In this document: in pieces, positions 1-64,000 of the stretch
Layout of the letters: each line of letters begins with the position of its first letter
Numbering within the stretch: the stretch's first letter is position 1
Assembly (NCBI RefSeq): GCF_015155755.1
Contig: NZ_VWPI01000082.1
Span: 1-64,000, forward strand
Direction: 5' to 3'
Source: Komagataeibacter sp. FXV3
GTDB taxonomy: Bacteria; Pseudomonadota; Alphaproteobacteria; Acetobacterales; Acetobacteraceae
Length of the DNA: 64,000 bases
Position numbers and translations under genes: made by a program
Notes under the pieces: model-generated
What the model saw: only the letters and a program-made list of their open reading frames with translations
Databases searched by the model: none
Told to the model about the DNA's origin: nothing

Positions 1-1116
1 ATAACCGAACTGTCGTGCCAGCAGAAAACTGCCCCCGGCCGCCCCCACGGCATTGGCGATATTGAACGCGGAATGATTGAGGGAGGCCGCAAGCGTCTGC
101 GCATCCCCGGCAAAATCCATCAGGCGCGTCTGCAACGCAGGCCCAAGCGCATTGACAAAGGTTGGCACCAGGAACACGTCAGCCATCAGCGCGATCTGGC
201 TGTGCAGGATATAGGGAAATACCAGCATGGCCATGGCACTGCCCGCCAGCGCGATCAGTGCGGCAAGGTCAAGGTTGCGGTCCACCAGCCATGCGCCCGC
301 ATTGGCACCCGCCAGCATGCCCGCGCCCCATACCACCATATACACCATGGATTCCCATTCGGGCACGTGGGTCACATTCTGCAGCACACTGGTCAGGTAG
401 GTATAGATCGTAAACATGCCGCCAAAGCCGATGGCCGCGGTCAGCAATGTCAGCAGCACCTGCGCATTGCCCATGGCGCTGACTTCCCGGAAGGGAGAAT
501 TCTGCCGGTTTGGCTGATCGGCGGGAATGTAGCGCCACACCCCCAGGAACGTGACGAAACCAAGAATGGCGATCGTAAGATACGCCATACGCCAGCCCAG
601 GTGATTGGCGGCGAATGTTGAAAACGGCGCACCGATCAGGGTCGCAATGGCGATACCCGACAGCACCCGCCCCACGGCCCAGCCCCGTCGCGCGCGTTCC
701 ACCATGGATGCGCCAACCAGTGCGGAAATCCCGAATAGTGCCCCATGCGGCAAGCCGGTAATGAAACGCGCGACCTCCACCAGTCCGGGCGTCGGCATGA
801 CAATGCTCAGGATATTCCCGAAACAGAACAGCAGCAGCAGCACCAGCAGCAGTTCACGCCGCGAAAGCCGCGCGCCCAGAATGGTGATGAGCGGCGCACC
901 GATCACCACACCCAGCGCATAGGCGGTAATGACATAACCGGCATCGGCCACGGACAATCTGAGGGACCCGGCGAATTCCGGCAGCATGCCCATGATGGCG
1001 AATTCCCCCGTCCCCACGACAAATGTGCCAAATGTGAGGATGAAGAAAGCGGCGGTTTTCCCATGCGGGGGTGCGACCTGCGTGATCGCGCCCCCGGGCT
1101 GCGTGTTATCTGACAT
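1..1116 (-). CDS. MFS transporter, AraJ/DHA1-like (partial, cut by left edge)
   Basis: An open frame runs from the ATG at 1116 to the left edge without a stop, giving about 372 visible residues. The start reads MSDNTQPGGAI, followed by the first membrane helix with GTGEFAIMGMLPEFA. This GTxEFxxxGxLP signature is typical of DHA1-type drug and sugar efflux proteins. A loop resembling GARLSRRELLL follows helix 2, where the MFS motif A sits. Family length is about 390-410 residues, so only the last helix is probably missing. It lies 23 bp downstream of the HbpS-like gene on the same strand and is probably cotranscribed with it. The substrate cannot be told. Confidence 0.85.
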   Translation of the reverse strand, partial: MSDNTQPGGAITQVAPPHGKTAAFFILTFGTFVVGTGEFAIMGMLPEFAGSLRLSVADAGYVITAYALGVVIGAPLITILGARLSRRELLLVLLLLFCFGNILSIVMPTPGLVEVARFITGLPHGALFGISALVGASMVERARRGWAVGRVLSGIAIATLIGAPFSTFAANHLGWRMAYLTIAILGFVTFLGVWRYIPADQPNRQNSPFREVSAMGNAQVLLTLLTAAIGFGGMFTIYTYLTSVLQNVTHVPEWESMVYMVVWGAGMLAGANAGAWLVDRNLDLAALIALAGSAMAMLVFPYILHSQIALMADVFLVPTFVNALGPALQTRLMDFAGDAQTLAASLNHSAFNIANAVGAAGGSFLLARQFGY

Positions 1117-1139
1117 GACGTACCATCCAAAAAGGGCAA

Positions 1140-1535
1140 TCAGGCGGCAGGCTGCGTGGCGGCACGGGCAATGGCAATGTCATCTTCCGTACTGGCGCCC
1201 GACACGCCGATCGCGCCCAGCACGACGCCATCCGCCCCCTTCAGCACGACACCGCCACCGAAGCTGGTCAGGCCACCATTGGTGTTTTCCAGGCTGTAGG
1301 CCGCACCATCGGGATGCGCGATCGTGCCGAATACGGCGCTGTCCATCTGGAACAGGACGGCCGTGCGGGCCTTCTTCTGGCTGACCTCGATCGCGCCAAG
1401 CGGACAGCCATCCATACGGATGAAGGCCATGGGCCACGCTGCCGCATCCACGATGGAAATACTGACGCTGACACCCAGATGTTCCGCCTCGGACCGGGCG
1501 GCGTCAAGCAGGGACATGGCATGGGAAAGCTGCAC
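1140..1535 (-). CDS. GlcG/HbpS family heme-binding-like protein
   Basis: A product of 131 residues that looks like the GlcG/HbpS (DUF336) family: it has the repeated SISIVDAAAWPMAFIRMDG strand-turn unit, the KKARTAVLF segment, the GGxxSFGGGVVLK glycine-rich stretch, and the C-terminal GAIGVSGASTEDD motif. Members bind heme or small cofactors, or are companions of catabolic enzymes, so the role here is unknown. I chose the GTG at 1535 (AGAGGG about 8 nt upstream) because a longer frame back to 1658 would overlap the upstream IclR gene and add residues absent from the family. It lies between the IclR gene and the MFS gene in one minus-strand unit. Confidence 0.8.
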   Translation of the reverse strand: MQLSHAMSLLDAARSEAEHLGVSVSISIVDAAAWPMAFIRMDGCPLGAIEVSQKKARTAVLFQMDSAVFGTIAHPDGAAYSLENTNGGLTSFGGGVVLKGADGVVLGAIGVSGASTEDDIAIARAATQPAA

Positions 1536-1626
1536 GGTAAAAAACCCTCTGTCTTGCGAAGAATAAGGACAGGTTAGACACACGCCTGCGGAATGAAACA
1601 TGCAAAGACGTGACCGCGCCATTTCT

Positions 1627-2355
1627 TCAACATTGTTGAACTGACACCTGTTCCACATACCGCATCATCATCCACCCCAGTTGCGCAAGACGGGTGCGGG
1701 ACAGACGGGATGCCGGGCCGGTCAGGCCGATGCTGGCGCGGACTTCCCCCCGTTCACGCCATGGAATGGCGACACAGTTCCAGCCGGGGCGGCAGGCCCC
1801 GATATCAATCGCGTAGCCTTTTACCCTGACCGCCTCGATCCGGGTCAGGGTCCGGGCATCCAGCGCGCCAACGCGGGTCGCCATGACCCGCTTGCGCAGG
1901 CCAGGCACAAACGCAAGGAACACCAGCCCCACCGCGGAACCTTCAAGCTGTTCATGCAGCGGCGGCCTGCCATCGGCTGTCCCGTCATGGCTTTCGAACA
2001 CCTCCAGATAGGCCGCTTCGTCCCCACTGGGCACGGCCAGATAGACGGTCATGCCACTGTCCCGTGCAATCGCCTGCATGACGGGGCGCAACCGCGCACG
2101 CAGGACATTGTCGTCGCCCGCGATGCGCGCAAGGTTCAGGATACGCCCCCCCAGATGGTAGCGCACGTCCCCATGCCTGCGCTGCACATATCCCAGATGG
2201 TCAAGGGTCTGGAGGATGTTGTGCGCCGTCGTCTTGCCCAGTCCCGATATCGCGGCAATGTCCTGCAGCCTTGCGCAACCACCCTTCTGTGCAATGATTT
2301 CCAGGATGGCGGCTGAACGTTCGATGGACTGGATCAGTCGGGGTATTTTTTCCAC
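1627..2355 (-). CDS. IclR family transcriptional regulator
   Basis: A product of 242 residues. The N-terminal winged helix-turn-helix covers about residues 5-70 (RSAAILEIIAQKG, LQDIAAISGLGKTTAHNILQ), followed by an IclR effector domain with MTVYLAVPSGDEAAYLE and the late RxSIGLTGPASRLS motif. IclR proteins commonly control nearby catabolic or transport genes. This one heads a run with the HbpS-like and MFS genes on the same strand, so it probably regulates them. The effector is unknown. Confidence 0.9.
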   Translation of the reverse strand: MEKIPRLIQSIERSAAILEIIAQKGGCARLQDIAAISGLGKTTAHNILQTLDHLGYVQRRHGDVRYHLGGRILNLARIAGDDNVLRARLRPVMQAIARDSGMTVYLAVPSGDEAAYLEVFESHDGTADGRPPLHEQLEGSAVGLVFLAFVPGLRKRVMATRVGALDARTLTRIEAVRVKGYAIDIGACRPGWNCVAIPWRERGEVRASIGLTGPASRLSRTRLAQLGWMMMRYVEQVSVQQC

Positions 2356-2543
2356 GGGCGATATGTTTCCGGCTATATCAGGGATATCCTGCCCTGCCTT
2401 TGCATTGTGCCGCAGGTTTCGGGCCAGAATGATCCCTACAGGATTTCATCACCCCCGAATAACCCGGAACGGAACAGAAACCTGTCGGGTTATCTTGCTC
2501 CCGGGTCTGGAAAAAAATATGCAGATCGTATATATCTTCTTCC

Positions 2544-2996
2544 ATGCGCCTGACCCTGCATACAGATTACGCCCTGCGGACACTGATCTATCTGGGGATC
2601 CATACGGATCGCCTGACGTCCATCCGTGAAGTGGCGCAGGCCTATGGCATTTCGGAAAACCATCTGGTCAAGATCATACACAAGCTGGGTCAGGCCGGCT
2701 TTGTCGAAACCATCCGGGGCCGTAATGGCGGCCTGAAGCTGGGACGGCCGGCAAGCGCCATCGTGCTGGGGGACGTGGTGCGCCATACGGAAGAAGACAT
2801 GGCGCTGGTCACATGCATGCACCCTGCGGAGGCAGACAGCAAGGCCACCAGCTGCATCCTGGCGGATGTCTGTCGCCTGCGGGGCGTACTGGGGGAAGCG
2901 CTGGGTTCCTTTATCGCCGTCATGGACCACTATACGCTTGCTGATGTCATAACGGACCAGGAACGCCAGCGCCTGGGTCGTCCCCTGCCCGTCTGA
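2544..2996 (+). CDS. nsrR: Rrf2 family regulator, NsrR-type nitric-oxide sensor
   Basis: A product of 150 residues with the Rrf2 winged helix at the N-terminus (MRLTLHTDYALRTLIYL, SENHLVKIIHKLGQAGFVET, RGRNGGLKLG). Three cysteines at residues 91, 104 and 110 sit in the loop where NsrR binds its NO-sensitive iron-sulfur cluster. E. coli NsrR uses C91, C96 and C102; the wider first spacing here is seen in alphaproteobacterial members. Two sequences upstream of the flavohemoglobin gene at 11902 match the NsrR operator pattern AAGATG-N11-CATCTT, which supports the assignment. A weak AGAT/ATCT repeat precedes the gene itself at 2523-2537. Confidence 0.87.
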   Translation: MRLTLHTDYALRTLIYLGIHTDRLTSIREVAQAYGISENHLVKIIHKLGQAGFVETIRGRNGGLKLGRPASAIVLGDVVRHTEEDMALVTCMHPAEADSKATSCILADVCRLRGVLGEALGSFIAVMDHYTLADVITDQERQRLGRPLPV

Positions 2997-3234
2997 TCCC
3001 ATATGCCCGTTGGGGTTGTGGAATGAACTCCATTTTACAATTCCACGCCTGCCGGGACCGATCACTGATCTAACCGCGGAAAACCGGCAGATTTCCACTG
3101 TCCGGCGTATTCCGCAACCATGCGGGACAATGATTTTTTGCACGTTTCAAGGGTTGGTGATACCTGAAACGATTCTTGCACGCCTGCTGGTGAAATATAT
3201 ACTTCTTGACGAAACTCTGAGGAACCTACTGCCA
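2997..3234 (+). promoter_or_regulatory. Intergenic region with inverted repeat upstream of aldehyde dehydrogenase
   Basis: No gene is supported in this stretch. A frame open from 3010 fuses into the dehydrogenase, but its extra 75 residues have no family counterpart. An inverted repeat CGTTTCA (3143-3149) and TGAAACG (3165-3171) lies about 65 bp before the ATG at 3235 and could be an operator. AGGAA at 3220-3224 is the likely ribosome binding site. Confidence 0.4.
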
Positions 3235-4626
3235 ATGGCTTACGCTACGACCAACCCTTATACTGGCGAGACGCTCGAGACGTTTCCCAATGCCACGGAT
3301 CAGGAAGTCCAGACCGCACTGACCGAAGCATATGATGTTTTCAAGACCTGGCGGCATACATCCTTTGCCGAACGCGCGAAGGTCATGACGGCGGCAGGCC
3401 AGATCCTGCGCCGCGATATCGACAAATACGCCCGCCTGGCGACGCTGGAAATGGGCAAGACCTTTGCCGAGGCGAAGGCCGAGACCATCCTGTCGGCCGA
3501 AATCTTTGAATACTACGCAACGCATGCCGAACGCCTGCTGGCGCCGGAAAAACTGCCGGTCGCGGATCCGAAGGAAGGCGACGCCATCCTGATCCACCAG
3601 CCGCAGGGCATTGTCTTTGCGATCGAGCCGTGGAACTTCCCGTACTACCAGATCGCCCGCATCATCGCGCCGCAGCTTTCGGCCGGGAACACGGTGCTGC
3701 TCAAGCACGCTTCCAACGTGCCGCAGTGCGCGGCTGCTTTCGACAGCCTGATGGCGGAAGCCGGCCTGCCCAAGGGTGGGTTCCGCAACCTGTACGCCGC
3801 GCGCCACCACACGGAAATGATCCTGAGCGACCCGCGCGTCTGTGGTGTTGCCCTGACCGGTTCCGAAGGTGCGGGCACCATCATCGCAGGTGTCGCGGCC
3901 AAGGCGCTGAAGAAGTCCACCATGGAACTGGGTGGTTCCGACGCCTTCGTGGTGCTGGATGACGCCGATCTGGAAAAGACCGTCAAATGGGCCGTGTTCG
4001 GTCGTCACTGGAACGCTGGCCAGGTCTGTGTGTCCGCCAAGCGCCTGATCGTGGCCGATGCCATCTATGACAGGTTTGTCGAACTGTACAAGAAGGGCGT
4101 TGCCGAACTGAAGGCTGGCGACCCGATGGACCCGGCCACCACGCTGGCACCGCTGTCATCGCAGAAAGCGGCTGACGACCTGATGGCGCAGGTTGAAGAA
4201 GCCAAGAAGCATGGTGCGGTTGTTGAAACAATCGGCGCGCCGGTACCCGAAAAGGGTGCGTTCTTCCGTCCGCTGCTGATGACCAACCTGCACAAGGACA
4301 ATGAAGCCCGTCACTGGGAATTCTTTGGCCCGGTCACCCAGCTGTACCGTGCGAAGGATGATGCGGACGCCATCCGTATCGCCAATGACTCCCCCTACGG
4401 TCTGGGCGGTGCTGTCTTTACGCGCGACACCCAGCGCGGCGTGAAGGTGGCTGAACAGATCTATACCGGCATGGTGTACGTCAACCACCCGACCATGGTG
4501 AAGGCCGACCTGCCCTTCGGCGGTGTCGCCCGTTCGGGCTACGGCCGCGAACTGATCGGTCTTGGCATCAAGGAATTCGTCAATCACAAGCTGATTGATG
4601 TCGTGGATATCGACACCCCGTTCTGA
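3235..4626 (+). CDS. NAD(P)-dependent aldehyde dehydrogenase (succinate-semialdehyde dehydrogenase-like), copy 1
   Basis: A product of 463 residues in the aldehyde dehydrogenase superfamily, oxidising an aldehyde to its acid with NAD(P). The cofactor motif is IEPWNFPYYQ (about 130-139), the general base Glu231 lies in TMELGG, and the nucleophile Cys265 lies in NAGQVCVSAKRL. The length and the LPFGG...SGYGRELIGLGIKEF ending match bacterial succinate-semialdehyde dehydrogenases of the short GabD/Sad type. The ATG at 3235 is chosen because the family begins at MAYATTNPYTGE and AGGAA precedes it. A paralogue of identical length and about three-quarters identity by eye lies at 55282-56673. Confidence 0.92.
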   Translation: MAYATTNPYTGETLETFPNATDQEVQTALTEAYDVFKTWRHTSFAERAKVMTAAGQILRRDIDKYARLATLEMGKTFAEAKAETILSAEIFEYYATHAERLLAPEKLPVADPKEGDAILIHQPQGIVFAIEPWNFPYYQIARIIAPQLSAGNTVLLKHASNVPQCAAAFDSLMAEAGLPKGGFRNLYAARHHTEMILSDPRVCGVALTGSEGAGTIIAGVAAKALKKSTMELGGSDAFVVLDDADLEKTVKWAVFGRHWNAGQVCVSAKRLIVADAIYDRFVELYKKGVAELKAGDPMDPATTLAPLSSQKAADDLMAQVEEAKKHGAVVETIGAPVPEKGAFFRPLLMTNLHKDNEARHWEFFGPVTQLYRAKDDADAIRIANDSPYGLGGAVFTRDTQRGVKVAEQIYTGMVYVNHPTMVKADLPFGGVARSGYGRELIGLGIKEFVNHKLIDVVDIDTPF

Positions 4627-4647
4627 TCGGGTCACTATCTCCAGACA

Positions 4648-4705
4648 CGCGGCCTGTCATGAACACAGGCCGCGCCACTGGCTGACCCGCAGGGCAGCCA
4701 GTGGC
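4648..4705 (+). terminator. Two consecutive perfect hairpins after aldehyde dehydrogenase copy 1
   Basis: Stem 1: CGCGGCCTGT (4648-4657) pairs with ACAGGCCGCG (4665-4674). Stem 2: GCCACTGGCTG (4674-4684) pairs with CAGCCAGTGGC (4695-4705). Both arms are perfect and begin 22 nt after the stop codon. No U-tract follows, so they may protect the mRNA 3' end or slow RNA polymerase rather than act as a canonical terminator. Confidence 0.6.
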
Positions 4706-4917
4706 CTGTCCGGCTTCCTTTCGCCAGACACCCTTTTACAATAAGAAATAATTATCCGTTCCAATTTTATGTAAACTGATCCAGTTACATAAAAACAGAC
4801 GCTGCCAGCCCTATGAAATACATGGTTCATGCGCACTACAGGTTGGCGCCATGCATCCATGTATACGGCACAACAGGAGATCAGGCCGTCAGGACCAATC
4901 CTGTTGGGTCACACGAT

Positions 4918-5087
4918 CTGTATGGGGCTGTCTGAATCAGTCAGACCTGAAAATAGTCTGAAATCATAAGAAAGTTTTTGGTGAAGCTTTTTTTTAAAAG
5001 CTTTGAAGAATGTCGCCTTTAAAAAAAGGGGGCACCCAAAACTTTTATTTTTTATTAGCAATAATTTGTTTCCAAACAGATATACAG
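4918..5087 (+). repeat. Dispersed hairpin element, copy A (full length)
   Basis: A full-length member of a family seen about eight times in this window. The ends form a degenerate inverted repeat: left CTGTATGGGGCTGTCTGAA, and right, read in reverse complement, CTGTATATCTGTTTGGAA. The core holds two hairpins: GAAGCTTTT/AAAAGCTTTG (about 4983-5006) and a CGCC-A/T-rich-GGGG stem (about 5014-5033), then ACTTTTATTTTTTATTA. It lies between the convergent aldehyde dehydrogenase and cytochrome c genes, where the A/T tracts on both strands could act as a bidirectional terminator. I found no coding capacity. Confidence 0.75.
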
Positions 5088-5140
5088 AAAACCCCGGCAG
5101 CCCTTACGCCATATCATGCAGCGTTATCAGGCCTGCCGGG
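5087..5140 (-). terminator. Terminator-like hairpin for the dehydrogenase operon
   Basis: Inverted arms CCCGGCAG (5093-5100) and CTGCCGGG (5133-5140) lie just past the cytochrome c stop codon on the minus strand, followed on that strand by TTTTC. The loop is long (32 nt). It probably ends the three-gene dehydrogenase transcript together with repeat copy A. Confidence 0.5.
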
Positions 5141-5153
5141 ATTTCGTATCCTG

Positions 5154-6536
5154 TTACGGCGTCTTGGGAAGCTGCTTGCGCATCTTTTCGACCTGGTCCG
5201 GTGTCACCCCATGGTCGCCGCTGCCGAACGTGGCGGTCACGTAATTGACCAGGGCCGCGACCTCGGTATTGCTCAGCCGCTGCACATCGGAACCATGGTC
5301 AAAGCCGGGCATGTAGGCATGCAGGCCGCCCGCCGTCCGGTCCACACCGTTCAGGACCGTCATGATCAGGTCATCTGGATGTGCGGACCCCACAACCGAA
5401 TTATGGAACAGCGACGGCGCGTAATGGTCACTGGTGCCCGCGCCGTTACCCCCATGACAGGCCGCACAGTTCGCATCATAAATATGCGGGCCGGTCATTT
5501 CATCAAGCTTGTCGATCCGGGTCAGTTCGCCCGAACGGATATCCGGCACGTCAAGCGCCTGCCCGAATGCTTCACGTGGGCCATGCTCGGCCTCATCTTC
5601 CTTGGCCGGGACCTGAAGGATGTAGGCAGCAAGGGCATGCATGTCATCATCGGTCAGGTGGCTGGTGCTGTGTTCAACCGCCTCGCCCATCGGTCCCGCG
5701 GCCTGGCTCAGACCGGCGACATGACCGGTCTTGAGATAGGCGACCAGGTCATCTTCACTCCAGTTGCCGATGCCGCTTGTCTTGCTTGAGGTAATGTTGG
5801 GTGCATACCAGCCCAGAAGGGGCGCACCGGCAAGGTAGCTGTCTTCCTTCTCGCTCAACATCATGTTGCGTGGCGTATGGCAGGTTCCGCAATGTTCAAG
5901 GGCGTTGGCCAGATACTTGCCACGGCGCATCTTGTCATACGTGGCGGAATCCCCGGTTTCAGGCGCGACACTGCCCGCGACAAGGTTCCACACCGCCATG
6001 GTGATACGCAAGTTGGCGGGGAAGTTCAGTTCCGTTACCGGCGGCGTTACGGCCACCGGCTTCACCCCATGCATGAACCAGGCATACATGGCCTTCACGT
6101 CATCATCCGTCATGCCGGAATAGGATACATACGGCATTGCGGGATAAAGGCGGCTGCCATCACGGCGCAGGCCATGGCGCACGGCCTTTTCGAAATCCTC
6201 TTCCGTATATTTCCCGATGCCATGATCAGGGTCCGGCGTGATGTTGGTCGAAACGACGTCACCCATGGGCGTGGTGATGCGCAGCCCCCCGGCAAAGGGC
6301 TTGCCCCCCGGCGCGGTATGACAGGCAACACAGTCACCGGCCGTCGCGATATATTCGCCACGCGCCATAAGATCCGCTGCAGGGGCGGCTGCCGGGGTCG
6401 CCGGGGGTGCCGCCGATGTTGCAGCCGGCGGGGGCGCAGCAGGATCATCCGCCCGCGCAGGCGTTGCAGACAGCGAAGCAAGGGCCGTGCCCGTGACCAG
6501 AACCGACCACAGGATCTTGCGTTTAACGTCAGGCAT
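5154..6536 (-). CDS. Triheme cytochrome c subunit of membrane-bound FAD dehydrogenase
   Basis: A product of 460 residues with a signal peptide (VLVTGTALASLSATPARA) and three CXXCH heme sites: CVACH at 69-73, CGTCH near 216 and CAACH near 360. This is the architecture of the cytochrome subunit of gluconate 2-dehydrogenase, sorbitol dehydrogenase and fructose dehydrogenase of acetic acid bacteria, which passes electrons from the flavoprotein to ubiquinone at the outer face of the cytoplasmic membrane. Its start overlaps the end of the flavoprotein gene by 8 bp, so the two are translationally coupled. An Ala/Pro-rich linker separates the signal peptide from the first heme domain. Confidence 0.92.
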   Translation of the reverse strand: MPDVKRKILWSVLVTGTALASLSATPARADDPAAPPPAATSAAPPATPAAAPAADLMARGEYIATAGDCVACHTAPGGKPFAGGLRITTPMGDVVSTNITPDPDHGIGKYTEEDFEKAVRHGLRRDGSRLYPAMPYVSYSGMTDDDVKAMYAWFMHGVKPVAVTPPVTELNFPANLRITMAVWNLVAGSVAPETGDSATYDKMRRGKYLANALEHCGTCHTPRNMMLSEKEDSYLAGAPLLGWYAPNITSSKTSGIGNWSEDDLVAYLKTGHVAGLSQAAGPMGEAVEHSTSHLTDDDMHALAAYILQVPAKEDEAEHGPREAFGQALDVPDIRSGELTRIDKLDEMTGPHIYDANCAACHGGNGAGTSDHYAPSLFHNSVVGSAHPDDLIMTVLNGVDRTAGGLHAYMPGFDHGSDVQRLSNTEVAALVNYVTATFGSGDHGVTPDQVEKMRKQLPKTP

Positions 6537-8166
6537 GGGTCAGTTCTTTTTTAAGTGTATCGGCAACACGCAAGGCAAGTGCTGCGACCGTCAGGGTGAT
6601 GTTGCCGGTTCCGACCGATGAGAAAACGGACGAACTCGCGATGAACAGGTTTTCGTGGTCATGTGTGCGACAGAAGCCGTCAACCACGGAATCCTTGGGG
6701 TCGGTGCCCATGATGGTACTGCCGGCGGGATGGTCCTGCGGGAAGTAACCCGGTGTCCACTGTTCATCCGTGCCATGCATGAGACCGATCAGGTCCTTGA
6801 ACAGCCCACGGGTGTGTTCGCAGCTTTTCACCGTATATTCAGGCAGCTTGTAATAGACTTCCGGGTGGGGAATGCCCAGCGCGTCCTTGTATGTGGCACT
6901 CAGGGTCAGCCGGTTGTCGGGATCGGCCAGCCCTTCGTTATGGCTGAACAGCCGCACGGTATGGGAAGCAAGATAGCGGATCTGCTCCTCCAGTTCCTTG
7001 CCGACATACCCCTTGGAAATGGCAAGCGCGGTTGCAAGGTCCACCTGGTTGTCATCAACCATGTGCACCAGGTACGCGCCACGTTCGTTACGCCAGTCAC
7101 CATCACGGAAGTTATCGATCACGTTGGTTTCAAGCGGGCCACGGCCGGGCCACAGCGCCTTGTCACCACTGATGAACGTGACCTGTACGCCGGTATGGTC
7201 CATCATGTTGCGGCCGACATGGCCGGAACTGTTGGCGATGCCGTCGGGGCTCTGTTCATCGGCCGAGTACAGCATGAGCTTCGCGGTTTCGATGCAGTGC
7301 GCCGCAATGACGAAATACTTGCCGGTCACACGGTGCGATCCCTTTTCAGGGTCGTAATAATGCACGGCGGTGACACGCTTGTTCGCGCTGTCACGTTCGA
7401 TCCGGTACACCACCGCGTTGGGAACGAACTTCGCACCCGCCGCTTCGGCATGGTAGACGGAATAACTGCCGTTATACATCGCCCCGATGGGGCAGATCGG
7501 CATGCAGTTGTTATGCCCCTCGCAGGTCGGGCGGTTGTCATAGGGCCGCGTGTTGCGGGCCTGTGGTTCATGCACGACGCGATACGGGGTCTTCTCACGG
7601 ATCAGGGCGCGAAACTGCTCCGCGGCATAGGAAATGGGCAGCGCATCCATCGGATAGGGCTGCCTGCGCGGCGAACCAAGATCTTCCACCGCCGGATCCG
7701 GGCCACAGACGCCCATCATGACCTCGGCCTGGTAATAGAACGGCTCGAGGTCGTCATATTTCAGCGCCCAGTCACGGCCCTGTCCATAACGGGTCTTCAG
7801 TTCAAAGTCCGACGGCAGGTAACGCCACGCGCACCCGGCCCAGTGCCATGTCGTGCCACCCATCATGCGCAGGTAGACCTGCTGGTAGGCTTCGGCATCC
7901 GGTCCGGTCGTGTGCAGGTACTTGTTCGGCGTTATCTGGTTGGGTGGATGTTCGGCCCAGGGCACGCAGGGAAACGGCCCCTGATAGGAGGGCTTGTTTT
8001 CCAGGTTACGGAAATTATCGACAAAATGCTGGCGGTCGACACGGGGGCCGGCTTCCAGCACGATGACGGAAATACCCGCGCGCGCCAGTTCATTGGCAAT
8101 GGAACTGCCGGCGACGCCGGATCCGACGATCACGACGTCTGCGGAAAGGTCTTGTTCGGAAGGCAT
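6529..8166 (-). CDS. GMC-family flavoprotein (large) subunit of membrane-bound polyol/aldonate dehydrogenase
   Basis: A product of 545 residues. The FAD-binding Rossmann motif VVIVGSGVAGSS is at about residues 10-21. A cysteine cluster C-x5-C-x3-C (CEGHNNCMPICPIG) lies near residue 215; in characterised fructose dehydrogenase the equivalent region holds a 3Fe-4S cluster. The C-terminal GMC segment (CRTHDHENLFI, SSVGTGN) carries the conserved active-site region. Order small-large-cytochrome matches gluconate 2-dehydrogenase operons, whereas fructose dehydrogenase operons are usually small-cytochrome-large. Gluconate 2-dehydrogenase is therefore my first guess and sorbitol or another polyol the alternative. 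The substrate cannot be fixed from sequence alone. Confidence 0.9.
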   Translation of the reverse strand: MPSEQDLSADVVIVGSGVAGSSIANELARAGISVIVLEAGPRVDRQHFVDNFRNLENKPSYQGPFPCVPWAEHPPNQITPNKYLHTTGPDAEAYQQVYLRMMGGTTWHWAGCAWRYLPSDFELKTRYGQGRDWALKYDDLEPFYYQAEVMMGVCGPDPAVEDLGSPRRQPYPMDALPISYAAEQFRALIREKTPYRVVHEPQARNTRPYDNRPTCEGHNNCMPICPIGAMYNGSYSVYHAEAAGAKFVPNAVVYRIERDSANKRVTAVHYYDPEKGSHRVTGKYFVIAAHCIETAKLMLYSADEQSPDGIANSSGHVGRNMMDHTGVQVTFISGDKALWPGRGPLETNVIDNFRDGDWRNERGAYLVHMVDDNQVDLATALAISKGYVGKELEEQIRYLASHTVRLFSHNEGLADPDNRLTLSATYKDALGIPHPEVYYKLPEYTVKSCEHTRGLFKDLIGLMHGTDEQWTPGYFPQDHPAGSTIMGTDPKDSVVDGFCRTHDHENLFIASSSVFSSVGTGNITLTVAALALRVADTLKKELTHA

Positions 8167-8183
8167 GGAGGATGCTCCGGATA

Positions 8184-8807
8184 TCAGGTGGGTTCTACAA
8201 CGAATTTCGAAGGCGAAAGGGCAGGTTCGCCAGTTGGAACGGCCACTTCCGGTGGGGTCTGGGTCCAGTAGAACGGCCCGCCCGCAGCGTAGGTCTTGGG
8301 ATAGATGGCATCCTTGGTGATGTCGAACATCAGCGCGGATCGGTACACAACCACCTTTTCATCGGCAACACCACGGTACCATGCCGTCATGATGTCATGA
8401 ATGACGTCCTTGAACGCGGCGTCGCTATGTTCGGCAGCTTTAGCCAGTTCGCGGGCGCTGTCGAATTTGCCGCCTGCCATCAGGTCATGCAGCTTCTGTA
8501 TCTGGTCACGGCGTTCGGGCGTTGCCTTGATGATACGGGCATACAGCGCGCTGCTGATACGGTCATCCAGCACCTCGCGGTCGGTCAGGCGGCGCGAAAG
8601 CGCAAGGAACAGCGGTGCGACCGCATCCTGCGCCTCCGCATCAGGGGTGGCGGCAATGCCCCGGCCCGCGCCAAACACTACGGCAGCGGCCCCCATCGCA
8701 CCCAGCAGCATGTCACGACGCGACATGCGCAATGCGCGGTTCATCCGCATGGCATTGGGGGTGGACAGGTGGATACTGGTGGGAAAACTGGGCTGGTCTG
8801 CAGCCAT
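8184..8807 (-). CDS. Tat-exported small subunit of membrane-bound dehydrogenase (gluconate 2-dehydrogenase subunit 3 type)
   Basis: About 207 residues from the ATG at 8807, preceded by AGAGG. A twin-arginine signal (SRRDMLLGAMGAAAVVFGAG) lies around residues 28-47, after a rather long N-terminal tail, as is usual for these subunits. The rest is helical with FYWTQTPPEVAVPTGEPALSP near the C-terminus. In characterised homologues this subunit helps fold and export the flavoprotein by Tat. It is 17 bp upstream of the large-subunit gene and first in the operon. An upstream ATG at 8861 is possible but has no good ribosome binding site. Confidence 0.88.
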   Translation of the reverse strand: MAADQPSFPTSIHLSTPNAMRMNRALRMSRRDMLLGAMGAAAVVFGAGRGIAATPDAEAQDAVAPLFLALSRRLTDREVLDDRISSALYARIIKATPERRDQIQKLHDLMAGGKFDSARELAKAAEHSDAAFKDVIHDIMTAWYRGVADEKVVVYRSALMFDITKDAIYPKTYAAGGPFYWTQTPPEVAVPTGEPALSPSKFVVEPT

Positions 8808-9424
8808 CTGGCGTCGCCTCTCATGCATGTTGGTCCAGCAGGAATGCCGGAAAACAGGCATGACCGTGCGGGATGCAATAATGCCATCACCGATACCGCC
8901 ACTTACGCCGGGTCTGCAACCTTTTATACTCCCATATTAACGTATAGCAGATTCACGTTCAGCGAGTAAAAGCGGCAAAACCGTTATACAGACATGTTTT
9001 GTAAAGACATCTGCCCCATTAATATGCCACGCATTGCAAAGTCGGTCACATATCATTTATGCCATCCCATGCAGGACGCCACCGGGGCGGAAACAATACC
9101 CGACAGAACATGAAAAACATGCATATGCCCTGCATCATTACTTGTCCGCGACAAGATAACCACATCCAGACGATATGAACTGCCATGTATTGCCATACCT
9201 GTATCATTTATTCATTCAGGAACCGGCAATATATGAAGCTTTTCAGGCAACGGGCGTTCATCTTCCGGAACAAGACCCTGCCCTGTCCCGATAATACAGG
9301 TCCGTGACACGGATATTCCCTACCGGATACCCACACGCCCCCAGGGTCAATGACATTGCAAATCCCATTGCACTGCACATGATCTTCTCCGACTGTTGTC
9401 ACACAACAGGCCGGAACGGGATTC
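8808..9424. promoter_or_regulatory. Divergent intergenic region between dehydrogenase operon and glpQ
   Basis: 617 bp without a supported gene, richer in A/T than its neighbours, and it must hold the promoters of both divergent units. Two palindromes stand out: CTTGTC-CGC-GACAAG at 9141-9155 and CTGTTGT-CAC-ACAACAG at 9393-9409. The second ends 15 nt before the glpQ ATG. Either could be an operator, and the second could also fold in the mRNA leader. Confidence 0.45.
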
Positions 9425-10528
9425 ATGCTGACACGCAGACTGATCATGACAGGCGCCCTGTCGGGCATGGCGGCCATGACAGCACGCCGGGCTTTCGCCG
9501 CCCCGTCACTGGCACCCCTGCCCTGCGTCATGGCGCATCGTGGCGCGTCCGCCCTGCGGCCCGAACACACGCTGGCCGCCTATGCCAGGGCAATCGCGGA
9601 TGGCGCGGATTATATCGAACCCGACCTTGTACCCACAAAGGACGGCGTGCTGGTCGCCCGCCATGAAAGCCATATTACCGGCACCACGGATGTGGCCAGC
9701 CACCCGGAATTCGCCATGCGCCGACGCACACAGACCATTGACGGCGTGAGCGAAACCGGATGGTTCACCACGGATTTCACACTGGCCGAACTCAAGACCC
9801 TGCGCGCGCGTGAACGTCTGCCCGACATACGCGCGGCCAACACGCGCTATGACGGGCATTTTGATATTCCGACCTTCGAGGAAATCATCGATTTCGTTGC
9901 AGCCGAAGCCGCAACCCGCGGACGCATGATCGGGCTGATCCCCGAAATCAAGAACGCCACGCATTTCCACCAGCTTGGCTTTGTACCGGAGGAGACGTTC
10001 CTGCACACCATCGGGGCGCACGAATATACCCGCTACTGCCCGCTGGAGGTCCAGTCCTTTGAAATCAGCCCCCTGCGCCTGCTGCACGGGCGGGTGCAGG
10101 CAATCAACACGCAGGCGCGCCTGATGCTGCTGATGGGCGAACGCACCGAACATGTTCCCGACACGGTGGGTACCGCCAGTCCCGTCACCTTTGGCGATCT
10201 CATGACCGCTGAGGGTTTACGCCGCGTGCGGGATTATGCGGATGTGATCGGTCCGTCCAATGCGGACATCATACCGCGTGACGCAACCGGCGCATGGCGG
10301 GCACCAACATCGCTGATAGATGATGCGCACCGTGCGGGCCTGCTGGTGCATTCCTATACCTTCCGGCCCGAAAACCACTTCCTGCCCACCCACCTGCGCA
10401 ATGACGCAGGCGACACTGCACGTAACCCGCAGGGATCCATCGCGGAAATCCGGCATTATCTGGATATGGGGCTGGATGGCTTCTTTACCGATGATCCCGC
10501 CATTGGCCGCCTTGCCCTGCGCGGCTAG
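9425..10528 (+). CDS. glpQ: Periplasmic glycerophosphodiester phosphodiesterase
   Basis: A product of 367 residues that hydrolyses glycerophosphodiesters to glycerol 3-phosphate and an alcohol. A signal peptide (residues 1-25, ending in RRAFA) points to the periplasm. Catalytic motifs are HRGASALRPEHT and the metal-binding ADYIEPDLVPTKDG, with a late GLDGFFTDDP typical of GlpQ-type GDPD enzymes. The length matches GlpQ rather than cytosolic UgpQ. The gene is convergent with the FTR1 gene, only 9 bp apart. A perfect 7-3-7 palindrome lies just upstream. Confidence 0.93.
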   Translation: MLTRRLIMTGALSGMAAMTARRAFAAPSLAPLPCVMAHRGASALRPEHTLAAYARAIADGADYIEPDLVPTKDGVLVARHESHITGTTDVASHPEFAMRRRTQTIDGVSETGWFTTDFTLAELKTLRARERLPDIRAANTRYDGHFDIPTFEEIIDFVAAEAATRGRMIGLIPEIKNATHFHQLGFVPEETFLHTIGAHEYTRYCPLEVQSFEISPLRLLHGRVQAINTQARLMLLMGERTEHVPDTVGTASPVTFGDLMTAEGLRRVRDYADVIGPSNADIIPRDATGAWRAPTSLIDDAHRAGLLVHSYTFRPENHFLPTHLRNDAGDTARNPQGSIAEIRHYLDMGLDGFFTDDPAIGRLALRG

Positions 10529-10537
10529 GGCCACCCG

Positions 10538-11356
10538 TCAGGCACGGGCGGCAGGCCGCCCGCGCACAAGGCGGGTCGCGATGATCATGGCCGCCAGCGT
10601 CACTGCCCATGTGATGACCTGCACCCCCATGGGCCGGTCGGAATAACCCAGTAGCGCCTTGGCCGCACGCCCGACCATGCTGCCATCGGACAGCAGCCAT
10701 GATGTATCCCATACCTCGTAGCCAAGCGCGGGGATCAGGTCATCCCCCGCCAGCAGGCCCGCCGCCTGGCTGGCCATGCCCGCCGCCAGAAAGGCAATCA
10801 GCAGTCCCGTCACACTGAACAGCCGGCTGAGTGGAATGACGATCAGCCCCCGGTACAACAGCCACGACAGCGCCGCCCCCGCCGCAATGCCCAGCGCGCC
10901 CCCGGTCAGCATGGCCACCGGTCCGGAATGGGTCGAGACCGCGATGCCGTAAAGGAACAGCACGACCTCCACCCCTTCGCGCAGCACGGCCACGGCGACA
11001 ACGACGGACATGGCGGCCAGCGAGCGTTCACCGGACACGACCTCCGCCCCCAGCGTCTTCATCTCCCCCGCCATTTCGCGTCCGTGGCGGGTCATCCACA
11101 CCGTATGCCAGCCCAGCATCAGCACCGCGATACACAGGATGGTGGCGGAAAACACGTCCTGCCCATTGCCCGACAGGGCCGCGGACAGGCTGCCCGCGAA
11201 TACGGCCACGATCGCAGCCCCCGCCACACCCGCGGCAATGCCACCGGCAACCCAGCGCCCGCGCCCGGGAATGCCCTGTGTCGCCGCCAGCACGATACCC
11301 ACGATCAGTCCCGCTTCCATGACTTCACGAAAGACGATCAGCAGACTTCCCAGCAT
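10538..11356 (-). CDS. FTR1-family high-affinity iron permease
   Basis: A product of 272 residues with about seven hydrophobic segments and both REXXE iron-handling motifs: REVME at 10-14 and REGVE at 126-130. This is the Ftr1/EfeU permease family, which moves iron across the cytoplasmic membrane. It starts 2 bp after the stop of the cupredoxin gene, so the two are an operon. Neither the DyP peroxidase EfeB nor the EfeO peptidase-like domain is encoded here, so this resembles reduced permease plus cupredoxin systems. Confidence 0.92.
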   Translation of the reverse strand: MLGSLLIVFREVMEAGLIVGIVLAATQGIPGRGRWVAGGIAAGVAGAAIVAVFAGSLSAALSGNGQDVFSATILCIAVLMLGWHTVWMTRHGREMAGEMKTLGAEVVSGERSLAAMSVVVAVAVLREGVEVVLFLYGIAVSTHSGPVAMLTGGALGIAAGAALSWLLYRGLIVIPLSRLFSVTGLLIAFLAAGMASQAAGLLAGDDLIPALGYEVWDTSWLLSDGSMVGRAAKALLGYSDRPMGVQVITWAVTLAAMIIATRLVRGRPAARA

Positions 11357-11358
11357 TC

Positions 11359-11700
11359 TCAGGGCTCCTGTGTCACGGTGACGGTGCCCGTCGCCTGATC
11401 GGGGTGATAGTCATCAAAGAATTTGTAGGTGCCGGGGTGTAATGGCCCCGCATGGACGGTGATCGTGCCGCCGGAGACCACGATCTTCTCGAATTTCAGG
11501 TCGTAGCTTTCGAATTCATCCGTCGTGTCATCATGGTTGTCCAGCATGATCAGGAAACGCTGCCCCGCCGGGACCGTAATGTGATCAGGGGTGAAATGGT
11601 GGTCCTTTACCTCCAGGTGTACGGGATCCATCGCCCTTGCCGTCGGTGCAAGCATGAGTACCGCAAGCCCGGCACATGACAGAACGCTTAGATAACGCAT
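11359..11700 (-). CDS. Secreted cupredoxin-like protein paired with FTR1
   Basis: A product of 113 residues: signal peptide (MRYLSVLSCAGLAVLMLAPTARA by position 23) and one small beta-sandwich domain resembling the EfeO cupredoxin domain (HFTPDHITVPAGQRFLIMLDN, GTYKFFDDYHPDQATGTVTV). No cysteine is present at the usual type-1 copper position, so classical blue-copper binding is unlikely. Acidic and His residues could bind iron or copper. The ATG at 11700 has GGGAG upstream; an in-frame ATG at 11715 would add five residues. Confidence 0.82.
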   Translation of the reverse strand: MRYLSVLSCAGLAVLMLAPTARAMDPVHLEVKDHHFTPDHITVPAGQRFLIMLDNHDDTTDEFESYDLKFEKIVVSGGTITVHAGPLHPGTYKFFDDYHPDQATGTVTVTQEP

Positions 11701-11825
11701 ACGGCACACTCCCATAACGCGCGCATGTTATGCGATTTATTATCACTGTCAATTACACCGCTACCCGAACGCCACCATGCAGGTTCCGGAAATACAGATC
11801 ATGCATAAGAAATATGTGCGTCCTT

Positions 11826-11850
11826 AAAGATGCGTATCGTTGACATCTTT
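11826..11850 (+). promoter_or_regulatory. NsrR-type operator 1 upstream of hmp
   Basis: Inverted arms AAAGATG (11826-11832) and CATCTTT (11844-11850) with an 11-nt spacer. This matches the known NsrR pattern AAGATG-N11-CATCTT. It lies 34 bp upstream of operator 2. Confidence 0.75.
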
Positions 11851-11859
11851 TTGATGGGC

Positions 11860-11890
11860 TTTAAAGATGTGGATATTAAACATCTTTAAA
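11860..11890 (+). promoter_or_regulatory. NsrR-type operator 2 upstream of hmp
   Basis: A perfect 10-bp inverted repeat, TTTAAAGATG (11860-11869) and CATCTTTAAA (11881-11890), with an 11-nt spacer. It ends 11 nt before the hmp ATG, so a bound repressor would cover the transcription or translation start. The NsrR-like gene at 2544 is the obvious candidate regulator. Confidence 0.82.
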
Positions 11891-11901
11891 GGATCCCGAA
11901 C

Positions 11902-13110
11902 ATGGCATCACCTCTGGATGACAGGACCCGCAGCATCATCAAGGCCTGCGTGCCCGCGCTGGAAGCACACGGCCTGGCGATCACGACGGAAATGTACCGC
12001 CGCCTGCTGGCCAATCCGGACATTCGTGACCTGTTCAACATTTCGCACCAGAAGGATGGGGAACAGCCAAGGGCGCTGGCACTTGCGGTGCTGGCCTATG
12101 CCCGCAACATCGACAACCTTGGCGCCATGGCCGGTGCGGTCGAACGCATTGCGGAAAAGCATGTCGGGCTGAACATCCTGCCTGAACACTACCCCTATGT
12201 TGCCGATGCCCTGCTGGGCGCCATCGCCCACGTGCTGGGGGATGCGGCAACACCCGATATCATGGATGCGTGGGACAAGGCCTACTGGTTCCTGGCTGAA
12301 ATCCTGATCGGGCGGGAAGAACAGATTTACGTGGCCCATGCCGCGGCCCCCGGTGGCTGGGTTGGCTGGCGTCCCTTCCGTGTCAGCCGCCGCACGGTGG
12401 AAAGTGAGACCGTTACCTCCTTCGAACTGGCGCCCGTCGATGGCAAGCCCGTCATGCGCCATGTGCCGGGACAGTATCTCAGCTTCCACCTCGACGTGCC
12501 GGGATATGGCTCGGAACGACGCAATTACAGCATTTCCTCCGCCCCCGGTTCACATGCCTACCGCATCAGCGTCCGCCGTATCGACAATGGCGTGGTATCC
12601 GACTGGCTGCATGACAGCGTGCAAGAGGGCACGGTGCTGCAGGTTTCCGCACCGGCGGGTGATTTCACGCTGGGCAACCCGACCTCCGCACCCATCGTAT
12701 TCCTCAGCGCGGGTTCTGGCCTGACGCCATTCATTTCCATGCTGGGCGCGCTGGATGCGGCTGCGGCCACGGGCGTGCGTTACATCCACACCACCCGTAC
12801 GCCCGCAACGGAAGCCTTTGGCCCCTATATCCGCGACCTTGCTGCAAAGGGCATGCTGCGCGCCGACCTGTTCTACAGCCGCGCAACACCGCTGCCGGCG
12901 CAGGACGTCACGGGCGTCACCACCCGTGCAGGCCGCATGACACAACCATGGCTTGCGCAGGAAATCGACCGGGCCGCAACCTATTATATCTGCGGTCCCG
13001 ACGGCTTCATGCGTGATACCATCGCCACGCTGAAGGCAGGTGGCGTGCCCGAAAGTCAGATCCGTTTCGAATTCTTCGGTTCGGCGGCGGATGCGGCATT
13101 GGTGGGGTAA
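11902..13110 (+). CDS. hmp: Flavohemoglobin, nitric oxide dioxygenase
   Basis: A product of 402 residues: an N-terminal globin domain (about 1-140) with proximal heme ligand His87 in EKHVGL, an FAD domain with RRNYSISSAP, and an NAD(P)H domain with LSAGSGLTPFISML and YYICGPDGFM. It converts NO and O2 to nitrate in the cytoplasm. Length and domain order match E. coli Hmp. Two NsrR-like operators precede it, giving a coherent NO response. The next gene (DUF488) starts 2 bp after its stop. Confidence 0.96.
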   Translation: MASPLDDRTRSIIKACVPALEAHGLAITTEMYRRLLANPDIRDLFNISHQKDGEQPRALALAVLAYARNIDNLGAMAGAVERIAEKHVGLNILPEHYPYVADALLGAIAHVLGDAATPDIMDAWDKAYWFLAEILIGREEQIYVAHAAAPGGWVGWRPFRVSRRTVESETVTSFELAPVDGKPVMRHVPGQYLSFHLDVPGYGSERRNYSISSAPGSHAYRISVRRIDNGVVSDWLHDSVQEGTVLQVSAPAGDFTLGNPTSAPIVFLSAGSGLTPFISMLGALDAAAATGVRYIHTTRTPATEAFGPYIRDLAAKGMLRADLFYSRATPLPAQDVTGVTTRAGRMTQPWLAQEIDRAATYYICGPDGFMRDTIATLKAGGVPESQIRFEFFGSAADAALVG

Positions 13111-13112
13111 GC

Positions 13113-13481
13113 ATGGCGCACACCATCCATGTCAGGCGGGTTTACGACCCGCCACGACCCGATGACGGCCACCGCGTGCTGGTGGACCGGCTGTGGCCCC
13201 GCGGGGTCAGCAGACAGCGCGCCGACCTGACGCTGTGGCTGAAGGACATTGCCCCCAGTACTGCCCTGCGACAATGGTTCGGCCATGACCCGTCCCGGTG
13301 GGACGGGTTCCAGGAACGCTATATCGCGGAACTGCGGGCCAATCCCCAACCGGTGCAGCAGTTGCTGGACATGGCGCGCGCTGGCCCCCTGACCCTGCTG
13401 TATGGTGCGCATGACACGCAGCATAACGAGGCGGTTGTGCTGGCCGCCTGCCTGCATCGCCTGCTTGACCACGCAGCCTGA
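13113..13481 (+). CDS. DUF488 family protein (YeaO-like)
   Basis: A product of 122 residues of the DUF488 family: VRRVYDPPRPDDGHRVLVDR, the LWPRGVSR motif, WLKDIAPSTALRQWFGHDP, and a late LLYGAHDTQHNEAVVL. The function of the family is unknown. It is translationally close to hmp (2-bp gap) and shares its promoter and NsrR operators, so it should be induced by NO. GAP-type Rossmann-like folds have been suggested for the family but I see no catalytic signature. Confidence 0.88.
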   Translation: MAHTIHVRRVYDPPRPDDGHRVLVDRLWPRGVSRQRADLTLWLKDIAPSTALRQWFGHDPSRWDGFQERYIAELRANPQPVQQLLDMARAGPLTLLYGAHDTQHNEAVVLAACLHRLLDHAA

Positions 13482-13518
13482 ACGATCCCGCCATGTCCCG
13501 TTTCCCCATGACAGAAGG

Positions 13519-13562
13519 CCTGTCTCCCGACCCGACCGGTCGCGGGGATATGCCTTTTTTTT
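13519..13562 (+). terminator. Rho-independent terminator-like hairpin after hmp-DUF488
   Basis: An outer AAGGC...GCCTT pairing encloses a CCCGACC/GGTCGCGGG stem with a bulge, and is followed directly by a run of eight T at about 13554-13561. Its place 40 nt after the DUF488 stop fits the end of the hmp operon. Confidence 0.65.
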
Positions 13563-13731
13563 CGTGTGCATATGCCCTGCCGTCACGTGATGGCAGGGGA
13601 ACCAAAGCCGTGGACGCCCCTTAGCAGAACATTGGCATGCCCTGACCGGCACATCATTCCTGTTCCACTGGTCGTCCATCACGACGGTCCTGTCGGGCGG
13701 GGCCGCCTGCCAAATGGAAGGACCGCGTATC

Positions 13732-14427
13732 ATGATTACCGTGCATCATCTGGACAATTCACGTTCACAACGGATCCTGTGGCTGCTGGAGGAACTGGAA
13801 ATCCCCTACGAGATCCGGTTTTACAAACGCGACCCCAAGACCATGATGGCCCCCAAATCCCTGCGCACCATCCACCCGCTGGGCAAGGCCCCGGTCATAA
13901 CGGATACGGATGGCAACGTAACCCTGGCGGAAAGCGGGGCGATCATCGAATACATCATTGATAAATACGGTAATGGCCGACTGGCGCCCGCGCGGGACAC
14001 GCCGGAATACACCCGCTTCATATACTGGCTGCATTATGCGGAAGGCTCCGCCATGCCGCCGCTGCTGCTCAAGCTGATATTCGCGCTGCTGCCCAGGCGC
14101 GCGCCCATGCCGCTGCGTCCCTTCGCTTTCCTGATCGCCTGCGGGGCGCAGTCACGGTTCATCAATCCGCAGGTCAAGCTGCACATGGATTACTGGGAAC
14201 GCAGCTTGTCTGAAAATGAATGGTTTGTGGGCAATGACCTTACCGCAGCCGACATCCAGATGAGCTTCCCGCTTGAGACCGCCGCCGCACGCGCCGGGGC
14301 CACCGATAACCGGCCCCATGTGGGGTCATTCCTGCGCCGCATCCATGACCGTCCCGCCTACCAGCGCGCCGTGCTGCGGGGCGGGAAATATGCCTATGCC
14401 AATGCCGGGAGCAGTCCCGCGTCCTGA
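13732..14427 (+). CDS. Glutathione S-transferase family protein
   Basis: A product of 231 residues. The N-terminal thioredoxin-like domain has NSRSQRILWLLEELEIPYE, the cis-proline region HPLGKAPVI, and the glutathione-contacting ESGAIIEYI. A helical C-terminal domain has LTAADIQMSFPLE, the usual N-capping segment. It likely conjugates or reduces electrophiles with glutathione; the substrate is unknown. The ATG at 13732 is preceded by GGAAGG; an earlier in-frame ATG at 13714 overlaps that ribosome binding site. Confidence 0.88.
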   Translation: MITVHHLDNSRSQRILWLLEELEIPYEIRFYKRDPKTMMAPKSLRTIHPLGKAPVITDTDGNVTLAESGAIIEYIIDKYGNGRLAPARDTPEYTRFIYWLHYAEGSAMPPLLLKLIFALLPRRAPMPLRPFAFLIACGAQSRFINPQVKLHMDYWERSLSENEWFVGNDLTAADIQMSFPLETAAARAGATDNRPHVGSFLRRIHDRPAYQRAVLRGGKYAYANAGSSPAS

Positions 14428-14458
14428 CATGCCCAAGGCGGCATGATACGAATTGGTG

Positions 14459-14625
14459 CAGGGACTGTCTGAAACAGACAGATCATGGCAGCAGCTGAGA
14501 TCAAAAGCGGCTTTTGGTGAAACTTTTTGGAAAAAAGCTTCAGGGAACGCCGCCTTTTTGAAAAAAGGCGGTGCCCGGAAACTTTTATTATTTTATCAAT
14601 GATTTGTTTCAAAACGGTCTTTCAG
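14459..14625 (+). repeat. Dispersed hairpin element, copy B (full length)
   Basis: Left end GGGACTGTCTGAAAC and right end, in reverse complement, GAAAGACCGTTTTGAAAC form degenerate terminal inverted repeats. Inside are an AAGCTT-containing stem and a strong GCCGCCTTTTT/AAAAAAGGCGG hairpin (about 14549-14571), then ACTTTTATTATTTTATCA. It lies after the glutathione transferase gene and before the ABC-F gene. It makes up most of the 273-bp gap; the remaining 75 bp should carry the promoter of the ABC-F gene. Confidence 0.75.
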
Positions 14626-14700
14626 TGCCGGTTGGGCCATGGTTTACGCTCCGTGCGCGTTCGTATTAAGTGCGCGGGCATTCCATCCGCCTGAGGTTCC

Positions 14701-16323
14701 ATGATTCGCCTAGACAACATCACCAAGCATAATGGCCAGCGTCTGGTCTTCATCGAAGCCTCGGCCGCCCTGCAGAAGGGGGAGAAGATCGGTCTGGTCG
14801 GCCCCAACGGGGCGGGCAAGACCACCCTGTTCCGCATGATTACGGGACAGGACGAGCCTGATGAGGGCAATATCCTGATCGATCGCGGGGCCACCATCGG
14901 TTTTTTCAGTCAGGACGTGGGCGAAATGGCCGGACGCAGCGCGGTGGCCGAAGTCATGGATGGCGCGGGCGCGGTGTCCGAAATCGCGGCCGAACTGTCG
15001 GCGCTGGAAGCCGCCATGGCCGATCCCGAACAGATGGACCAGCTTGACAGCATCCTTGAACGCTTTGGCGAGGTGCAGGCCCGTTTTGAAGAACTGGGCG
15101 GTTACGCGCTGGACAGCAAGGCGCGCGAGGTGCTGCACGGCCTTGGTTTCAGTCAGGAGATGATGGATGGTGACGTGGGGCGGCTTTCGGGCGGGTGGAA
15201 AATGCGCGTGGCCCTTGCGCGCATCCTGCTCATGCGCCCCGATGTCATGCTGCTGGATGAACCGAGCAACCATCTCGACCTTGAAAGCCTGATCTGGCTG
15301 GAACAGTTTCTGGCGGGCTATGATGGCGCACTGCTCATGACATCGCATGACCGGGCTTTCATGAACCGCGTCATCAACAAGGTGATCGAGATTGATGGCG
15401 GCAGCCTGACCAGCTTTTCCGGTGATTACGAATTTTATGAACAGCAGCGCGCCCAGAACGAAAAGCAGCAGCAGGCCCAGTTCGACCGCCAGCAGGCGGC
15501 GCTGGCCAAGGAAATCAGTTTCATCGAACGCTTCAAGGCCCGCGCCTCCCACGCGGCACAGGTTCAGAGCCGTGTAAAGAAACTGGAAAAGATTGACCGC
15601 GTCGAACCACCCAAGCGGCGGCAGGCGCTAAGTTTCGATTTTCCGCCCGCACCCCGGTCGGGCGAGGACGTGGTCAAGCTGCGTGGCGTGGACAAGCAGT
15701 ATGGCGAACGCGTCATCTACCACGACCTTGACCTGCTGGTGCGGCGCAAGGAGCGGTGCTGCATCCTTGGCGTCAACGGCGCGGGCAAGTCCACGCTGCT
15801 CAAGCTGGTGACGGGCACGACACAGCCCGATGCGGGCACGGTCACACTGGGGGGCAGCGTGAAAATGGGCTATTTCGCCCAGCACGCCATGGACCTGCTG
15901 GATGAAAGCCGCACGGTGTTCGAGACACTGGATGACGCCTTTCCACTGGCCAGTCAGGGATCACTGCGCGCCCTTGCGGGCAGCTTCGGCTTTTCTGGCG
16001 ATGAGGTGGACAAAAGCTGCCGCGTGCTGTCGGGCGGGGAAAAGGCCCGGCTGGTCATGGCGCTGATGCTGTTTGACCCACCCAATTTCCTGGTGCTGGA
16101 TGAACCGACCAACCATCTGGACATCGCAACCAAGGAAATGCTCATCAACGCGCTGGCCCAGTACGAGGGTACGATGCTGTTCGTATCGCATGACCGGCAT
16201 TTCCTGTCCGCGCTGTCCAACCGGGTACTGGAACTGACACCGGACGGTATCCACCAGTATGATGGCGGTTACAGCGAATATGTCGCCCGCACCGGACAGG
16301 AAGCGCCGGGACTGCATGCCTGA
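14701..16323 (+). CDS. ABC-F family ATPase (duplicated ATP-binding cassettes)
   Basis: A product of 540 residues with two complete ABC domains and no membrane segments. Walker A sequences are GPNGAGKTT (near 34-42) and GVNGAGKST (near 359); signatures are LSGGWKMRVALAR and LSGGEKARLVMAL; Walker B are LLDEPSNHLD and VLDEPTNHLD. A charged linker with repeated Gln (about 245-310) joins them. This is the ABC-F translation-factor family (YbiT/EttA/Uup-like), which acts on ribosomes. The exact subfamily cannot be fixed by eye, though YbiT-like is the best guess. Confidence 0.92.
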   Translation: MIRLDNITKHNGQRLVFIEASAALQKGEKIGLVGPNGAGKTTLFRMITGQDEPDEGNILIDRGATIGFFSQDVGEMAGRSAVAEVMDGAGAVSEIAAELSALEAAMADPEQMDQLDSILERFGEVQARFEELGGYALDSKAREVLHGLGFSQEMMDGDVGRLSGGWKMRVALARILLMRPDVMLLDEPSNHLDLESLIWLEQFLAGYDGALLMTSHDRAFMNRVINKVIEIDGGSLTSFSGDYEFYEQQRAQNEKQQQAQFDRQQAALAKEISFIERFKARASHAAQVQSRVKKLEKIDRVEPPKRRQALSFDFPPAPRSGEDVVKLRGVDKQYGERVIYHDLDLLVRRKERCCILGVNGAGKSTLLKLVTGTTQPDAGTVTLGGSVKMGYFAQHAMDLLDESRTVFETLDDAFPLASQGSLRALAGSFGFSGDEVDKSCRVLSGGEKARLVMALMLFDPPNFLVLDEPTNHLDIATKEMLINALAQYEGTMLFVSHDRHFLSALSNRVLELTPDGIHQYDGGYSEYVARTGQEAPGLHA

Positions 16324-16344
16324 TCGCGGGCACGTCACTTGAAA

Positions 16345-16361
16345 ATACCATAGGGGGGTAT
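16345..16361 (+). promoter_or_regulatory. CsoR-type copper operator upstream of copA
   Basis: ATACCATAGGGGGGTAT is a 17-bp G-rich pseudo-palindrome like known CsoR operators (TACC...GGGGGTA core). It lies 33 bp before the copA ATG, beside a TTGAAA -35-like hexamer (16339-16344). The CsoR-like gene directly downstream of copA supports the reading. Confidence 0.65.
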
Positions 16362-16393
16362 AAATCAGGGTTAATACGCGAAGGAGTGCCGCC

Positions 16394-18766
16394 ATGTCCC
16401 AGACCCTGAGTTTCCCCGTGGGCGGCATGTCATGCGCCGCATGCGCCGCGCGTATTGAAAAGATCCTGAACCGTCAGGACGGCGTGCACGCCAGCGTCAA
16501 TTTTGCCACCGGGCGCGTGCAGGTGGTGCTGGACACGCCTGCCGCCACGATCAGTGCGGTTGTCGCGGCCATACGCAAGGCCGGTTTTACGGTGGATGAA
16601 AGCAGCATCGACCTATTGATCACCGGCATGTCCTGCGCGGCGTGTGCCGCGCGGATTGAAAAGATCCTCAACCGCCTGCCCCTGACACAGGCCAGCGTGA
16701 ACCTGGCCACCGAACGGGCGCATATCGTATTCGTGCCCGGTCTTGCGGATGCCGACGCCTTCATCGCCCGCATTGAAAAAGCCGGTTTTGGCGCAGCATT
16801 GGTCAATGACAGCGCGCCGGATGACACGCATGCCCGCCGCCTTGCCGCATGGCGTGCGGAACGCGCCCATTTCGTGCTGCTGCTGATCCTGTCGCTGCCA
16901 TTTTTTGTGCAGATGGTGCTGATGCCATTTGGCGCCATGTACATGATGCCCGGCTGGCTGCAGCTTGTACTGGCGGGGGTGGTGCAATTCTATGGCGCAC
17001 GCCATCTGTACCAGCGCGCATGGAATGCCGTGCGGGGGGGTGGCGCGAATATGGACGTGCTGGTGGTGATGGGGACCAGCATTGCGTATTTTTTCAGCGC
17101 CACTGCCGTAATCGCCCACCTGCACCAGCCTTTGTATTTCGAGGCCAGTGTCGCGATCATCACCCTGATCTCACTCGGCAGGCTTATGGAAGCGCGCGCA
17201 CGTGACCGGACCAGTGCCGGGCTGGAAAGCCTGCTGAAGCTGCAGCCGCGGCTTGCGCATGTTCTGGTCAATGGCGCGATGGTGGACCGCCCCGTGGCGG
17301 ATATGCGTGTGGACGACATATTCGTGGTGCGCCCCGGTGAAAGCATTCCGGTTGACGGGCAGGTGCGTGAAGGCACATCCGAAGTCAACGAAGCCATGCT
17401 GACGGGTGAAAGCCTGCCGGTGCTGAAGCAGGCGGGCGCACGGGTCTTTGGTGGCACCATCAATACCAATGGCGTGCTGCGGGCGACTGCCACCGGCGTG
17501 GGGCATGACACCGCGCTGGCGCATATCGTGAAAATGGTGGAACAGGCGCAGGGGTCAAAAGCGCACGTGCAGCGACTGGTGGACCGGATATCGAATATCT
17601 TCGTGCCCACGGTCATTGCCATTGCACTGGTTACGTTCGTGATCGGCTGGCTGGTGACGGGCAATGCGACATGGAGCCTGGTTTCCGCCGTGTCGGTGCT
17701 GGTCATCGCCTGCCCGTGCTCGCTGGGGCTTGCAACGCCTACGGCCATCATGGTGGGGACGGGACTGGGTGCGCGCTGTGGCATCCTGTTCCGCAATGCG
17801 GATGCGCTGGAACGCGCGCAGAAGCTGACCACCATCATCATGGACAAGACCGGCACCCTGACCGAAGGCCGGCCCACCGTCAGTGACGTGGTGCCCGCGC
17901 CGGGGGTGGATGCCAGCAGGCTGCTTGCGGTCGCCTGCGCACTGGAACAGGATTCCGAACATCCGCTGGCCCGCGCCATTGTCGATCACGCCACGGCGGC
18001 GGGCCTGTCACCACTGCCGGCAGGCGATTTCCGCGCCGTGCCCGGCATGGGGGTAACGGCCATGGTTGACGGTGCACCGGCATGCCTTGGTTCCCCCCGT
18101 TTCGTGGCGGATCATGGCGTCGCATCTGATGACACCATGACCGCCCGGCTGGAACAGGAAGGCAAAACCGTCATCGCCGTCGCGGCCAATGGACAGTCGA
18201 TTGGCCATATTGCCCTGATGGATCGTCTGCGCCCCGACGCCATACGCACCGTAAGTGCGCTGAAGGCCGCTGGCATCCGGGTCATGATGCTGACGGGCGA
18301 CAACCCGCGCAGTGCGGCCATGGTCGCGAAACAGGCGGGCGTGGATGATTTCATGGCCGGTGTCCTGCCGGGTGACAAGGCACAGGCGGTCACGGCCTGC
18401 CACGATCAGGGCGGCGTGGTCGGCATGGTGGGGGACGGGATCAATGATGCCCCGGCGCTGGCCGCCGCCGATGTCGGTTTCGCCATTGGCGCGGGGGCGG
18501 CCATTGCGCTGGACACGGCCGATATCGTGTTGATGAAAAGTGAGCTGACCAGCGTGCTGGACGCCATTTCCCTGTCGCGCGCCACGCTGTCCAAGATCCG
18601 TCAGAACCTGTTTTTCGCCTTCATCTACAATATTCTTGGCCTGCCGCTGGCGGCGTTCGGGCTGCTCAACCCGATCGTGGCGGGGGCCGCCATGGCCATG
18701 AGTTCGGTATCGGTCGTCAGCAATTCCCTGCTGCTCAATCGCTGGAAGCCGGGTGGGCGGATATGA
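16394..18766 (+). CDS. copA: Copper-exporting P-type ATPase with two HMA domains
   Basis: A product of 790 residues, P1B-1 type. There are two N-terminal heavy-metal domains with GMSCAAC (Cys14/Cys17 and Cys81/Cys84), about eight membrane segments, the actuator TGES at 337-340, the metal-site CPC at 440-442 in helix 6, the phosphorylated Asp484 in DKTGT, and the hinge [10 protein letters not shown] near 680. It pumps Cu(I) from cytoplasm to periplasm. A CsoR-like operator sits upstream and the csoR gene 81 bp downstream, so regulation by copper is expected. Confidence 0.96.
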
Positions 18767-18847
18767 CGCACTCCCACAGCGTAGGCACATGGAATGGCTT
18801 GTGATAGCCATATAAACGCGACAGGACAAAACACAGCGAAGGCACGT

Positions 18848-19186
18848 ATGGCAAGGCACGACGAACGGATGACACAACCGGCAGGCTGCGCGCATTGCGC
18901 CCCATCCACTGACAAAAAAGTGGAACAGCCGCACAAGAAGGCCCTGGTCAACCGTGTCCGCCGGATTGAGGGACAGGTGGGTGGCGTGCTGAACATGATC
19001 GAGGATGACCGGTACTGTGTCGATATCCTGACCCAGATTTCAGCGGTGAAATCGGCACTGGATGGTGTCGCCATCCAGATCCTGTCCACCCATGCCAAGG
19101 GCTGCGTGCGCCAGTCGGTGATGGATGATGGCGGGGACGAGGCAATCGAGGAAATGCTGGGCATCGTGCGCAAGCTGATCCGCTGA
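18848..19186 (+). CDS. csoR: CsoR-family copper-sensing repressor
   Basis: A product of 112 residues of the metal-sensitive DUF156 family, all-helical with RVRRIEGQVGGVLNMIEDD. The Cu(I)-ligand set Cys57, His82, Cys86 has exactly the spacing of CsoR (Cys36, His61, Cys65 in M. tuberculosis), which favours copper over the nickel/cobalt sensor RcnR. An extra N-terminal CAHC could modify metal binding. The ATG at 18848 has GAAGG upstream; an earlier frame from 18794 lacks a good site. It follows copA on the same strand. Confidence 0.88.
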   Translation: MARHDERMTQPAGCAHCAPSTDKKVEQPHKKALVNRVRRIEGQVGGVLNMIEDDRYCVDILTQISAVKSALDGVAIQILSTHAKGCVRQSVMDDGGDEAIEEMLGIVRKLIR

Positions 19187-19189
19187 TAA

Positions 19190-19295
19190 AAAACCGACAA
19201 ATGAAAATCAAAGTTTTTGGACACCGCCTTTTTCAACAAGGCGGCGTTCTTTGAAGCTTTTTTCAAAAAGCTTCACCAAAAGCTTCTTTGTATTT
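19190..19295 (-). repeat. Dispersed hairpin element, copy C (inverted orientation)
   Basis: The core of the family in reverse orientation: read on the minus strand it has GCTTTTGGTGAAGCTTTTT, AAAAAGCTTC and the GCCGCCTTGTTG/GGCGG hairpin. The outer terminal repeats are not recognisable. It lies directly after the csoR stop, where it could terminate copA-csoR transcription. The remaining 175 bp up to the next gene holds no other feature I could identify. Confidence 0.65.
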
Positions 19296-19471
19296 CGCAC
19301 CATGTCGCAAGGGCGGCTTTGTGGGATACGCCCTGCGCCTGCATGCGCAAAACAGGCATCTGTCCCGTAACACCTGCGCCAATACGTGGAAAAACACTTT
19401 CCTTTATGCCCCCCATGGGTATTATGCAGACACGTTCTGTTATGCGACTTGCCTGTGCTTGGGAGCCCTGA

Positions 19472-19855
19472 ATGATCAGGACACATGGCCGGATATGGAT
19501 TGGCCTGCTGGCCTGGCTGCTGATGCAGACCGGGCTGCTGGTCGCATCCTTTCCCGCTACCGCACAGGCGCACGACGCGATGGTGCCCTGCACCAACGCC
19601 ACCGCCCCCCATTGCATGACACCGGCACAACTGACCCGGATGGCGCACATGCACCATAAGGAAGGTCAGTGTTGCCACGTCCATGTCAGTTCAACCGACA
19701 TGCCTGCCCCCCTGTCCGCCCTGCTGCCCCCGCAGCCGGGGGCCGGCACACAGTCCTATTCGCCACCGCCGCAGGCCCGCCTGGCGGGCGGTGACTGGCT
19801 GCGCCCCATGCGCCCCCCCAAATCCCGGAACATGCACGCGCCATCAGGCGTATGA
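19472..19855 (+). CDS. Small secreted Cys/His/Met-rich protein, copper-cluster associated
   Basis: A product of 127 residues with a signal peptide or anchor (WIGLLAWLLMQTGLLVAS, cleavage near AQA). The mature part has clustered potential copper ligands: PCTNATAPHCMTP, MAHMHHKEGQCCHVHV, then a Pro-rich tail. GGGAG lies upstream of the ATG. It lies 60 bp before the multicopper oxidase gene and is probably part of the same operon. I recognise no named family. A periplasmic copper-binding role is inferred from composition and context only. Confidence 0.65.
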   Translation: MIRTHGRIWIGLLAWLLMQTGLLVASFPATAQAHDAMVPCTNATAPHCMTPAQLTRMAHMHHKEGQCCHVHVSSTDMPAPLSALLPPQPGAGTQSYSPPPQARLAGGDWLRPMRPPKSRNMHAPSGV

Positions 19856-19915
19856 TGTACCCGCCATCCCATCGGGATGGTGGGATGTGACTGCCCTGTT
19901 TCCGGAATTTTTCCC

Positions 19916-21784
19916 ATGTTCAATGCCTCTCGCACGCGGGACGGCCTGACACGTCGCCGTTTCGTCACGGGTATGGGGGCGGGTGGGCTGCTTGCCGCCC
20001 TGCCCGCTTCCGCCACCCCCGTCACACCGGGCATGGTCCCTGCCGCATCCAGTGCGACATGGAACCTGCGCGTCGGCCGCAGGCGTATCGAAATCGACCG
20101 CAAGGTCCTGCACGCCCCCTGTATCGGGGGGGATGTACCCGGCCCCATCCTGCGCTGGCGGGAGGGAGACAATGTAACCCTGAACGTCACCAATACGCTG
20201 CGGGATGAGGATACCTCCATCCACTGGCATGGCATCCGCCTGCCTGCCAGCATGGATGGCGTGCCGGGACTGAGCTTTACCGGCATCCCGCCCGGTGAGA
20301 CCTTTACCTACCGCTTTCCCGTCCGGCAGAGCGGAACCTACTGGTACCACAGCCATTCAGGCATGCAGGAAGCACAGGGGCTGTACGGCGCCATCGTCAT
20401 CGACCCGCGCCGTCCCGATCCGAATGCATGCGCGCGGGATTATGTCATCGTGCTGTCCGAATGGACCGACGTGTCACCCATGGACATGATCAGCAACCTC
20501 AAGATGCAGGATGATTACTACGTCTTCCGCCAGCGCACGCTGGCGTCCCTGCCGCGTGAGGCCCGTGCGGGGGGTGGGGTCGGTGCGGCGCTGAAGGACC
20601 GGCTGCAATGGTCGCGCATGCGCATGGCCGCAACGGATATTTCCGATGTCACGGGCATTATCTACACCTACCTGTTGAATGGCCACGCACCCGACATGAA
20701 CTGGAGCGGCCTGTTCCGCCCAGGAGAGCGGGTGCGGCTGCGCTTTGTCAACGCTGCCTCCATGACGTTTTTCGACATCCGCATACCCGGTCTGGAAATG
20801 CTGGTGGTGCAGGCGGATGGCAATGATGTCGAACCCGTGCCGGTAGATGAATTCCGGATCGGCGTGGCCGAAACCTATGACGTGATCGTCCGCCCGCGCG
20901 ACAGCCGGGCCTATACGATCTTTGCCCAGAGCGAGGACCGCACCGGTTATGCCCGTGGCACGCTAGCCCCGCAGCCCGGCATGGCCGGTCCCATTCCCCC
21001 CATGGACCCGCGTCCGGTACGCACCATGATCGACATGGGAATGGGCGACATGAAAACGGGCGAAGACATGAAGGGCATGAACATGTCCGGCATGACGAAA
21101 AAAAACGCCCCAATGGACGGCATGGACATGCCCGACATGGACCATGGGGACATGGGACATATGGACATGGACCACATGGACCACATGGACCACATGGACC
21201 ACATGGACCACATGGACCACATGGACCACATGGACCATGCCATGCCCGCCGCGCCGGTCATGGAAGTGGATGATCCGGGTCCGCCCCCCATCAATGTCGA
21301 AAACCAGAATGTCGCGAAAATGCCGGTGGACCGTCTGGGCAGCCCCGGTGACGGGCTGGAACATAATGGCCGCCGCGTGCTGAATTACCGGCAGCTACGC
21401 GCCACCCGTCCCGGCATCGACCCCCGCCCGCCATCGCGTGAGATCATCCTGCACCTGACCGGCAACATGGAACGCTACATATGGGGGTTCAATGGCCGGA
21501 AGTTCTCTGAATCCGGTCCGATCCGCCTGAAGCTGGGCGAACGGGTGCGCTTTACGCTCATAAACGACACGATGATGGAACATCCCGTTCACCTGCATGG
21601 CATGTGGAGCGAACTGGAAAACGGTCAGGGTGACTACCGCCCGTACAAACACACCATCATCTCTCAACCGGGATCCCGGTTGAGCTACCTTGTCACGGTC
21701 GATGCGCCGGGCATGTGGGCCTATCACTGTCATCTGATGCTGCATATGGAACTGGGCATGTTCCGCACGGTGATCGTGGCATGA
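19916..21784 (+). CDS. Copper-resistance multicopper oxidase (CopA/PcoA type)
   Basis: 622 residues from the ATG at 19916. A Tat signal ([20 protein letters not shown]) directs the folded, copper-loaded enzyme to the periplasm. Copper-binding motifs are HWHG and HSH in the first cupredoxin domain and HPVHLHGMW and [12 protein letters not shown] in the last. Between them is a Met/Asp/His-rich insert with eight consecutive MDH tripeptides (DNA 21167-21238), like the Met-rich loops that gather Cu(I). It oxidises Cu(I) to less toxic Cu(II). The start at 19877 is possible but would bury the Tat motif. Its stop overlaps the copB start by 4 bp. Confidence 0.93.
21167..21238 (+). repeat. Tandem 9-bp repeat encoding (Met-Asp-His)8
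   Basis: Eight consecutive 9-bp units ATGGACCAC (the last is ATGGACCAT), in frame in the multicopper oxidase gene. Units are identical at the DNA level, which points to recent slippage expansion. Copy number would change only the length of the metal-binding loop since the unit is three codons. Confidence 0.95.
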
Positions 21785-22593
21785 GGGGCGCGCTTCTGCT
21801 GGCGGCCCCTATCGTGGTCGCCATGACCGTGCCTGCGCTGGCGCAGGTTCCTTCCACCACTACACCCGCGGCAACGCAGGCGACAAAACCGACCTACCAT
21901 GCGGCTGATGCCCCATCGTCAACACCGGTCGTGTATCTGGGCAACATGAAGCCGGTCATGGATCATGCCAGCTATTTCCATGGCATTCTGGATGAATTCG
22001 AGGGGCGTTACGCCCCCGGTGGTTCGGATTTCCGCTGGGATGGTGAGGCATGGTACGGCACGGATTATAACCGGGTCTGGCTCAAGACCGAGGGCACGCT
22101 GGAGCATGGACGCTTGCATGACGGGGACCATGAACTGTTGTACAGCCGCGCGATCTCACCTTATTTCAATGTACAGGGCGGCGTGCGCGCGGATATTGAC
22201 GACGGGCCGACACGCACATGGGGGGCGCTGGGGGTACAGGGACTGGCGCTGTATGAATTCGAATTCCAGGCCACTGCCTATGTCAGCGACCGCGGGCGGT
22301 TCGCCACCCGTATCGAAGGGTCTTATGACTTCCTGCTGACCAACCGGCTGATCCTGCAGCCGCAGGCGGAATTCAACCTTTATACCAAATCCGATCCAGC
22401 ACGACAGGTTGGCGCGGGCCTGTCGGATATCGATGCGGGACTACGCCTGCGGTATGAGGTATGGCGTAAATTCGCGCCATATGTCGCGGTATCCTATGCC
22501 GGATATCTGACACAGGCCCGCCGGATCGTGCATGACCAGCGCGGGGAGACAGGGGCGTTACGCTTTACCTTTGGCATTCGAAGCTGGTTCTGA
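21781..22593 (+). CDS. copB: Copper-resistance outer-membrane protein CopB
   Basis: A product of 270 residues. A signal peptide ([22 protein letters not shown]) is followed by a beta-barrel family domain: EFEGRYAPGGSDFRWDGEAWYGTDYNRVW is split across the family's first strands, then LLYSRAISPYFNVQGGVR and a C-terminal FTFGIRSWF ending in Phe, as expected for outer-membrane proteins. CopB (PcoB) works with the multicopper oxidase. The ATG at 21781 overlaps the upstream stop (ATGA), indicating translational coupling. The N-terminal Met/His-rich extension of some CopB proteins is nearly absent. Confidence 0.9.
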   Translation: MRGALLLAAPIVVAMTVPALAQVPSTTTPAATQATKPTYHAADAPSSTPVVYLGNMKPVMDHASYFHGILDEFEGRYAPGGSDFRWDGEAWYGTDYNRVWLKTEGTLEHGRLHDGDHELLYSRAISPYFNVQGGVRADIDDGPTRTWGALGVQGLALYEFEFQATAYVSDRGRFATRIEGSYDFLLTNRLILQPQAEFNLYTKSDPARQVGAGLSDIDAGLRLRYEVWRKFAPYVAVSYAGYLTQARRIVHDQRGETGALRFTFGIRSWF

Positions 22594-22786
22594 TTCATGA
22601 CAGGATCCACCCAACGTGACAAAGGCAATTGTCGCGGCGTATGCCGGACCCTATATCCTGACTCACGGATGCATACCGTAATGGCGGAAACCCATGCCTT
22701 CCGTCGTATATCGGAATGCAGCCATGGACCCTTCGTGGTCGTGCAAAACCGTACCCATGATTTTTTCCTGATGGAGGATTGGGAAA

Positions 22787-23362
22787 ATGCCTATCTGTAA
22801 ATCTGCCAGAACAGGCGCGTTCTGCGCGCTGACGGCCATGCTGATTGGTGGCGGCCTTGTTACACGCCCGGCACAGGCCCAGACGCTTACGGTCATTGAT
22901 GCCAGCGGGCACAAGGTGGGCGTGATCGTACCCCGACAGGTGGAGGCCCCACCCATGTTTGATGCGATCGACCAGATGATGGACCGCGAATTTGCCGAAA
23001 TGGAAGCACGGCAGCAGCGGATGATGCGACTGATTGACCAGACCATGCCCAACCCGGCAGCCGCCCTGCCCACCCCTGCCCTTGATACCCGTGACGATCA
23101 CGGACAGGCCAGCGTGTACCAGAGCGTCACGACCATATCATGGGGCAGCAACGGCACCCCATGCAGTCAGACCGTGACCAGCACCAGCAATGGCCATGCC
23201 GCCCCCGTCGTTCAGGTCGCGACCCGTGGCGATGCCGCCTGTGCTGCAAAAATGGCCCCGGCCACCAACCGACAGGCCCCAGCCACACGGACACAGGACC
23301 TGACCCCGGCCGTGGATACAGCCCCGGTCCCCGCACAGCGGGCCATGGCGCATCCTTTCTGA
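22787..23362 (+). CDS. Hypothetical secreted protein
   Basis: A product of 191 residues with a signal peptide (residues 1-32, ending RPAQAQ). Then comes a short beta-like segment (TLTVIDASGHKVGVIVPRQ), a Met-rich helix (FDAIDQMMDREFAEMEARQQRMMRLI, split here by position 56-82), and a low-complexity Ala/Thr/Pro tail with two Cys. GGAGG precedes the ATG. I recognise no family. It follows copB by 193 bp on the same strand and a clear terminator lies after it. Whether it belongs to the copper cluster is unknown; the Met-rich helix would fit. Confidence 0.65.
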   Translation: MPICKSARTGAFCALTAMLIGGGLVTRPAQAQTLTVIDASGHKVGVIVPRQVEAPPMFDAIDQMMDREFAEMEARQQRMMRLIDQTMPNPAAALPTPALDTRDDHGQASVYQSVTTISWGSNGTPCSQTVTSTSNGHAAPVVQVATRGDAACAAKMAPATNRQAPATRTQDLTPAVDTAPVPAQRAMAHPF

Positions 23363-23377
23363 GGGTACCTGTATCCC

Positions 23378-23425
23378 ATCCCCCGCCCGTGCCCTACCGG
23401 CATGGGCGGATCGGGGGATTTATTT
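23378..23425 (+). terminator. Rho-independent terminator after the copper block
   Basis: A long two-part stem: outer ATCCCCCG (23378-23385) with CGGGGGAT (23412-23419), inner CCCGTGCC (23386-23393) with GGCATGGG (23399-23406), then TTATTT. It begins 15 nt after the stop of the secreted protein. Confidence 0.75.
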
Positions 23426-23441
23426 GCCCGGACAACCAACC

Positions 23442-23575
23442 GATAAAAATAAAAGTTTTGGGTGAAGCTTTTTTTCAAACACTTCAGGAAACGCAGCCTT
23501 ATTGAAGAAAGGCAGCATTCAAGAACTTTTATTACTTTTTATCACCGAATTGTTTTCAGAACGGCTTCCAAAAAC
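23442..23575 (+). repeat. Dispersed hairpin element, copy D
   Basis: AAAGTTTTGGGTGAAGCTT, an imperfect AAGCTTTTTTT/ACTTCAGGAA stem, a diverged GCAGCCTT/AAGGCAGC hairpin, then AACTTTTATTACTTTTTATCA and a right end TTGTTTTCAGAACGGCTTCC, which matches the right terminal repeat of copy B. The left terminal repeat is missing. It lies between the convergent secreted-protein gene and the SGNH hydrolase gene. Confidence 0.65.
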
Positions 23576-23668
23576 CATGCAGGGATACGATCATCCAGCG
23601 CATGGTTTTCGGGCGCAGCGGATATGGACGCATCCTGTCCGTCGTCCATACCCGTATCATGGGCGCAT

Positions 23669-25351
23669 TTATTTACTGAAAAGATGGCCGATGCGATCCC
23701 ATACATACTTCGCCATTATTTCATGCCCGGCCTGATTGGGATGCGTCGTATCGGGATCCCATGTTTCATGGTCAAGCACGTTGGCAAGGGGCTGCCCGGC
23801 GGCAAAAGGGTCGATGGTGATGTCAGCGCCGATGGCACCCTTCGTTATGGCATCATGAACGGCAGCACGGGGGGAACCTCCGGTCTGGGCCTCGTCAATG
23901 ATGGCGACGGTATAACCCGCCGCCTTCAGGCGACTGACAATCTGCGTCAGGTTATGCACCGTGTCGGCAGCGGGAATATGGTAGGCAGGCAGGTGATCAT
24001 TATAGCCGCCAAAGACAACGGCCACCTTGCGCGCGGCGCCCCGGGCCACGGTCTCGGCAGCGGGCAGCATGTCGAGCATCTGCCGCGTCGTCGCCCCTGA
24101 TACCGCGAAATCATAACTCTGGTAACGCGCGAAGCGCTGCATGAGATACGGCCAGTTACGGCCATCATGCACGCGAAAACCTTCGGTGCGGCTGTCACCG
24201 ATGGCGACAAAAACGTCACGCAACTGCGGCATGTAATCCCCTACTGCTGCAGCAGACGCGGCAAAGGCCTGTGTCTCCCCCGCCGCCGGGGCGTGGTCGG
24301 CTATGACAATCCCGGTCCATTGCCCTGTATTGCGCCCCTGCACGAACCATGATCCGCCATCGGCATTGTAGCCGATATACCCGCCCGACAGCGTACCGCC
24401 GGGCAGCATGCCCGGCAGGGTGACGTGCGCATTGCCCGCCTGCAGCGTGTAGCCACCAGGACCTGCGGCCACGCCAGACGCCGCGGGCGAACTGGTAATG
24501 ACCATGTCCGTGCGCAGGTCGGGGCTGCGCGTGTCGGCAACATGGACAAACCCGTCAAGGGTATAGCTGCCCATGAAGGCCTTGAATTCTTTCCCGCTGC
24601 CCGCCTGCCCCAGCAGGACCGGCACGGGCACGGCCGCATTACCCGAATTGGACGAGGCATAGGTCCCCGTGGTCCCGAAGAAGAAGCCATCGGCCGCAAC
24701 CTTCAGCCCGTCTGGCAGCACGAAGCCGCCAGAACCGTTTTCCTCACCCCATGACAGGGTATCGATCCCCCCGACCCTGACCGCGCCGATATGGACGGCA
24801 TGGCGGTCTGGCGTTGCCGTAATGTGGTTGCCATGCCCGGACTGGTCATAAACCCGCACCACATTGGCGAACGTGCCGGGATCGCGGGCGGATAGCGCGC
24901 GTTGCAGGGCTGCGGTATCCAGTCGGCCATCGCCACCAATGGCCAGCGTGATGGTCACCATCCGGCCTGCCGACATCGTCTCGATATCAAGGGCAGGCCC
25001 GGTATAGCCACTGACCAGCCGCATCGGCCCACCGGCAAAGACGGTGTGGGAACCGAATGTATCGCCCGGCAGGCGGACCGCAACATTTTCCCACCGGGCA
25101 TCACCCGGCGCTACCGACACCGCGCGCCATACCCGGCCTGATGCCTGCCACAGGTCCCCTGCGGCATAGCCCCGGCGGCTGTCATCATCACGTCGGGGCG
25201 CGCGATCCAGCCCGGTGCCCGCATGGTCGGCTGCGGGGATACACACCGTATCTCCACCCGCCAGCCCACATCCCGCCGCCTGCGCCTGTGCCAGAAGCGA
25301 TGGCGCGGCAATGGCCGCAAGGAGGGCTGCAACCTGTCTGCGCGTTTTCAT
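23669..25351 (-). CDS. Large secreted SGNH hydrolase with arabinofuranosidase-like N-terminal domain, downstream of bcsC
   Basis: A product of 560 residues with a signal peptide (1-26). Residues about 110-350 contain RLVSGYTGPALDIE, LDTAALQRAL and VVRVYDQSGHGNHI, which resemble the catalytic/lectin-like beta-sandwich of AbfB-type arabinofuranosidases (YTGPAV..., WYDQSGNG). Residues about 378-560 form an SGNH esterase: Ser387 in GDSR, Gly419, Asn451 in GGYND, and Asp534/His537 in DTTHP. So it probably deacylates a polysaccharide outside the cytoplasm. It is 62 bp downstream of bcsC on the same strand, which suggests a fifth cotranscribed gene acting on cellulose or another exopolysaccharide. 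I know no established gene name. Confidence 0.8.
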   Translation of the reverse strand: MKTRRQVAALLAAIAAPSLLAQAQAAGCGLAGGDTVCIPAADHAGTGLDRAPRRDDDSRRGYAAGDLWQASGRVWRAVSVAPGDARWENVAVRLPGDTFGSHTVFAGGPMRLVSGYTGPALDIETMSAGRMVTITLAIGGDGRLDTAALQRALSARDPGTFANVVRVYDQSGHGNHITATPDRHAVHIGAVRVGGIDTLSWGEENGSGGFVLPDGLKVAADGFFFGTTGTYASSNSGNAAVPVPVLLGQAGSGKEFKAFMGSYTLDGFVHVADTRSPDLRTDMVITSSPAASGVAAGPGGYTLQAGNAHVTLPGMLPGGTLSGGYIGYNADGGSWFVQGRNTGQWTGIVIADHAPAAGETQAFAASAAAVGDYMPQLRDVFVAIGDSRTEGFRVHDGRNWPYLMQRFARYQSYDFAVSGATTRQMLDMLPAAETVARGAARKVAVVFGGYNDHLPAYHIPAADTVHNLTQIVSRLKAAGYTVAIIDEAQTGGSPRAAVHDAITKGAIGADITIDPFAAGQPLANVLDHETWDPDTTHPNQAGHEIMAKYVWDRIGHLFSK

Positions 25352-25413
25352 CTCATACTGTTCCCGAAAGGTGATGGGACCGTACAGGTGCCCGGCATTG
25401 AAGGATAATGGCG

Positions 25414-28400
25414 TTACTGGCCATCAAGGGTGTAGTGCGCCATCCACATGCCGCTGGTCTCCGACCAGCTGCCCGCGCGGCTGTAACCGCCTTCCAGCCC
25501 CACGCGCAGCCGGTGGTCCACCTGATAGACAAGCCGCCCGCGCACGTTGCCCGCAAGGCCGCTTGCCCCCCCGTCACCATAATAGCTTGGCGGATTTTCA
25601 TCGCCCTTTGCCTGCAACGCATTGCTGGTCGGGAAATAGGGCGCACTATCGCTGTGATAATACTGGTATCCCGCTTCCCCACGCAGGAACCACGTCCAGC
25701 GCCTGTCATGTCCCGACCATTCGACCGGCACCATGGCACCGTAATACTGCTGGGGCGAGAAGTATCCACCCTGCCCCCAGGTAAAGAAGTAGGCATTGCG
25801 CTTATACCCGAAATACATAAGGTCAAGGCCGACACGCAGCCACTGCCGGTCATGCCACTGCCATACGGTGGCGCTGCCGCCCGCACCGGCCTCGGTCTCG
25901 GTATTGCCAATGACGTTGGTCCCGCTGAGATAGGCGAAACCGCCGCCTGCATACGCATTCCACCCCGGCGCGGACCATTCCAGCGCGCCATGGCCGAACA
26001 GGCGCGTCACCCCGCCCCACAGCTTGCCCGTGCCCGGATCGCGTTCCCCCGCATAGGACAGTTCACTATCCGTCACCATGCGCCGTCCGCCACTTATGCG
26101 CAGGCCAAGGTTACGGGTCAGCCGCGGGGCGAATTCCAGCCCGCCCACCACATTGGTGATGGGGAAGCCAAGCGGGGAAGACCCCACATCGGCCGAGAAC
26201 CAGTGGTTGACGTAGTTCAGGCTCAGCCCCACGCCCTGCGTGTAGTAATGATGATAGCCCCACGGCTGCGCGCCATTGACCGCGACCGTCCCGAACTGGT
26301 GGGCGGAATAGGCGTTATTCAGCGGATCCCCCGTGAACAGCAGTGTTGGCGTCACGGAAAAGGACAGCCGGTGTTCCCATGATTCAAACGGCAGGGTGGC
26401 GGTGATGGGAATGGCGAATTCCGTCAGCTGTCCCAGCCCCGCAACCCCCGTACGGCTGCGCACGAAGGTATTGGCGTCGAACTGCGGCGAAATGGAATCA
26501 CGCAGGTAGACGATCTGCCGGTCCATCGCCTCGGGGCTGTCATCCTCGGGGATGTAATGGTAGCTCGCCGGCAGGGTCGCGCCATGCAGGTCAAGGTATT
26601 CGCTGTCGATATACGGCCAGCGGTAATCGGGCAGGAAGCTTTCATGCCCGCCGCATTCGCCTTCCCCATCAAGGCTGCACTGGGCATGCCGGGCATGTTC
26701 CACATCCACCAGCTGCGCGCGCGAATTGCCCTCGATCCGTTCAATGTCGGAACGCACTTCCCAACTCATCGGACCATCGGGGTCTTCATGGGCCAGTTGT
26801 GTGGCATAGCCCTTTGCCTGCGCCAGCTGGTGGGCGCCACCGGCGTCACGCGCGGCGGCGGCCAGCGCATAAATATTGTTGGGCTTCAGCCGCAATGCAA
26901 TCTCGTCCTCCTCCAGCGCACGCGCAGCCATGTTCCGGGTCTGGTACACACGCCCCATGGCCAGATGGGCCTCGGCGGAATCCGGGTGGCCGCGCAGCAC
27001 GGGAGCCAGCACCTGTGCCGCCTGCGCTGTCTGACCATAACGGTCGAAATTATCAGCGGTCATGACCGCAAGGCCAATGGCGATCTGGTCGCGCGCACGC
27101 ATCTGCTCGAACGTGATATCGGCGGGATGCGCCTTTGCCATTTTGTCAAAGGCATCAAGGCAACGCGTCGTGTCAAAGGACGAACGCATGCGCAGGTACA
27201 TCCCCGCATAGGCCAGCATCTGGGCGGCATGCGGCGGCTGAGTCAGGCTTTCCTCACGCGCCAGCGCCTGGGCCGCATCCTGTGGCGCATGCCGCGCCAG
27301 CAGGGCGGCGGCAATGCGCATGCCGCGCTCACCCGTCGGGTCAGGCCGGTCAGCCAGCGCCACAAGGGCGGCATTGTCCGCGGCAGGCGGATGGTTGAGT
27401 TCGGCTATGCGCCGGTCCAGCGCCAGCAGTTCGGCCACGCTGTCCATGCCCGGCGTGCGGCCGGTTCTGGGCAGGCGTTCCAGCAGCGCGCTGGCGGCCA
27501 CCATGTCATGGCGGCCCATGGCATAGATGATACCTGCCTGCAGCGCCTCGGCCGACGCGTTGCGCGGCGTGGTCATGTCATCCATCAGGGCCTGTGCCGC
27601 CACATGGTCACCCGTGTCGTCAAGCGCATGCGCCAGCTTGAGCCGTACCCACGGGTCACCGGGTTCGAGTGCGTGCGCGCGACGCAGCAGGGCGATGCGG
27701 CTGTCACTGTCAGTTGCCCGGTCAGCCTGTGCGGACAGCGCGGCAACCGCCAGCCGCAGCGCCAGCACCGGATTCAGCGGGTCAAGGCGGGCAATGATCG
27801 CATCCACTTCCGTGCCGTCACCCGTCTGCACTTCCAGCATGCCAAGGTTGAACAGCGCCTCGGCATTGCGTGGCGCGCGGCTTACGACCTCGCGGTACAG
27901 CCGTTCGGCCTCGGCCATGTTCCCCTGCCTGCGCTCAAGCAGCGCCTGCAGCGACAGCACCGTCAGCGTATTGCCCGGCCGGCGGCCCAGGGTCGCAAGG
28001 TCGGTGCGCGCCGCGTCATAATCCCCGGTATTGATGGCATGCACGATGCGCGCCACCAGCGGATCCATGCCCGTGCCGCCAGATTCCAGCGCCTTCAGCG
28101 CCGCGCGCCAGTGCGGGGCGGTTTCGGGGTCGGCCTGGATGGCCTGCATGAAATACTGCCGCGCCAGCACCTGTTGCTGGCGGGCCTGCGCCACCAGCCC
28201 CAGCCCACCCAGCGCATCGGGATCATGCGGGTTGAGGACCACGGCATGATGGAATGCCGCTGCCGCCGCATCAAGGTTGTGGCGCGCCAGCAACGCGTAA
28301 CCCTGCTGGTGGAAGTTCGCGGCATCAACGGCGTCCTGCGTTTCCTGCGCCTTTTTCAGGCGCACGGTGAACTCCGTATCATCGGGATGCAGGCCCAGCC

Positions 28401-29424
28401 ATTCATTATAAAGCGGAATGCTCTGCCCGGTCACCGGTTCCCACAGCAACGCATCACGCCATGCCGCGACCGCGTCATTGCGGATCTGGGCCGATACGTT
28501 GGATTTCGCAAGCATGCGCAGCCCGTTCAGACCTTCCTCCCGCGAAGTGACACGGTAGGTCAGGATACGGTCAAGGCACAGCCGTGCATCAATATCGCGC
28601 GGATTACGCGCCACCCATGCCGTAAGCTTGGTGCGGGCTTCCTGATAACCAAGGATGGTCGCCCCCAGCACGCGGTAATATTCCAGCGCAAGGTCGGGTG
28701 GCGGGTCGCCATTCTTGAACAGCGCCTTGTACTTGAACATCGCGGGCATCATCTTGCCCGATGCCGCCAGTGCGCGCGCTTCGGCCAGGGCCTTCGGGTC
28801 CACCGGTCCGGCCTGGATCTGCGCCTTCAGGTCGGCCACCAGGCCGGGCGCATCGCCCTTGCGCTGCAGGCGTTCCAGCGTGCGCGTGGCCTGGGCGGTG
28901 CTGCCCTCGGCCATCTGCAGCCGTCCCTGCAGGAACAGGGCTTCATTATTGTCCGGTTCAATGGACAGCGAGCGCTGGATCGTCTCATGCGCCTTGGACA
29001 GATTGTGCTGGCCCAGCCAGTAATACCCCTGGTTGAGCAGCAGTTCGAGCACCGCCGCCGCATGCGCAAGATGCGCGCTGTTCGCCACTACAGCGGATGT
29101 GGCCTGCGGGCTGGAAGCGGTGACAGGCTGCTGTGTGGGCGCAATCGCGGTCGTGTCCGCCGGATCTGCCGCCGGGGCGGCTACCGGTGCGGTGCTACCG
29201 CCCGCCACCGCCATACCCTGCGCTGCGGCATGGCCACCTGACAGGATAAGGCCCGCCATCACGGCGCAGGCCATGCGCAGGCCGCTTTCACGTAAGCATA
29301 GATGGCCCAGCATGTCACCGCGCACCATTACCCACGCAGCGGGCGCACGACGCCACGCCACGCCATCACGCAGATTACGCCCACGTGGTCGTGTCAGGTC
29401 ATGATTAATGGACACGAGACACAT
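25414..29424 (-). CDS. bcsC: Cellulose synthase operon protein C (type II operon), outer-membrane export channel
   Basis: About 1336 residues. A signal-like segment (ACAVMAGLILSGGHAAAQG) is followed by many TPR repeats (about 100-900; NLSKAHETIQRSLSIEPDNNEALFLQGRLQ is one unit), then the C-terminal BCSC beta-barrel ending in SGMWMAHYTLDGQ. The TPR part spans the periplasm and binds peptidoglycan or partner proteins, and the barrel exports the glucan. The start is uncertain: the ATG at 29424 overlaps the end of bcsY by 20 bp, but in-frame ATGs about 30-35 codons further on (MVRGD, MLGHL) sit closer to the hydrophobic segment. There is no bcsD-like gene. Confidence 0.92.
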   Translation of the reverse strand: MCLVSINHDLTRPRGRNLRDGVAWRRAPAAWVMVRGDMLGHLCLRESGLRMACAVMAGLILSGGHAAAQGMAVAGGSTAPVAAPAADPADTTAIAPTQQPVTASSPQATSAVVANSAHLAHAAAVLELLLNQGYYWLGQHNLSKAHETIQRSLSIEPDNNEALFLQGRLQMAEGSTAQATRTLERLQRKGDAPGLVADLKAQIQAGPVDPKALAEARALAASGKMMPAMFKYKALFKNGDPPPDLALEYYRVLGATILGYQEARTKLTAWVARNPRDIDARLCLDRILTYRVTSREEGLNGLRMLAKSNVSAQIRNDAVAAWRDALLWEPVTGQSIPLYNEWLGLHPDDTEFTVRLKKAQETQDAVDAANFHQQGYALLARHNLDAAAAAFHHAVVLNPHDPDALGGLGLVAQARQQQVLARQYFMQAIQADPETAPHWRAALKALESGGTGMDPLVARIVHAINTGDYDAARTDLATLGRRPGNTLTVLSLQALLERRQGNMAEAERLYREVVSRAPRNAEALFNLGMLEVQTGDGTEVDAIIARLDPLNPVLALRLAVAALSAQADRATDSDSRIALLRRAHALEPGDPWVRLKLAHALDDTGDHVAAQALMDDMTTPRNASAEALQAGIIYAMGRHDMVAASALLERLPRTGRTPGMDSVAELLALDRRIAELNHPPAADNAALVALADRPDPTGERGMRIAAALLARHAPQDAAQALAREESLTQPPHAAQMLAYAGMYLRMRSSFDTTRCLDAFDKMAKAHPADITFEQMRARDQIAIGLAVMTADNFDRYGQTAQAAQVLAPVLRGHPDSAEAHLAMGRVYQTRNMAARALEEDEIALRLKPNNIYALAAAARDAGGAHQLAQAKGYATQLAHEDPDGPMSWEVRSDIERIEGNSRAQLVDVEHARHAQCSLDGEGECGGHESFLPDYRWPYIDSEYLDLHGATLPASYHYIPEDDSPEAMDRQIVYLRDSISPQFDANTFVRSRTGVAGLGQLTEFAIPITATLPFESWEHRLSFSVTPTLLFTGDPLNNAYSAHQFGTVAVNGAQPWGYHHYYTQGVGLSLNYVNHWFSADVGSSPLGFPITNVVGGLEFAPRLTRNLGLRISGGRRMVTDSELSYAGERDPGTGKLWGGVTRLFGHGALEWSAPGWNAYAGGGFAYLSGTNVIGNTETEAGAGGSATVWQWHDRQWLRVGLDLMYFGYKRNAYFFTWGQGGYFSPQQYYGAMVPVEWSGHDRRWTWFLRGEAGYQYYHSDSAPYFPTSNALQAKGDENPPSYYGDGGASGLAGNVRGRLVYQVDHRLRVGLEGGYSRAGSWSETSGMWMAHYTLDGQ

Positions 29425-30565
29425 AGGAAATATAGGCGAGAATTGCCGCAAGCAGCAGGCAGCCACCCACCAGCAGGCCTGCGCCACGGTTGCGCGCGGC
29501 GATGCTGGCGCGGTCCTCATAATCAAGACCGGTCCGCTCGACAAAGACGTAGCTTAGCAGGCTGACCACCATGACCAGCGCCAGCACGCCCGCCATCATG
29601 GCCCCATGTACCTGGAAGAACAGCAGATAGTTCGCCACGACAATACCCGGCCAGTGCCACAGATAGACGGAATACGAAATCACCCCCAACGGTGAAAGCG
29701 GCACAAGACACCACTGCCCCACCTTCGTGTCAGGCAGCATGATGATGATCGCAACCGCGACACACGGGAACACCGTCATGTAGGACGGGCAGGCAAAACG
29801 CAGTGGATAGAACAGTCCCGATCCCACAATGACCGCAAGGGCTGCAGCATAGACAAGATTGGCAACCCCACGCGACAGCTGCGGGCGGGGAAACATCCAG
29901 ATCATCGTGCCAAGCGAAAACTGCCACAGCCGGTCGAAGATGTTGTAATAGGCCTGGCTATCGCCCTTGTACCACGCCAGCGCGCAATATGCCGCCGAAG
30001 CGGTGAAAATGGCCGACAGCACCAGCCTGCGGTGGTGCGTCAGCGGCATCAGCAGCGCCATGACGAAGATGATGGCGTAGAACTGCATTTCCAGCGACAG
30101 CGACCATGTATGCAGGAACGGGTAAGCGATGGCCTGTCCCTGGAAATACCCGACATGCCCCGACGCCCAGATATTGGACAGGTACACCAGCGCATACGCG
30201 CCGTTGAGCGCGATATCGGCACGATCGCTCTGCAATACCCACCACAGCATTCCTGCCGAGACCGCCGCGATCATGCACAGCAAGGCCGGCAGCAGGCGGT
30301 ACAGCCGGCGGCATACAAAGCGCACTGGCTGGAACGGGTGCTGCATGAGCGCCGAACGTCCCATGAAATAGCCCGAGATCACTACGAAAATATCGACGCC
30401 GATAAACCCGCCTTGCAACCACCCGGCATGGAACAGCACCACAAGGGCAATGGCCAGCCCACGCAGGCCGTCAATGTCGCGCCGACGGTTCTTGGGAAAG
30501 AAATCGTTTTCCAGAATGGTGCGCCAGCGACTGGGCGCGGGCTGTAGGGGGGTAAGTTGCAGCAT
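29405..30565 (-). CDS. bcsY: BcsY, membrane acyltransferase of the type II cellulose operon
   Basis: A product of 386 residues of the acyltransferase-3 (OafA-like) family with about ten membrane segments. Family marks: RDIDGLRGLAIALVVLFHAG with the catalytic His, GGFIGVDIFVVISGYF, and a late SYSVYLWHWPGI. BcsY is proposed to acylate cellulose. The ATG at 30565 has GGAAAAT upstream; the frame extends to an ATG at 30619. It overlaps bcsC by up to 20 bp, indicating coupled translation. Confidence 0.92.
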   Translation of the reverse strand: MLQLTPLQPAPSRWRTILENDFFPKNRRRDIDGLRGLAIALVVLFHAGWLQGGFIGVDIFVVISGYFMGRSALMQHPFQPVRFVCRRLYRLLPALLCMIAAVSAGMLWWVLQSDRADIALNGAYALVYLSNIWASGHVGYFQGQAIAYPFLHTWSLSLEMQFYAIIFVMALLMPLTHHRRLVLSAIFTASAAYCALAWYKGDSQAYYNIFDRLWQFSLGTMIWMFPRPQLSRGVANLVYAAALAVIVGSGLFYPLRFACPSYMTVFPCVAVAIIIMLPDTKVGQWCLVPLSPLGVISYSVYLWHWPGIVVANYLLFFQVHGAMMAGVLALVMVVSLLSYVFVERTGLDYEDRASIAARNRGAGLLVGGCLLLAAILAYISYVSRVH

Positions 30566-30648
30566 CAATATTTTCCACGGCTTGCGCCAGTCTCGGGCAA
30601 AGCGGCGGGCGCCCGGCATCCCGGGCCGCCCACCACATCAGGATGGGC

Positions 30649-31320
30649 TTACTGCGCGGCCGCCGGCGGCGCGTCCTTCAGCTTCTCAAGTTCGGGTAGC
30701 GTCGCCTGCACGATCGCATCGCCCCAGACCTTGTAGCTTTCGGGAGTGGCATGAATGCCGTCGATCGTGTTCACGCTGCCCTGCTTGAGCAGTGCCGTGC
30801 CGTCAACATACGTGCACGGTGCAACCTCCCCCTTGAGGAATGTCGCCATTTCCGTCGCACGCTGGTCGGTCTTGCCGTAACGCGGGCTGAACTGGCCCCA
30901 TGTCGGGCCGACCCAGATGCACGCCGTCTTGCCAATGGCGTAGGTCAGCGTCTTGACCTGTTCGTCCACCCAGTCCTTGGACACCGCGTTCTGGCCGTAC
31001 GCTGCCATCGTATCGCCCAGGATCACCATGACCACGTTGGGATGCCATTTCTCGATCAGCGAGTTGATCGGCGGCGGGGAGGCAGGCTTCATGTTGGGCG
31101 CGCCGATCGGTGCGTCCCCCACGCGTTCGGCGGCGCCACAGCCATTGTTGGGGTTGGGCACGACCCAGTCGGCGGCGGTGGATGAGCACACGCCGTACGT
31201 TACAACCTTCGCCCCCTGCTTGGTGAATTCATCGGGCAGAACCGACAGAAGCGAGTCCTTGAAGGTAACATGACTGTCGCCAATGATCAGCAGGGTCAGG
31301 CCTGCAAGAAGAGCATTCAT
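30649..31320 (-). CDS. bcsX: BcsX, SGNH-family hydrolase of the type II cellulose operon
   Basis: A product of 223 residues. A short hydrophobic N-terminus runs straight into the SGNH block I, LIIGDSHVTF with Ser16. The later IDGIHATPES supplies the Asp/His pair. GDxMAAYG probably occupies block III. It is likely an esterase or acyl-handling enzyme. With so short an N-terminus it may be either exported with an uncleaved anchor or cytoplasmic. GGAG lies upstream. It sits between bcsAB and bcsY, the order of Komagataeibacter bcsII operons, and its function has not been firmly established. Confidence 0.88.
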   Translation of the reverse strand: MNALLAGLTLLIIGDSHVTFKDSLLSVLPDEFTKQGAKVVTYGVCSSTAADWVVPNPNNGCGAAERVGDAPIGAPNMKPASPPPINSLIEKWHPNVVMVILGDTMAAYGQNAVSKDWVDEQVKTLTYAIGKTACIWVGPTWGQFSPRYGKTDQRATEMATFLKGEVAPCTYVDGTALLKQGSVNTIDGIHATPESYKVWGDAIVQATLPELEKLKDAPPAAAQ

Positions 31321-31459
31321 CTATTTCTTTCTCCATACCAGAATTATTTTGCCTGTATACCGGGCACACCCGCCCCTTACGGTATGCGCGGCTGGCTTCC
31401 CGCCGTCACGGTGAGAGCAGTCGACATCGCAGATGATGGGGAAGATTGTATATGACCTA

Positions 31460-34400
31460 TCACAAATCCCCCGTCAGGTCGTCATGCTCGATCCGCTTGC
31501 GCGACCAGCCACGCAGCCATGCCCACACCCCGAGGGCCGCAAGGCCCGCGCCAGCCAGACCGGTCAGGTAAAGCACGGTGGGGTGACGGCCCAGATACCA
31601 GTCAAGGCGCATCCACAGCGGCAGCGAGCCGACGGTATAAAGCGGTGCCGTGCGGTAGCTGGTGAACTGATCGCCATTCTTGAGCACAAGGTCACCCTGC
31701 AGCGCGGGCAGGTCCGTCTTGTTGCGCAGACTGAGTACCATGTCATGAATGCGTTCGGGCGTATCACCCATGAAGGCCACGACCGAGCGCTGGCTGTCAT
31801 AGGGCGACTGCGCGGCCAGCAGCACGCCCGCTTCCACGATGGGGGCATTCAGGTTGGCCGTCACCCCATCCTTCAGTCCCGTATGGTCACGGTCCTGAAA
31901 CAGGTACCAGATCCCCTGCAGCCCCGTGCGCTGGCCCACCGTGATATGCTGGTCGTGGATCACGTACGGCGAGCGGGCCAGCAGCCCGGTCGCCGCACCC
32001 AGCTGCGCCGCCGTGCCAAGCACGACAATATCCCCTTTTGGCGGAGCCTGTTCCACTTCATCCGCCTTCATGATCTCCACGCCCGCCGCCGGATACCACG
32101 TCGATGCGCCAAAGAAGCCCATGAGGTCGAGGAACGCGCCGGCCGTGCCCATATCGAGATGGGTGGGCAGGACAACGGTGGTTTCCGACAGGTCGGCCAT
32201 GCGCGAGAACGGGAAGGCCGCCTCGGCAAAGTAGGACAGGTTGGGCAGTTGGGCAAAATGGTGGCCGCGCCGGAAGTCCAGCGTGGAATCCGAATCCACG
32301 CTCATGCGGATATCGCCCGGCGTGCGGCGGCATGCACCACGGTCGATGGGACGGGCGTCAAAGTTGAACTGCAACTGGTTCTGCCCGAACAGAAGCCATG
32401 GCGGCAGCGCCGTGACATGACCAACCGCCCCTGCATGCTGGTTGACCAGGCGTTCGGACCATTTCTGCCACAGGCCCGGCGGGGAGAGCGTATAGCTCTG
32501 CAGGTAGTTATTGTTGACGCTGACATCGACGCGCGATGTCTCAAGGTCAACCACGGGGCCACCAGGCGCGCGGACCCACATGTTCATAAGGAACGGCCGC
32601 CCGCGCCATGTGTACAGATCAGGCGGCAGATGGAACGGCAGCGTCATGCCCGCGGGCGTGAAACCGCCGCCCTGCAGGTCCGCCGCCCCCACCAGTTCGC
32701 CAAAGCGTACGGGGCGGTCCGTCGGCACGAAGGCTGGCGCATCATAGGGATGGCGTGTCTCGAGATTGACATCACTGACCACTTTCGAGGCAACACCACC
32801 CAGCGTATCGGGCGAGAACACGACCGCGCGCGCCGCGGCTTCCACTTCCTGCGCGTTACGCCCCGTCACAACCAGCACCGTGCCCCAGCGGTCATTGGGA
32901 TTGACGATTTCCGCCACCATCGGCCCGGTGGGTCGTGCGCCCGTGGCATCGACAGCCAGGTTTTCGCCCACTTCCACCGCATTGCCCGAGGCCGGGATGG
33001 TGGTGGAGACAGGGAAGGACAGCTGCCGGAAATCGGCCACCTTGCCAAACCACGACGCGATCAGCCCTGCCGCCTTGAGCGCCCCCCTGTCCCCCATTGC
33101 GGGCAGCACGACAGGCACGCGCAGCGTTGAACGCAGGTTGGGATCGAAGAAGGGGGCGGGCAGGCGCGAAAGCTTGCGTTCTGGCGCAATGCGCACCGTT
33201 GTCAGCGTAATGCGTGACATGTCGGAAATACGCGCCCACAGGATCTCGTTGAACAGGTCGTTGCAGTCACGCCGGTATTCACCGGCAAAACGGAAATTGA
33301 GCTTGTTGTCGCCCGTGAAATACAGCGGGTCTATATCGAAGGTCAGTGGCCCGAACTGTGGATGCTGCGGATCCACCTTGATGGTGCCCACATACTGTTC
33401 GTTCATCGTGACCGTCACCGCACTCGCCTCGGGCAGCAGCGAGGGCGACAGCGCGCCCGACAGCGTCAACTGCGCATGCGTGACCACCCGGTTGGCCGGC
33501 ACGACCACGTCCAGGCCCTGCAGCGGGGAATACCCGCGCAGCGTCAGCGGGCCGGTCGTGGCGCCAAGGCTGCGGAACGAGATGGTGCGCGTCACCTCCG
33601 TATCGCTGATGCGCTCGGCGGCGAGGGGATCAATCGCCGGTGCCTCATCAGGGACATTACCGGTATTGCTGTCCCCGAACGGGGCTTCCGCCGTGACACC
33701 GGTCTGGTCCATGACGGGCGTCATGGCCGGGGGTGCCGCCTCCTGGGCCATGGCAACCGGCACCAGGGCCGTAAAAGCGACAAATAGCGCGGCAGATGCG
33801 GTAGCGCCATCACGAACGCTACGGGGAACAGGTTTCAGCACGAGGCTTTGTTTCTCCAGTTTTTCTTCCGCGGCGGGAAGGTCCTCCTCCCCCCCGTCCG
33901 ACATGGGACGCGGCGCCTCGGGCCCGCGCCGCTTCAGCAGGCCGCCAATGCTGCGGAACACCATCGCAAGGCTGTGCAGCGGGCGGTCGGGGGCGAAATC
34001 CGCCCAGTTGGCCCAGGCGTCATTGCGACCAAAGACCATGTTGACGATCTGCTGCTCATCATGCAGGTCGCGCCGGATCCACTGCAGGCGCAGCATGCCC
34101 TGCCCCACCCCGACCACCCGCGCGGGAACGTTGACATGGATCCCATCGCGCGCATTGTCGTAATGGACCGTGACCTCGGTCCCTTCCATTTCCGCCGTGA
34201 CCCATGCCCCATTCACGGCCAGACCGCCGAGCGAGATGTCATATGTATGCGCATCAAACCTGCGGCCCTGTGCATCGGTAACCGCAACGGGCAACCTGAC
34301 CGTGACGCGTGGCGCACTGCGTGTCTGCCGCGTTTCCCGTCCCACCGCGATCGACGCCAGGACGATGATCATGCTTATGACCACCCACACCGTGTTCAGC

Positions 34401-36013
34401 ACGAAGGACTGCAGCGCCAGCCGGTCATGAAACTGCCAGAAGATGCCAAATATCCCGCGCGCGAAAGCCACGAACAGCACCACGGCAAGGATGACGTTGG
34501 GATAGACCGCGTCCCAGTCGAAATAGCTGCGTGCAAGCAGCCCGCCCTTGTCCGTCACGTTAAACTTGCCCTTGTGCGGCTGCAGCAGGGTGACGATGGT
34601 GATGCGGATGAGGAACAGCGCGAGCGAGGTTTCGTAAATCTCGCTCCAGAAGGAATAGCGCCACCGTGACTCGATCCGCGACAGGGTCATGACCGAATGG
34701 AAGATGTGCGGAAGCGCATAGACACTGATGGCCAGGGGTGACGCCGCAATGATGTTCTGCCCCAGGAACAGGAAGGCCAGTGGCGACACCAGGAACGTCA
34801 CCCTGGGTATGGCAAACAGGAAATGCGACATGGCCGACAGGTAGCAAAGTCGCTGTTCCCACCGCAGGCCACCGCCCAGCAGGGGATTGTCCACCCGCAT
34901 GATCTGGATCATGCCGCGCGCCCAGCGTACGCGCTGGCCGATGTGCAGGATCAGCCGTTCGGTGGACAGGCCAGCCGCCAGCGGTTCGCGCAGATAGGCC
35001 GTCCCCCATCCCTTGCGCTGCATCTTCAGCGCGGTATGCGCGTCCTCGGTTACGGTTTCCGTGGCGAAGCCGCCAATGCCCATGACCGCTTCACGCCGGA
35101 TGATGGCACACGAACCGCAGAAGAATGTCGCATCCCAGAAATCGTTGCCGTCCTGCACCAGCCCATAGAACATGTTGCCTTCGGGCGGCACGTGCATCCC
35201 GCTGACCAGGTTCCGCTGGAACGGGTCCGGGGCATAGAAATGGTGCGGTGTCTGCAGCAGGGCAAGATTGGGGTCGGCCATCATCCAGCCGATGGTCCGC
35301 TTGAGAAACCCGCGCGTCGGCACGTGGTCGCAGTCGAAAATCACGGCGTAGGGGCTGTGCGTTACTTTCAGCGCGTGATTGAGATTGCCGGCCTTGGCAT
35401 GGTTGTTTTCGGAACGGATGATATAGCCCGCCCCCGCCGCAAGCGCGAAATCACGGAACGCCTTACGCCGTCCATCATCAAGGATGTAGACATTGAGCTT
35501 GTCCTCGGGCCAGTCGAGGTCAAGCGCGCCAAGCACCGTCGAGCGGACAAGGGAAAGCTCCTCGTTATAAGATGGAACAAACACATCCACGCTCGGCCAT
35601 AGTGCCGGATCGTCGGGTAACGGGTATTCCTTGCGGCGCAATGGCCATGCCATCTGGAAATAGCTCAGGCACAGCGTCACCAGGGCATAGGTTTCCGCCA
35701 GCAGCAGCAGTACGGCCAGCCCCGTCTGCAGCCAGTTGCCGAACTGCACCGTCGTGGTCAGCCGCCATACGATGTAACGCAGCGATACCAGCAGGGACAG
35801 CATCATGAGGAAAATGGTGATACCCCGCCCCGGCCGACGGTTGAGTATCAGCAGGACGGTAACGGTACCAATGGAAATGAAGCCCTGCATTGCAGGATCA
35901 ACCACCACCGATCCGACAAAAGCCATGATGACCACGCCCAGCACGACCGGTACCCAGACCGGAACACGGTCCAGTCCGGTACGTGCCAGCAGCCTGGCAA
36001 TTTTACCAGTCAT
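31460..36013 (-). CDS. bcsAB: Fused cellulose synthase BcsAB (type II), c-di-GMP responsive
   Basis: A product of 1517 residues. The BcsA part is an inner-membrane family-2 glycosyltransferase with DDG at 179-181, DCD at 227-229, TED at 322-324 and QRVRW at 360-364. A PilZ domain follows (RxTRQTR near 559-565; DISLGG at 592-597), which binds cyclic di-GMP. The BcsB part starts after a linker near residue 770 and ends in one membrane helix (YLTGLAGAGLAALGVWAWL). It makes beta-1,4-glucan from UDP-glucose and passes it to the periplasm. The A-B fusion is typical of Komagataeibacter; no cmcAx, ccpAx or bcsD is nearby, marking this as the second-type operon. Confidence 0.97.
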   Translation of the reverse strand: MTGKIARLLARTGLDRVPVWVPVVLGVVIMAFVGSVVVDPAMQGFISIGTVTVLLILNRRPGRGITIFLMMLSLLVSLRYIVWRLTTTVQFGNWLQTGLAVLLLLAETYALVTLCLSYFQMAWPLRRKEYPLPDDPALWPSVDVFVPSYNEELSLVRSTVLGALDLDWPEDKLNVYILDDGRRKAFRDFALAAGAGYIIRSENNHAKAGNLNHALKVTHSPYAVIFDCDHVPTRGFLKRTIGWMMADPNLALLQTPHHFYAPDPFQRNLVSGMHVPPEGNMFYGLVQDGNDFWDATFFCGSCAIIRREAVMGIGGFATETVTEDAHTALKMQRKGWGTAYLREPLAAGLSTERLILHIGQRVRWARGMIQIMRVDNPLLGGGLRWEQRLCYLSAMSHFLFAIPRVTFLVSPLAFLFLGQNIIAASPLAISVYALPHIFHSVMTLSRIESRWRYSFWSEIYETSLALFLIRITIVTLLQPHKGKFNVTDKGGLLARSYFDWDAVYPNVILAVVLFVAFARGIFGIFWQFHDRLALQSFVLNTVWVVISMIIVLASIAVGRETRQTRSAPRVTVRLPVAVTDAQGRRFDAHTYDISLGGLAVNGAWVTAEMEGTEVTVHYDNARDGIHVNVPARVVGVGQGMLRLQWIRRDLHDEQQIVNMVFGRNDAWANWADFAPDRPLHSLAMVFRSIGGLLKRRGPEAPRPMSDGGEEDLPAAEEKLEKQSLVLKPVPRSVRDGATASAALFVAFTALVPVAMAQEAAPPAMTPVMDQTGVTAEAPFGDSNTGNVPDEAPAIDPLAAERISDTEVTRTISFRSLGATTGPLTLRGYSPLQGLDVVVPANRVVTHAQLTLSGALSPSLLPEASAVTVTMNEQYVGTIKVDPQHPQFGPLTFDIDPLYFTGDNKLNFRFAGEYRRDCNDLFNEILWARISDMSRITLTTVRIAPERKLSRLPAPFFDPNLRSTLRVPVVLPAMGDRGALKAAGLIASWFGKVADFRQLSFPVSTTIPASGNAVEVGENLAVDATGARPTGPMVAEIVNPNDRWGTVLVVTGRNAQEVEAAARAVVFSPDTLGGVASKVVSDVNLETRHPYDAPAFVPTDRPVRFGELVGAADLQGGGFTPAGMTLPFHLPPDLYTWRGRPFLMNMWVRAPGGPVVDLETSRVDVSVNNNYLQSYTLSPPGLWQKWSERLVNQHAGAVGHVTALPPWLLFGQNQLQFNFDARPIDRGACRRTPGDIRMSVDSDSTLDFRRGHHFAQLPNLSYFAEAAFPFSRMADLSETTVVLPTHLDMGTAGAFLDLMGFFGASTWYPAAGVEIMKADEVEQAPPKGDIVVLGTAAQLGAATGLLARSPYVIHDQHITVGQRTGLQGIWYLFQDRDHTGLKDGVTANLNAPIVEAGVLLAAQSPYDSQRSVVAFMGDTPERIHDMVLSLRNKTDLPALQGDLVLKNGDQFTSYRTAPLYTVGSLPLWMRLDWYLGRHPTVLYLTGLAGAGLAALGVWAWLRGWSRKRIEHDDLTGDL

Positions 36014-36655
36014 GAACCCCGTCCTGTATGCATCGCCTGCTACGTCACTGCCTTAATAAATAAGAATATCTGGTATTTTTCCGCCCGCAGCCATGCGGTG
36101 GCGTCAATGGACTGGTACTGGCGTCATTTTAACCGGGACATGACCAGCCGTTTATGAAAAAAATACTCTGTATTTCTGATCCAGAAGAGAATCCTGGCGA
36201 CCCGACTCCCCTATCATGCAACACTACATTTACAATGCTGCCAGTTCGCTGCATGGGCTTATACCCGAACAATGCGAACGGTGTTAATTTTGCATTAACC
36301 TTCTGTCAAGAGAAAAACCAGAGATCAAAAAACATCATTTTCACCATACCCATGCACCGGACATGTCCGGACCATTGCCCTGAACATGGAAAATCTATTT
36401 ATATTTTTCCTTTAAAGGGAATGCTTATCTAGATTTTTGTTTCGTTATCAGTGTTATAGGTCAGGCACCCGTTCCCATCGCGCCCATCATGACGCACCTG
36501 GGACTGCTTGACGTCCCATGGATAGGAATTTATGTGAACACCGTTCATTACCATCAACATACAATGTTTACGGATGCCAGCATGAATGCCGACCGGACAG
36601 TCCCGATGCAGCATGCCCATTTTCCCATATGGGCCTGCATGCAAAAAGAACGGTC
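36014..36655. promoter_or_regulatory. Divergent intergenic region between bcsAB and TetR genes
   Basis: 642 bp with no convincing gene; a 92-codon frame at 36154-36432 has no start signal or family likeness. The region must hold the bcsII promoter. It contains a perfect 14-bp palindrome CCGGACATGTCCGG (36357-36370), a GTTAA-N7-TTAAC repeat near 36281 and a near-palindromic TTCCTTTAAAGGGAA (about 36407-36421). The 14-bp palindrome is a plausible TetR operator. Confidence 0.5.
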
Positions 36656-37318
36656 ATGAAAACCACGCCGCCTGTCATGCGCAACGGCAGTTACCACAAG
36701 GGACATGTTGCAGAGGACCTGCTGCGCACGGCCCGAAACCTGCTGGATCGGGAAACGGCGGAAAGCGTATCTGTACGGCGCCTGACGCGCGAAGTGGGCG
36801 TGACGCCCGCCAATTTCTATAATCACTTCAGCAGCATTCATGACCTGCTGTTGCAAATCGCCGCTGATTCATTCGTACAATGCACACGACAGCTACGCTA
36901 TTTTCAGCGCAATACCGTAACGCGCGCGGATGCGCTAAAGGCTGCGCTGGTGGAATATGCCAGCTTTGCCCAGCGCCACCCGCAGACATTCCGGATCATG
37001 TTCGGCTTCGTGCCCAACGCCATTTCCCACAAGACCTACCATAACGCCGCGATACAGGCATTCGCGGCATTGCTGGAGCTTGTATATGGCCAGGAAATGC
37101 TCCACCTCCATGACATTGAAGGCACCCGGAAACGCGCACGTATCGGATATGGCCTGTGTGCAATGGGTCATGGACTGGCGATGATGCTATCGGATGGCCA
37201 ACTGCTGTTTGGCAAGGAACCGGGTCAGGAACGCCGGAAAATGATCGAGGATATTGTCGATGCCTTCATTCACAACGAATTGCATGAAGCCCTGACCCGG
37301 CCAGCAGGGCTGACCTAA
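36656..37318 (+). CDS. TetR family regulator, divergent from bcsII operon
   Basis: A product of 220 residues. The N-terminal helix-turn-helix (HVAEDLLRTARNLL, SVRRLTREVGVTPANFYNHF) is of TetR type; the C-terminal half is a helical ligand domain with a HPQTFRIMFGF segment as in WHG-type TetR proteins. It is a clear paralogue of the next gene. Divergent placement next to bcsAB makes it a candidate regulator of cellulose synthesis, and alternatively it controls the transporter and receptor genes downstream. The ligand is unknown. Confidence 0.85.
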   Translation: MKTTPPVMRNGSYHKGHVAEDLLRTARNLLDRETAESVSVRRLTREVGVTPANFYNHFSSIHDLLLQIAADSFVQCTRQLRYFQRNTVTRADALKAALVEYASFAQRHPQTFRIMFGFVPNAISHKTYHNAAIQAFAALLELVYGQEMLHLHDIEGTRKRARIGYGLCAMGHGLAMMLSDGQLLFGKEPGQERRKMIEDIVDAFIHNELHEALTRPAGLT

Positions 37319-37539
37319 AAAATTGGCATTACGGGCCATGGCTGTAATAAATTAAGGAATGGATCAGTCAGGGGATCCAATCAGATGAAATTTTACATCC
37401 GAGATATACCTTTTTGCTGCCATATTTCTGCGGTCATAAGCCCGCTGGTTCTGTCCCGATCATGTCAACCATCAGCCGCCTGCCCCATTCATATGGATTG
37501 ATTCGCCAAATCCGCCCACGCCCATAAGGATGACTTCCC

Positions 37540-38199
37540 ATTTCGAGAGCCTACCATAAAGGAAACGTTGCCGAAGACTTGCGGATCGCCACCGTCAGGA
37601 TACTGGAAACCGAACGGCTGGAAGATCTGTCGGTGCGTCGTCTTACGCGGGAAGTCAGGGTGGCGCCAGCAAACTTCTATAACCATTATGGCAGCCTGAA
37701 CGATCTTCTGCTGGAAATTGCCGCGGATTATTTCGAGGTTTTCCGCGATCAGGCTGCCCATATCAGCCGCACGTCCGCAAACAGGACGGAAGCGCTGAAG
37801 CGGACCGTTTTCTACTTTGTGGACTTCGCGCGCTGCCATCCACAGCTCTATCGACTGATGTTTGGCTATATACCCGATGCCTATACCTATCCCCGGTACC
37901 GTCTGACGGCGGGCGCTGCATTCGAGGACCTTATGGAACTCATATACGGCTACAAGGTCTTTACCATCAGCGACGATTTCGGCCCCAACGACATGTCGGT
38001 ACTGGGAAGCAAGGTACAGATCGGCTATGGAATGTACGCCATGCTGTGCGGCCTGTCGAACCTGTTCGTTGCCAATGCCAGCGAAGGACCATTTGCGAAA
38101 ATCGGCGACCCGCGTGAAAGTATCGCCGCGTTCCTGAACGGCATTCTGGATGCTTTTATCAAGGGAGACCTGCCCAAGGTTCTGGAGGGCAAGCCCTGA
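37540..38199 (+). CDS. TetR family regulator, paralogue with damaged or ATT start
   Basis: About 219 residues, aligned with the upstream TetR (YHKGNVAEDLRIATVRIL, SVRRLTREVRVAPANFYNHY, CHPQLYRLMFGYIP). No ATG or GTG opens this frame before the conserved YHKG. Candidates are an ATT at 37540 with AAGGA at 37526-37530, or a TTG at 37579 that would cut into the first helix. In the neighbouring frame ATG at 37530 reads MTSHFES and hits a stop after nine codons; removing one C at 37550-37551 would join MTSHFES to YHKG. So it is either an ATT-initiated gene or a fresh single-base frameshift. Confidence 0.7.
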   Translation: MSRAYHKGNVAEDLRIATVRILETERLEDLSVRRLTREVRVAPANFYNHYGSLNDLLLEIAADYFEVFRDQAAHISRTSANRTEALKRTVFYFVDFARCHPQLYRLMFGYIPDAYTYPRYRLTAGAAFEDLMELIYGYKVFTISDDFGPNDMSVLGSKVQIGYGMYAMLCGLSNLFVANASEGPFAKIGDPRESIAAFLNGILDAFIKGDLPKVLEGKP

Positions 38200-38307
38200 A
38201 GCCGTCCGTCCCTTTCCTCCTGCGGGGATAGGTGATACTTGTCCCGTCCCGCACAAATATCATTCCTATGCAAGTTGGACCGATTGAAGGGGAAGGATTT
38301 GGCTGCC

Positions 38308-39666
38308 ATGGTTTCAGCTCTTCCCAACGCCCCGGCTGCGCGCCCGGAACTGACACGATCACAGATGTGGCTTTTCGCCTTTCCGGCACTTCCGGGGGCT
38401 TTCATTATTCTGCCGATGAACATTTTCATACCGGCCTTCTATGCCAGTCATACGGCTGTCACCCTTGTGCAGATCGGTACGGTTACATCCTTGTGCAGGG
38501 TCATTGATGCACTGGTGGACCCGGCCATCGGTTTCATGTCCGACCGCCTTGATACCCGGTTGGGCGGCCGGGGCATATGGGGCGTGGCCAGCGCCATCAT
38601 CTGCTGTATCGCCCTGTATTTCCTGTTCCAGCCATCCGCGCATGCAACAGTCCTGTATTACGGGATATGGGCCTTCGTGCTGTATCTGGGGTATTCCCTG
38701 TTTGAAATTCCCCGTAACGCATGGAGTGCGGAACTGGGGTCGCGTCCGTCCATGCGCACACGCATCAACGCGGCCATTGGCCTGTTTACCGTTGCGGGAA
38801 GCCTGATTTTCTGGCTGGTTCCCATCACGCTGTTCCGGGTCTATGGCACGACGGGTTTCACGCAGAAGACACTGTCCGTCATTGTCTGGTTATACATGGC
38901 ACTTATGGTGCCTGCTGCCCTGTGCATCATGCATTCCATTCCCGGCAGCCTACCCGGACGCGCCACTGCGCCAACATGGCACGACCTTGTGCATTCCCTG
39001 AAACGGAACCGCCCCCTCACCCTTTATTTCCTCGCCATCGGTCTATGGGCCACAGGACAGGGCATATGGCTGTCCACGACATACCTGTTCCTGAATGACT
39101 ACCTGCGGGTCGGCAGCGCGTTTCCGTTCGTCATGATCGTGTTTTTCGTGTCCACCATTGTCGCCATCCCGTTATGGGCACGATCGGAACGCAGGCTGGA
39201 ACGCCATGACATATGGGCCATCAGTATCGTTCTGACCGCAGTAACGCGTCCGCTTGCGTTACTGCTGGCACCAGGCATGCAGAACCTGCCCATCATCCTG
39301 CTGCTGACGGCCCTGGGCGGGGCCCTGTCCGCACCCACGAATTTCGCGCCTGCCGCCATATTGGGGGATGTCGTGGATTATGATATCTGGAAAACATGGA
39401 CCAACAAGTCCGGTATCATTTATGCCCTCAATACACTGGTCACCAAAGCCACGCTTGCCATAGGCGGTGGTGCGGGGTTCATCATCCTCGGCTGGGTCCA
39501 TTATCATGCCGGGCAGGTTAACCATGGCCTGCCGCTGACCGGCCTGCTGTCATGCTACACAGTCGTGTGCAGCATTCCCCAACTGATCGCGACGGTTATC
39601 ATTTTTCGTTTCCCCATTGGACGGCGCGCGCACACCCTGATCCGCCATCGCCTGCATGGACGCTGA
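38308..39666 (+). CDS. GPH-family (MelB-like) sugar:cation symporter
   Basis: A product of 452 residues with about twelve membrane segments. Family marks are DALVDPAIGFMSDRLDTRLGGRG after helix 2 (the GPH DP-x-G-x-x-SD signature), FEIPRNAWSAELG, and APAAILGDVVDYDIWKTW. These are features of glycoside-pentoside-hexuronide transporters, which import sugars with H+ or Na+. The ATG at 38308 follows GGAAGGA at 12 nt; a TTG-initiated extension to 38239 is unlikely. It sits between the TetR pair and a TonB-dependent receptor, suggesting a small nutrient uptake locus. Confidence 0.85.
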   Translation: MVSALPNAPAARPELTRSQMWLFAFPALPGAFIILPMNIFIPAFYASHTAVTLVQIGTVTSLCRVIDALVDPAIGFMSDRLDTRLGGRGIWGVASAIICCIALYFLFQPSAHATVLYYGIWAFVLYLGYSLFEIPRNAWSAELGSRPSMRTRINAAIGLFTVAGSLIFWLVPITLFRVYGTTGFTQKTLSVIVWLYMALMVPAALCIMHSIPGSLPGRATAPTWHDLVHSLKRNRPLTLYFLAIGLWATGQGIWLSTTYLFLNDYLRVGSAFPFVMIVFFVSTIVAIPLWARSERRLERHDIWAISIVLTAVTRPLALLLAPGMQNLPIILLLTALGGALSAPTNFAPAAILGDVVDYDIWKTWTNKSGIIYALNTLVTKATLAIGGGAGFIILGWVHYHAGQVNHGLPLTGLLSCYTVVCSIPQLIATVIIFRFPIGRRAHTLIRHRLHGR

Positions 39667-39690
39667 CATCATCCGGATGCCTGTCAAGAA

Positions 39691-42048
39691 ATGATACCTG
39701 AATATGCCTTTCCTGGTTACAGGAAACGACAGGCCCGCAGGATACCATGGCCTGCATACATGCTTTTTCTTATTACGTTGCATTCTGTATTATGCCCCGC
39801 CAGGGCTACATCCGTGTCTTCCCACAAAAAGAACCGGAAACTTCCGGTCGCCCATCTGGAACAGGGCAGCCCACAGGCCGAACAGATGGAAGTCACCGCC
39901 CGGCGCACCACGCAGCGATTATCTGACGTAGCAGCCCCCACAACCGCCATCAGCGGCCAGACACTGCATGCTTTTGATATTCTCGACATGAAAAGCATCA
40001 TGAACATGGTGCCGAATGCCGTGGTGCCGACTGATCCGCAGAATATCAATACATACATCAACATCCGTGGCATCCGGCAGGTGGACAACAACGCCGATCC
40101 CAATTTCGGCATGTACCGCAATGGCATTTACGATGGGGGCCTGCGCACCAATCTCGGTCCGCAGGTGGATGTCGCACGGGTCGAGGTCAATCCCGGCCCG
40201 CAGACGGGCCTGTACGGACGTGATGCCGTGGGCGGCGCGGTCAACGTGATATATGCGACACCGGAACAGAAAACCGGGGGATACCTGACCGGATCCTATG
40301 GCAATTATGGTCGGGGTGAATTACAGGGCGCAATCAATGTGCCGCTATCGCATCATTTTGCGCTGCGCCTGACAGGCTGGTATATCGACCAGCCACGGGG
40401 CGCGCTCTACAACGCCACATTACATGAATATGAAGACCGCTACCGCCAGCAGGGCCTGCGGCTGGGGGCAAAATGGACACCCAATGACAATCTGTCCCTG
40501 ACATGGATGGCGGAATATGGTGATGTTCACGGACCGTCCCTGGCCGGTTACGCACCCGGCGGCGTCGCCAACCTGATCCAGGGTGGCGCAGCAGAGACAT
40601 CAGGTACGGTGTACCGTGACACCCCCGACCGTTCCCACAACCACCAGCTCTACCTTTCACAGGATCTGACATACAGATCGCGCTGGGGCACGTTCCAGTG
40701 GCTATCCGCCTATCGGGATTATCATCTTGATTCCGTGGAAGATGGGGACCGGACGGATCTGTCGGCATCATCCTATCCCCTTACGTTACAGAATCAGTTT
40801 GTCCGCCATGAAAATACGCGTAATTATTATACCGAACTGCTGTGGTCATCGCCACGGAACCGCCGCCTGACCTTTATGGCGGGGGCATCCTATTTCCATG
40901 AATATTTCTCGTTTCAACAGATATACAATACAAAAATCGACCTGAGCCTGCTGCAGGGGACGTGGGGCAACATTGCCTGTGATGCATTACAGGGTGACCC
41001 GACCTGTTCCGCCATTCCAGGTGGCAGCTTTCCCAATACCGGCCTGCAGGCGATAAGCGAATATGCCCCGGGGCCTGGATCGGGTATCGGGACACAGTCA
41101 TGGTCCGGGTTTGTTTCTTCCACATTCCATATCACCCCGTCCCTCAGCCTGACCGCGACGGCACGCTATACACGCGACCGCAAAACGCTGTCCTACAACC
41201 AGTACAATAATCCCATGAATGCCAGCGGGCGGGCCATTGCCGCCCTGTTCGGGGATGTCTACCCGGACATGTCGCTCCATGACACGGCAACCTATGGCAA
41301 CTGGAGCCCCAGCGCCGAACTGAATTACCGCCCGTTCCACAACGTCAACCTTTATGCCCTGTACAGCAACGGCTTCCGCGCGGGCGGTTTCAGCACGACC
41401 ACGACAACACCTTCCCTGATCCCGTATGGGGAAGAAACGGCGACCAGTTATGAACTGGGCGGGCGTACGCAATGGTTTGGCGGGCGTCTGGGCGTAAATG
41501 CCAGCCTGTTTTACATGACACAGAAACACCTGCTGCTGGATGAAGCCGATCCGCGTGCGCCGACCGCGTTCAGTTTCTATTACCTTGCCAATGTCGGCAG
41601 TGCGCGCACATATGGTGCGGAACTGTCGGCCCAGCTTATGCTGACCCGCTGGTGGTCACTTTCGGGCAATGTTGGCTGGCTGCATGCCCGCATGGCTGGC
41701 GGCCAGTCATATGGCAGTTACGTTGCCGGACAGTCCCTGCCCGATACGCGCACATGGACAACAAACATACGATCCGAAATGGCGTATCCCATCACGCCCA
41801 CCTATAACCTGCTGTTCAATGCCAACTGGCATCATGAGGCAGGCGGCACGCTGGATATTACCAATGTCCCGTGGCATTCGCTTGACCGCCTGGACCTGAC
41901 ACTGGGCATGGCGTGGAAGAAGAACCAGCTTGTGGTCTTTGCCAACAATGCCTTCAACAACCGCGTCGTGGATTACGCACTGACCGACGGAATGGACATA
42001 CTGACCGCACCCGCGACCTATGGGGTGCGCTTTACCGCAGCCTTTTAG
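39691..42048 (+). CDS. TonB-dependent outer-membrane receptor
   Basis: A product of 785 residues. The N-terminus has a long basic leader then a hydrophobic stretch (MLFLITLHSVLCPARAT), followed by a TonB-box-like EQMEVTARR, the plug (LDMKSIMNMVPNAVV, INIRGIRQVDNNADPN) and a large barrel ending YGVRFTAAF with terminal Phe. It carries a ligand across the outer membrane with TonB energy. The ligand is unknown; next to a GPH transporter a carbohydrate or glycoside is possible. The start could also be the ATG at 39760. Confidence 0.9.
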   Translation: MIPEYAFPGYRKRQARRIPWPAYMLFLITLHSVLCPARATSVSSHKKNRKLPVAHLEQGSPQAEQMEVTARRTTQRLSDVAAPTTAISGQTLHAFDILDMKSIMNMVPNAVVPTDPQNINTYINIRGIRQVDNNADPNFGMYRNGIYDGGLRTNLGPQVDVARVEVNPGPQTGLYGRDAVGGAVNVIYATPEQKTGGYLTGSYGNYGRGELQGAINVPLSHHFALRLTGWYIDQPRGALYNATLHEYEDRYRQQGLRLGAKWTPNDNLSLTWMAEYGDVHGPSLAGYAPGGVANLIQGGAAETSGTVYRDTPDRSHNHQLYLSQDLTYRSRWGTFQWLSAYRDYHLDSVEDGDRTDLSASSYPLTLQNQFVRHENTRNYYTELLWSSPRNRRLTFMAGASYFHEYFSFQQIYNTKIDLSLLQGTWGNIACDALQGDPTCSAIPGGSFPNTGLQAISEYAPGPGSGIGTQSWSGFVSSTFHITPSLSLTATARYTRDRKTLSYNQYNNPMNASGRAIAALFGDVYPDMSLHDTATYGNWSPSAELNYRPFHNVNLYALYSNGFRAGGFSTTTTTPSLIPYGEETATSYELGGRTQWFGGRLGVNASLFYMTQKHLLLDEADPRAPTAFSFYYLANVGSARTYGAELSAQLMLTRWWSLSGNVGWLHARMAGGQSYGSYVAGQSLPDTRTWTTNIRSEMAYPITPTYNLLFNANWHHEAGGTLDITNVPWHSLDRLDLTLGMAWKKNQLVVFANNAFNNRVVDYALTDGMDILTAPATYGVRFTAAF

Positions 42049-42077
42049 GTCCCCATCAATGCAGTGCCCCTTTTTCC

Positions 42078-42205
42078 CAGAGGCTGCCTGAAAAGTCAGA
42101 TCAGGAAATACCCTGCGATTATAAGAACGTTTTTGGTAAAGCTTTTTTAAAACGCTTCGAAGAACACCGCTTTTATCAACCAGTTGTATTCAAACAGCCC
42201 CTCAG
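42078..42205 (+). repeat. Dispersed hairpin element, copy E (internally deleted)
   Basis: Both ends are kept: left AGAGGCTGCCTGAAAAG and right, in reverse complement, CTGAGGGGCTGTTTGAA. The AAGCTTTTTT/AAAACGCTTC hairpin is present but most of the second hairpin and the T-rich tail are lost. It fills the gap between the convergent TonB receptor and deaminase genes. Its right end overlaps the TGA stop codon of the deaminase gene (42202-42204). Confidence 0.7.
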
Positions 42206-43239
42206 TCATCGTGTGATCCGATCAGTGATCTGATCTGCTGCCTGAAATCATTCCGCATGGCGTCTTTTTCCATATCCGACAGCCATGTCGCATCAATCGT
42301 CTGCAGCGACAGGTCCGCCACCGCATGCACGTCCAGTGACAGTACACGGGCCATCGTAACGTACGCCGTCCCGATATCCGTCGCGAACATGGCAGGATCA
42401 TCGGTGCAGGGAACCATGGACAGACCCGCCTGCGCCATGGCCTTCAGGGACGTCCAGCGCTGTTCCAGACGTTCAGGCACACAGGTCTGCGGGCAGACCG
42501 TAAAGGCCACGCCACGTTCTCGACAGCGACAGACCAGTTCGGGATCAGCCAGCAGGTTATAGCCATGGTCGATCCGGTCACAGCCCAGCACGTCAAGGCA
42601 CGTCATGACGTTCCGGGGAGGGGCCTGTTGCAGTGTCTGGTTATCTTCACACGCATGGGCCGTGCAACGCAGTCCGGAAGCGCGCGCCAGCGCATAGGCA
42701 TCACGGAACAGTTCTGGCGGCCCCTTGCATTCCGCGCAGTCCATTCCGATCCCGATGACTTCCGCGCGGGGATTGGCCACAACTTCCCTGACCATGGCCA
42801 TCGCGGCATCTGGGCCGAGTTCGCGGTTGATGGCCGGGATCAGTCGCCCGACCACACCCAGTTCCGTCTGTGCCGCCCGCAGGCCATCGATCAGCCCATC
42901 CACTATTGTCGTGTACTGCACCCCATGGGGATAATGATAATCGGGGCTGAAAAAAAACTCGGCATAGCGCAGGTTGCCCTGACGGTATCCGTCCTCCATC
43001 GCTTCATAGGCTATGCGCGCGAAATCATCGCGCGTGACGATGCATTTTCCAATAATTTCAAGCCGGGACAGGAAATCATAGAAATCCATGAAACGGTAAA
43101 ATGCATTCGGGTCAGTGGTGGGCAATGAGACCCCGTTCCTTGCTGCCAGGGACATGACCGTCGTGGCCCGCACCGCGCCTGCGAGATGGCAATGAAGGTC
43201 AATTTTCGGAATCCGCCGTATAATCGCATCCATATTCAT
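42202..43239 (-). CDS. Adenosine deaminase family protein
   Basis: A product of 345 residues of the adenosine/adenine deaminase superfamily. Metal ligands are HCH (His16, His18) in KIDLHCHLAGA, a later His with the catalytic Glu in THACED-type motif AHACED (usual form HAGE), RIDHGYN, and the metal-site TDDP in CTDDPAMF. It would deaminate a purine or purine nucleoside. The Gly to Cys change beside the catalytic Glu and the cysteine-rich sequence hint at an unusual substrate. It is 25 bp downstream of the symporter gene, last in a four-gene operon. Its stop lies inside repeat copy E. Confidence 0.87.
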   Translation of the reverse strand: MNMDAIIRRIPKIDLHCHLAGAVRATTVMSLAARNGVSLPTTDPNAFYRFMDFYDFLSRLEIIGKCIVTRDDFARIAYEAMEDGYRQGNLRYAEFFFSPDYHYPHGVQYTTIVDGLIDGLRAAQTELGVVGRLIPAINRELGPDAAMAMVREVVANPRAEVIGIGMDCAECKGPPELFRDAYALARASGLRCTAHACEDNQTLQQAPPRNVMTCLDVLGCDRIDHGYNLLADPELVCRCRERGVAFTVCPQTCVPERLEQRWTSLKAMAQAGLSMVPCTDDPAMFATDIGTAYVTMARVLSLDVHAVADLSLQTIDATWLSDMEKDAMRNDFRQQIRSLIGSHDD

Positions 43240-43264
43240 ACTCGATCATCCTTTTCGGGCGTTG

Positions 43265-44635
43265 TCATGTAACGCGCTTCCTGCGCCACAGCGGACAGAA
43301 CACAACCGCACAATTGACAAGAAGCCCTATAAAACCCGGATTGATGCCCCCAACGGACAGGCCGCTGGCGAACAGGGCAATCGCGGTCATGGCCCCGCAC
43401 ACGACCCCGGTCCCCGCGACACGCGCTGAAACAGGCCAGTCCAGCAGGACAACAAACCACAGTGATGCAAACTGGATGCCGACATAACCGCTGATGTTCA
43501 GCGCTGTCAGCATGATGGCAGGCGCATGCGCCGTAGCCACCAGCGCCAGAACCAGAAACAGGATAACACCCAGATTGATCGCGCGGCGTGGATGCCCGTG
43601 CGCCAGACGGGGCATGATGCTACGTGTCATCATCGCCGCAATGTTAAGTGATGTCGCGGCCAGAACCAGCAACCCCGCCAGTACTGCGCCCGCCATGACC
43701 AGTGCCACCACCCATGGGGGCAGCAGCATGCCCGCCACATGGAAAAACACCCCATTCCCATCATGCAGCGGGGGTAATGAACGGATGGCAAAATATGTTG
43801 CAAACACCGCAAAGGGATACATCAGCATGTAAAGCGGCATGAACACCATGGCCCTGCGCACCGCCTGCGCTGAACGCGCTGTAAACAGGTACGGTGTAAC
43901 GGATGGCTGGAAATAGAACCCAACACCCTGATAGACAATCGTGCTGACGGCAAAGACCATATCCGTCACGGCAGGCTGCCGGAACACGACGGGATGGGCG
44001 ACATCTGTCCCTGTCCCGCCATATTGCGCGCAGATTGCCGCCACACCGACAGCCGCAATCCCGAACAGCATCAGGCTGTCCTTGAGAAACGCGACATAGG
44101 TTGATGCACGCATGCCCCCCAATGCCACATATGCAAAGGCAATGACGGCACATCCCGCCAGTCCTGCCGCCGGTGTGCCAGGCAGCCCCATCATGCCCAG
44201 TGTCGCCCGCAGCCCGATAAACTGGAACTGTCCCCACGGCACCAGTGCGGCGATACAGCCCCATGCCGTCAGGCGTTCGAAGACCACGCTTCCGAAATGC
44301 CTGCCAAATACTTCGGGCACCGTACAGGCATCATATCGCCGGGCCCGTTCCCAAATGGCGGGACCGACAAAATATCCGACCGGGAATGCCAGCAGAAGAT
44401 AACCCAGAAACCAGTATCCATAACTGACCCCATGGGCGTAAAGCCCGGCGGGAAAGGCGACAATCGACCCGATACTGTAGATTTCCCCCACTGTCAGGAT
44501 AAACAGCATGGGCGCGGGCAGCGCCCTGTCCGCCACCAGCAGCGTTTCCACCGACAGGTGTTGCGAACGTGATCGGGCAAGGCAGGCCGCGCCAAGCGAC
44601 AGAAGAACAACGCACGCCACAATCCCTGCCATCAT
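43265..44635 (-). CDS. Sodium:solute symporter family transporter
   Basis: A product of 456 residues with about thirteen membrane segments. It fits the SSS family: LLVADRALPAPMLFILTVGEIYSIGSIVAFPAG near the N-terminus (helix 1 region), WERARRYDACTVPEVFGRHFG, and ALGGMRASTYVAFLKDSLML, the usual GGMxAxxxTDxxQ-like position. Together with DUF3311 upstream (4-bp overlap) it resembles the YhdT/PanF-like pairing of a tiny helper protein with a symporter. The deaminase downstream suggests a purine or nucleoside substrate, which is inference. Confidence 0.87.
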   Translation of the reverse strand: MMAGIVACVVLLSLGAACLARSRSQHLSVETLLVADRALPAPMLFILTVGEIYSIGSIVAFPAGLYAHGVSYGYWFLGYLLLAFPVGYFVGPAIWERARRYDACTVPEVFGRHFGSVVFERLTAWGCIAALVPWGQFQFIGLRATLGMMGLPGTPAAGLAGCAVIAFAYVALGGMRASTYVAFLKDSLMLFGIAAVGVAAICAQYGGTGTDVAHPVVFRQPAVTDMVFAVSTIVYQGVGFYFQPSVTPYLFTARSAQAVRRAMVFMPLYMLMYPFAVFATYFAIRSLPPLHDGNGVFFHVAGMLLPPWVVALVMAGAVLAGLLVLAATSLNIAAMMTRSIMPRLAHGHPRRAINLGVILFLVLALVATAHAPAIMLTALNISGYVGIQFASLWFVVLLDWPVSARVAGTGVVCGAMTAIALFASGLSVGGINPGFIGLLVNCAVVFCPLWRRKRVT

Positions 44636-44838
44636 GATCGTTTCTCACACAGCCACAGGCATAGGGATGTCAACGGAAACCAGGCAAACATCCAGATCAA
44701 AACAACCGGAATTCCCATAATCGTCCATGACCGGAACCCCAGGAACGCGGCGACGGGAACAATGGCCATGAACGGAACACCCAGCCCCAGCGCGACACGC
44801 CGCCAATCCGGTCGACCTGACTGACGATCCCGGTTCAT
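44632..44838 (-). CDS. DUF3311 small membrane protein
   Basis: A product of 68 residues with two membrane helices (VPFMAIVPVAAFLGF and IPVVLIWMFAWFPLTSLCLWLC). It matches the DUF3311 family, small proteins that nearly always precede sodium:solute symporters and are probably a subunit or stabiliser. It overlaps the TetR gene and the symporter gene by 4 bp each, so translation is coupled through the operon. Confidence 0.85.
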   Translation of the reverse strand: MNRDRQSGRPDWRRVALGLGVPFMAIVPVAAFLGFRSWTIMGIPVVLIWMFAWFPLTSLCLWLCEKRS

Positions 44839-45434
44839 GGCTGTTCCGTATCATCATGCCAGCCTGCTTCAGCACGGGTTTCACGCAGGACAAGTTCGAT
44901 CGCCCAGCTAATGACCGCGCCTGCGTCCTTGCCGTTCATGCCGAATTCTTCCTTGAGCGTAAGCCACGACAGCACATTATCCAGACAGGCCACGACAGCT
45001 TCCGCCCGCACCCGGGCCGCGAGCGGCACATCGGGCGTGTCACGCCACAACGCCTTACGCCGGCGAAGCGCCAGTTCATTACGGAACCGGATGCGCATTG
45101 AACGCCCGACACGGGTCAGGGCAAGGATACGGGCAAGATTGGGACGACTGTCGAATTTCTCCGCAGCCGTGCGGAAACCCTGCACCAGTTCCTTTTCATT
45201 CATGCCCGATACAATCCCGAAGACTTCCGAATTCAGCCAGTCGCCTGTTGCGCGCAGCAGGTCATCGCGTGAGGGAAAATACCGATAGACAGTCCGCAAT
45301 GACACCTCCGCCCTCTTTGCAATGGCGGAAGTCGGGACTGCCACATCATTCATTTCTTCAAGCAGGGCAATGAAGCCATCGATAATGCGCTGTCGGGTCA
45401 GGGCAGCATATTCTTCACGTAACATATGGCACAC
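44835..45434 (-). CDS. TetR family regulator heading the symporter-deaminase operon
   Basis: A product of 199 residues. The N-terminal helix-turn-helix (TRQRIIDGFIALLEE, VPTSAIAKRAEVSLRTVYRYFPSRDDLL) is typical TetR; the C-terminal domain is unassigned. It is first in an operon with DUF3311, the symporter and the deaminase. A perfect palindrome lies 9 bp upstream of the start, so it probably represses itself and the operon until its ligand (perhaps the transported compound) binds. No clear ribosome binding site precedes either ATG (45434 or 45425), so a very short leader is possible. Confidence 0.87.
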   Translation of the reverse strand: MCHMLREEYAALTRQRIIDGFIALLEEMNDVAVPTSAIAKRAEVSLRTVYRYFPSRDDLLRATGDWLNSEVFGIVSGMNEKELVQGFRTAAEKFDSRPNLARILALTRVGRSMRIRFRNELALRRRKALWRDTPDVPLAARVRAEAVVACLDNVLSWLTLKEEFGMNGKDAGAVISWAIELVLRETRAEAGWHDDTEQP

Positions 45435-45442
45435 ACATGCAG

Positions 45443-45464
45443 TTGTGACACATGTGTGTCACAA
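45443..45464 (-). promoter_or_regulatory. Operator palindrome of the TetR-DUF3311-symporter-deaminase operon
   Basis: Arms TTGTGACACA (45443-45452) and TGTGTCACAA (45455-45464) are perfect complements separated by TG. It lies 9 bp upstream of the TetR start, where a bound dimer would block the promoter. This is the usual place for TetR self-regulation. Confidence 0.75.
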
Positions 45465-45557
45465 TAACGCAAACGAGTCAATTACGCACACATGCCATGT
45501 CGCCTGCATTAGTCGTATCTTGATTGATGGAATGACGGTTATGGAATGCAACAGGGG

Positions 45558-45582
45558 TCAGGCTGCCACAAGGACAGCCTGA
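45558..45582 (-). terminator. Hairpin between shc and the TetR operon
   Basis: TCAGGCTG (45558-45565) and CAGCCTGA (45575-45582) form a perfect 8-bp stem with a 9-nt loop, about 100 bp after the squalene-hopene cyclase stop. A second imperfect stem CCCGGC/GCCGGG lies near 45640-45656. No U-tract follows. They may end the cyclase transcript. Confidence 0.45.
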
Positions 45583-45680
45583 AACAGTTCAGCAGGTCGC
45601 GCCCCGCACGCCGTCTGCCAGAAAACGCTTTTCCTTGACCCGGCTACTGGCCGGGAACATGCCCCAGCCAGCCGGAAGAC

Positions 45681-47852
45681 CTATTTTTCCAGTTTCATCA
45701 GGCGTGATGCCCGGCTGAGCGCCATGATCGGAAAAAACTGCCGGTACAGGTCATAACGCAGCATGAACGCACGCGAGAGTTCCGCCCCCTGCTGCAGCCG
45801 CTTTGACAATGCGGGATCATCCAGCTTGATGGTCTGGCCAACCCCGTAACCGGGGAATCCGGTGCCGGTGAATTCCTTTTCATGCCAGCTACCGTCAGCC
45901 TGCTGCAGGTCGATCAGGTAGCGGCAGCCACGGGCGATGGCCCCGTAATCCTGCGGGCGGTTGGCGGCGATCAGGCCCATCAGTGCCCATGCGGTCTGCG
46001 ATGGCGTGGTCGGTCCATGTCCAACCATGGACAGTTCCATATAGGACGCGCAGCTTTCGCCCCACCCGCCATTTTCCTGCTGGTGGGCTACCAGCCAGTC
46101 ACAGGCCTTGGTGATATAGGGCTGCGTCATGTCCTCACCAATTGCGGCAAGTGCCGGCAGGACCGCACCCGTGCCATACAGGTAATTGACACCCCAGCGG
46201 CCAAACCACGGGCCATCGGGTTCCTGTTCGGCGCGGATATAGGCCAGTGCGCGCTGGATGGTGGGCATGTGGCGCGGCAGGCCCAGAATGCCAAAGGCTT
46301 CCAGGACATGTGCCGTCACATCGACTGATGGGGGATCGAGGGCTTCGCCAAAATCACAGAACGGAATTTTTGACAGGATGCTGCGGTTATTGTCCTTGTC
46401 GAACGCACCCCATCCGCCGCATTCGCTCTGCATGCCGATCAGCCAGTTCACCCCACGGCTGATGGCTTCTTCCACGCCCCGCTTCTTCCATTCATCGCGG
46501 TTACGGCACGACGAAAGGGCGATCAGGGCAACGGCGGTGTCATCCGTATCGGGATAGCGGTCATTGGCATATTCAAATGCCCAGCCACCGGGTTCCACGT
46601 CCGGCAGCTTGATGGACCAGTCACCCTTTACACGCACCTGACGGTCCAGCAGCCAGCCCAGTGCCTTTTCCATTTCCGGCGTGAACCGGGTTTCGCCATC
46701 GGCATCATGCAGGGCCATGATCGCCAGCATGGTATCCCATACCGGGCTGTTGGTCGCCTGGATCCAGCTTGCATCACCCCTGTCATGACGCCAGCCGGGA
46801 TCATTCAGGGCGGACAGCGCCTTGGCCATGACGGGGTGATGGAACTGGTAATCCTCGCCATGCAGCGCCATCAGGCCGTACACCCATGGCGGCTGGATGC
46901 CGCCCCAGCCACCATCGGCATCCTGATGGCGGATGATCCATTCCAGCATGTGCCGGATGGCGGCCTCACGCAGGGTATTGCGCTTGAGGAATTTGGACTG
47001 CAGCCAGTGCAGGCCACGGTCCGTCTTGCGGAAGAACTTGTCCCACAGGTCGCGCTCCCCCCTGGCGGGCAGTTCGTAATCGAAATTCGCACGCCCCCCG
47101 GGGAACAGGACGTCCAGACGGTCCTGCGGGCGCAGCGGGCGCGAGGGCCTGCGGGCGGACAGGATGGCCAGCGGCACCAGTGTCGCACGTGCCCACTGCG
47201 CGAAATTGTAGATGGAAAAGACAAAGTTGTTGGGAAACCAGATGACTTCTGGCGGCAGGTTGGGCGTTTTCTCCCACGGCCATTCCCCGATCAGCGCCAG
47301 CCAGTACCGCGTGAAGACGCGGATGTTCTTCAGCCCCCCCTTGCTGGCGATCCATGTGGCGGCCCGGCTTATGGCCGGATCATCAGCGGGATAACCAAGG
47401 GAACGCAGGGCGGCGTAGGATTCAACGGTGGCGTTGATGTCGCCATTCCCGGCACCGTAATAGGTGCCCCATGACCCGTCCTCGCGCTGCATTTCCAGCA
47501 GGGCCTTGCCCAGACGCGGGCGCAGCGGGTGATCTTCAAGGCCAAGGAACCACAGGGCCAGGCACCACTCCGCCTCCATGGAAGCATTGGATGCGACCGA
47601 GCCAACCCAGTGGCCATCGGGCTTCTGCTGCCCGATCAGCCAGTCACAGGCGGAAGACACGGCATGGGACAGGCTGTTATCCATCGTCCGCAGGACCGAG
47701 ACCGCAGCCACGTCCTTGCCGCCCCCGTTCACGGACCGGGTGCCAGCAAGGGGGAAAGTTGTGCCGGAAACGGTGTTGTCAGAAGATGTGGCTGTTTTTG
47801 TTAGCGGGCGACTTTCCCTGGTCATGTTTTCCATACCTGTGTGAAATGTCAT
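45681..47852 (-). CDS. shc: Squalene-hopene cyclase
   Basis: Up to 723 residues. It cyclises squalene to hopene, the base of hopanoid membrane lipids important to acid- and ethanol-tolerant acetic acid bacteria. The catalytic DxDD motif is DTDD at 435-438. Multiple QW repeats are visible (QREDGSWG near 122, DADGGWGG near 311, QQADGSWH near the C-terminus). The enzyme is a monotopic membrane protein. The first 50 residues are low-complexity and in-frame ATGs at 47834 and 47825 are possible starts. The TetR gene ends 30 bp upstream on the same strand, so cotranscription is likely. Other hopanoid (hpn) genes are not in the window. Confidence 0.95.
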   Translation of the reverse strand: MTFHTGMENMTRESRPLTKTATSSDNTVSGTTFPLAGTRSVNGGGKDVAAVSVLRTMDNSLSHAVSSACDWLIGQQKPDGHWVGSVASNASMEAEWCLALWFLGLEDHPLRPRLGKALLEMQREDGSWGTYYGAGNGDINATVESYAALRSLGYPADDPAISRAATWIASKGGLKNIRVFTRYWLALIGEWPWEKTPNLPPEVIWFPNNFVFSIYNFAQWARATLVPLAILSARRPSRPLRPQDRLDVLFPGGRANFDYELPARGERDLWDKFFRKTDRGLHWLQSKFLKRNTLREAAIRHMLEWIIRHQDADGGWGGIQPPWVYGLMALHGEDYQFHHPVMAKALSALNDPGWRHDRGDASWIQATNSPVWDTMLAIMALHDADGETRFTPEMEKALGWLLDRQVRVKGDWSIKLPDVEPGGWAFEYANDRYPDTDDTAVALIALSSCRNRDEWKKRGVEEAISRGVNWLIGMQSECGGWGAFDKDNNRSILSKIPFCDFGEALDPPSVDVTAHVLEAFGILGLPRHMPTIQRALAYIRAEQEPDGPWFGRWGVNYLYGTGAVLPALAAIGEDMTQPYITKACDWLVAHQQENGGWGESCASYMELSMVGHGPTTPSQTAWALMGLIAANRPQDYGAIARGCRYLIDLQQADGSWHEKEFTGTGFPGYGVGQTIKLDDPALSKRLQQGAELSRAFMLRYDLYRQFFPIMALSRASRLMKLEK

Positions 47853-47882
47853 GGAGGATTTGAATGATCCTGCTGGCCTGAA

Positions 47883-48437
47883 TTACGGCGTGCAGGGGTC
47901 GGACAGGATCAGCCGCTGAAAATCGGCAAAGGTGGTTTTCCACCATTCCTGATCCATTTCCATAAAACCGAGGCTTCTTAGAAAAAACGCTCCTTCAGCA
48001 GCAAATATCGCGATGCGGGCCTGGCGCGCGTCCCGACTGTCAGGGTCGCTTCCGTTAAACCAGCCTGCGTACCATGCACGTATCTTCTGTAAATATTTTG
48101 GCGACTGAAGCAAGGTGACAAGCATGCCGGCCATTCTGGCCTGGGTTGTATCATCGATCTGGCTGATGGTCAGGACATAGGCACGGGCCCGGTCAATGAC
48201 ATCGGCATCGGGTCCGATCTGCCGGGCGACGCTTGCATCGAATGCCGCAAGCCAGCGGTCGATCAGCGCGGTCATCAGGTCATCCTTGCTGCCGAAACAG
48301 TACTGCAGGCCCCCCTTGGTAATGCCCGCCTCCCTTGCCACGGCTTCCAGCGTCAGGGCGGCCACGCCTTCGCGGTGGACAAGCCGTTCAACACAGTCCA
48401 GGACGTTTTCACGGTCTATGGTTCTGGGACGCGCCAT
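47883..48437 (-). CDS. TetR family regulator between exporter and squalene-hopene cyclase
   Basis: A product of 184 residues: MARPRTIDRENVLDCVERL, helix-turn-helix TLEAVAREAGITKGGLQYCFGSKDDLM, then a helical domain (TetR_C-type) with a Phe/Trp-rich end (MEMDQEWWKTTFADF). AGAGG precedes the ATG at 48437; an earlier ATG at 48482 lacks one. Such regulators usually control an adjacent DHA2 exporter, here 80 bp upstream. By position it may also be linked to shc expression. Confidence 0.87.
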   Translation of the reverse strand: MARPRTIDRENVLDCVERLVHREGVAALTLEAVAREAGITKGGLQYCFGSKDDLMTALIDRWLAAFDASVARQIGPDADVIDRARAYVLTISQIDDTTQARMAGMLVTLLQSPKYLQKIRAWYAGWFNGSDPDSRDARQARIAIFAAEGAFFLRSLGFMEMDQEWWKTTFADFQRLILSDPCTP

Positions 48438-48517
48438 GCGGTGCCTCTGCCGTTTCAATCCAAGCGTATGGAAATAAAACACGCACTGTCATCGCGCAAG
48501 CCGGAATCAGCCTCCCG

Positions 48518-50047
<1,530 letters not shown>

Positions 50048-50129
50048 TCAAAACCCGATCATGCAGCCAGTAGTACGGGACTAGCAAGACGGGGCCTGAT
50101 CGGACCCGGATAGAAAACCGACCTGTAAA

Positions 50130-50245
50130 GCCTTCAGAAAATCATGAAAAAGTTTCTTTTGGTGAAGCTTTTTTTCAAAAATCTTCAGGAAACGTTGTCT
50201 TTTTGAAAAAAGGCGACACCCGAAAACTTTCCTTTTTACAATTCC
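50130..50245 (+). repeat. Dispersed hairpin element, copy F
   Basis: AAGTTTCTTTTGGTGAAGC, an AAGCTTTTTTTC/AAAAATCTTC stem, a GTTGTCTTTTTG/AAAAAAGGCGACAC hairpin (G-T tolerant), then GAAAACTTTCCTTTTTAC. The terminal repeats are weak. It follows the stop of the vanB-like gene on the minus strand and could terminate it before the DHA2 exporter promoter. The rest of the gap (50030-50129) holds the exporter promoter, with a CCGATCA/TGATCGG repeat at 50055-50103. Confidence 0.65.
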
Positions 50246-51190
50246 TTACATACCCAGTGTCAGGGAAGGACTGCGACTGCGTGAACAGCACAGGGCAATA
50301 TTGCCTCCCTGTTCTTCTTCCGTCAGGACCATATCCCGATGGTCCCCCTCACCTGCCAGCAGCGGCACGACACAGGCCCCGCACATGCCCTGTTCACATG
50401 ACAGGGGAACATCCACCCCCGCCGCAAGCAGGGCTGATGCGATGCTCTGCCCCGACGGCACGCTCACGACCTGCCCCGATTGCGCCAGAACCACCTCAAA
50501 CGGCCGGTCCGAAAGGACATGCGCCGTTTCCGTGGGCCGGAAATATTCGGTATGGATCTGATCCGTCAGCCATCCTACTGCGACGGCATGGGCATAGACG
50601 GCATTCATGAACCCATCCGGCCCGCACAACATGATGGCCGTATCGGCACATGGACTGTCCAGCGCATCCGGATACCCGTTTTTCAGGCTGGAACTGAAAC
50701 GGACATGCGCCGCATAAGGGGGCTTGCGCAGCATGTCCCCAAACGGCGCGTGTTCAGGCACGCGCGCATAATAATAAAGCTGCCAGTCCGCGCCGTTTTG
50801 CTGCAACCGCGCCATCATGGACAGCAGCGGGGTCACGCCAATCCCGCCCGCGACAAGGATGTAGCGCCGTGCCTGCGGCAGGGGAAACGCATTGCGGGGC
50901 CTGGATATCCGCAGTTCCATCCCCTGCCGGGCCTGCGTGCACAGTGATTCCGATCCACCACGGGAATCCGCTTCGCGCTTGATGCACAGTTCATAGGCGG
51001 ATGGATCATCAGGCGGTCCACACAGGGAATACTGCCGGATCAGGCCCGAAGGCGTCATGACATCCACATGCTCGCCCGGTTCAAAATCAGGCAGGGCATC
51101 ATCCCCGGCGCGCGCAACCAGACGCAGGCGCACGCACCCCATCCCTTCTGGAACGGCGTCACCAACGATTACAGGAAACAGGGTAGACAT
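50246..51190 (-). CDS. vanB: Vanillate O-demethylase reductase-like protein (VanB type)
   Basis: A product of 314 residues: an FMN domain (RQYSLCGPPDD), an NAD domain (YILVAGGIGVTPLLSMM, IMLCGPDGFMNAVY), and a C-terminal plant-type 2Fe-2S ferredoxin with CEQGMCGAC and a distal Cys in NIALCC. This class IA reductase order feeds electrons to a Rieske oxygenase. It starts 14 bp after the stop of the oxygenase gene with AAGGA upstream, so both form one operon. VanB is the best match; related phthalate or other demethylase reductases remain possible. Confidence 0.87.
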   Translation of the reverse strand: MSTLFPVIVGDAVPEGMGCVRLRLVARAGDDALPDFEPGEHVDVMTPSGLIRQYSLCGPPDDPSAYELCIKREADSRGGSESLCTQARQGMELRISRPRNAFPLPQARRYILVAGGIGVTPLLSMMARLQQNGADWQLYYYARVPEHAPFGDMLRKPPYAAHVRFSSSLKNGYPDALDSPCADTAIMLCGPDGFMNAVYAHAVAVGWLTDQIHTEYFRPTETAHVLSDRPFEVVLAQSGQVVSVPSGQSIASALLAAGVDVPLSCEQGMCGACVVPLLAGEGDHRDMVLTEEEQGGNIALCCSRSRSPSLTLGM

Positions 51191-51204
51191 GGTCTGCGTT
51201 TCCT

Positions 51205-52260
51205 TCAGGCGGTAAAGAACTGGCTCAGCCCCATCGTGCGCAGGGCACGGCGATAGGCGATCGAACTGCGGTCGGCCATCACATGTGCCTCCAGCGTCGG
51301 GTCCAGCGGCAGGTTCTCCGGCTTCTGGGCTTCGACCAGCGCGCGGTCTTCCTCAAATACTTTCAGGTTGAAATCGTACACATCCTGCAGCGGCAGGTCC
51401 TTGTCGAAGTTACGGCACATCGGCGCGAACATGCGCGTCTGCCGGGCCGATACGGGGGATGCCGCATTCATGATGACAAGGCGGCCATTATCAGGAAAAT
51501 GGATTTCCAGCGTCGCGACAAAAGGCACATGCACCCGGAAATGCCGCAGCCATTCAAAGCCCGGACGCCCGCGATCGGATTTGCCAATGGGGTAATTGCC
51601 GACACTGCTGCGGTATTCCGCCTCGAATCCATCCGGCGTAATGCGGGTTTTATAGGGTGGCACGACAGGGTTTTCAGGATCGGCAAAGGTATCGGTATGG
51701 ACAAAGGCGAAATGCGCCACGTCAATGAACCCTTCGACCTGCCTTCCGGCAAAACCGGCAATATCGATCCATGGACAGTTGATCTGCTGGAAGTCCGGGT
51801 CATTCCAGTGCGGCATGGGGGGAATGGCGATCGCTTCCCCCTCCGGCCGCAGGCAGGTCCAGATCAGGCCATAGCGTTCCACCGCCGGATAGGTACGCAG
51901 GTTGAGCTTTGACGGAATGCCGCTGTCGGGATGGGCGGGGACCCTGACACACTTCCCCTGCCCGCCAAAACGGAACCCGTGATAGGCGCAGGCCACGGTC
52001 TGCCCATCGCCCTTGCCCATGCTGAGCGGCACGCCACGATGCGGGCACAGGTCATCGGCAATGACAATATCCGCACCCGCCCGATAGATCACCAGCGGCG
52101 CATCCAGCAGGGTCACGCCCAATGGCCGGTCGCCCAGTTCACGCACAAGGGCTACGGGATACCAGCACCGGGCGAGGATGTTCCAGTCATCCACGTCAAA
52201 CGTCATGGTGCGGGGCAGGCTGTGGGTATCGTTGGGGCGGGTGCTGGCGGCGGTGGTCAC
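51205..52260 (-). CDS. vanA: Rieske oxygenase, vanillate O-demethylase-like (VanA type)
   Basis: A product of 351 residues. The Rieske 2Fe-2S ligands are Cys72/His74 (CPHRG) and Cys91/His94 (CAYHG). The mononuclear iron site is in EGFIDVAHFAFVHTDTF. Length and the missing small subunit fit VanA-type O-demethylases, which convert vanillate to protocatechuate and formaldehyde. The GTG start at 52260 is preceded by AGGAGA at 9 nt. Divergent from a LysR gene. The substrate could be another methoxylated aromatic acid. Confidence 0.87.
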   Translation of the reverse strand: MTTAASTRPNDTHSLPRTMTFDVDDWNILARCWYPVALVRELGDRPLGVTLLDAPLVIYRAGADIVIADDLCPHRGVPLSMGKGDGQTVACAYHGFRFGGQGKCVRVPAHPDSGIPSKLNLRTYPAVERYGLIWTCLRPEGEAIAIPPMPHWNDPDFQQINCPWIDIAGFAGRQVEGFIDVAHFAFVHTDTFADPENPVVPPYKTRITPDGFEAEYRSSVGNYPIGKSDRGRPGFEWLRHFRVHVPFVATLEIHFPDNGRLVIMNAASPVSARQTRMFAPMCRNFDKDLPLQDVYDFNLKVFEEDRALVEAQKPENLPLDPTLEAHVMADRSSIAYRRALRTMGLSQFFTA

Positions 52261-52378
52261 GATCGGTTCTCCTGAACGGGCCGGGGTGGCCCGGCGGCTT
52301 TCAGAAAGATCATTTCACACGCGATGTGCCCTCAGATATATCATAATTAATCCTTCTTCATTCTCAAAATAAGAACGC
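52261..52378. promoter_or_regulatory. Divergent promoter region between vanA-like and LysR genes
   Basis: 118 bp serving both genes. A TTCTT (52354-52358) and AAGAA (52371-52375) pair beside the LysR start and an A/T-rich ATATATCATAATTAAT stretch are plausible LysR and promoter elements. The LysR ATG has no clear ribosome binding site. Confidence 0.4.
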
Positions 52379-53284
52379 ATGCAGCCCTTTTCCCGCTTTC
52401 TGGTCTATTTCCTGGCTGTTGCCCGCCATCGCTCCATCCGCAAGGCAGCGGAGGAGCTGCATATTGCAGGGTCCGCCATCAACCGGCACATCCTGCTGGG
52501 TGAAAAACAGCTGCAGACCCCACTGTTCGAACGCCTGCCCACGGGCATGCGCCTGACGGCGGCGGGTGAACTGCTGTATGGCTGTGCGCGGCGCTGGGTC
52601 AGGGAACTTGATGACCTGAACCGCCAGATTGATGACCTGAAGGGCATACGTCGTGGCCAGGTTGACCTGCTGGCGCCCGAGGCCCTGTCACGCGCCTTCC
52701 TGCCCGAACTGGTCACGCGCATGAAGCACAGCCATCCCGGCGTGGTGCTGAACCTGAACATTCGCGATAACCGGCGGATCCATCATGCCCTGCTGTCTGG
52801 CGAAGGCGACCTTGCCCTTGTGCTGGACCCTGAAGAGATGCGCGACCTTACAATCCTGCGCCGCATGTCCTTTCCGCTTGGCTTCATCTGCCGTCCCGAC
52901 CACCCGCTGGCGCAACATGGCGCTGTCAGGCTGACGCAATGCGCGGATTACCCCATGGTGATACCGGAACAGCCGCTTGCACTTTCATCCGTCTTTGCAC
53001 GGCTTATGGATACCCGGCGCATCATTCCCCACGTTGCGGCACGGGCCAATAATGTCCAGATGATCATTTCCCTTGTCACGGGCGGGATCGGGATCGGTTT
53101 CCTGAGTTCTCTGGACGTGATGGCCGAAGTGATGCGGGGGGATCTGGTCTTTGTGCCACTTGTGGGCGCAAACGTGCCGCACCTTACGCTGGCGCTGGTG
53201 CATGACCGCACGCGCCAGCTTTCGCGCACCACGCATCTGGTCGAAAACATTATCGAGGACATCATGTCCCGGCATGTGGCCTGA
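52379..53284 (+). CDS. LysR family regulator, divergent from vanAB
   Basis: A product of 301 residues: helix-turn-helix (HRSIRKAAEELHIAGSAINRHI, FERLPTGMRLTAAGELL) and an effector domain of substrate-binding fold (GQVDLLAPEAL, IRDNRRIHHALLSGEGDLALVL). By divergence it probably activates the vanAB-like operon in response to an aromatic acid. Classical proteobacterial VanR proteins are GntR, so the LysR link is a variant arrangement. Confidence 0.9.
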   Translation: MQPFSRFLVYFLAVARHRSIRKAAEELHIAGSAINRHILLGEKQLQTPLFERLPTGMRLTAAGELLYGCARRWVRELDDLNRQIDDLKGIRRGQVDLLAPEALSRAFLPELVTRMKHSHPGVVLNLNIRDNRRIHHALLSGEGDLALVLDPEEMRDLTILRRMSFPLGFICRPDHPLAQHGAVRLTQCADYPMVIPEQPLALSSVFARLMDTRRIIPHVAARANNVQMIISLVTGGIGIGFLSSLDVMAEVMRGDLVFVPLVGANVPHLTLALVHDRTRQLSRTTHLVENIIEDIMSRHVA

Positions 53285-53308
53285 ATGGACTCTTTCGAAA
53301 GAAAAGAC

Positions 53309-53345
53309 GACCGGTCTAATTTTTGTCTGGACATGCCGACCGGTC
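53309..53345 (+). promoter_or_regulatory. Two GACCGGTC operators upstream of the TetR gene
   Basis: Palindromes GACCGGTC at 53309-53316 and 53338-53345, 29 bp apart, lie just before the TetR gene (ATG 53364). The same 8-mer appears twice before the yqhD-like gene, so it is the likely recognition site of this TetR protein. Confidence 0.7.
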
Positions 53346-53363
53346 ACCCATATATAGACTTCC

Positions 53364-53957
53364 ATGAAGATCGCAGAGAAACATCGCGCTGCCCGGCAGC
53401 ACATTCTGGAAGCGGCCCGACCGCTGATCGGCCAGCGTGGTTTCTCGGCCGTCGGTCTGGCGCAGATACTTGATGTCGCGGGCATTCCCAAGGGGTCGTT
53501 CTACCACTACTTCGAATCAAAGGAAGCCTTTGGCGAGGCCCTGCTCCAGACCTATATCGACGATTACCTGATCAAGATGGATGACATCCTGGGAAACGAC
53601 GATGAGAACGCCGCACAGCGGATCACCCGCTACTGCCAGTTCTGGCGCGACACCCATATCGAAGGGCAGATCGGCAACAAATGCCTGATCGTAAAACTGG
53701 CGGCGGAAGTCTCGGACCTGTCCGAACGGATGCGCGCCATTCTCGATGTCGGCACCCGCACGGTCATTGACCGGATCAGTGCCGTCATTGCCAAAGGACA
53801 GGAAGAGGGATCGATTGGCAGCACACAGCCCGCGCTGATGTTGGCGGCATCCCTTTACCAGCTCTGGCTGGGGTCGACGCTCATGGTGAAGATCACCCAC
53901 AGTTCTCCACCGTTTGATCATGCGTGGGAGGCAAGCAGGCGGCTTCTGGAAATCTAG
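53364..53957 (+). CDS. TetR family regulator (AcuR/NemR-like) of the yqhD-aldehyde dehydrogenase operon
   Basis: A product of 197 residues: helix-turn-helix GLAQILDVAGIPKGSFYHYFESKEAFGEALL and a C-terminal domain with GNKCLIVKLAAEVSDLSERMR. The GxxCLxxxLAAEVSD segment resembles the TetR_C domain of NemR/AcuR-like electrophile sensors; the Cys in GNKC is a candidate redox or electrophile switch. Paired GACCGGTC sites flank it. It likely represses itself, the YqhD-like reductase and the aldehyde dehydrogenase. Confidence 0.87.
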   Translation: MKIAEKHRAARQHILEAARPLIGQRGFSAVGLAQILDVAGIPKGSFYHYFESKEAFGEALLQTYIDDYLIKMDDILGNDDENAAQRITRYCQFWRDTHIEGQIGNKCLIVKLAAEVSDLSERMRAILDVGTRTVIDRISAVIAKGQEEGSIGSTQPALMLAASLYQLWLGSTLMVKITHSSPPFDHAWEASRRLLEI

Positions 53958-54002
53958 CGTGCCGGACATGCCCCAACGGTCTGTCCTGCGATTTTAATAG
54001 AT

Positions 54003-54028
54003 GACCGGTCTAATAGAGACGACCGGTC
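54003..54028 (+). promoter_or_regulatory. Two GACCGGTC operators upstream of the yqhD-like gene
   Basis: Palindromes GACCGGTC at 54003-54010 and 54021-54028, 18 bp apart, each followed by an AAT-type triplet (TAAT, CAAT). They lie 15-40 bp before the ATG at 54043, as expected for repressor sites over the promoter. Confidence 0.72.
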
Positions 54029-54042
54029 CAATAGGTGCAAAG

Positions 54043-55200
54043 ATGCAGAATTTCGAATTTTACAACCCCACACGGGTCCTGTTTGGCAAAGGCATGATTG
54101 CGCGCCTTGATGACCAACTATCGCCCGAAGCCCGCGTGCTCGTGCTGTATGGTGGCTCCAGCGCCGAACGCAGCGGCACGTTGAACGAAGTGCGTGCGGC
54201 CCTGGGCAACCGGACCTTCCGTGAGTTTGGTGGCATTGAAGCCAACCCCACTTACGAAACCCTGATGAAGGCCGTGGCCATGGTGCGGGAAGAGAAGCTC
54301 GACTTCCTTCTGGCCGTAGGTGGCGGGTCGGTCATGGACGGCACCAAGTTCGTGGCCGCCGCCGTGCCGTATGAAGGCGAGCCGTGGGATATCCTGGTCA
54401 GCAAGGGCGACGCGGCGAAGAAGGCGCTGCCACTGGGCACCGTTGTCACCCTGCCCGCCACCGGGTCTGAAATGAACTGCCTGAGCGTGATTTCACGCCA
54501 GTCCACGGGCGACAAGCTGCTGTTTTCCAACCCGCTGGTCTATCCGCGCTTTTCCGTTCTGGACCCCATGCGCACCATGAGCCTGCCCATGAAGCAGGTC
54601 ATCAACGGTGTCGTGGACTCCTTCGTGCATGTGATGGAGCAGTACATGACCTATCCGGTCGATGGCATGGCACAGGACCGCTTTTCCGAAGGGCTGCTGT
54701 CCAGCCTGGTGGAAATCGGGCCGCGTATCATTGCCACGCCAGATGATTATGACCTGCGCTCCAACCTCATGTGGGTTGCGACCCTGGCGCTGAATGGCCT
54801 GATCGGCGCGGGCGTGCCGCATGACTGGACCACGCACATGATCGGCCATGAAATCACGGCGAAATACCACATCGACCATGCCCGCACGCTGGCCATGGTG
54901 TTCCCTGCCCTGCTGAAGGTACGCCGCGCCGAAAAGCGCGCCAAGCTGCTGCAGTATGCCGCACGGGTGTGGAACCTGACCGAAGGCACGGAAGACGAGC
55001 GGATTGATGCCGTCATTCGCAAGACCGAAGAGTTCTTCGAAAACCTTGGCGTGCCGACCCGCCTGTCTGCCTACGACATCGGGGCGGAAGGCATCAATGA
55101 TCTGGTGAAGCAGCTTGAAGATCACGGCATGACCCATCTGGGTGAAAACGGTGATGTCACGCTGGATGTCAGCCGCCAGATACTTGAAGCGGCTGCCTGA
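54043..55200 (+). CDS. yqhD: YqhD-like iron/zinc-dependent alcohol dehydrogenase (aldehyde reductase)
   Basis: A product of 385 residues, group III alcohol dehydrogenase. Cofactor motif is AVGGGSVMDGTKFVAAA near 91-107. Metal ligands Asp192, His196, His265 and His279 have exactly the spacing of E. coli YqhD (194, 198, 267, 281). It reduces short-chain and toxic aldehydes with NADPH. The start at 54043 matches the family N-terminus MQNFEFYNPTRVLFG; a longer frame from 54001 would run through the operators. It is followed by an aldehyde dehydrogenase gene 81 bp on. Confidence 0.93.
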   Translation: MQNFEFYNPTRVLFGKGMIARLDDQLSPEARVLVLYGGSSAERSGTLNEVRAALGNRTFREFGGIEANPTYETLMKAVAMVREEKLDFLLAVGGGSVMDGTKFVAAAVPYEGEPWDILVSKGDAAKKALPLGTVVTLPATGSEMNCLSVISRQSTGDKLLFSNPLVYPRFSVLDPMRTMSLPMKQVINGVVDSFVHVMEQYMTYPVDGMAQDRFSEGLLSSLVEIGPRIIATPDDYDLRSNLMWVATLALNGLIGAGVPHDWTTHMIGHEITAKYHIDHARTLAMVFPALLKVRRAEKRAKLLQYAARVWNLTEGTEDERIDAVIRKTEEFFENLGVPTRLSAYDIGAEGINDLVKQLEDHGMTHLGENGDVTLDVSRQILEAAA

Positions 55201-55217
55201 TTTCCACTGAACGACCA

Positions 55218-55246
55218 CCGGGATACGGCCACACGCCGTATCCCGG
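55218..55246 (+). other. Strong hairpin between yqhD-like and aldehyde dehydrogenase genes
   Basis: CCGGGATACGGC (55218-55229) pairs perfectly with GCCGTATCCCGG (55235-55246) around a 5-nt loop. No U-tract follows. In an otherwise cotranscribed pair this could partly terminate transcription or set mRNA stability so the two genes are expressed at different levels. Confidence 0.65.
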
Positions 55247-55281
55247 ACATAACTGGCTATATTAAGGGACAGATATCCAAA

Positions 55282-56673
55282 ATGGCTTACGCATCAACCA
55301 ATCCCTATACCAACGAAGTTGTCGCCACCTTCCCCGATGCCACAGATGCCGAAGTGCAGGCAGCCCTGAGCGAAGCACATGCCGCCTTTGAAAGCTGGCG
55401 CGACACGTCCTTTGCCGACCGCGCAAAGGTCATGAACGCTGCGGCCGCCATCCTGCGTCGTGACATTGACAAATATGCCCGCCTTGGCACGCTGGAAATG
55501 GGCAAGCTGTTCGAGGAATCAAAGAAGGAAGTCATCCTTTCCGCCGAGATCTTCGAATACTATGCCAGCCACGCCGAAGAACTGCTGAAGCCGGAAATCC
55601 TGCCCGTTGCCAACCCGGCGGAAGGTAAACCCGTTCTGGTTCACGAACCGCTGGGCATCGTGCTGGCGATCGAACCGTGGAACTTCCCCTTCTATCAGGT
55701 CGTGCGCATCATCGCACCGCAGCTTTCGGCCGGTAATGCCGTGCTGCTCAAGCACGCATCCAACCTGCCGCAGTGTGCCGCAGCCTTTGATACGCTGATG
55801 GCCGAAGCGGGCCTGCCCAAGGGCCTGTTCCGCAACCTGTATGCGGCACGTCCCCACACCGCCATGATCCTGAACGACCCGCGCGTGTGTGGTGTCGCCC
55901 TGACGGGTTCGGAAGGGGCTGGCACCGTGATTGCCGGCATTGCAGGCAAGGCGCTGAAAAAGGCAACCATGGAACTGGGCGGCGCGGATGCCTTCATTGT
56001 TCTGGATGACGCCGATGTGGAAAAGGCAGCCCGCTGGGCAGTGATCGGCCGGCACTGGAATGCTGGTCAGGTCTGTGTCTCGGCCAAGCGCCTGATCGTG
56101 GCGGATGCGGTTTATGACCAGTTCCTTGCCCTTTACAAGGAAGGTGTTGCCGCCCTGAAGGCCGGTGACCCGATGGACCCGGCCACAACGCTTGCCCCCC
56201 TGTCGTCACAGGCCGCGGCAGACGACCTGCGCGATCAGGTTACGCGGGCGATGGATCTGGGTGCGAAGGTCGAGATTATCGGAGCACCGGTGCCTGAACA
56301 GGGCGCGTTTTTCCAGCCGCTGCTGATGTCCAACCTTGATGGGAAAAATGCGGCCCGCCACTGGGAATTCTTTGGCCCCGTAACCCAGATCTACCGTGCG
56401 AAGGACGAGGCGGACGCCATCCGCATCGCCAATGACTCCCCTTATGGGCTGGGTGGCTCGGTTTTCACCCGCGACGAGGCACGTGGTGCACGTGTGGCCC
56501 GCGCCATCCGCACCGGCATGGTGTTCATCAACCATCCGCTGTCGCCCAAGGCGGACCTGCCGTTTGGTGGCATCAAGAACTCGGGCTATGGCCGTGAACT
56601 GATCGGCCTTGGCATCAAGGAGTTCATCAACCACAAGCTGATTAACGTGGTTGATATCGACGCGGCGTTCTGA
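55282..56673 (+). CDS. NAD(P)-dependent aldehyde dehydrogenase (succinate-semialdehyde dehydrogenase-like), copy 2
   Basis: A product of 463 residues, the same length as the paralogue at 3235 and aligning without gaps. Cofactor segment IEPWNFPFYQ, Glu231 (TMELGG) and Cys265 (AGQVCVSAKRL) are conserved. Here the gene follows a YqhD-like reductase and a TetR gene, so aldehyde disposal is the likely role: one enzyme reduces and the other oxidises. The substrate may be a short aliphatic or semialdehyde compound. Confidence 0.92.
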   Translation: MAYASTNPYTNEVVATFPDATDAEVQAALSEAHAAFESWRDTSFADRAKVMNAAAAILRRDIDKYARLGTLEMGKLFEESKKEVILSAEIFEYYASHAEELLKPEILPVANPAEGKPVLVHEPLGIVLAIEPWNFPFYQVVRIIAPQLSAGNAVLLKHASNLPQCAAAFDTLMAEAGLPKGLFRNLYAARPHTAMILNDPRVCGVALTGSEGAGTVIAGIAGKALKKATMELGGADAFIVLDDADVEKAARWAVIGRHWNAGQVCVSAKRLIVADAVYDQFLALYKEGVAALKAGDPMDPATTLAPLSSQAAADDLRDQVTRAMDLGAKVEIIGAPVPEQGAFFQPLLMSNLDGKNAARHWEFFGPVTQIYRAKDEADAIRIANDSPYGLGGSVFTRDEARGARVARAIRTGMVFINHPLSPKADLPFGGIKNSGYGRELIGLGIKEFINHKLINVVDIDAAF

Positions 56674-56681
56674 ACCAGACC

Positions 56682-56724
56682 ATTGAGGATAATGACGGGA
56701 TGGCTTCCTGTCATTATCCTCAAT
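56682..56724 (+). terminator. Terminator 1 after aldehyde dehydrogenase copy 2
   Basis: A perfect 15-bp stem: ATTGAGGATAATGAC (56682-56696) with GTCATTATCCTCAAT (56710-56724), loop of 13 nt, beginning 9 nt after the stop codon. A/T-rich sequence follows (AATAAAG). Confidence 0.7.
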
Positions 56725-56731
56725 AATAAAG

Positions 56732-56776
56732 TCCCCTCGGTGACATCTGTTACTGAGGGGATTTGTATTTTTATTT
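56732..56776 (+). terminator. Terminator 2 after aldehyde dehydrogenase copy 2
   Basis: TCCCCTC (56732-56738) pairs with GAGGGGA (56755-56761) with additional inner pairs, followed by TTTGTATTTTTATTT. A second canonical Rho-independent terminator directly behind the first. Confidence 0.75.
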
Positions 56777-56784
56777 AATAACAA

Positions 56785-56845
56785 AAGTACAATGGAAAGT
56801 ATTTTTAAAACTTTTTGAAAAAACTTCAGAAAAAACTTTCTTATG
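56785..56845 (+). repeat. Dispersed hairpin element, copy G (degraded)
   Basis: A decayed copy: GTATTTTTAAAACTTTTTG, then AAAAAACTTCAGAAAAAACTTTC. Only the first hairpin and the A/T-rich core can be matched; the terminal repeats are lost. It lies between the convergent aldehyde dehydrogenase and esterase genes. Confidence 0.4.
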
Positions 56846-56862
56846 GTCCGCTGGGCAAACCC

Positions 56863-58461
56863 TTAATGGGCGTCGGGCGATACGCAGGCAAAACTGGCGG
56901 CATCATCCATGTTGCCATGGCCATCATAACGCGCGACTTTCGGCCATGCGCAGAGTGGCCGCGTACGCACGACCTGCCCATTGTCCACGCGGGCCGCAAT
57001 GATCTGCTCCGGCGCCTGTTTGTGGCTGACCCAGTTATCAATCGCACCCAGCTTGCTGAACGTGTCACACGCCGCACCGCCATAGCAGTGTCCCATGCCC
57101 GGAATGGTTATCAGCCGCACAGCATCCGCACCCGCAGGCCCGGCATTGCGCTGCACCGCCTGATAATATCCCGCCAGCTGTTCAGGGTTATGCCCATCGT
57201 TCCAGCCGATATACATGAGCAGCCTGCCACCATGACGGAAGAAAGGCGTCAGATTGTCATCCACATGCAGTAATGGCCCGACCTTGCGCGTGGCTTCCTG
57301 AATGTCCGTGTCCCATTTCAGCGTTGTCCAGTTCCAGTCCGGGTTCTGGAACGCTGCGTATCTGAACAAATCAAGGGCAACAGGGAACGGCTTGCCATCA
57401 GCCGAGAACCCGTCCTCGCTCCCCTTTGCCGGGCCGGGGAAAATGACCTGGTGCGTTTGCGGGTCAAGTGGCCCCTGATAGATATTATTGGCGGCCTGCA
57501 CCTCGTTCGCAGTCAGGCATTTTGCCGTGTTCTTGCCCTTGCACTGCAACTGTTCGGGGGTGAAGGTGCATTTGTCCGGTTCATCCAGAAAACCCTGTTT
57601 CCTGCCAACCGGTGACGCACAGGCATTCATGACCGCCGTGTTCAGCAGGTGGAATTTGTCCCGCGATACACGCAGGGCCGGGTTATGGTAGCTCATCCAC
57701 CCTGCCCATAGCTGTTCGGCATTGAAGTTCACGATCGGATTGGGCGGCGCGCCGGCCACGATCCCGTCATAGTCCTCGGGATAGCGCCTGGCCTCGATCA
57801 GCCCTTCAAGTCCCCCCAAAGAACAGCCGATCCAGTAGGCATGCGCGGCCTTCCGTCCATAGAAATTCCGGATCAGCGCCTTTGCCGCCACCGTCATCAG
57901 GTGATCGGCACGGTAGGCGTAGTCGATCATCTTTTCCGGGTGCCCCAGCGTAAAACGTCCCCCCTGTCCTTCGGGGGCGGAACTGTCATGCCCGGTGTCA
58001 GTGCTGGCCACGGCATAGCCTTCGGCTACACCCGTCGCCATGCCGTAATACATGAGCGAACCGGCCCAGCCAAAATTGCCAACCCCCAGCAGCTTGCCAT
58101 TCCACCCCTTGAGCGGCAGCCAGACTTCCGTGCGGATACGGGAATCAGATGACGGATGCAGCGTAATGGCCACACGGCAGAACGCGGGATTGGGGGCCTG
58201 TGTCGGGCGGCCCGCCACATTCATGCCCGGTGCTGACATGATGCGGGTCAACTGGTCCTGTGGCGGCTGCCAGCTTCCGGCAGCTACGGTCTCCACCATG
58301 GTGAAGGTCGCATCCGGCAGGGCACGGTGGGCAAGATCAGCGCAGTCCGTGGCGTGGGCATCCGCCATACCCAGCACCACAAACCCGGTCCCCGCGACCA
58401 GCAGGGACAACAGGCGGGACAGTCCGCATGAAGGTTTCGGACGGGATACAGGATGGGACAT
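56863..58461 (-). CDS. Secreted tannase/feruloyl esterase family protein
   Basis: A product of 532 residues. Signal peptide covers about residues 1-36 (LLSLLVAGTGFVVLGMADAHA). Alpha/beta hydrolase of the tannase/feruloyl esterase family: nucleophile Ser in GCSLGGLEGL, a catalytic Asp in YIGWNDGHN, and a catalytic His in GMGHCYGG. Several Cys (TDCADLA, QCKGKNTAKCL, MNACASP) fit the disulfides of this family. It would release phenolic acids from plant esters in the periplasm or outside. The ATG at 58461 has AGGAAACC upstream. A frame open to 58569 would add residues with no signal-like structure. Confidence 0.9.
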   Translation of the reverse strand: MSHPVSRPKPSCGLSRLLSLLVAGTGFVVLGMADAHATDCADLAHRALPDATFTMVETVAAGSWQPPQDQLTRIMSAPGMNVAGRPTQAPNPAFCRVAITLHPSSDSRIRTEVWLPLKGWNGKLLGVGNFGWAGSLMYYGMATGVAEGYAVASTDTGHDSSAPEGQGGRFTLGHPEKMIDYAYRADHLMTVAAKALIRNFYGRKAAHAYWIGCSLGGLEGLIEARRYPEDYDGIVAGAPPNPIVNFNAEQLWAGWMSYHNPALRVSRDKFHLLNTAVMNACASPVGRKQGFLDEPDKCTFTPEQLQCKGKNTAKCLTANEVQAANNIYQGPLDPQTHQVIFPGPAKGSEDGFSADGKPFPVALDLFRYAAFQNPDWNWTTLKWDTDIQEATRKVGPLLHVDDNLTPFFRHGGRLLMYIGWNDGHNPEQLAGYYQAVQRNAGPAGADAVRLITIPGMGHCYGGAACDTFSKLGAIDNWVSHKQAPEQIIAARVDNGQVVRTRPLCAWPKVARYDGHGNMDDAASFACVSPDAH

Positions 58462-58637
58462 GACGGTTTCCTGACGGATCATTGCAACAAAGCGGCGGCC
58501 ATGCCGGACAGTCCGGTAAAACGGATACCCCCATGACAACAGACCATATTCTGGACAGGAAAACCACAAAAGGGAAAGCCCTTGATCCCGTGACGCCCGG
58601 CGGGCAGTGTTCGGTCACACGGGAACGATCCCATGCA

Positions 58638-59858
58638 ATGGCGAAAAGCAGAGGACTGATGCGAAAGATTTCCCTGATGGCTGGTGGACTGTTTCTGGCC
58701 ACACTCCCCGTCATGGCCCGAACGGTCCCGGCCATGGCAGCCATGGCTTCGCCCGACACGGGGATAGATCCGGCCGCCAGCCAGACACAGGCCGTCGCCA
58801 GCGCCGCATTGTCCTTTCTTGCAACATTTGACGCCACCAGCCGTGCGAAAGTGCAGTTTCCATTTGTTACACAAAAATCCGGCACGCTGGCCCGCTTCCG
58901 CCGCAGCGCCCCTGACCAGCCTGTCCAGCCGGTAACCGACGCGCAGGCAACTGCCCCCATGGTCCGTGGACCGGGCATGGGACCGCCCGGTGGTTTTATT
59001 GGCGAACGCTATGGCACGTCGGTGTGGTCCAACTTCCCGGTCAGTGACGTGCCGCGGCCGGGATTGCAGATGGGCCGGTTGACACCTGCCCAGCGCACTG
59101 CGGCATTCCATCTGCTGCAGACCGTTTTAAGCCCGAAAGGCTATCAGAAGGTCATGGACATAATGGGGGGCGATCAGGCGCTGGCGGATGCCGGCACGCC
59201 GTTCGCGTCGGGCAAGGCCGTCTATACCATTGCGATTTTTGGCACACCAGGTACGACCAGCCCATGGATGGTGCAGTTTGGTGGCCATCATCTGGGGCTT
59301 AACATTGTCATTGACGGACAGCATGGTGTCATGACCCCGACCCTGACGGGTGCACAGCCTGCGATCTATCAGGCGGACGGCAGGACAGTGCGTGTTCTGG
59401 CGGGTGAAAATGACAGTGCCTTTGCCCTGCTGGATGCCCTGGATACAAAACAGCGCCAGCAGGCCATCCTTTCGTACAGGGTGGAGGACCTGGTGCAGGG
59501 ACCGGGCCATGATGGGGAAACCCTCATTCCCGAAGGAATAAAGGGGTCTGCACTGACTACGACACAAAAGGATTTGCTGACAGGCGTGATCGGGGAATGG
59601 GCAGGGATCATAAACGACGCCTATGCAACCCCGCGCCTGAAGGAAATACGGGATGATCTGGACAATACATGGTTTGCATGGAGCGGCCCGACAACCCATG
59701 CGCCGGGTCGTAATGGATCATCCTATTACCGTATTCAGGGGCCACGACTGCTGATCGAATTTTCACCACAGGGCGTGGGTGATGATCCGACCATGCATGT
59801 GCATACCGTCTATCGTGATCCTACCAACGACTATGGCACCGGGTATACCATGCCATGA
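58638..59858 (+). CDS. DUF3500 domain secreted protein
   Basis: About 406 residues. A signal peptide (RKISLMAGGLFLATLPVMA) is followed by a DUF3500-type domain: SFLATFDATSRAKVQFPF, TPAQRTAAFHLLQTVLSPKGYQK, MVQFGGHHLGLNIVIDG, and the late TWFAWSGPT and QGPRLLIEFSPQGVGD. The biochemical function of DUF3500 is unknown. The start at 58638 is a choice between two ATGs; 58659 has AGAGGA close upstream and is nearly as good. Its stop overlaps the next start by 4 bp. It is divergent from the esterase gene. Confidence 0.85.
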   Translation: MAKSRGLMRKISLMAGGLFLATLPVMARTVPAMAAMASPDTGIDPAASQTQAVASAALSFLATFDATSRAKVQFPFVTQKSGTLARFRRSAPDQPVQPVTDAQATAPMVRGPGMGPPGGFIGERYGTSVWSNFPVSDVPRPGLQMGRLTPAQRTAAFHLLQTVLSPKGYQKVMDIMGGDQALADAGTPFASGKAVYTIAIFGTPGTTSPWMVQFGGHHLGLNIVIDGQHGVMTPTLTGAQPAIYQADGRTVRVLAGENDSAFALLDALDTKQRQQAILSYRVEDLVQGPGHDGETLIPEGIKGSALTTTQKDLLTGVIGEWAGIINDAYATPRLKEIRDDLDNTWFAWSGPTTHAPGRNGSSYYRIQGPRLLIEFSPQGVGDDPTMHVHTVYRDPTNDYGTGYTMP

Positions 59859-60400
59859 ACTGGGCCCGGTTCGTATGGCTGGCGATGATCGGACTGTCGG
59901 CAGCCCGCAGCCCGGCGTATGCACACCGGCTGGATGAATACCTGCAGGCCACGGTCATTGATGTCACACGGCAGCATATTGCCATGACCCTGCGGCTGAC
60001 GCCCGGTGTGGATGTGGCATCCGGTGTCATTAACCAGATTGACAGCAACGCAGACGGCATCCTGTCACCACAGGAACAGCAGGCTTATGTTGCACGGGTC
60101 AGGCAGGGACTGTCGTTTTCCATTAATGGTAACCCGGCCTCCCTTACTGTTGCCGATGCTACTTTCCCATCGGTCATGACCCTACGGACGGGAAGCGGTG
60201 TGATCAGCCTGCGCTTTCATATAGCGACCAGACTGACACCGGGTGCATATCAACTGGCCTATACCAATCATGGCGTGGGACCGGATACGGTGTATCTGGT
60301 CAACGGATTGCTACCCCATGATCCGGCCATTCATATCGAACGACAGCGACGTTCAGTCAATCAGTCCACTTACGAACTGGATTTCACGGTGGCGCCGTAA
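59855..60400 (+). CDS. Secreted EF-hand protein like the N-terminal domain of HupE/UreJ-type proteins
   Basis: A product of 181 residues: signal peptide (MNWARFVWLAMIGLSAARSPAYA), then AHRLDEYLQATVIDVTRQHI, LRLTPGVDVASGVINQ and an EF-hand-like DSNADGILSPQE. This resembles the periplasmic N-terminal domain often found before HupE/UreJ-type membrane regions, but the membrane part is absent: the frame stops at LDFTVAP. It starts inside the DUF3500 stop codon (ATGA), so both are coupled. Likely a small metal- or calcium-binding periplasmic protein; function unknown. Confidence 0.75.
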   Translation: MNWARFVWLAMIGLSAARSPAYAHRLDEYLQATVIDVTRQHIAMTLRLTPGVDVASGVINQIDSNADGILSPQEQQAYVARVRQGLSFSINGNPASLTVADATFPSVMTLRTGSGVISLRFHIATRLTPGAYQLAYTNHGVGPDTVYLVNGLLPHDPAIHIERQRRSVNQSTYELDFTVAP

Positions 60401-60678
60401 AAAAGGCGGAACATCATTCCGATGGATTGTTTGGGAACAGCCCATTGATGCGGTTTTCAAGAAAGTAGTGTTTCCTGAATATTTGTTATTATTGCAGGAT
60501 TTTTCTGGAGCGATCTTCCGGACGGAATTGACAGCAGCCTGATCAAGCAGCCACGCACCGGATGAAATCGTACAACCTGCATCCCGCCCAGGAAAAACCT
60601 GAAAGCAGGGCCATCGTGCAACTGGCATCTGTATAAAAAATGCTCCCTGACTAAAAATATGTTTGCAAGGAACCCCGC
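60401..60678. other. Intergenic region without recognised features
   Basis: 278 bp between the EF-hand protein and the DUF72 gene. No gene, hairpin or repeat of note. A short frame continues in another register (KKGGTSF... to ELTAA) but shows no family likeness. AAGGA at 60670-60674 is the ribosome binding site of the DUF72 gene. Confidence 0.4.
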
Positions 60679-61437
60679 ATGTCCATTCGCGTCGGCGTCG
60701 CCGGCTGGTCGATCCCCCCCGCACTGGCCAGCCGGTTTCCCACGGTCGGCACACATCTGGAACGCTATGGCGCGCGCATCGCGGCCGTCGAGATCAACAG
60801 CAGTTTCTATCGACCGCACCGACGCACGACCTATGCGCGTTGGGCGGCAAGCGTACCGCCTGCGTTCCGCTTTTCTGTCAAGCTGCCCAAAACGATCACA
60901 CATGAACGCCGTTTTTCCGACTGTCAGGCGTTGATCGAACGCTTTGCCGAGGAAACCGGCGGCCTGGGTGACAAACGTGGTCCCATCCTGGTCCAGCTTC
61001 CCCCCAGTTTTGCCTATCCCGGGGCTATTGCCGAACAGTTTTTCCATGACCTGAAAGCCGCGATCGCCGGAGCGGTTGTTGTGGAGCCAAGACATGCCAG
61101 CTGGTTCACACCCGAAGTCAGCCATATGCTGGAAAGACTGCAGATAACGCGGGTTGCGGCCGATCCGGCCAGACCATCCCCTGCGGCGCAGCCCGGGGGC
61201 TGGCGTAACCTTGCCTATTTTCGGCTGCATGGCTCGCCGCGCATCTATGAATCAATGTATACAAAAGAAGCTATTGAAGCCCATGCAAAAATCGTCACGT
61301 CCCTTGCCATGCGCGGCATTGATGTCTGGACGATCTATGACAACACTACCTATGGCGCAGCCACACAGAATGTATTTGAACTTATGGACATCCTTGACAG
61401 GGACAAACCCGGAAATGGATTGCCCGGTTCCAGATAG
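60679..61437 (+). CDS. DUF72 family protein (YecE-like)
   Basis: A product of 252 residues of the DUF72 TIM-barrel family: RVGVAGWSIP at the start, YGARIAAVEINSSFYRPH, SVPPAFRFSVKLPKTITHER, ILVQLPPSFAY, VVEPRHASWF, AYFRLHGSPRIYES, and DVWTIYDNTTYGAATQNVFEL. All hallmark segments are present, so the gene is intact. The family's activity is not known. It stands alone, between the DUF3500 pair and a truncated repeat. Confidence 0.9.
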   Translation: MSIRVGVAGWSIPPALASRFPTVGTHLERYGARIAAVEINSSFYRPHRRTTYARWAASVPPAFRFSVKLPKTITHERRFSDCQALIERFAEETGGLGDKRGPILVQLPPSFAYPGAIAEQFFHDLKAAIAGAVVVEPRHASWFTPEVSHMLERLQITRVAADPARPSPAAQPGGWRNLAYFRLHGSPRIYESMYTKEAIEAHAKIVTSLAMRGIDVWTIYDNTTYGAATQNVFELMDILDRDKPGNGLPGSR

Positions 61438-61460
61438 AAATCTGTATTCTGGATATTCTT

Positions 61461-61535
61461 GAAATCGTCAGATCAGAAAACATCATGCAATCATAAGAAA
61501 AGTTTCAGAAGGCTTCGAAGAATGCCACGATGGCC
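61461..61535 (+). repeat. Dispersed hairpin element, copy H (truncated)
   Basis: The left portion of the family: CAGATCAGAAAACATC, CAATCATAAGAAAAGTTT, then GGCTTCGAAGAATGCCA. It matches copies A and E but has lost most of the AAGCTT hairpin and everything after the start of the second hairpin. Downstream sequence to 61725 is unrelated and holds no gene I can support. Confidence 0.5.
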
Positions 61536-61725
61536 GCCCGCCTCGATCCCATGCGCTACAATCTCGCGTCCATCCCTGCGGTCTCGGCAGGGCGGGCTTC
61601 GTTCAGGCTGGTAACTGTTGCCAGCAAAACAGCATCTGAAAAATAGCGGATCGGCGGCTTACGCCTCATTTTGGTTATCAGGGAAATTACCACTCATTCC
61701 AAAACGGCGACACGTCGTAGCCCAA

Positions 61726-62334
61726 TCAATTGGTGCAGCACATGCCATCCAGCAACACGTCCAGCGCGGCCGGAACCGGGGCTGACCCGACCTTCTCTTC
61801 AAGCAACTGATTACTGATCGCCAGCATGGCCAGGCCGTGCACCTGCGCCCAGCTTGCCGCAGCCAAAGCGCTGACGGCAACCAGCCGGAAGCTTCTGTTA
61901 CGTTGCCCCCTTTCCAGAAGATCCAGAAGAATCCCGAAGGTCTTCATGGCCGCGTCATGCAATGGTGGATCTATCGTCTTATCGGCATCGGAACTGAACA
62001 TCAGCCGATAAAGACCGGGATTTTGACACGCAAACCCGATACAGGCCTGTGCCGCCGCCACGAATTGCGCGCGCGTGGACGGCTGATCGAGGGACATGGC
62101 ATCTGTCAGGCTTTCCCCTAGCCTGACGAAGCCGATCCGGGCCAGTTCCCGCAACAGCATCTCGCGATCACGGAAATGCTTGTAGGGCGCTGCATGACTG
62201 ACACCCGTGCGCCGCGCCACTTCCCGCAGGGTGAACGCCCAGTTCTGGTCCGTGGCCAGTATGTCCAGCGCCGTGTTGATCAGGGCGCGGCGCAGGTCAC
62301 CGTGATGGTAGGGGCGGTCCTTGGTTTCACTCAT
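61726..62334 (-). CDS. TetR family regulator (WHG-type), divergent from coniferyl aldehyde dehydrogenase-like gene
   Basis: A product of 202 residues: RPYHHGDLRRALINTALDIL, FTLREVARRTGVSHAAPYKHFRDREMLL, then a C-terminal WHG-type domain (PGLYRLMFSSDAD, SWAQVHGLAMLAI). The opening YHHGDLRRAL is a hallmark of this subgroup. It is transcribed away from the aldehyde dehydrogenase gene. Two inverted GTTTAC-type sites lie between them, so it probably represses both. Confidence 0.9.
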   Translation of the reverse strand: MSETKDRPYHHGDLRRALINTALDILATDQNWAFTLREVARRTGVSHAAPYKHFRDREMLLRELARIGFVRLGESLTDAMSLDQPSTRAQFVAAAQACIGFACQNPGLYRLMFSSDADKTIDPPLHDAAMKTFGILLDLLERGQRNRSFRLVAVSALAAASWAQVHGLAMLAISNQLLEEKVGSAPVPAALDVLLDGMCCTN

Positions 62335-62342
62335 TCGTGAGG

Positions 62343-62427
62343 TCCATGTTTACACAAGAAACTTTCATTGACACCAGATCGTCATGCTCCATACCTTGCC
62401 TGCATAAGTTTCTCCTGTAAACATGGA
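62343..62427. promoter_or_regulatory. Paired inverted operators between TetR and aldehyde dehydrogenase
   Basis: Two 22-bp arms, 62343-62364 and 62406-62427, are inverted copies with only two mismatches, 41 bp apart. Each arm contains an imperfect palindrome GTTTAC-N5-GAAAC (62348-62362) or GTTTC-N5-GTAAAC (62408-62422), so each is probably one TetR binding site. They flank the divergent promoters and the second overlaps the 5' leader of the dehydrogenase gene. Confidence 0.72.
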
Positions 62428-62434
62428 GGACGCA

Positions 62435-63841
62435 ATGTCCGATGTTACCCCCGCTGACCTGCACCGTATTCTCGACCGCCAGCGCGCCGCGTTCCTGAAT
62501 GCCGGGCCGCCCGACCTGAAACAGCGCCGGGCCGATCTGCGTCGCCTGAAAGTCGAAATCCTGAAGCGGCGCACCGAGATCGTGCGCGCCCTGAAAACGG
62601 ATTTCGGCCAGCGCTCGGAGCGGGAAAGCGCCATTGTGGAACTGATCCCGCTGGTGCAGTCGATCAATTACATGATCGCCCATCTGGGGTGCTGGATGAA
62701 ACCGCAGCGCCGCCACGTCTCGGCCTATTTCCAGTGCGGTCGTGCATGGGTGGTGCGGCAGCCGGTGGGTGTCGTGGGGATAATCGCGCCGTGGAACTAT
62801 CCGGTCTCGCTTGCCCTCGTGCCGCTGGCGACAGCGATTGCCGCCGGCAACCGGGCCATGCTCAAACCGTCGGAATTTACACCGGCCACATCGACAGTGA
62901 TTGGCGAGATCGTTCAGGCTGCCTTTCCCGCGGAGCAGATTTCCGTCGTGACCGGCGGTGGCGACGTAGGTGCCGCATTCTCGGCCCTGCCTTTCGATCA
63001 TATCCTGTTCACGGGCAGTACGGCGGTTGGAAAGAAGGTCGCCGAGGCAGCAGCACGCAATCTGACACCGGTCACGCTGGAACTGGGCGGTAAGTCACCC
63101 GTGGTGATTGAACCCGGCTTTTCCATGCAGCGGGTGGCGGACCGCGTGGCGTTCGGCAAGCTGACCAATGCCGGGCAGACCTGCATCGCGCCGGATTATG
63201 TGCTGGTGCATGAAGACGACAGGGACGCTTTTGCCGCAGCCTATGAGGACGCCGTGAAAAAGCTACATCCGGATGGCTATGCGGGGTCTCCTGACTATAC
63301 GGCGATTCTTAATACCCATCATTACGGGCGCTTGAGCGGTCTGATCGACAATGCCGCGGTACAAGGGGCACAGGTGATCCGACTGGGGAGCGATTCACCC
63401 ACGGATCATGTGCTGGCCCCCGTGCTGCTGCTCGATGTCACGCCCCAGATGACGGTTATGCAGGAGGAGATTTTCGGGCCGGTCCTGCCTGTGCTGACTT
63501 ACAGGACCCTTGATGAAGCGATTGCCTTCATCAACGCGCGGCCCCGGCCCCTGGCCCTGTATTATTTTGGCGACAACCGCGTTGAACGCGACAGGGTGTT
63601 GAAGGACACCGTTTCAGGAAACGTGACGATCAATGGTACATTGATGCATTATGTGCAGGACGATCTGCCGTTTGGTGGCGTGGGAAACAGTGGGATCGGC
63701 GCGTATCATGGAAAGGAAGGCTTCATGGCACTCACGCATGCCCGTGGGGTGTACAGACAGGGGCGTTTCAATGCGGCAACACTACTTCAGCCGCCATTCG
63801 GCAAACTAACCGACGTCATCACCAATCTGATCCTGCGATGA
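62435..63841 (+). CDS. Coniferyl aldehyde dehydrogenase-like protein
   Basis: A product of 468 residues of the class-3-like aldehyde dehydrogenase group (ALDH3/CALDH). Cofactor segment VVGIIAPWNYPVSLAL, general base Glu in TLELGGKSP, and nucleophile Cys in NAGQTCIAPDYVLV. The C-terminal YVQDDLPFGGVGNSGIGAYHG is typical. Oxidises hydrophobic or aromatic aldehydes such as coniferyl aldehyde; fatty aldehydes are also possible. The ATG at 62435 has GGAGG upstream. Its stop overlaps the next gene's start by 4 bp. Confidence 0.9.
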   Translation: MSDVTPADLHRILDRQRAAFLNAGPPDLKQRRADLRRLKVEILKRRTEIVRALKTDFGQRSERESAIVELIPLVQSINYMIAHLGCWMKPQRRHVSAYFQCGRAWVVRQPVGVVGIIAPWNYPVSLALVPLATAIAAGNRAMLKPSEFTPATSTVIGEIVQAAFPAEQISVVTGGGDVGAAFSALPFDHILFTGSTAVGKKVAEAAARNLTPVTLELGGKSPVVIEPGFSMQRVADRVAFGKLTNAGQTCIAPDYVLVHEDDRDAFAAAYEDAVKKLHPDGYAGSPDYTAILNTHHYGRLSGLIDNAAVQGAQVIRLGSDSPTDHVLAPVLLLDVTPQMTVMQEEIFGPVLPVLTYRTLDEAIAFINARPRPLALYYFGDNRVERDRVLKDTVSGNVTINGTLMHYVQDDLPFGGVGNSGIGAYHGKEGFMALTHARGVYRQGRFNAATLLQPPFGKLTDVITNLILR

Positions 63842-64000
63842 CGACGCGCGTTCTGCTCATCGGGGGCACCGGCCTGGTCGGGCGTTCTGTCGATGCGGAC
63901 CTTGCCAAGCGGCCTGATACCGTCGTCACCAGCCTGACGCGTCGGAAATCATCTGGCTCCGATCATGTCATTGATTTCGAACGCCTGTGCGCGGCGCCCG
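63838..64000 (+). CDS. NAD(P)-binding oxidoreductase, Rossmann fold (partial, cut by right edge)
   Basis: Fifty-four residues are visible: MTTRVLLIGGTGLVGRSV, a GGTGxxG Rossmann motif of atypical short-chain/epimerase-type reductases. The ATG lies in the stop codon of the dehydrogenase gene (ATGA), so the two are translationally coupled and probably share a function in aldehyde or alcohol metabolism. The rest is outside the window. Confidence 0.75.
   Translation, partial: MTTRVLLIGGTGLVGRSVDADLAKRPDTVVTSLTRRKSSGSDHVIDFERLCAAP

Follow-up and report, generated by a model that had tools for sequence, protein, structure and literature searches.

Industry obtains its bacterial cellulose chiefly from Komagataeibacter. 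The gene that Umeda et al. named ORF569 in 1999 is presumably bcsZ of the bcsII operon. Szymczak et al. described bcsZ of bcsII in 2022, reporting a product with an SGNH domain, its catalytic residues and a lectin-like middle part, together with a hypothesis of acylation (PMC9318390). In Pseudomonas fluorescens, WssF is required for acetylated cellulose, as told in PMC9318390 and PMC10302187. Deletion of bcsY in K. hansenii results in lower crystallinity and altered fibres (PMC10106347).

The window, that is, the whole stretch of 64,000 nucleotides that was analysed, carries a complete bcsII operon; the source is a Komagataeibacter species close to K. europaeus. On the minus strand, from 36013 to 23669, the genes run bcsAB2-bcsX-bcsY-bcsC2-bcsZ in one direction with all five frames open:

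31460..36013, minus strand: bcsAB2, 1517 aa, cellulose synthase catalytic subunit fused to BcsB (ORF; NCBIfam models TIGR03030 CelA, 851 bits, and PRK11114 BcsB, 539 bits)
30649..31320, minus strand: bcsX, 223-aa SGNH-fold protein, WssF relative (ORF, alignment, fold matches)
29405..30619, minus strand: bcsY, 404-aa membrane acyltransferase, AT3/Acyl_transf_3 (PF01757, E 6.8e-27)
25414..29313, minus strand: bcsC2, about 1299 aa, TPR-containing outer-membrane export protein (BCSC_C, E 8.1e-76; ORF)
25352..25413, minus strand: bcsC2-bcsZ spacer, 62 nt (no promoter-like or terminator-like match)
23669..25351, minus strand: bcsZ, 560-aa secreted protein with a signal-like N-terminus (Lipase_GDSL_2, PF13472, E 1.3e-15; ORF)

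The longest bcsC2 frame opens at a TTG at 29544, overlapping bcsY, and the ATG near 29313 is the likelier start. This bcsZ is of the bcsII type and distinct from the GH8 BcsZ of other operons. A preliminary description of this DNA had placed bcsAB, bcsX, bcsY and bcsC in type II order with a secreted SGNH hydrolase gene 62 bp past bcsC on the same strand; the five-gene minus-strand layout, the CelA, BcsB, Acyl_transf_3 and BCSC_C matches and the 62-nt gap before 25351..23669 agree with it. Its count of one acyltransferase and two SGNH-fold proteins is likewise borne out, by Acyl_transf_3, Lipase_GDSL_2 and the fold of BcsX. A scan of the 62-nt gap for consensus promoters and terminators matched none, a weak scan that is suggestive at most. 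All five genes have dN/dS values of 0.01-0.23. The absence of bcsD, also claimed, applies to this operon only, as the bcsI locus of the same genome does contain bcsD. That missing bcsD and cmcAx should fit a non-crystalline product is weak evidence, because close bcsX paralogues lie within bcsD-containing operons of Acetobacter and Gluconacetobacter.

The fifth gene, put forward earlier as an addition to a known operon, proves to be the bcsZ of Szymczak et al. (PMC9318390); it is a real, widely conserved member of bcsII, described as early as 2022. In 20 further loci from four genera, bcsZ lies 6-75 nt past bcsC2 on the same strand, and in four Acetobacter genomes it sits between bcsC2 and bcsA. 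Among 19 genomes of the genus, it is essentially full-length in 16 and broken in one, all copies placeable on one contig with bcsX share its orientation at a distance of 5-8 kb, and no intact bcsZ unlinked from bcsII was found; an SGNH gene mostly away from bcsII was looked for and not seen. Its dN/dS of about 0.13-0.23 indicates purifying selection which, with the recurring bcsC2-bcsZ adjacency, argues that the five-gene arrangement does not reflect chance. Coincidental proximity of the fifth gene to the operon was considered and rejected on the strength of its conserved synteny with bcsC2. From the comparative data bcsZ emerges as an old operon member, enclosed by the operon in Acetobacter. 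It is not essential, since some species keep bcsII without it (our genome comparison; also PMC9318390). Distant relatives (29-40% identity) occur apart from bcs genes in other Acetobacteraceae (loci L070-L074), and a phylum-wide BcsZ profile search returned, outside the family, SGNH-domain (TesA-like) matches only. Expression data from K. xylinus E25, a strain in which bcsC2 is broken by an IS, show bcsZ down in ethanol and most other bcsII genes up, and point to partly separate control (PMC9318390).

BcsZ comprises a GH54-like middle domain (residues ~93-370) and a C-terminal SGNH esterase domain (~378-560). The latter has a fold match with Z about 20 and displays all Ser-Gly-Asn-His blocks and the triad Asp; alignment of 21 homologues from four genera shows S387, G419, N451, D534 and H537 to be invariant, and this conservation of catalytic and oxyanion residues points to a catalytic role. 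CE3-like and xylan-esterase-like folds are among the structure matches. In a predicted model of moderate confidence for this part (pLDDT 39-83 beyond residue 190), the middle domain aligns with 1wd3 over 269 residues (Z 23.5, rmsd 2.9). PF09206 matches the window protein at 18.1 bits, under the curated cut-off of 25, and is weakly matched by 12 of the 21 homologues; a sequence-profile search of the PDB with the middle domain did not retrieve 1wd3. An hhalign alignment to P0001, a true GH54, is reliable over only ~65 columns and offers no counterpart of the catalytic Glu and Asp. As these residues could not be traced, binding is likelier than cleavage for this domain. A Pfam search of residues 45-96 for a carbohydrate-binding module found nothing. 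The GH54-like fold of the front half is one testable addition from the comparative data.

BcsX is an atypical member of the SGNH-like fold. Pfam does not match the window protein itself, and its assignment follows from fold matches (Z 13.7) and weak Pfam matches of relatives. Its triad (S16, D187, H190) is invariant in 17 divergent homologues, as are C45, C61, C134 and C169 (17/17). In block III, G-D103-T104-M replaces G-x-N-D and the oxyanion Asn is missing, with D103 invariant and T104 sometimes Ala in the homologue alignment; this atypical block was likewise remarked upon in PMC9318390. Neither the window protein nor the 17 homologues have a recognisable signal peptide, and in the latter the catalytic Ser falls at about residue 16, near the N-terminus. 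In many of them the bcsX start is preceded by a stop codon at a distance of 1-12 codons. That a longer frame might hide an N-terminal signal was considered and rejected, a stop being present 1-2 codons upstream of the start in the window and in several relatives. For E25 BcsX, SignalP found no signal and Phobius disagreed (PMC9318390). The missing signal peptide counts against the model given below, which needs BcsX in the periplasm.

By sequence, BcsX is a WssF relative of acetylated-cellulose operons, with homologues of 37-46% identity in wss-type loci. These adjoin AlgF, MBOAT and AlgX-type genes in six loci (L075, L076, L077, L080, L085, L086) and MBOAT plus AlgX in L083; the L078 homologue adjoins a lone AT3, and BcsX of bcsII adjoins BcsY. 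BcsY itself matches Acyl_transf_3 at 94.8 bits (curated cut-off 31), and its nearest NCBIfam model is SucT at 101 bits, far below that model's cut-off. By tblastn, the window contains no MBOAT or AlgX-like gene and, for AlgF, only a 26-residue match within bcsX (E 8e-4); the genome has two MBOAT genes, both on other contigs. The PF16822 (ALGX) profile had no match in the genome, yet the controls were equally silent, so that this result does not speak for absence.

We lean slightly towards a model in which BcsY and BcsX transfer acyl groups to the BcsAB2 glucan and BcsZ acts last. According to the established functions of their families, BcsAB2 makes the glucan chain and BcsC2 exports it. BcsY would probably take acyl groups from acyl-CoA in the cytoplasm and pass them through the inner membrane, with BcsX, a WssF-type SGNH protein, as its probable partner that relays the acyl group or places it on the chain, a role suggested by its constant accompaniment by an AT3 or MBOAT O-acyltransferase. 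The last step, beyond the inner membrane, would most likely fall to secreted BcsZ, whose GH54-like domain may bind the glucan and whose TesA/CE3-like SGNH domain may remove or move acyl groups, or help hold the polymer. The locus itself provides the gene content, intact frames, SGNH catalytic residues, synteny, purifying selection and fold class; the acyl chemistry, the direction of the SGNH reactions and their place of action we infer. The add-and-remove acyl cycle by BcsX, BcsY and BcsZ that the preliminary description envisaged is plausible but unproven.

BcsZ may alternatively be mainly an adhesin, whose lectin-like part fastens either the cell or the bcsII polymer to crystalline cellulose while the SGNH domain only tunes this attachment (Szymczak et al. 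2022). The lectin-like beta-sandwich and signal peptide, as proposed in PMC9318390, suit such a role, as do GH54 catalytic residues that cannot be traced; strict conservation of the SGNH catalytic and oxyanion residues throughout the 21 homologues speaks against it, and we consider it unlikely. We hold it decidedly improbable that BcsZ is secreted as a carbohydrate esterase of general use, its substrate perhaps a foreign or plant polysaccharide, and is expressed independently of the bcsII genes beside it. The relatives away from bcs genes, the CE3-like and xylan-esterase-like folds and the behaviour of bcsZ in ethanol, opposite to most bcsII genes (PMC9318390), would accord with such an enzyme; however, all close homologues directly follow bcsC2, those of Acetobacter being enclosed by bcsC2 and bcsA, and chance linkage over four genera is unlikely.

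Tentatively, BcsX could be cytoplasmic, supplying BcsY as, for example, a thioesterase or acyl-donor handler, and would then not act on glucan. Its early Ser, the lack of a recognisable signal peptide across the divergent homologues, the frequent upstream stops and the negative SignalP result for E25 BcsX, with Phobius disagreeing (PMC9318390), are consistent with this location, whereas the four invariant cysteines are as expected of disulphides outside the cytoplasm and the published Wss model has WssF in the periplasm (PMC10302187). The product may also carry no acyl groups in practice, bcsII being a decaying accessory synthase that alters fibre packing only. Acetyl was not detected by FTIR of K. 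hansenii cellulose (PMC10106347) or Raman of K. sucrofermentans pellicles (PMC12412545), which also weighs against the acylation model, though such pellicles consist mostly of what the main synthase makes and K. hansenii is without bcsZ. K. europaeus has a stop in bcsAB2 and a bcsX deletion, bcsZ is broken in K. diospyri, and further bcsII genes are broken in other species (PMC9318390). Against decay stand the five open frames of the window, the low dN/dS of every gene and the fibres of K. hansenii, which change upon deletion of bcsY alone (PMC10106347), and we regard this explanation as rather improbable. Should the acylation model hold, with a bcsII glucan that is acylated, cell-attached and controlling fibre packing, bcsX, bcsY and bcsZ would be handles for tuning cellulose in the cell.

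The closest described system, bcsII of K. xylinus E25, has the same five genes, order and domain layout and the same acylation hypothesis (PMC9318390). The SGNH catalytic residues of E25 BcsZ match those of the window protein after a 16-residue offset, whereas E25 bcsC2 is split by the IS element and the window bcsC2 is uninterrupted. For the BcsZ middle part, the published match was to lectins (thrombospondin N-domain, 163 residues, 3.2 Å), and here it is to GH54 (269 residues, 2.9 Å). With the GH54 alpha-L-arabinofuranosidase AkAbfB (PDB 1wd3), BcsZ shares the overall fold of this domain and the YDQSG-G-N motif region at about 16% identity; the CC-pair block finds no partner in the alignment, and BcsZ carries an added SGNH domain. 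Alginate O-acetylation (AlgF, AlgI, AlgJ, AlgX) is alike in general scheme, with a membrane acyl carrier and periplasmic SGNH proteins working on a nascent exopolysaccharide, but no Alg protein has a counterpart in the window, and BcsX and BcsZ are ordinary SGNH folds, not circularly permuted, unlike the alginate system (PMC10302187). Like bcsII, the wss operon of P. fluorescens SBW25 (WssF-WssI) combines cellulose synthase genes with a dedicated O-acyltransferase and, following bcsC, a protein of the BcsX/WssF type; it has AlgF-like WssG, MBOAT WssH and AlgX/AlgJ-like WssI, in place of which the bcsII locus has the AT3 BcsY and bcsZ. The parallel with alginate and Pseudomonas cellulose drawn earlier therefore stands for BcsX, the WssF relative, and falls for the MBOAT, AlgF and AlgX-like genes, which are absent from the locus. 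A bolder reading, which we offer with some doubt, is that bcsII might be a second cellulose O-acylation machine that was assembled independently, with BcsX kept, one AT3 replacing MBOAT-AlgF-AlgX, and a secreted BcsZ, in which a catalytically dead GH54 is joined to an SGNH esterase, editing the exported polymer. On the comparative data, BcsX would be a part common to two different acylation machines.

The bcsAB2-bcsX-bcsY-bcsC2-bcsZ arrangement is real, intact, and conserved, and its fifth gene is already in print. All five frames are open and run in the same direction on the minus strand of the window (domains from Pfam/NCBIfam):

36013..31460, minus strand: bcsAB2, open frame with cellulose synthase and BcsB domains
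31320..30649, minus strand: bcsX, open frame
30619..29405, minus strand: bcsY, open frame with an AT3 acyltransferase domain
likely start near 29313, stop at 25414, minus strand: bcsC2, open frame with a BcsC domain
25351..23669, minus strand: bcsZ (560 aa), open frame with a GDSL/SGNH domain at residues 383-545

The preliminary description had proposed this gene order with an SGNH gene 62 bp after bcsC, and frames, domains, and the 62-nt bcsC2-bcsZ gap agree. A consensus scan found no promoter or terminator in that gap, such a scan being weak evidence in an alphaproteobacterium. Two adjoining, similar TetR-like regulators (36518-37318 and 37579-38199, plus strand) are divergent from bcsII, the first beginning about 500 nt from bcsAB2. 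Elsewhere in the window, a multicopper-oxidase-like protein (19877-21784, plus strand) carries a tandem Met-Asp-His repeat (MDHMDHMDH...) at about 21100-21240 that probably binds copper.

Szymczak et al. (2022) located bcsZ immediately downstream of bcsII in K. xylinus E25 and in most type strains, described its signal peptide, SGNH domain, and lectin-like middle part, noted that some species lack it or have a broken copy, and put forward the acylated-cellulose hypothesis (PMC9318390). With ethanol, bcsZ went down and most other bcsII genes went up (PMC9318390). An Adv. Sci. 2025 paper also draws an SGNH/GDSL hydrolase in bcs operons (PMC12412545). In view of both papers, the fifth-gene finding was already known in its core. 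The E25 residues Ser403, Asp550, and His553, with Gly435 and Asn467 at the oxyanion site (PMC9318390), correspond after a 16-residue shift to S387, D534, H537, G419, and N451 of the window's BcsZ, all invariant among 21 homologues.

Scanning genome contigs with BcsX retrieved 25 bcsII-like loci from Komagataeibacter, Novacetimonas, Gluconacetobacter, and Acetobacter, which were then searched with all five bcsII proteins. In 20 of these, a full-length bcsZ comes directly after bcsC2 in the same orientation, with gaps of 6-75 nt; K. diospyri (locus L026) retains a remnant, one A. okinawensis assembly (L047) has a disrupted copy, the five-protein search found none in the K. rhaeticus bcsII locus (L034), and the short contigs L025 and L044 give no verdict. 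Among 19 genomes of the genus, bcsZ is essentially full-length in 16, broken in one, and missing from two, and wherever bcsZ and bcsX share a contig, they are co-oriented and 5-8 kb apart. In these loci and genomes, the SGNH gene is thus not found mostly away from bcsII. Four Acetobacter genomes show the order bcsB, bcsX, bcsY, bcsC2, bcsZ, bcsA, which therefore places bcsZ inside the cellulose gene cluster and adds to the 2022 paper, whose scope was Komagataeibacter (PMC9318390). The dN/dS of bcsZ is 0.13-0.23 against three relatives. In the near relative K. europaeus LMG 18890 (L035, 5314-10615), bcsAB2 is interrupted by an in-frame stop and bcsX has lost about 18 residues in frame; bcsII seems to be decaying there while bcsZ stays intact. 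Other Acetobacteraceae have remoter BcsZ relatives (29-40% identity): one (L069) is convergent to a bcs operon, and for others about 20 kb of sequence contains no bcs gene. Beyond the family, matches across 349 genomes of the phylum were solely single-domain SGNH proteins.

BcsX itself adopts an SGNH fold (Z 13.7), and S16, D103, D187, and H190 are invariant in 17 divergent homologues, as are cysteines 45, 61, 134, and 169. Because all of these frames start just ahead of the first beta strand, the nucleophile falls at about residue 16 and none of the 17 has a recognizable signal peptide; the window's bcsX is immediately preceded by a stop codon. Judged from sequence, four invariant cysteines and the lack of a signal peptide are contradictory as to the compartment of BcsX/WssF.

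The company of BcsX differs among loci. It adjoins BcsY in bcsII loci, AlgF-, MBOAT-, and AlgX-like genes in six wss-type loci (L075, L076, L077, L080, L085, and L086), and MBOAT and AlgX-like genes in a seventh (L083). A free-standing pair was also observed (L078:9817-11727, minus strand): 24 nt separate the BcsX homologue from the AT3 acyltransferase gene ahead of it, and no cellulose synthase gene was recognized in 20 kb. A second, more distant BcsX type, about 50-55% identical, follows bcsD in bcsD-containing cellulose operons of Acetobacter and Gluconacetobacter, with no acyltransferase recognized next to it in the four loci listed:

L045, L046, and L047 (Acetobacter okinawensis, A. syzygii), about 1-7000: bcsD-containing operon, GH8 gene next
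L087 (same-family genome G123), 1107-10403: bcsD-containing operon

The absence of bcsD had been taken to fit an acylated, non-crystalline product. Given this second type, the link between bcsX/bcsY and missing bcsD is weak, and the window's own genome carries bcsD in a separate bcsI locus. That genome also contains a fourth, weaker cellulose-synthase-like match (C148:17942-19861; 344 bits) interrupted by two in-frame stops, which may be an additional bcsA that has been broken or a different glycosyltransferase.

The observations cover gene content, conservation, and fold; for the chemistry, we infer that BcsY most likely transfers acyl groups through the inner membrane, that BcsX is most likely its partner in putting them on the glucan chain, and that BcsZ, once secreted, most likely acts as a glucan-bound esterase or transferase. 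Acetyl was seen neither by FTIR in K. hansenii (PMC10106347) nor by Raman in K. sucrofermentans pellicles (PMC12412545); the main synthase produces most of such pellicles, and they are not decisive for the BcsAB2 product. That bcsII matters for the material follows from the altered fibers and crystallinity upon bcsY deletion in K. hansenii (PMC10106347).

Beyond published work, the analysis adds wider bcsZ synteny, the WssF-AT3/MBOAT comparison, the BcsX location puzzle, and a GH54-like fold in BcsZ. In an AlphaFold2 model built with 21 homologues (mean pLDDT 73.9), the C-terminal domain resembles TesA-type and carbohydrate-esterase SGNH structures (Z 17-20). Sequence evidence for the GH54-like middle exists but is weak: 12 of 21 homologues have sub-cut-off PF09206 matches, and an hhalign comparison with a true GH54 protein gave 93% over 65 columns. 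In direct alignment with true GH54, too weak beyond the first 70 residues to be decisive, the CC-pair segment lacks a counterpart and the catalytic Glu and Asp are unmatched; for this domain, a binding role appears likelier than catalysis. The 2022 lectin match covered a smaller part, 163 residues at 3.2 Å to thrombospondin (PMC9318390), whereas residues 93 to about 370-397 match GH54 alpha-L-arabinofuranosidase over 269 residues at an rmsd of 2.9 Å (Z 23.5, 16% identity).
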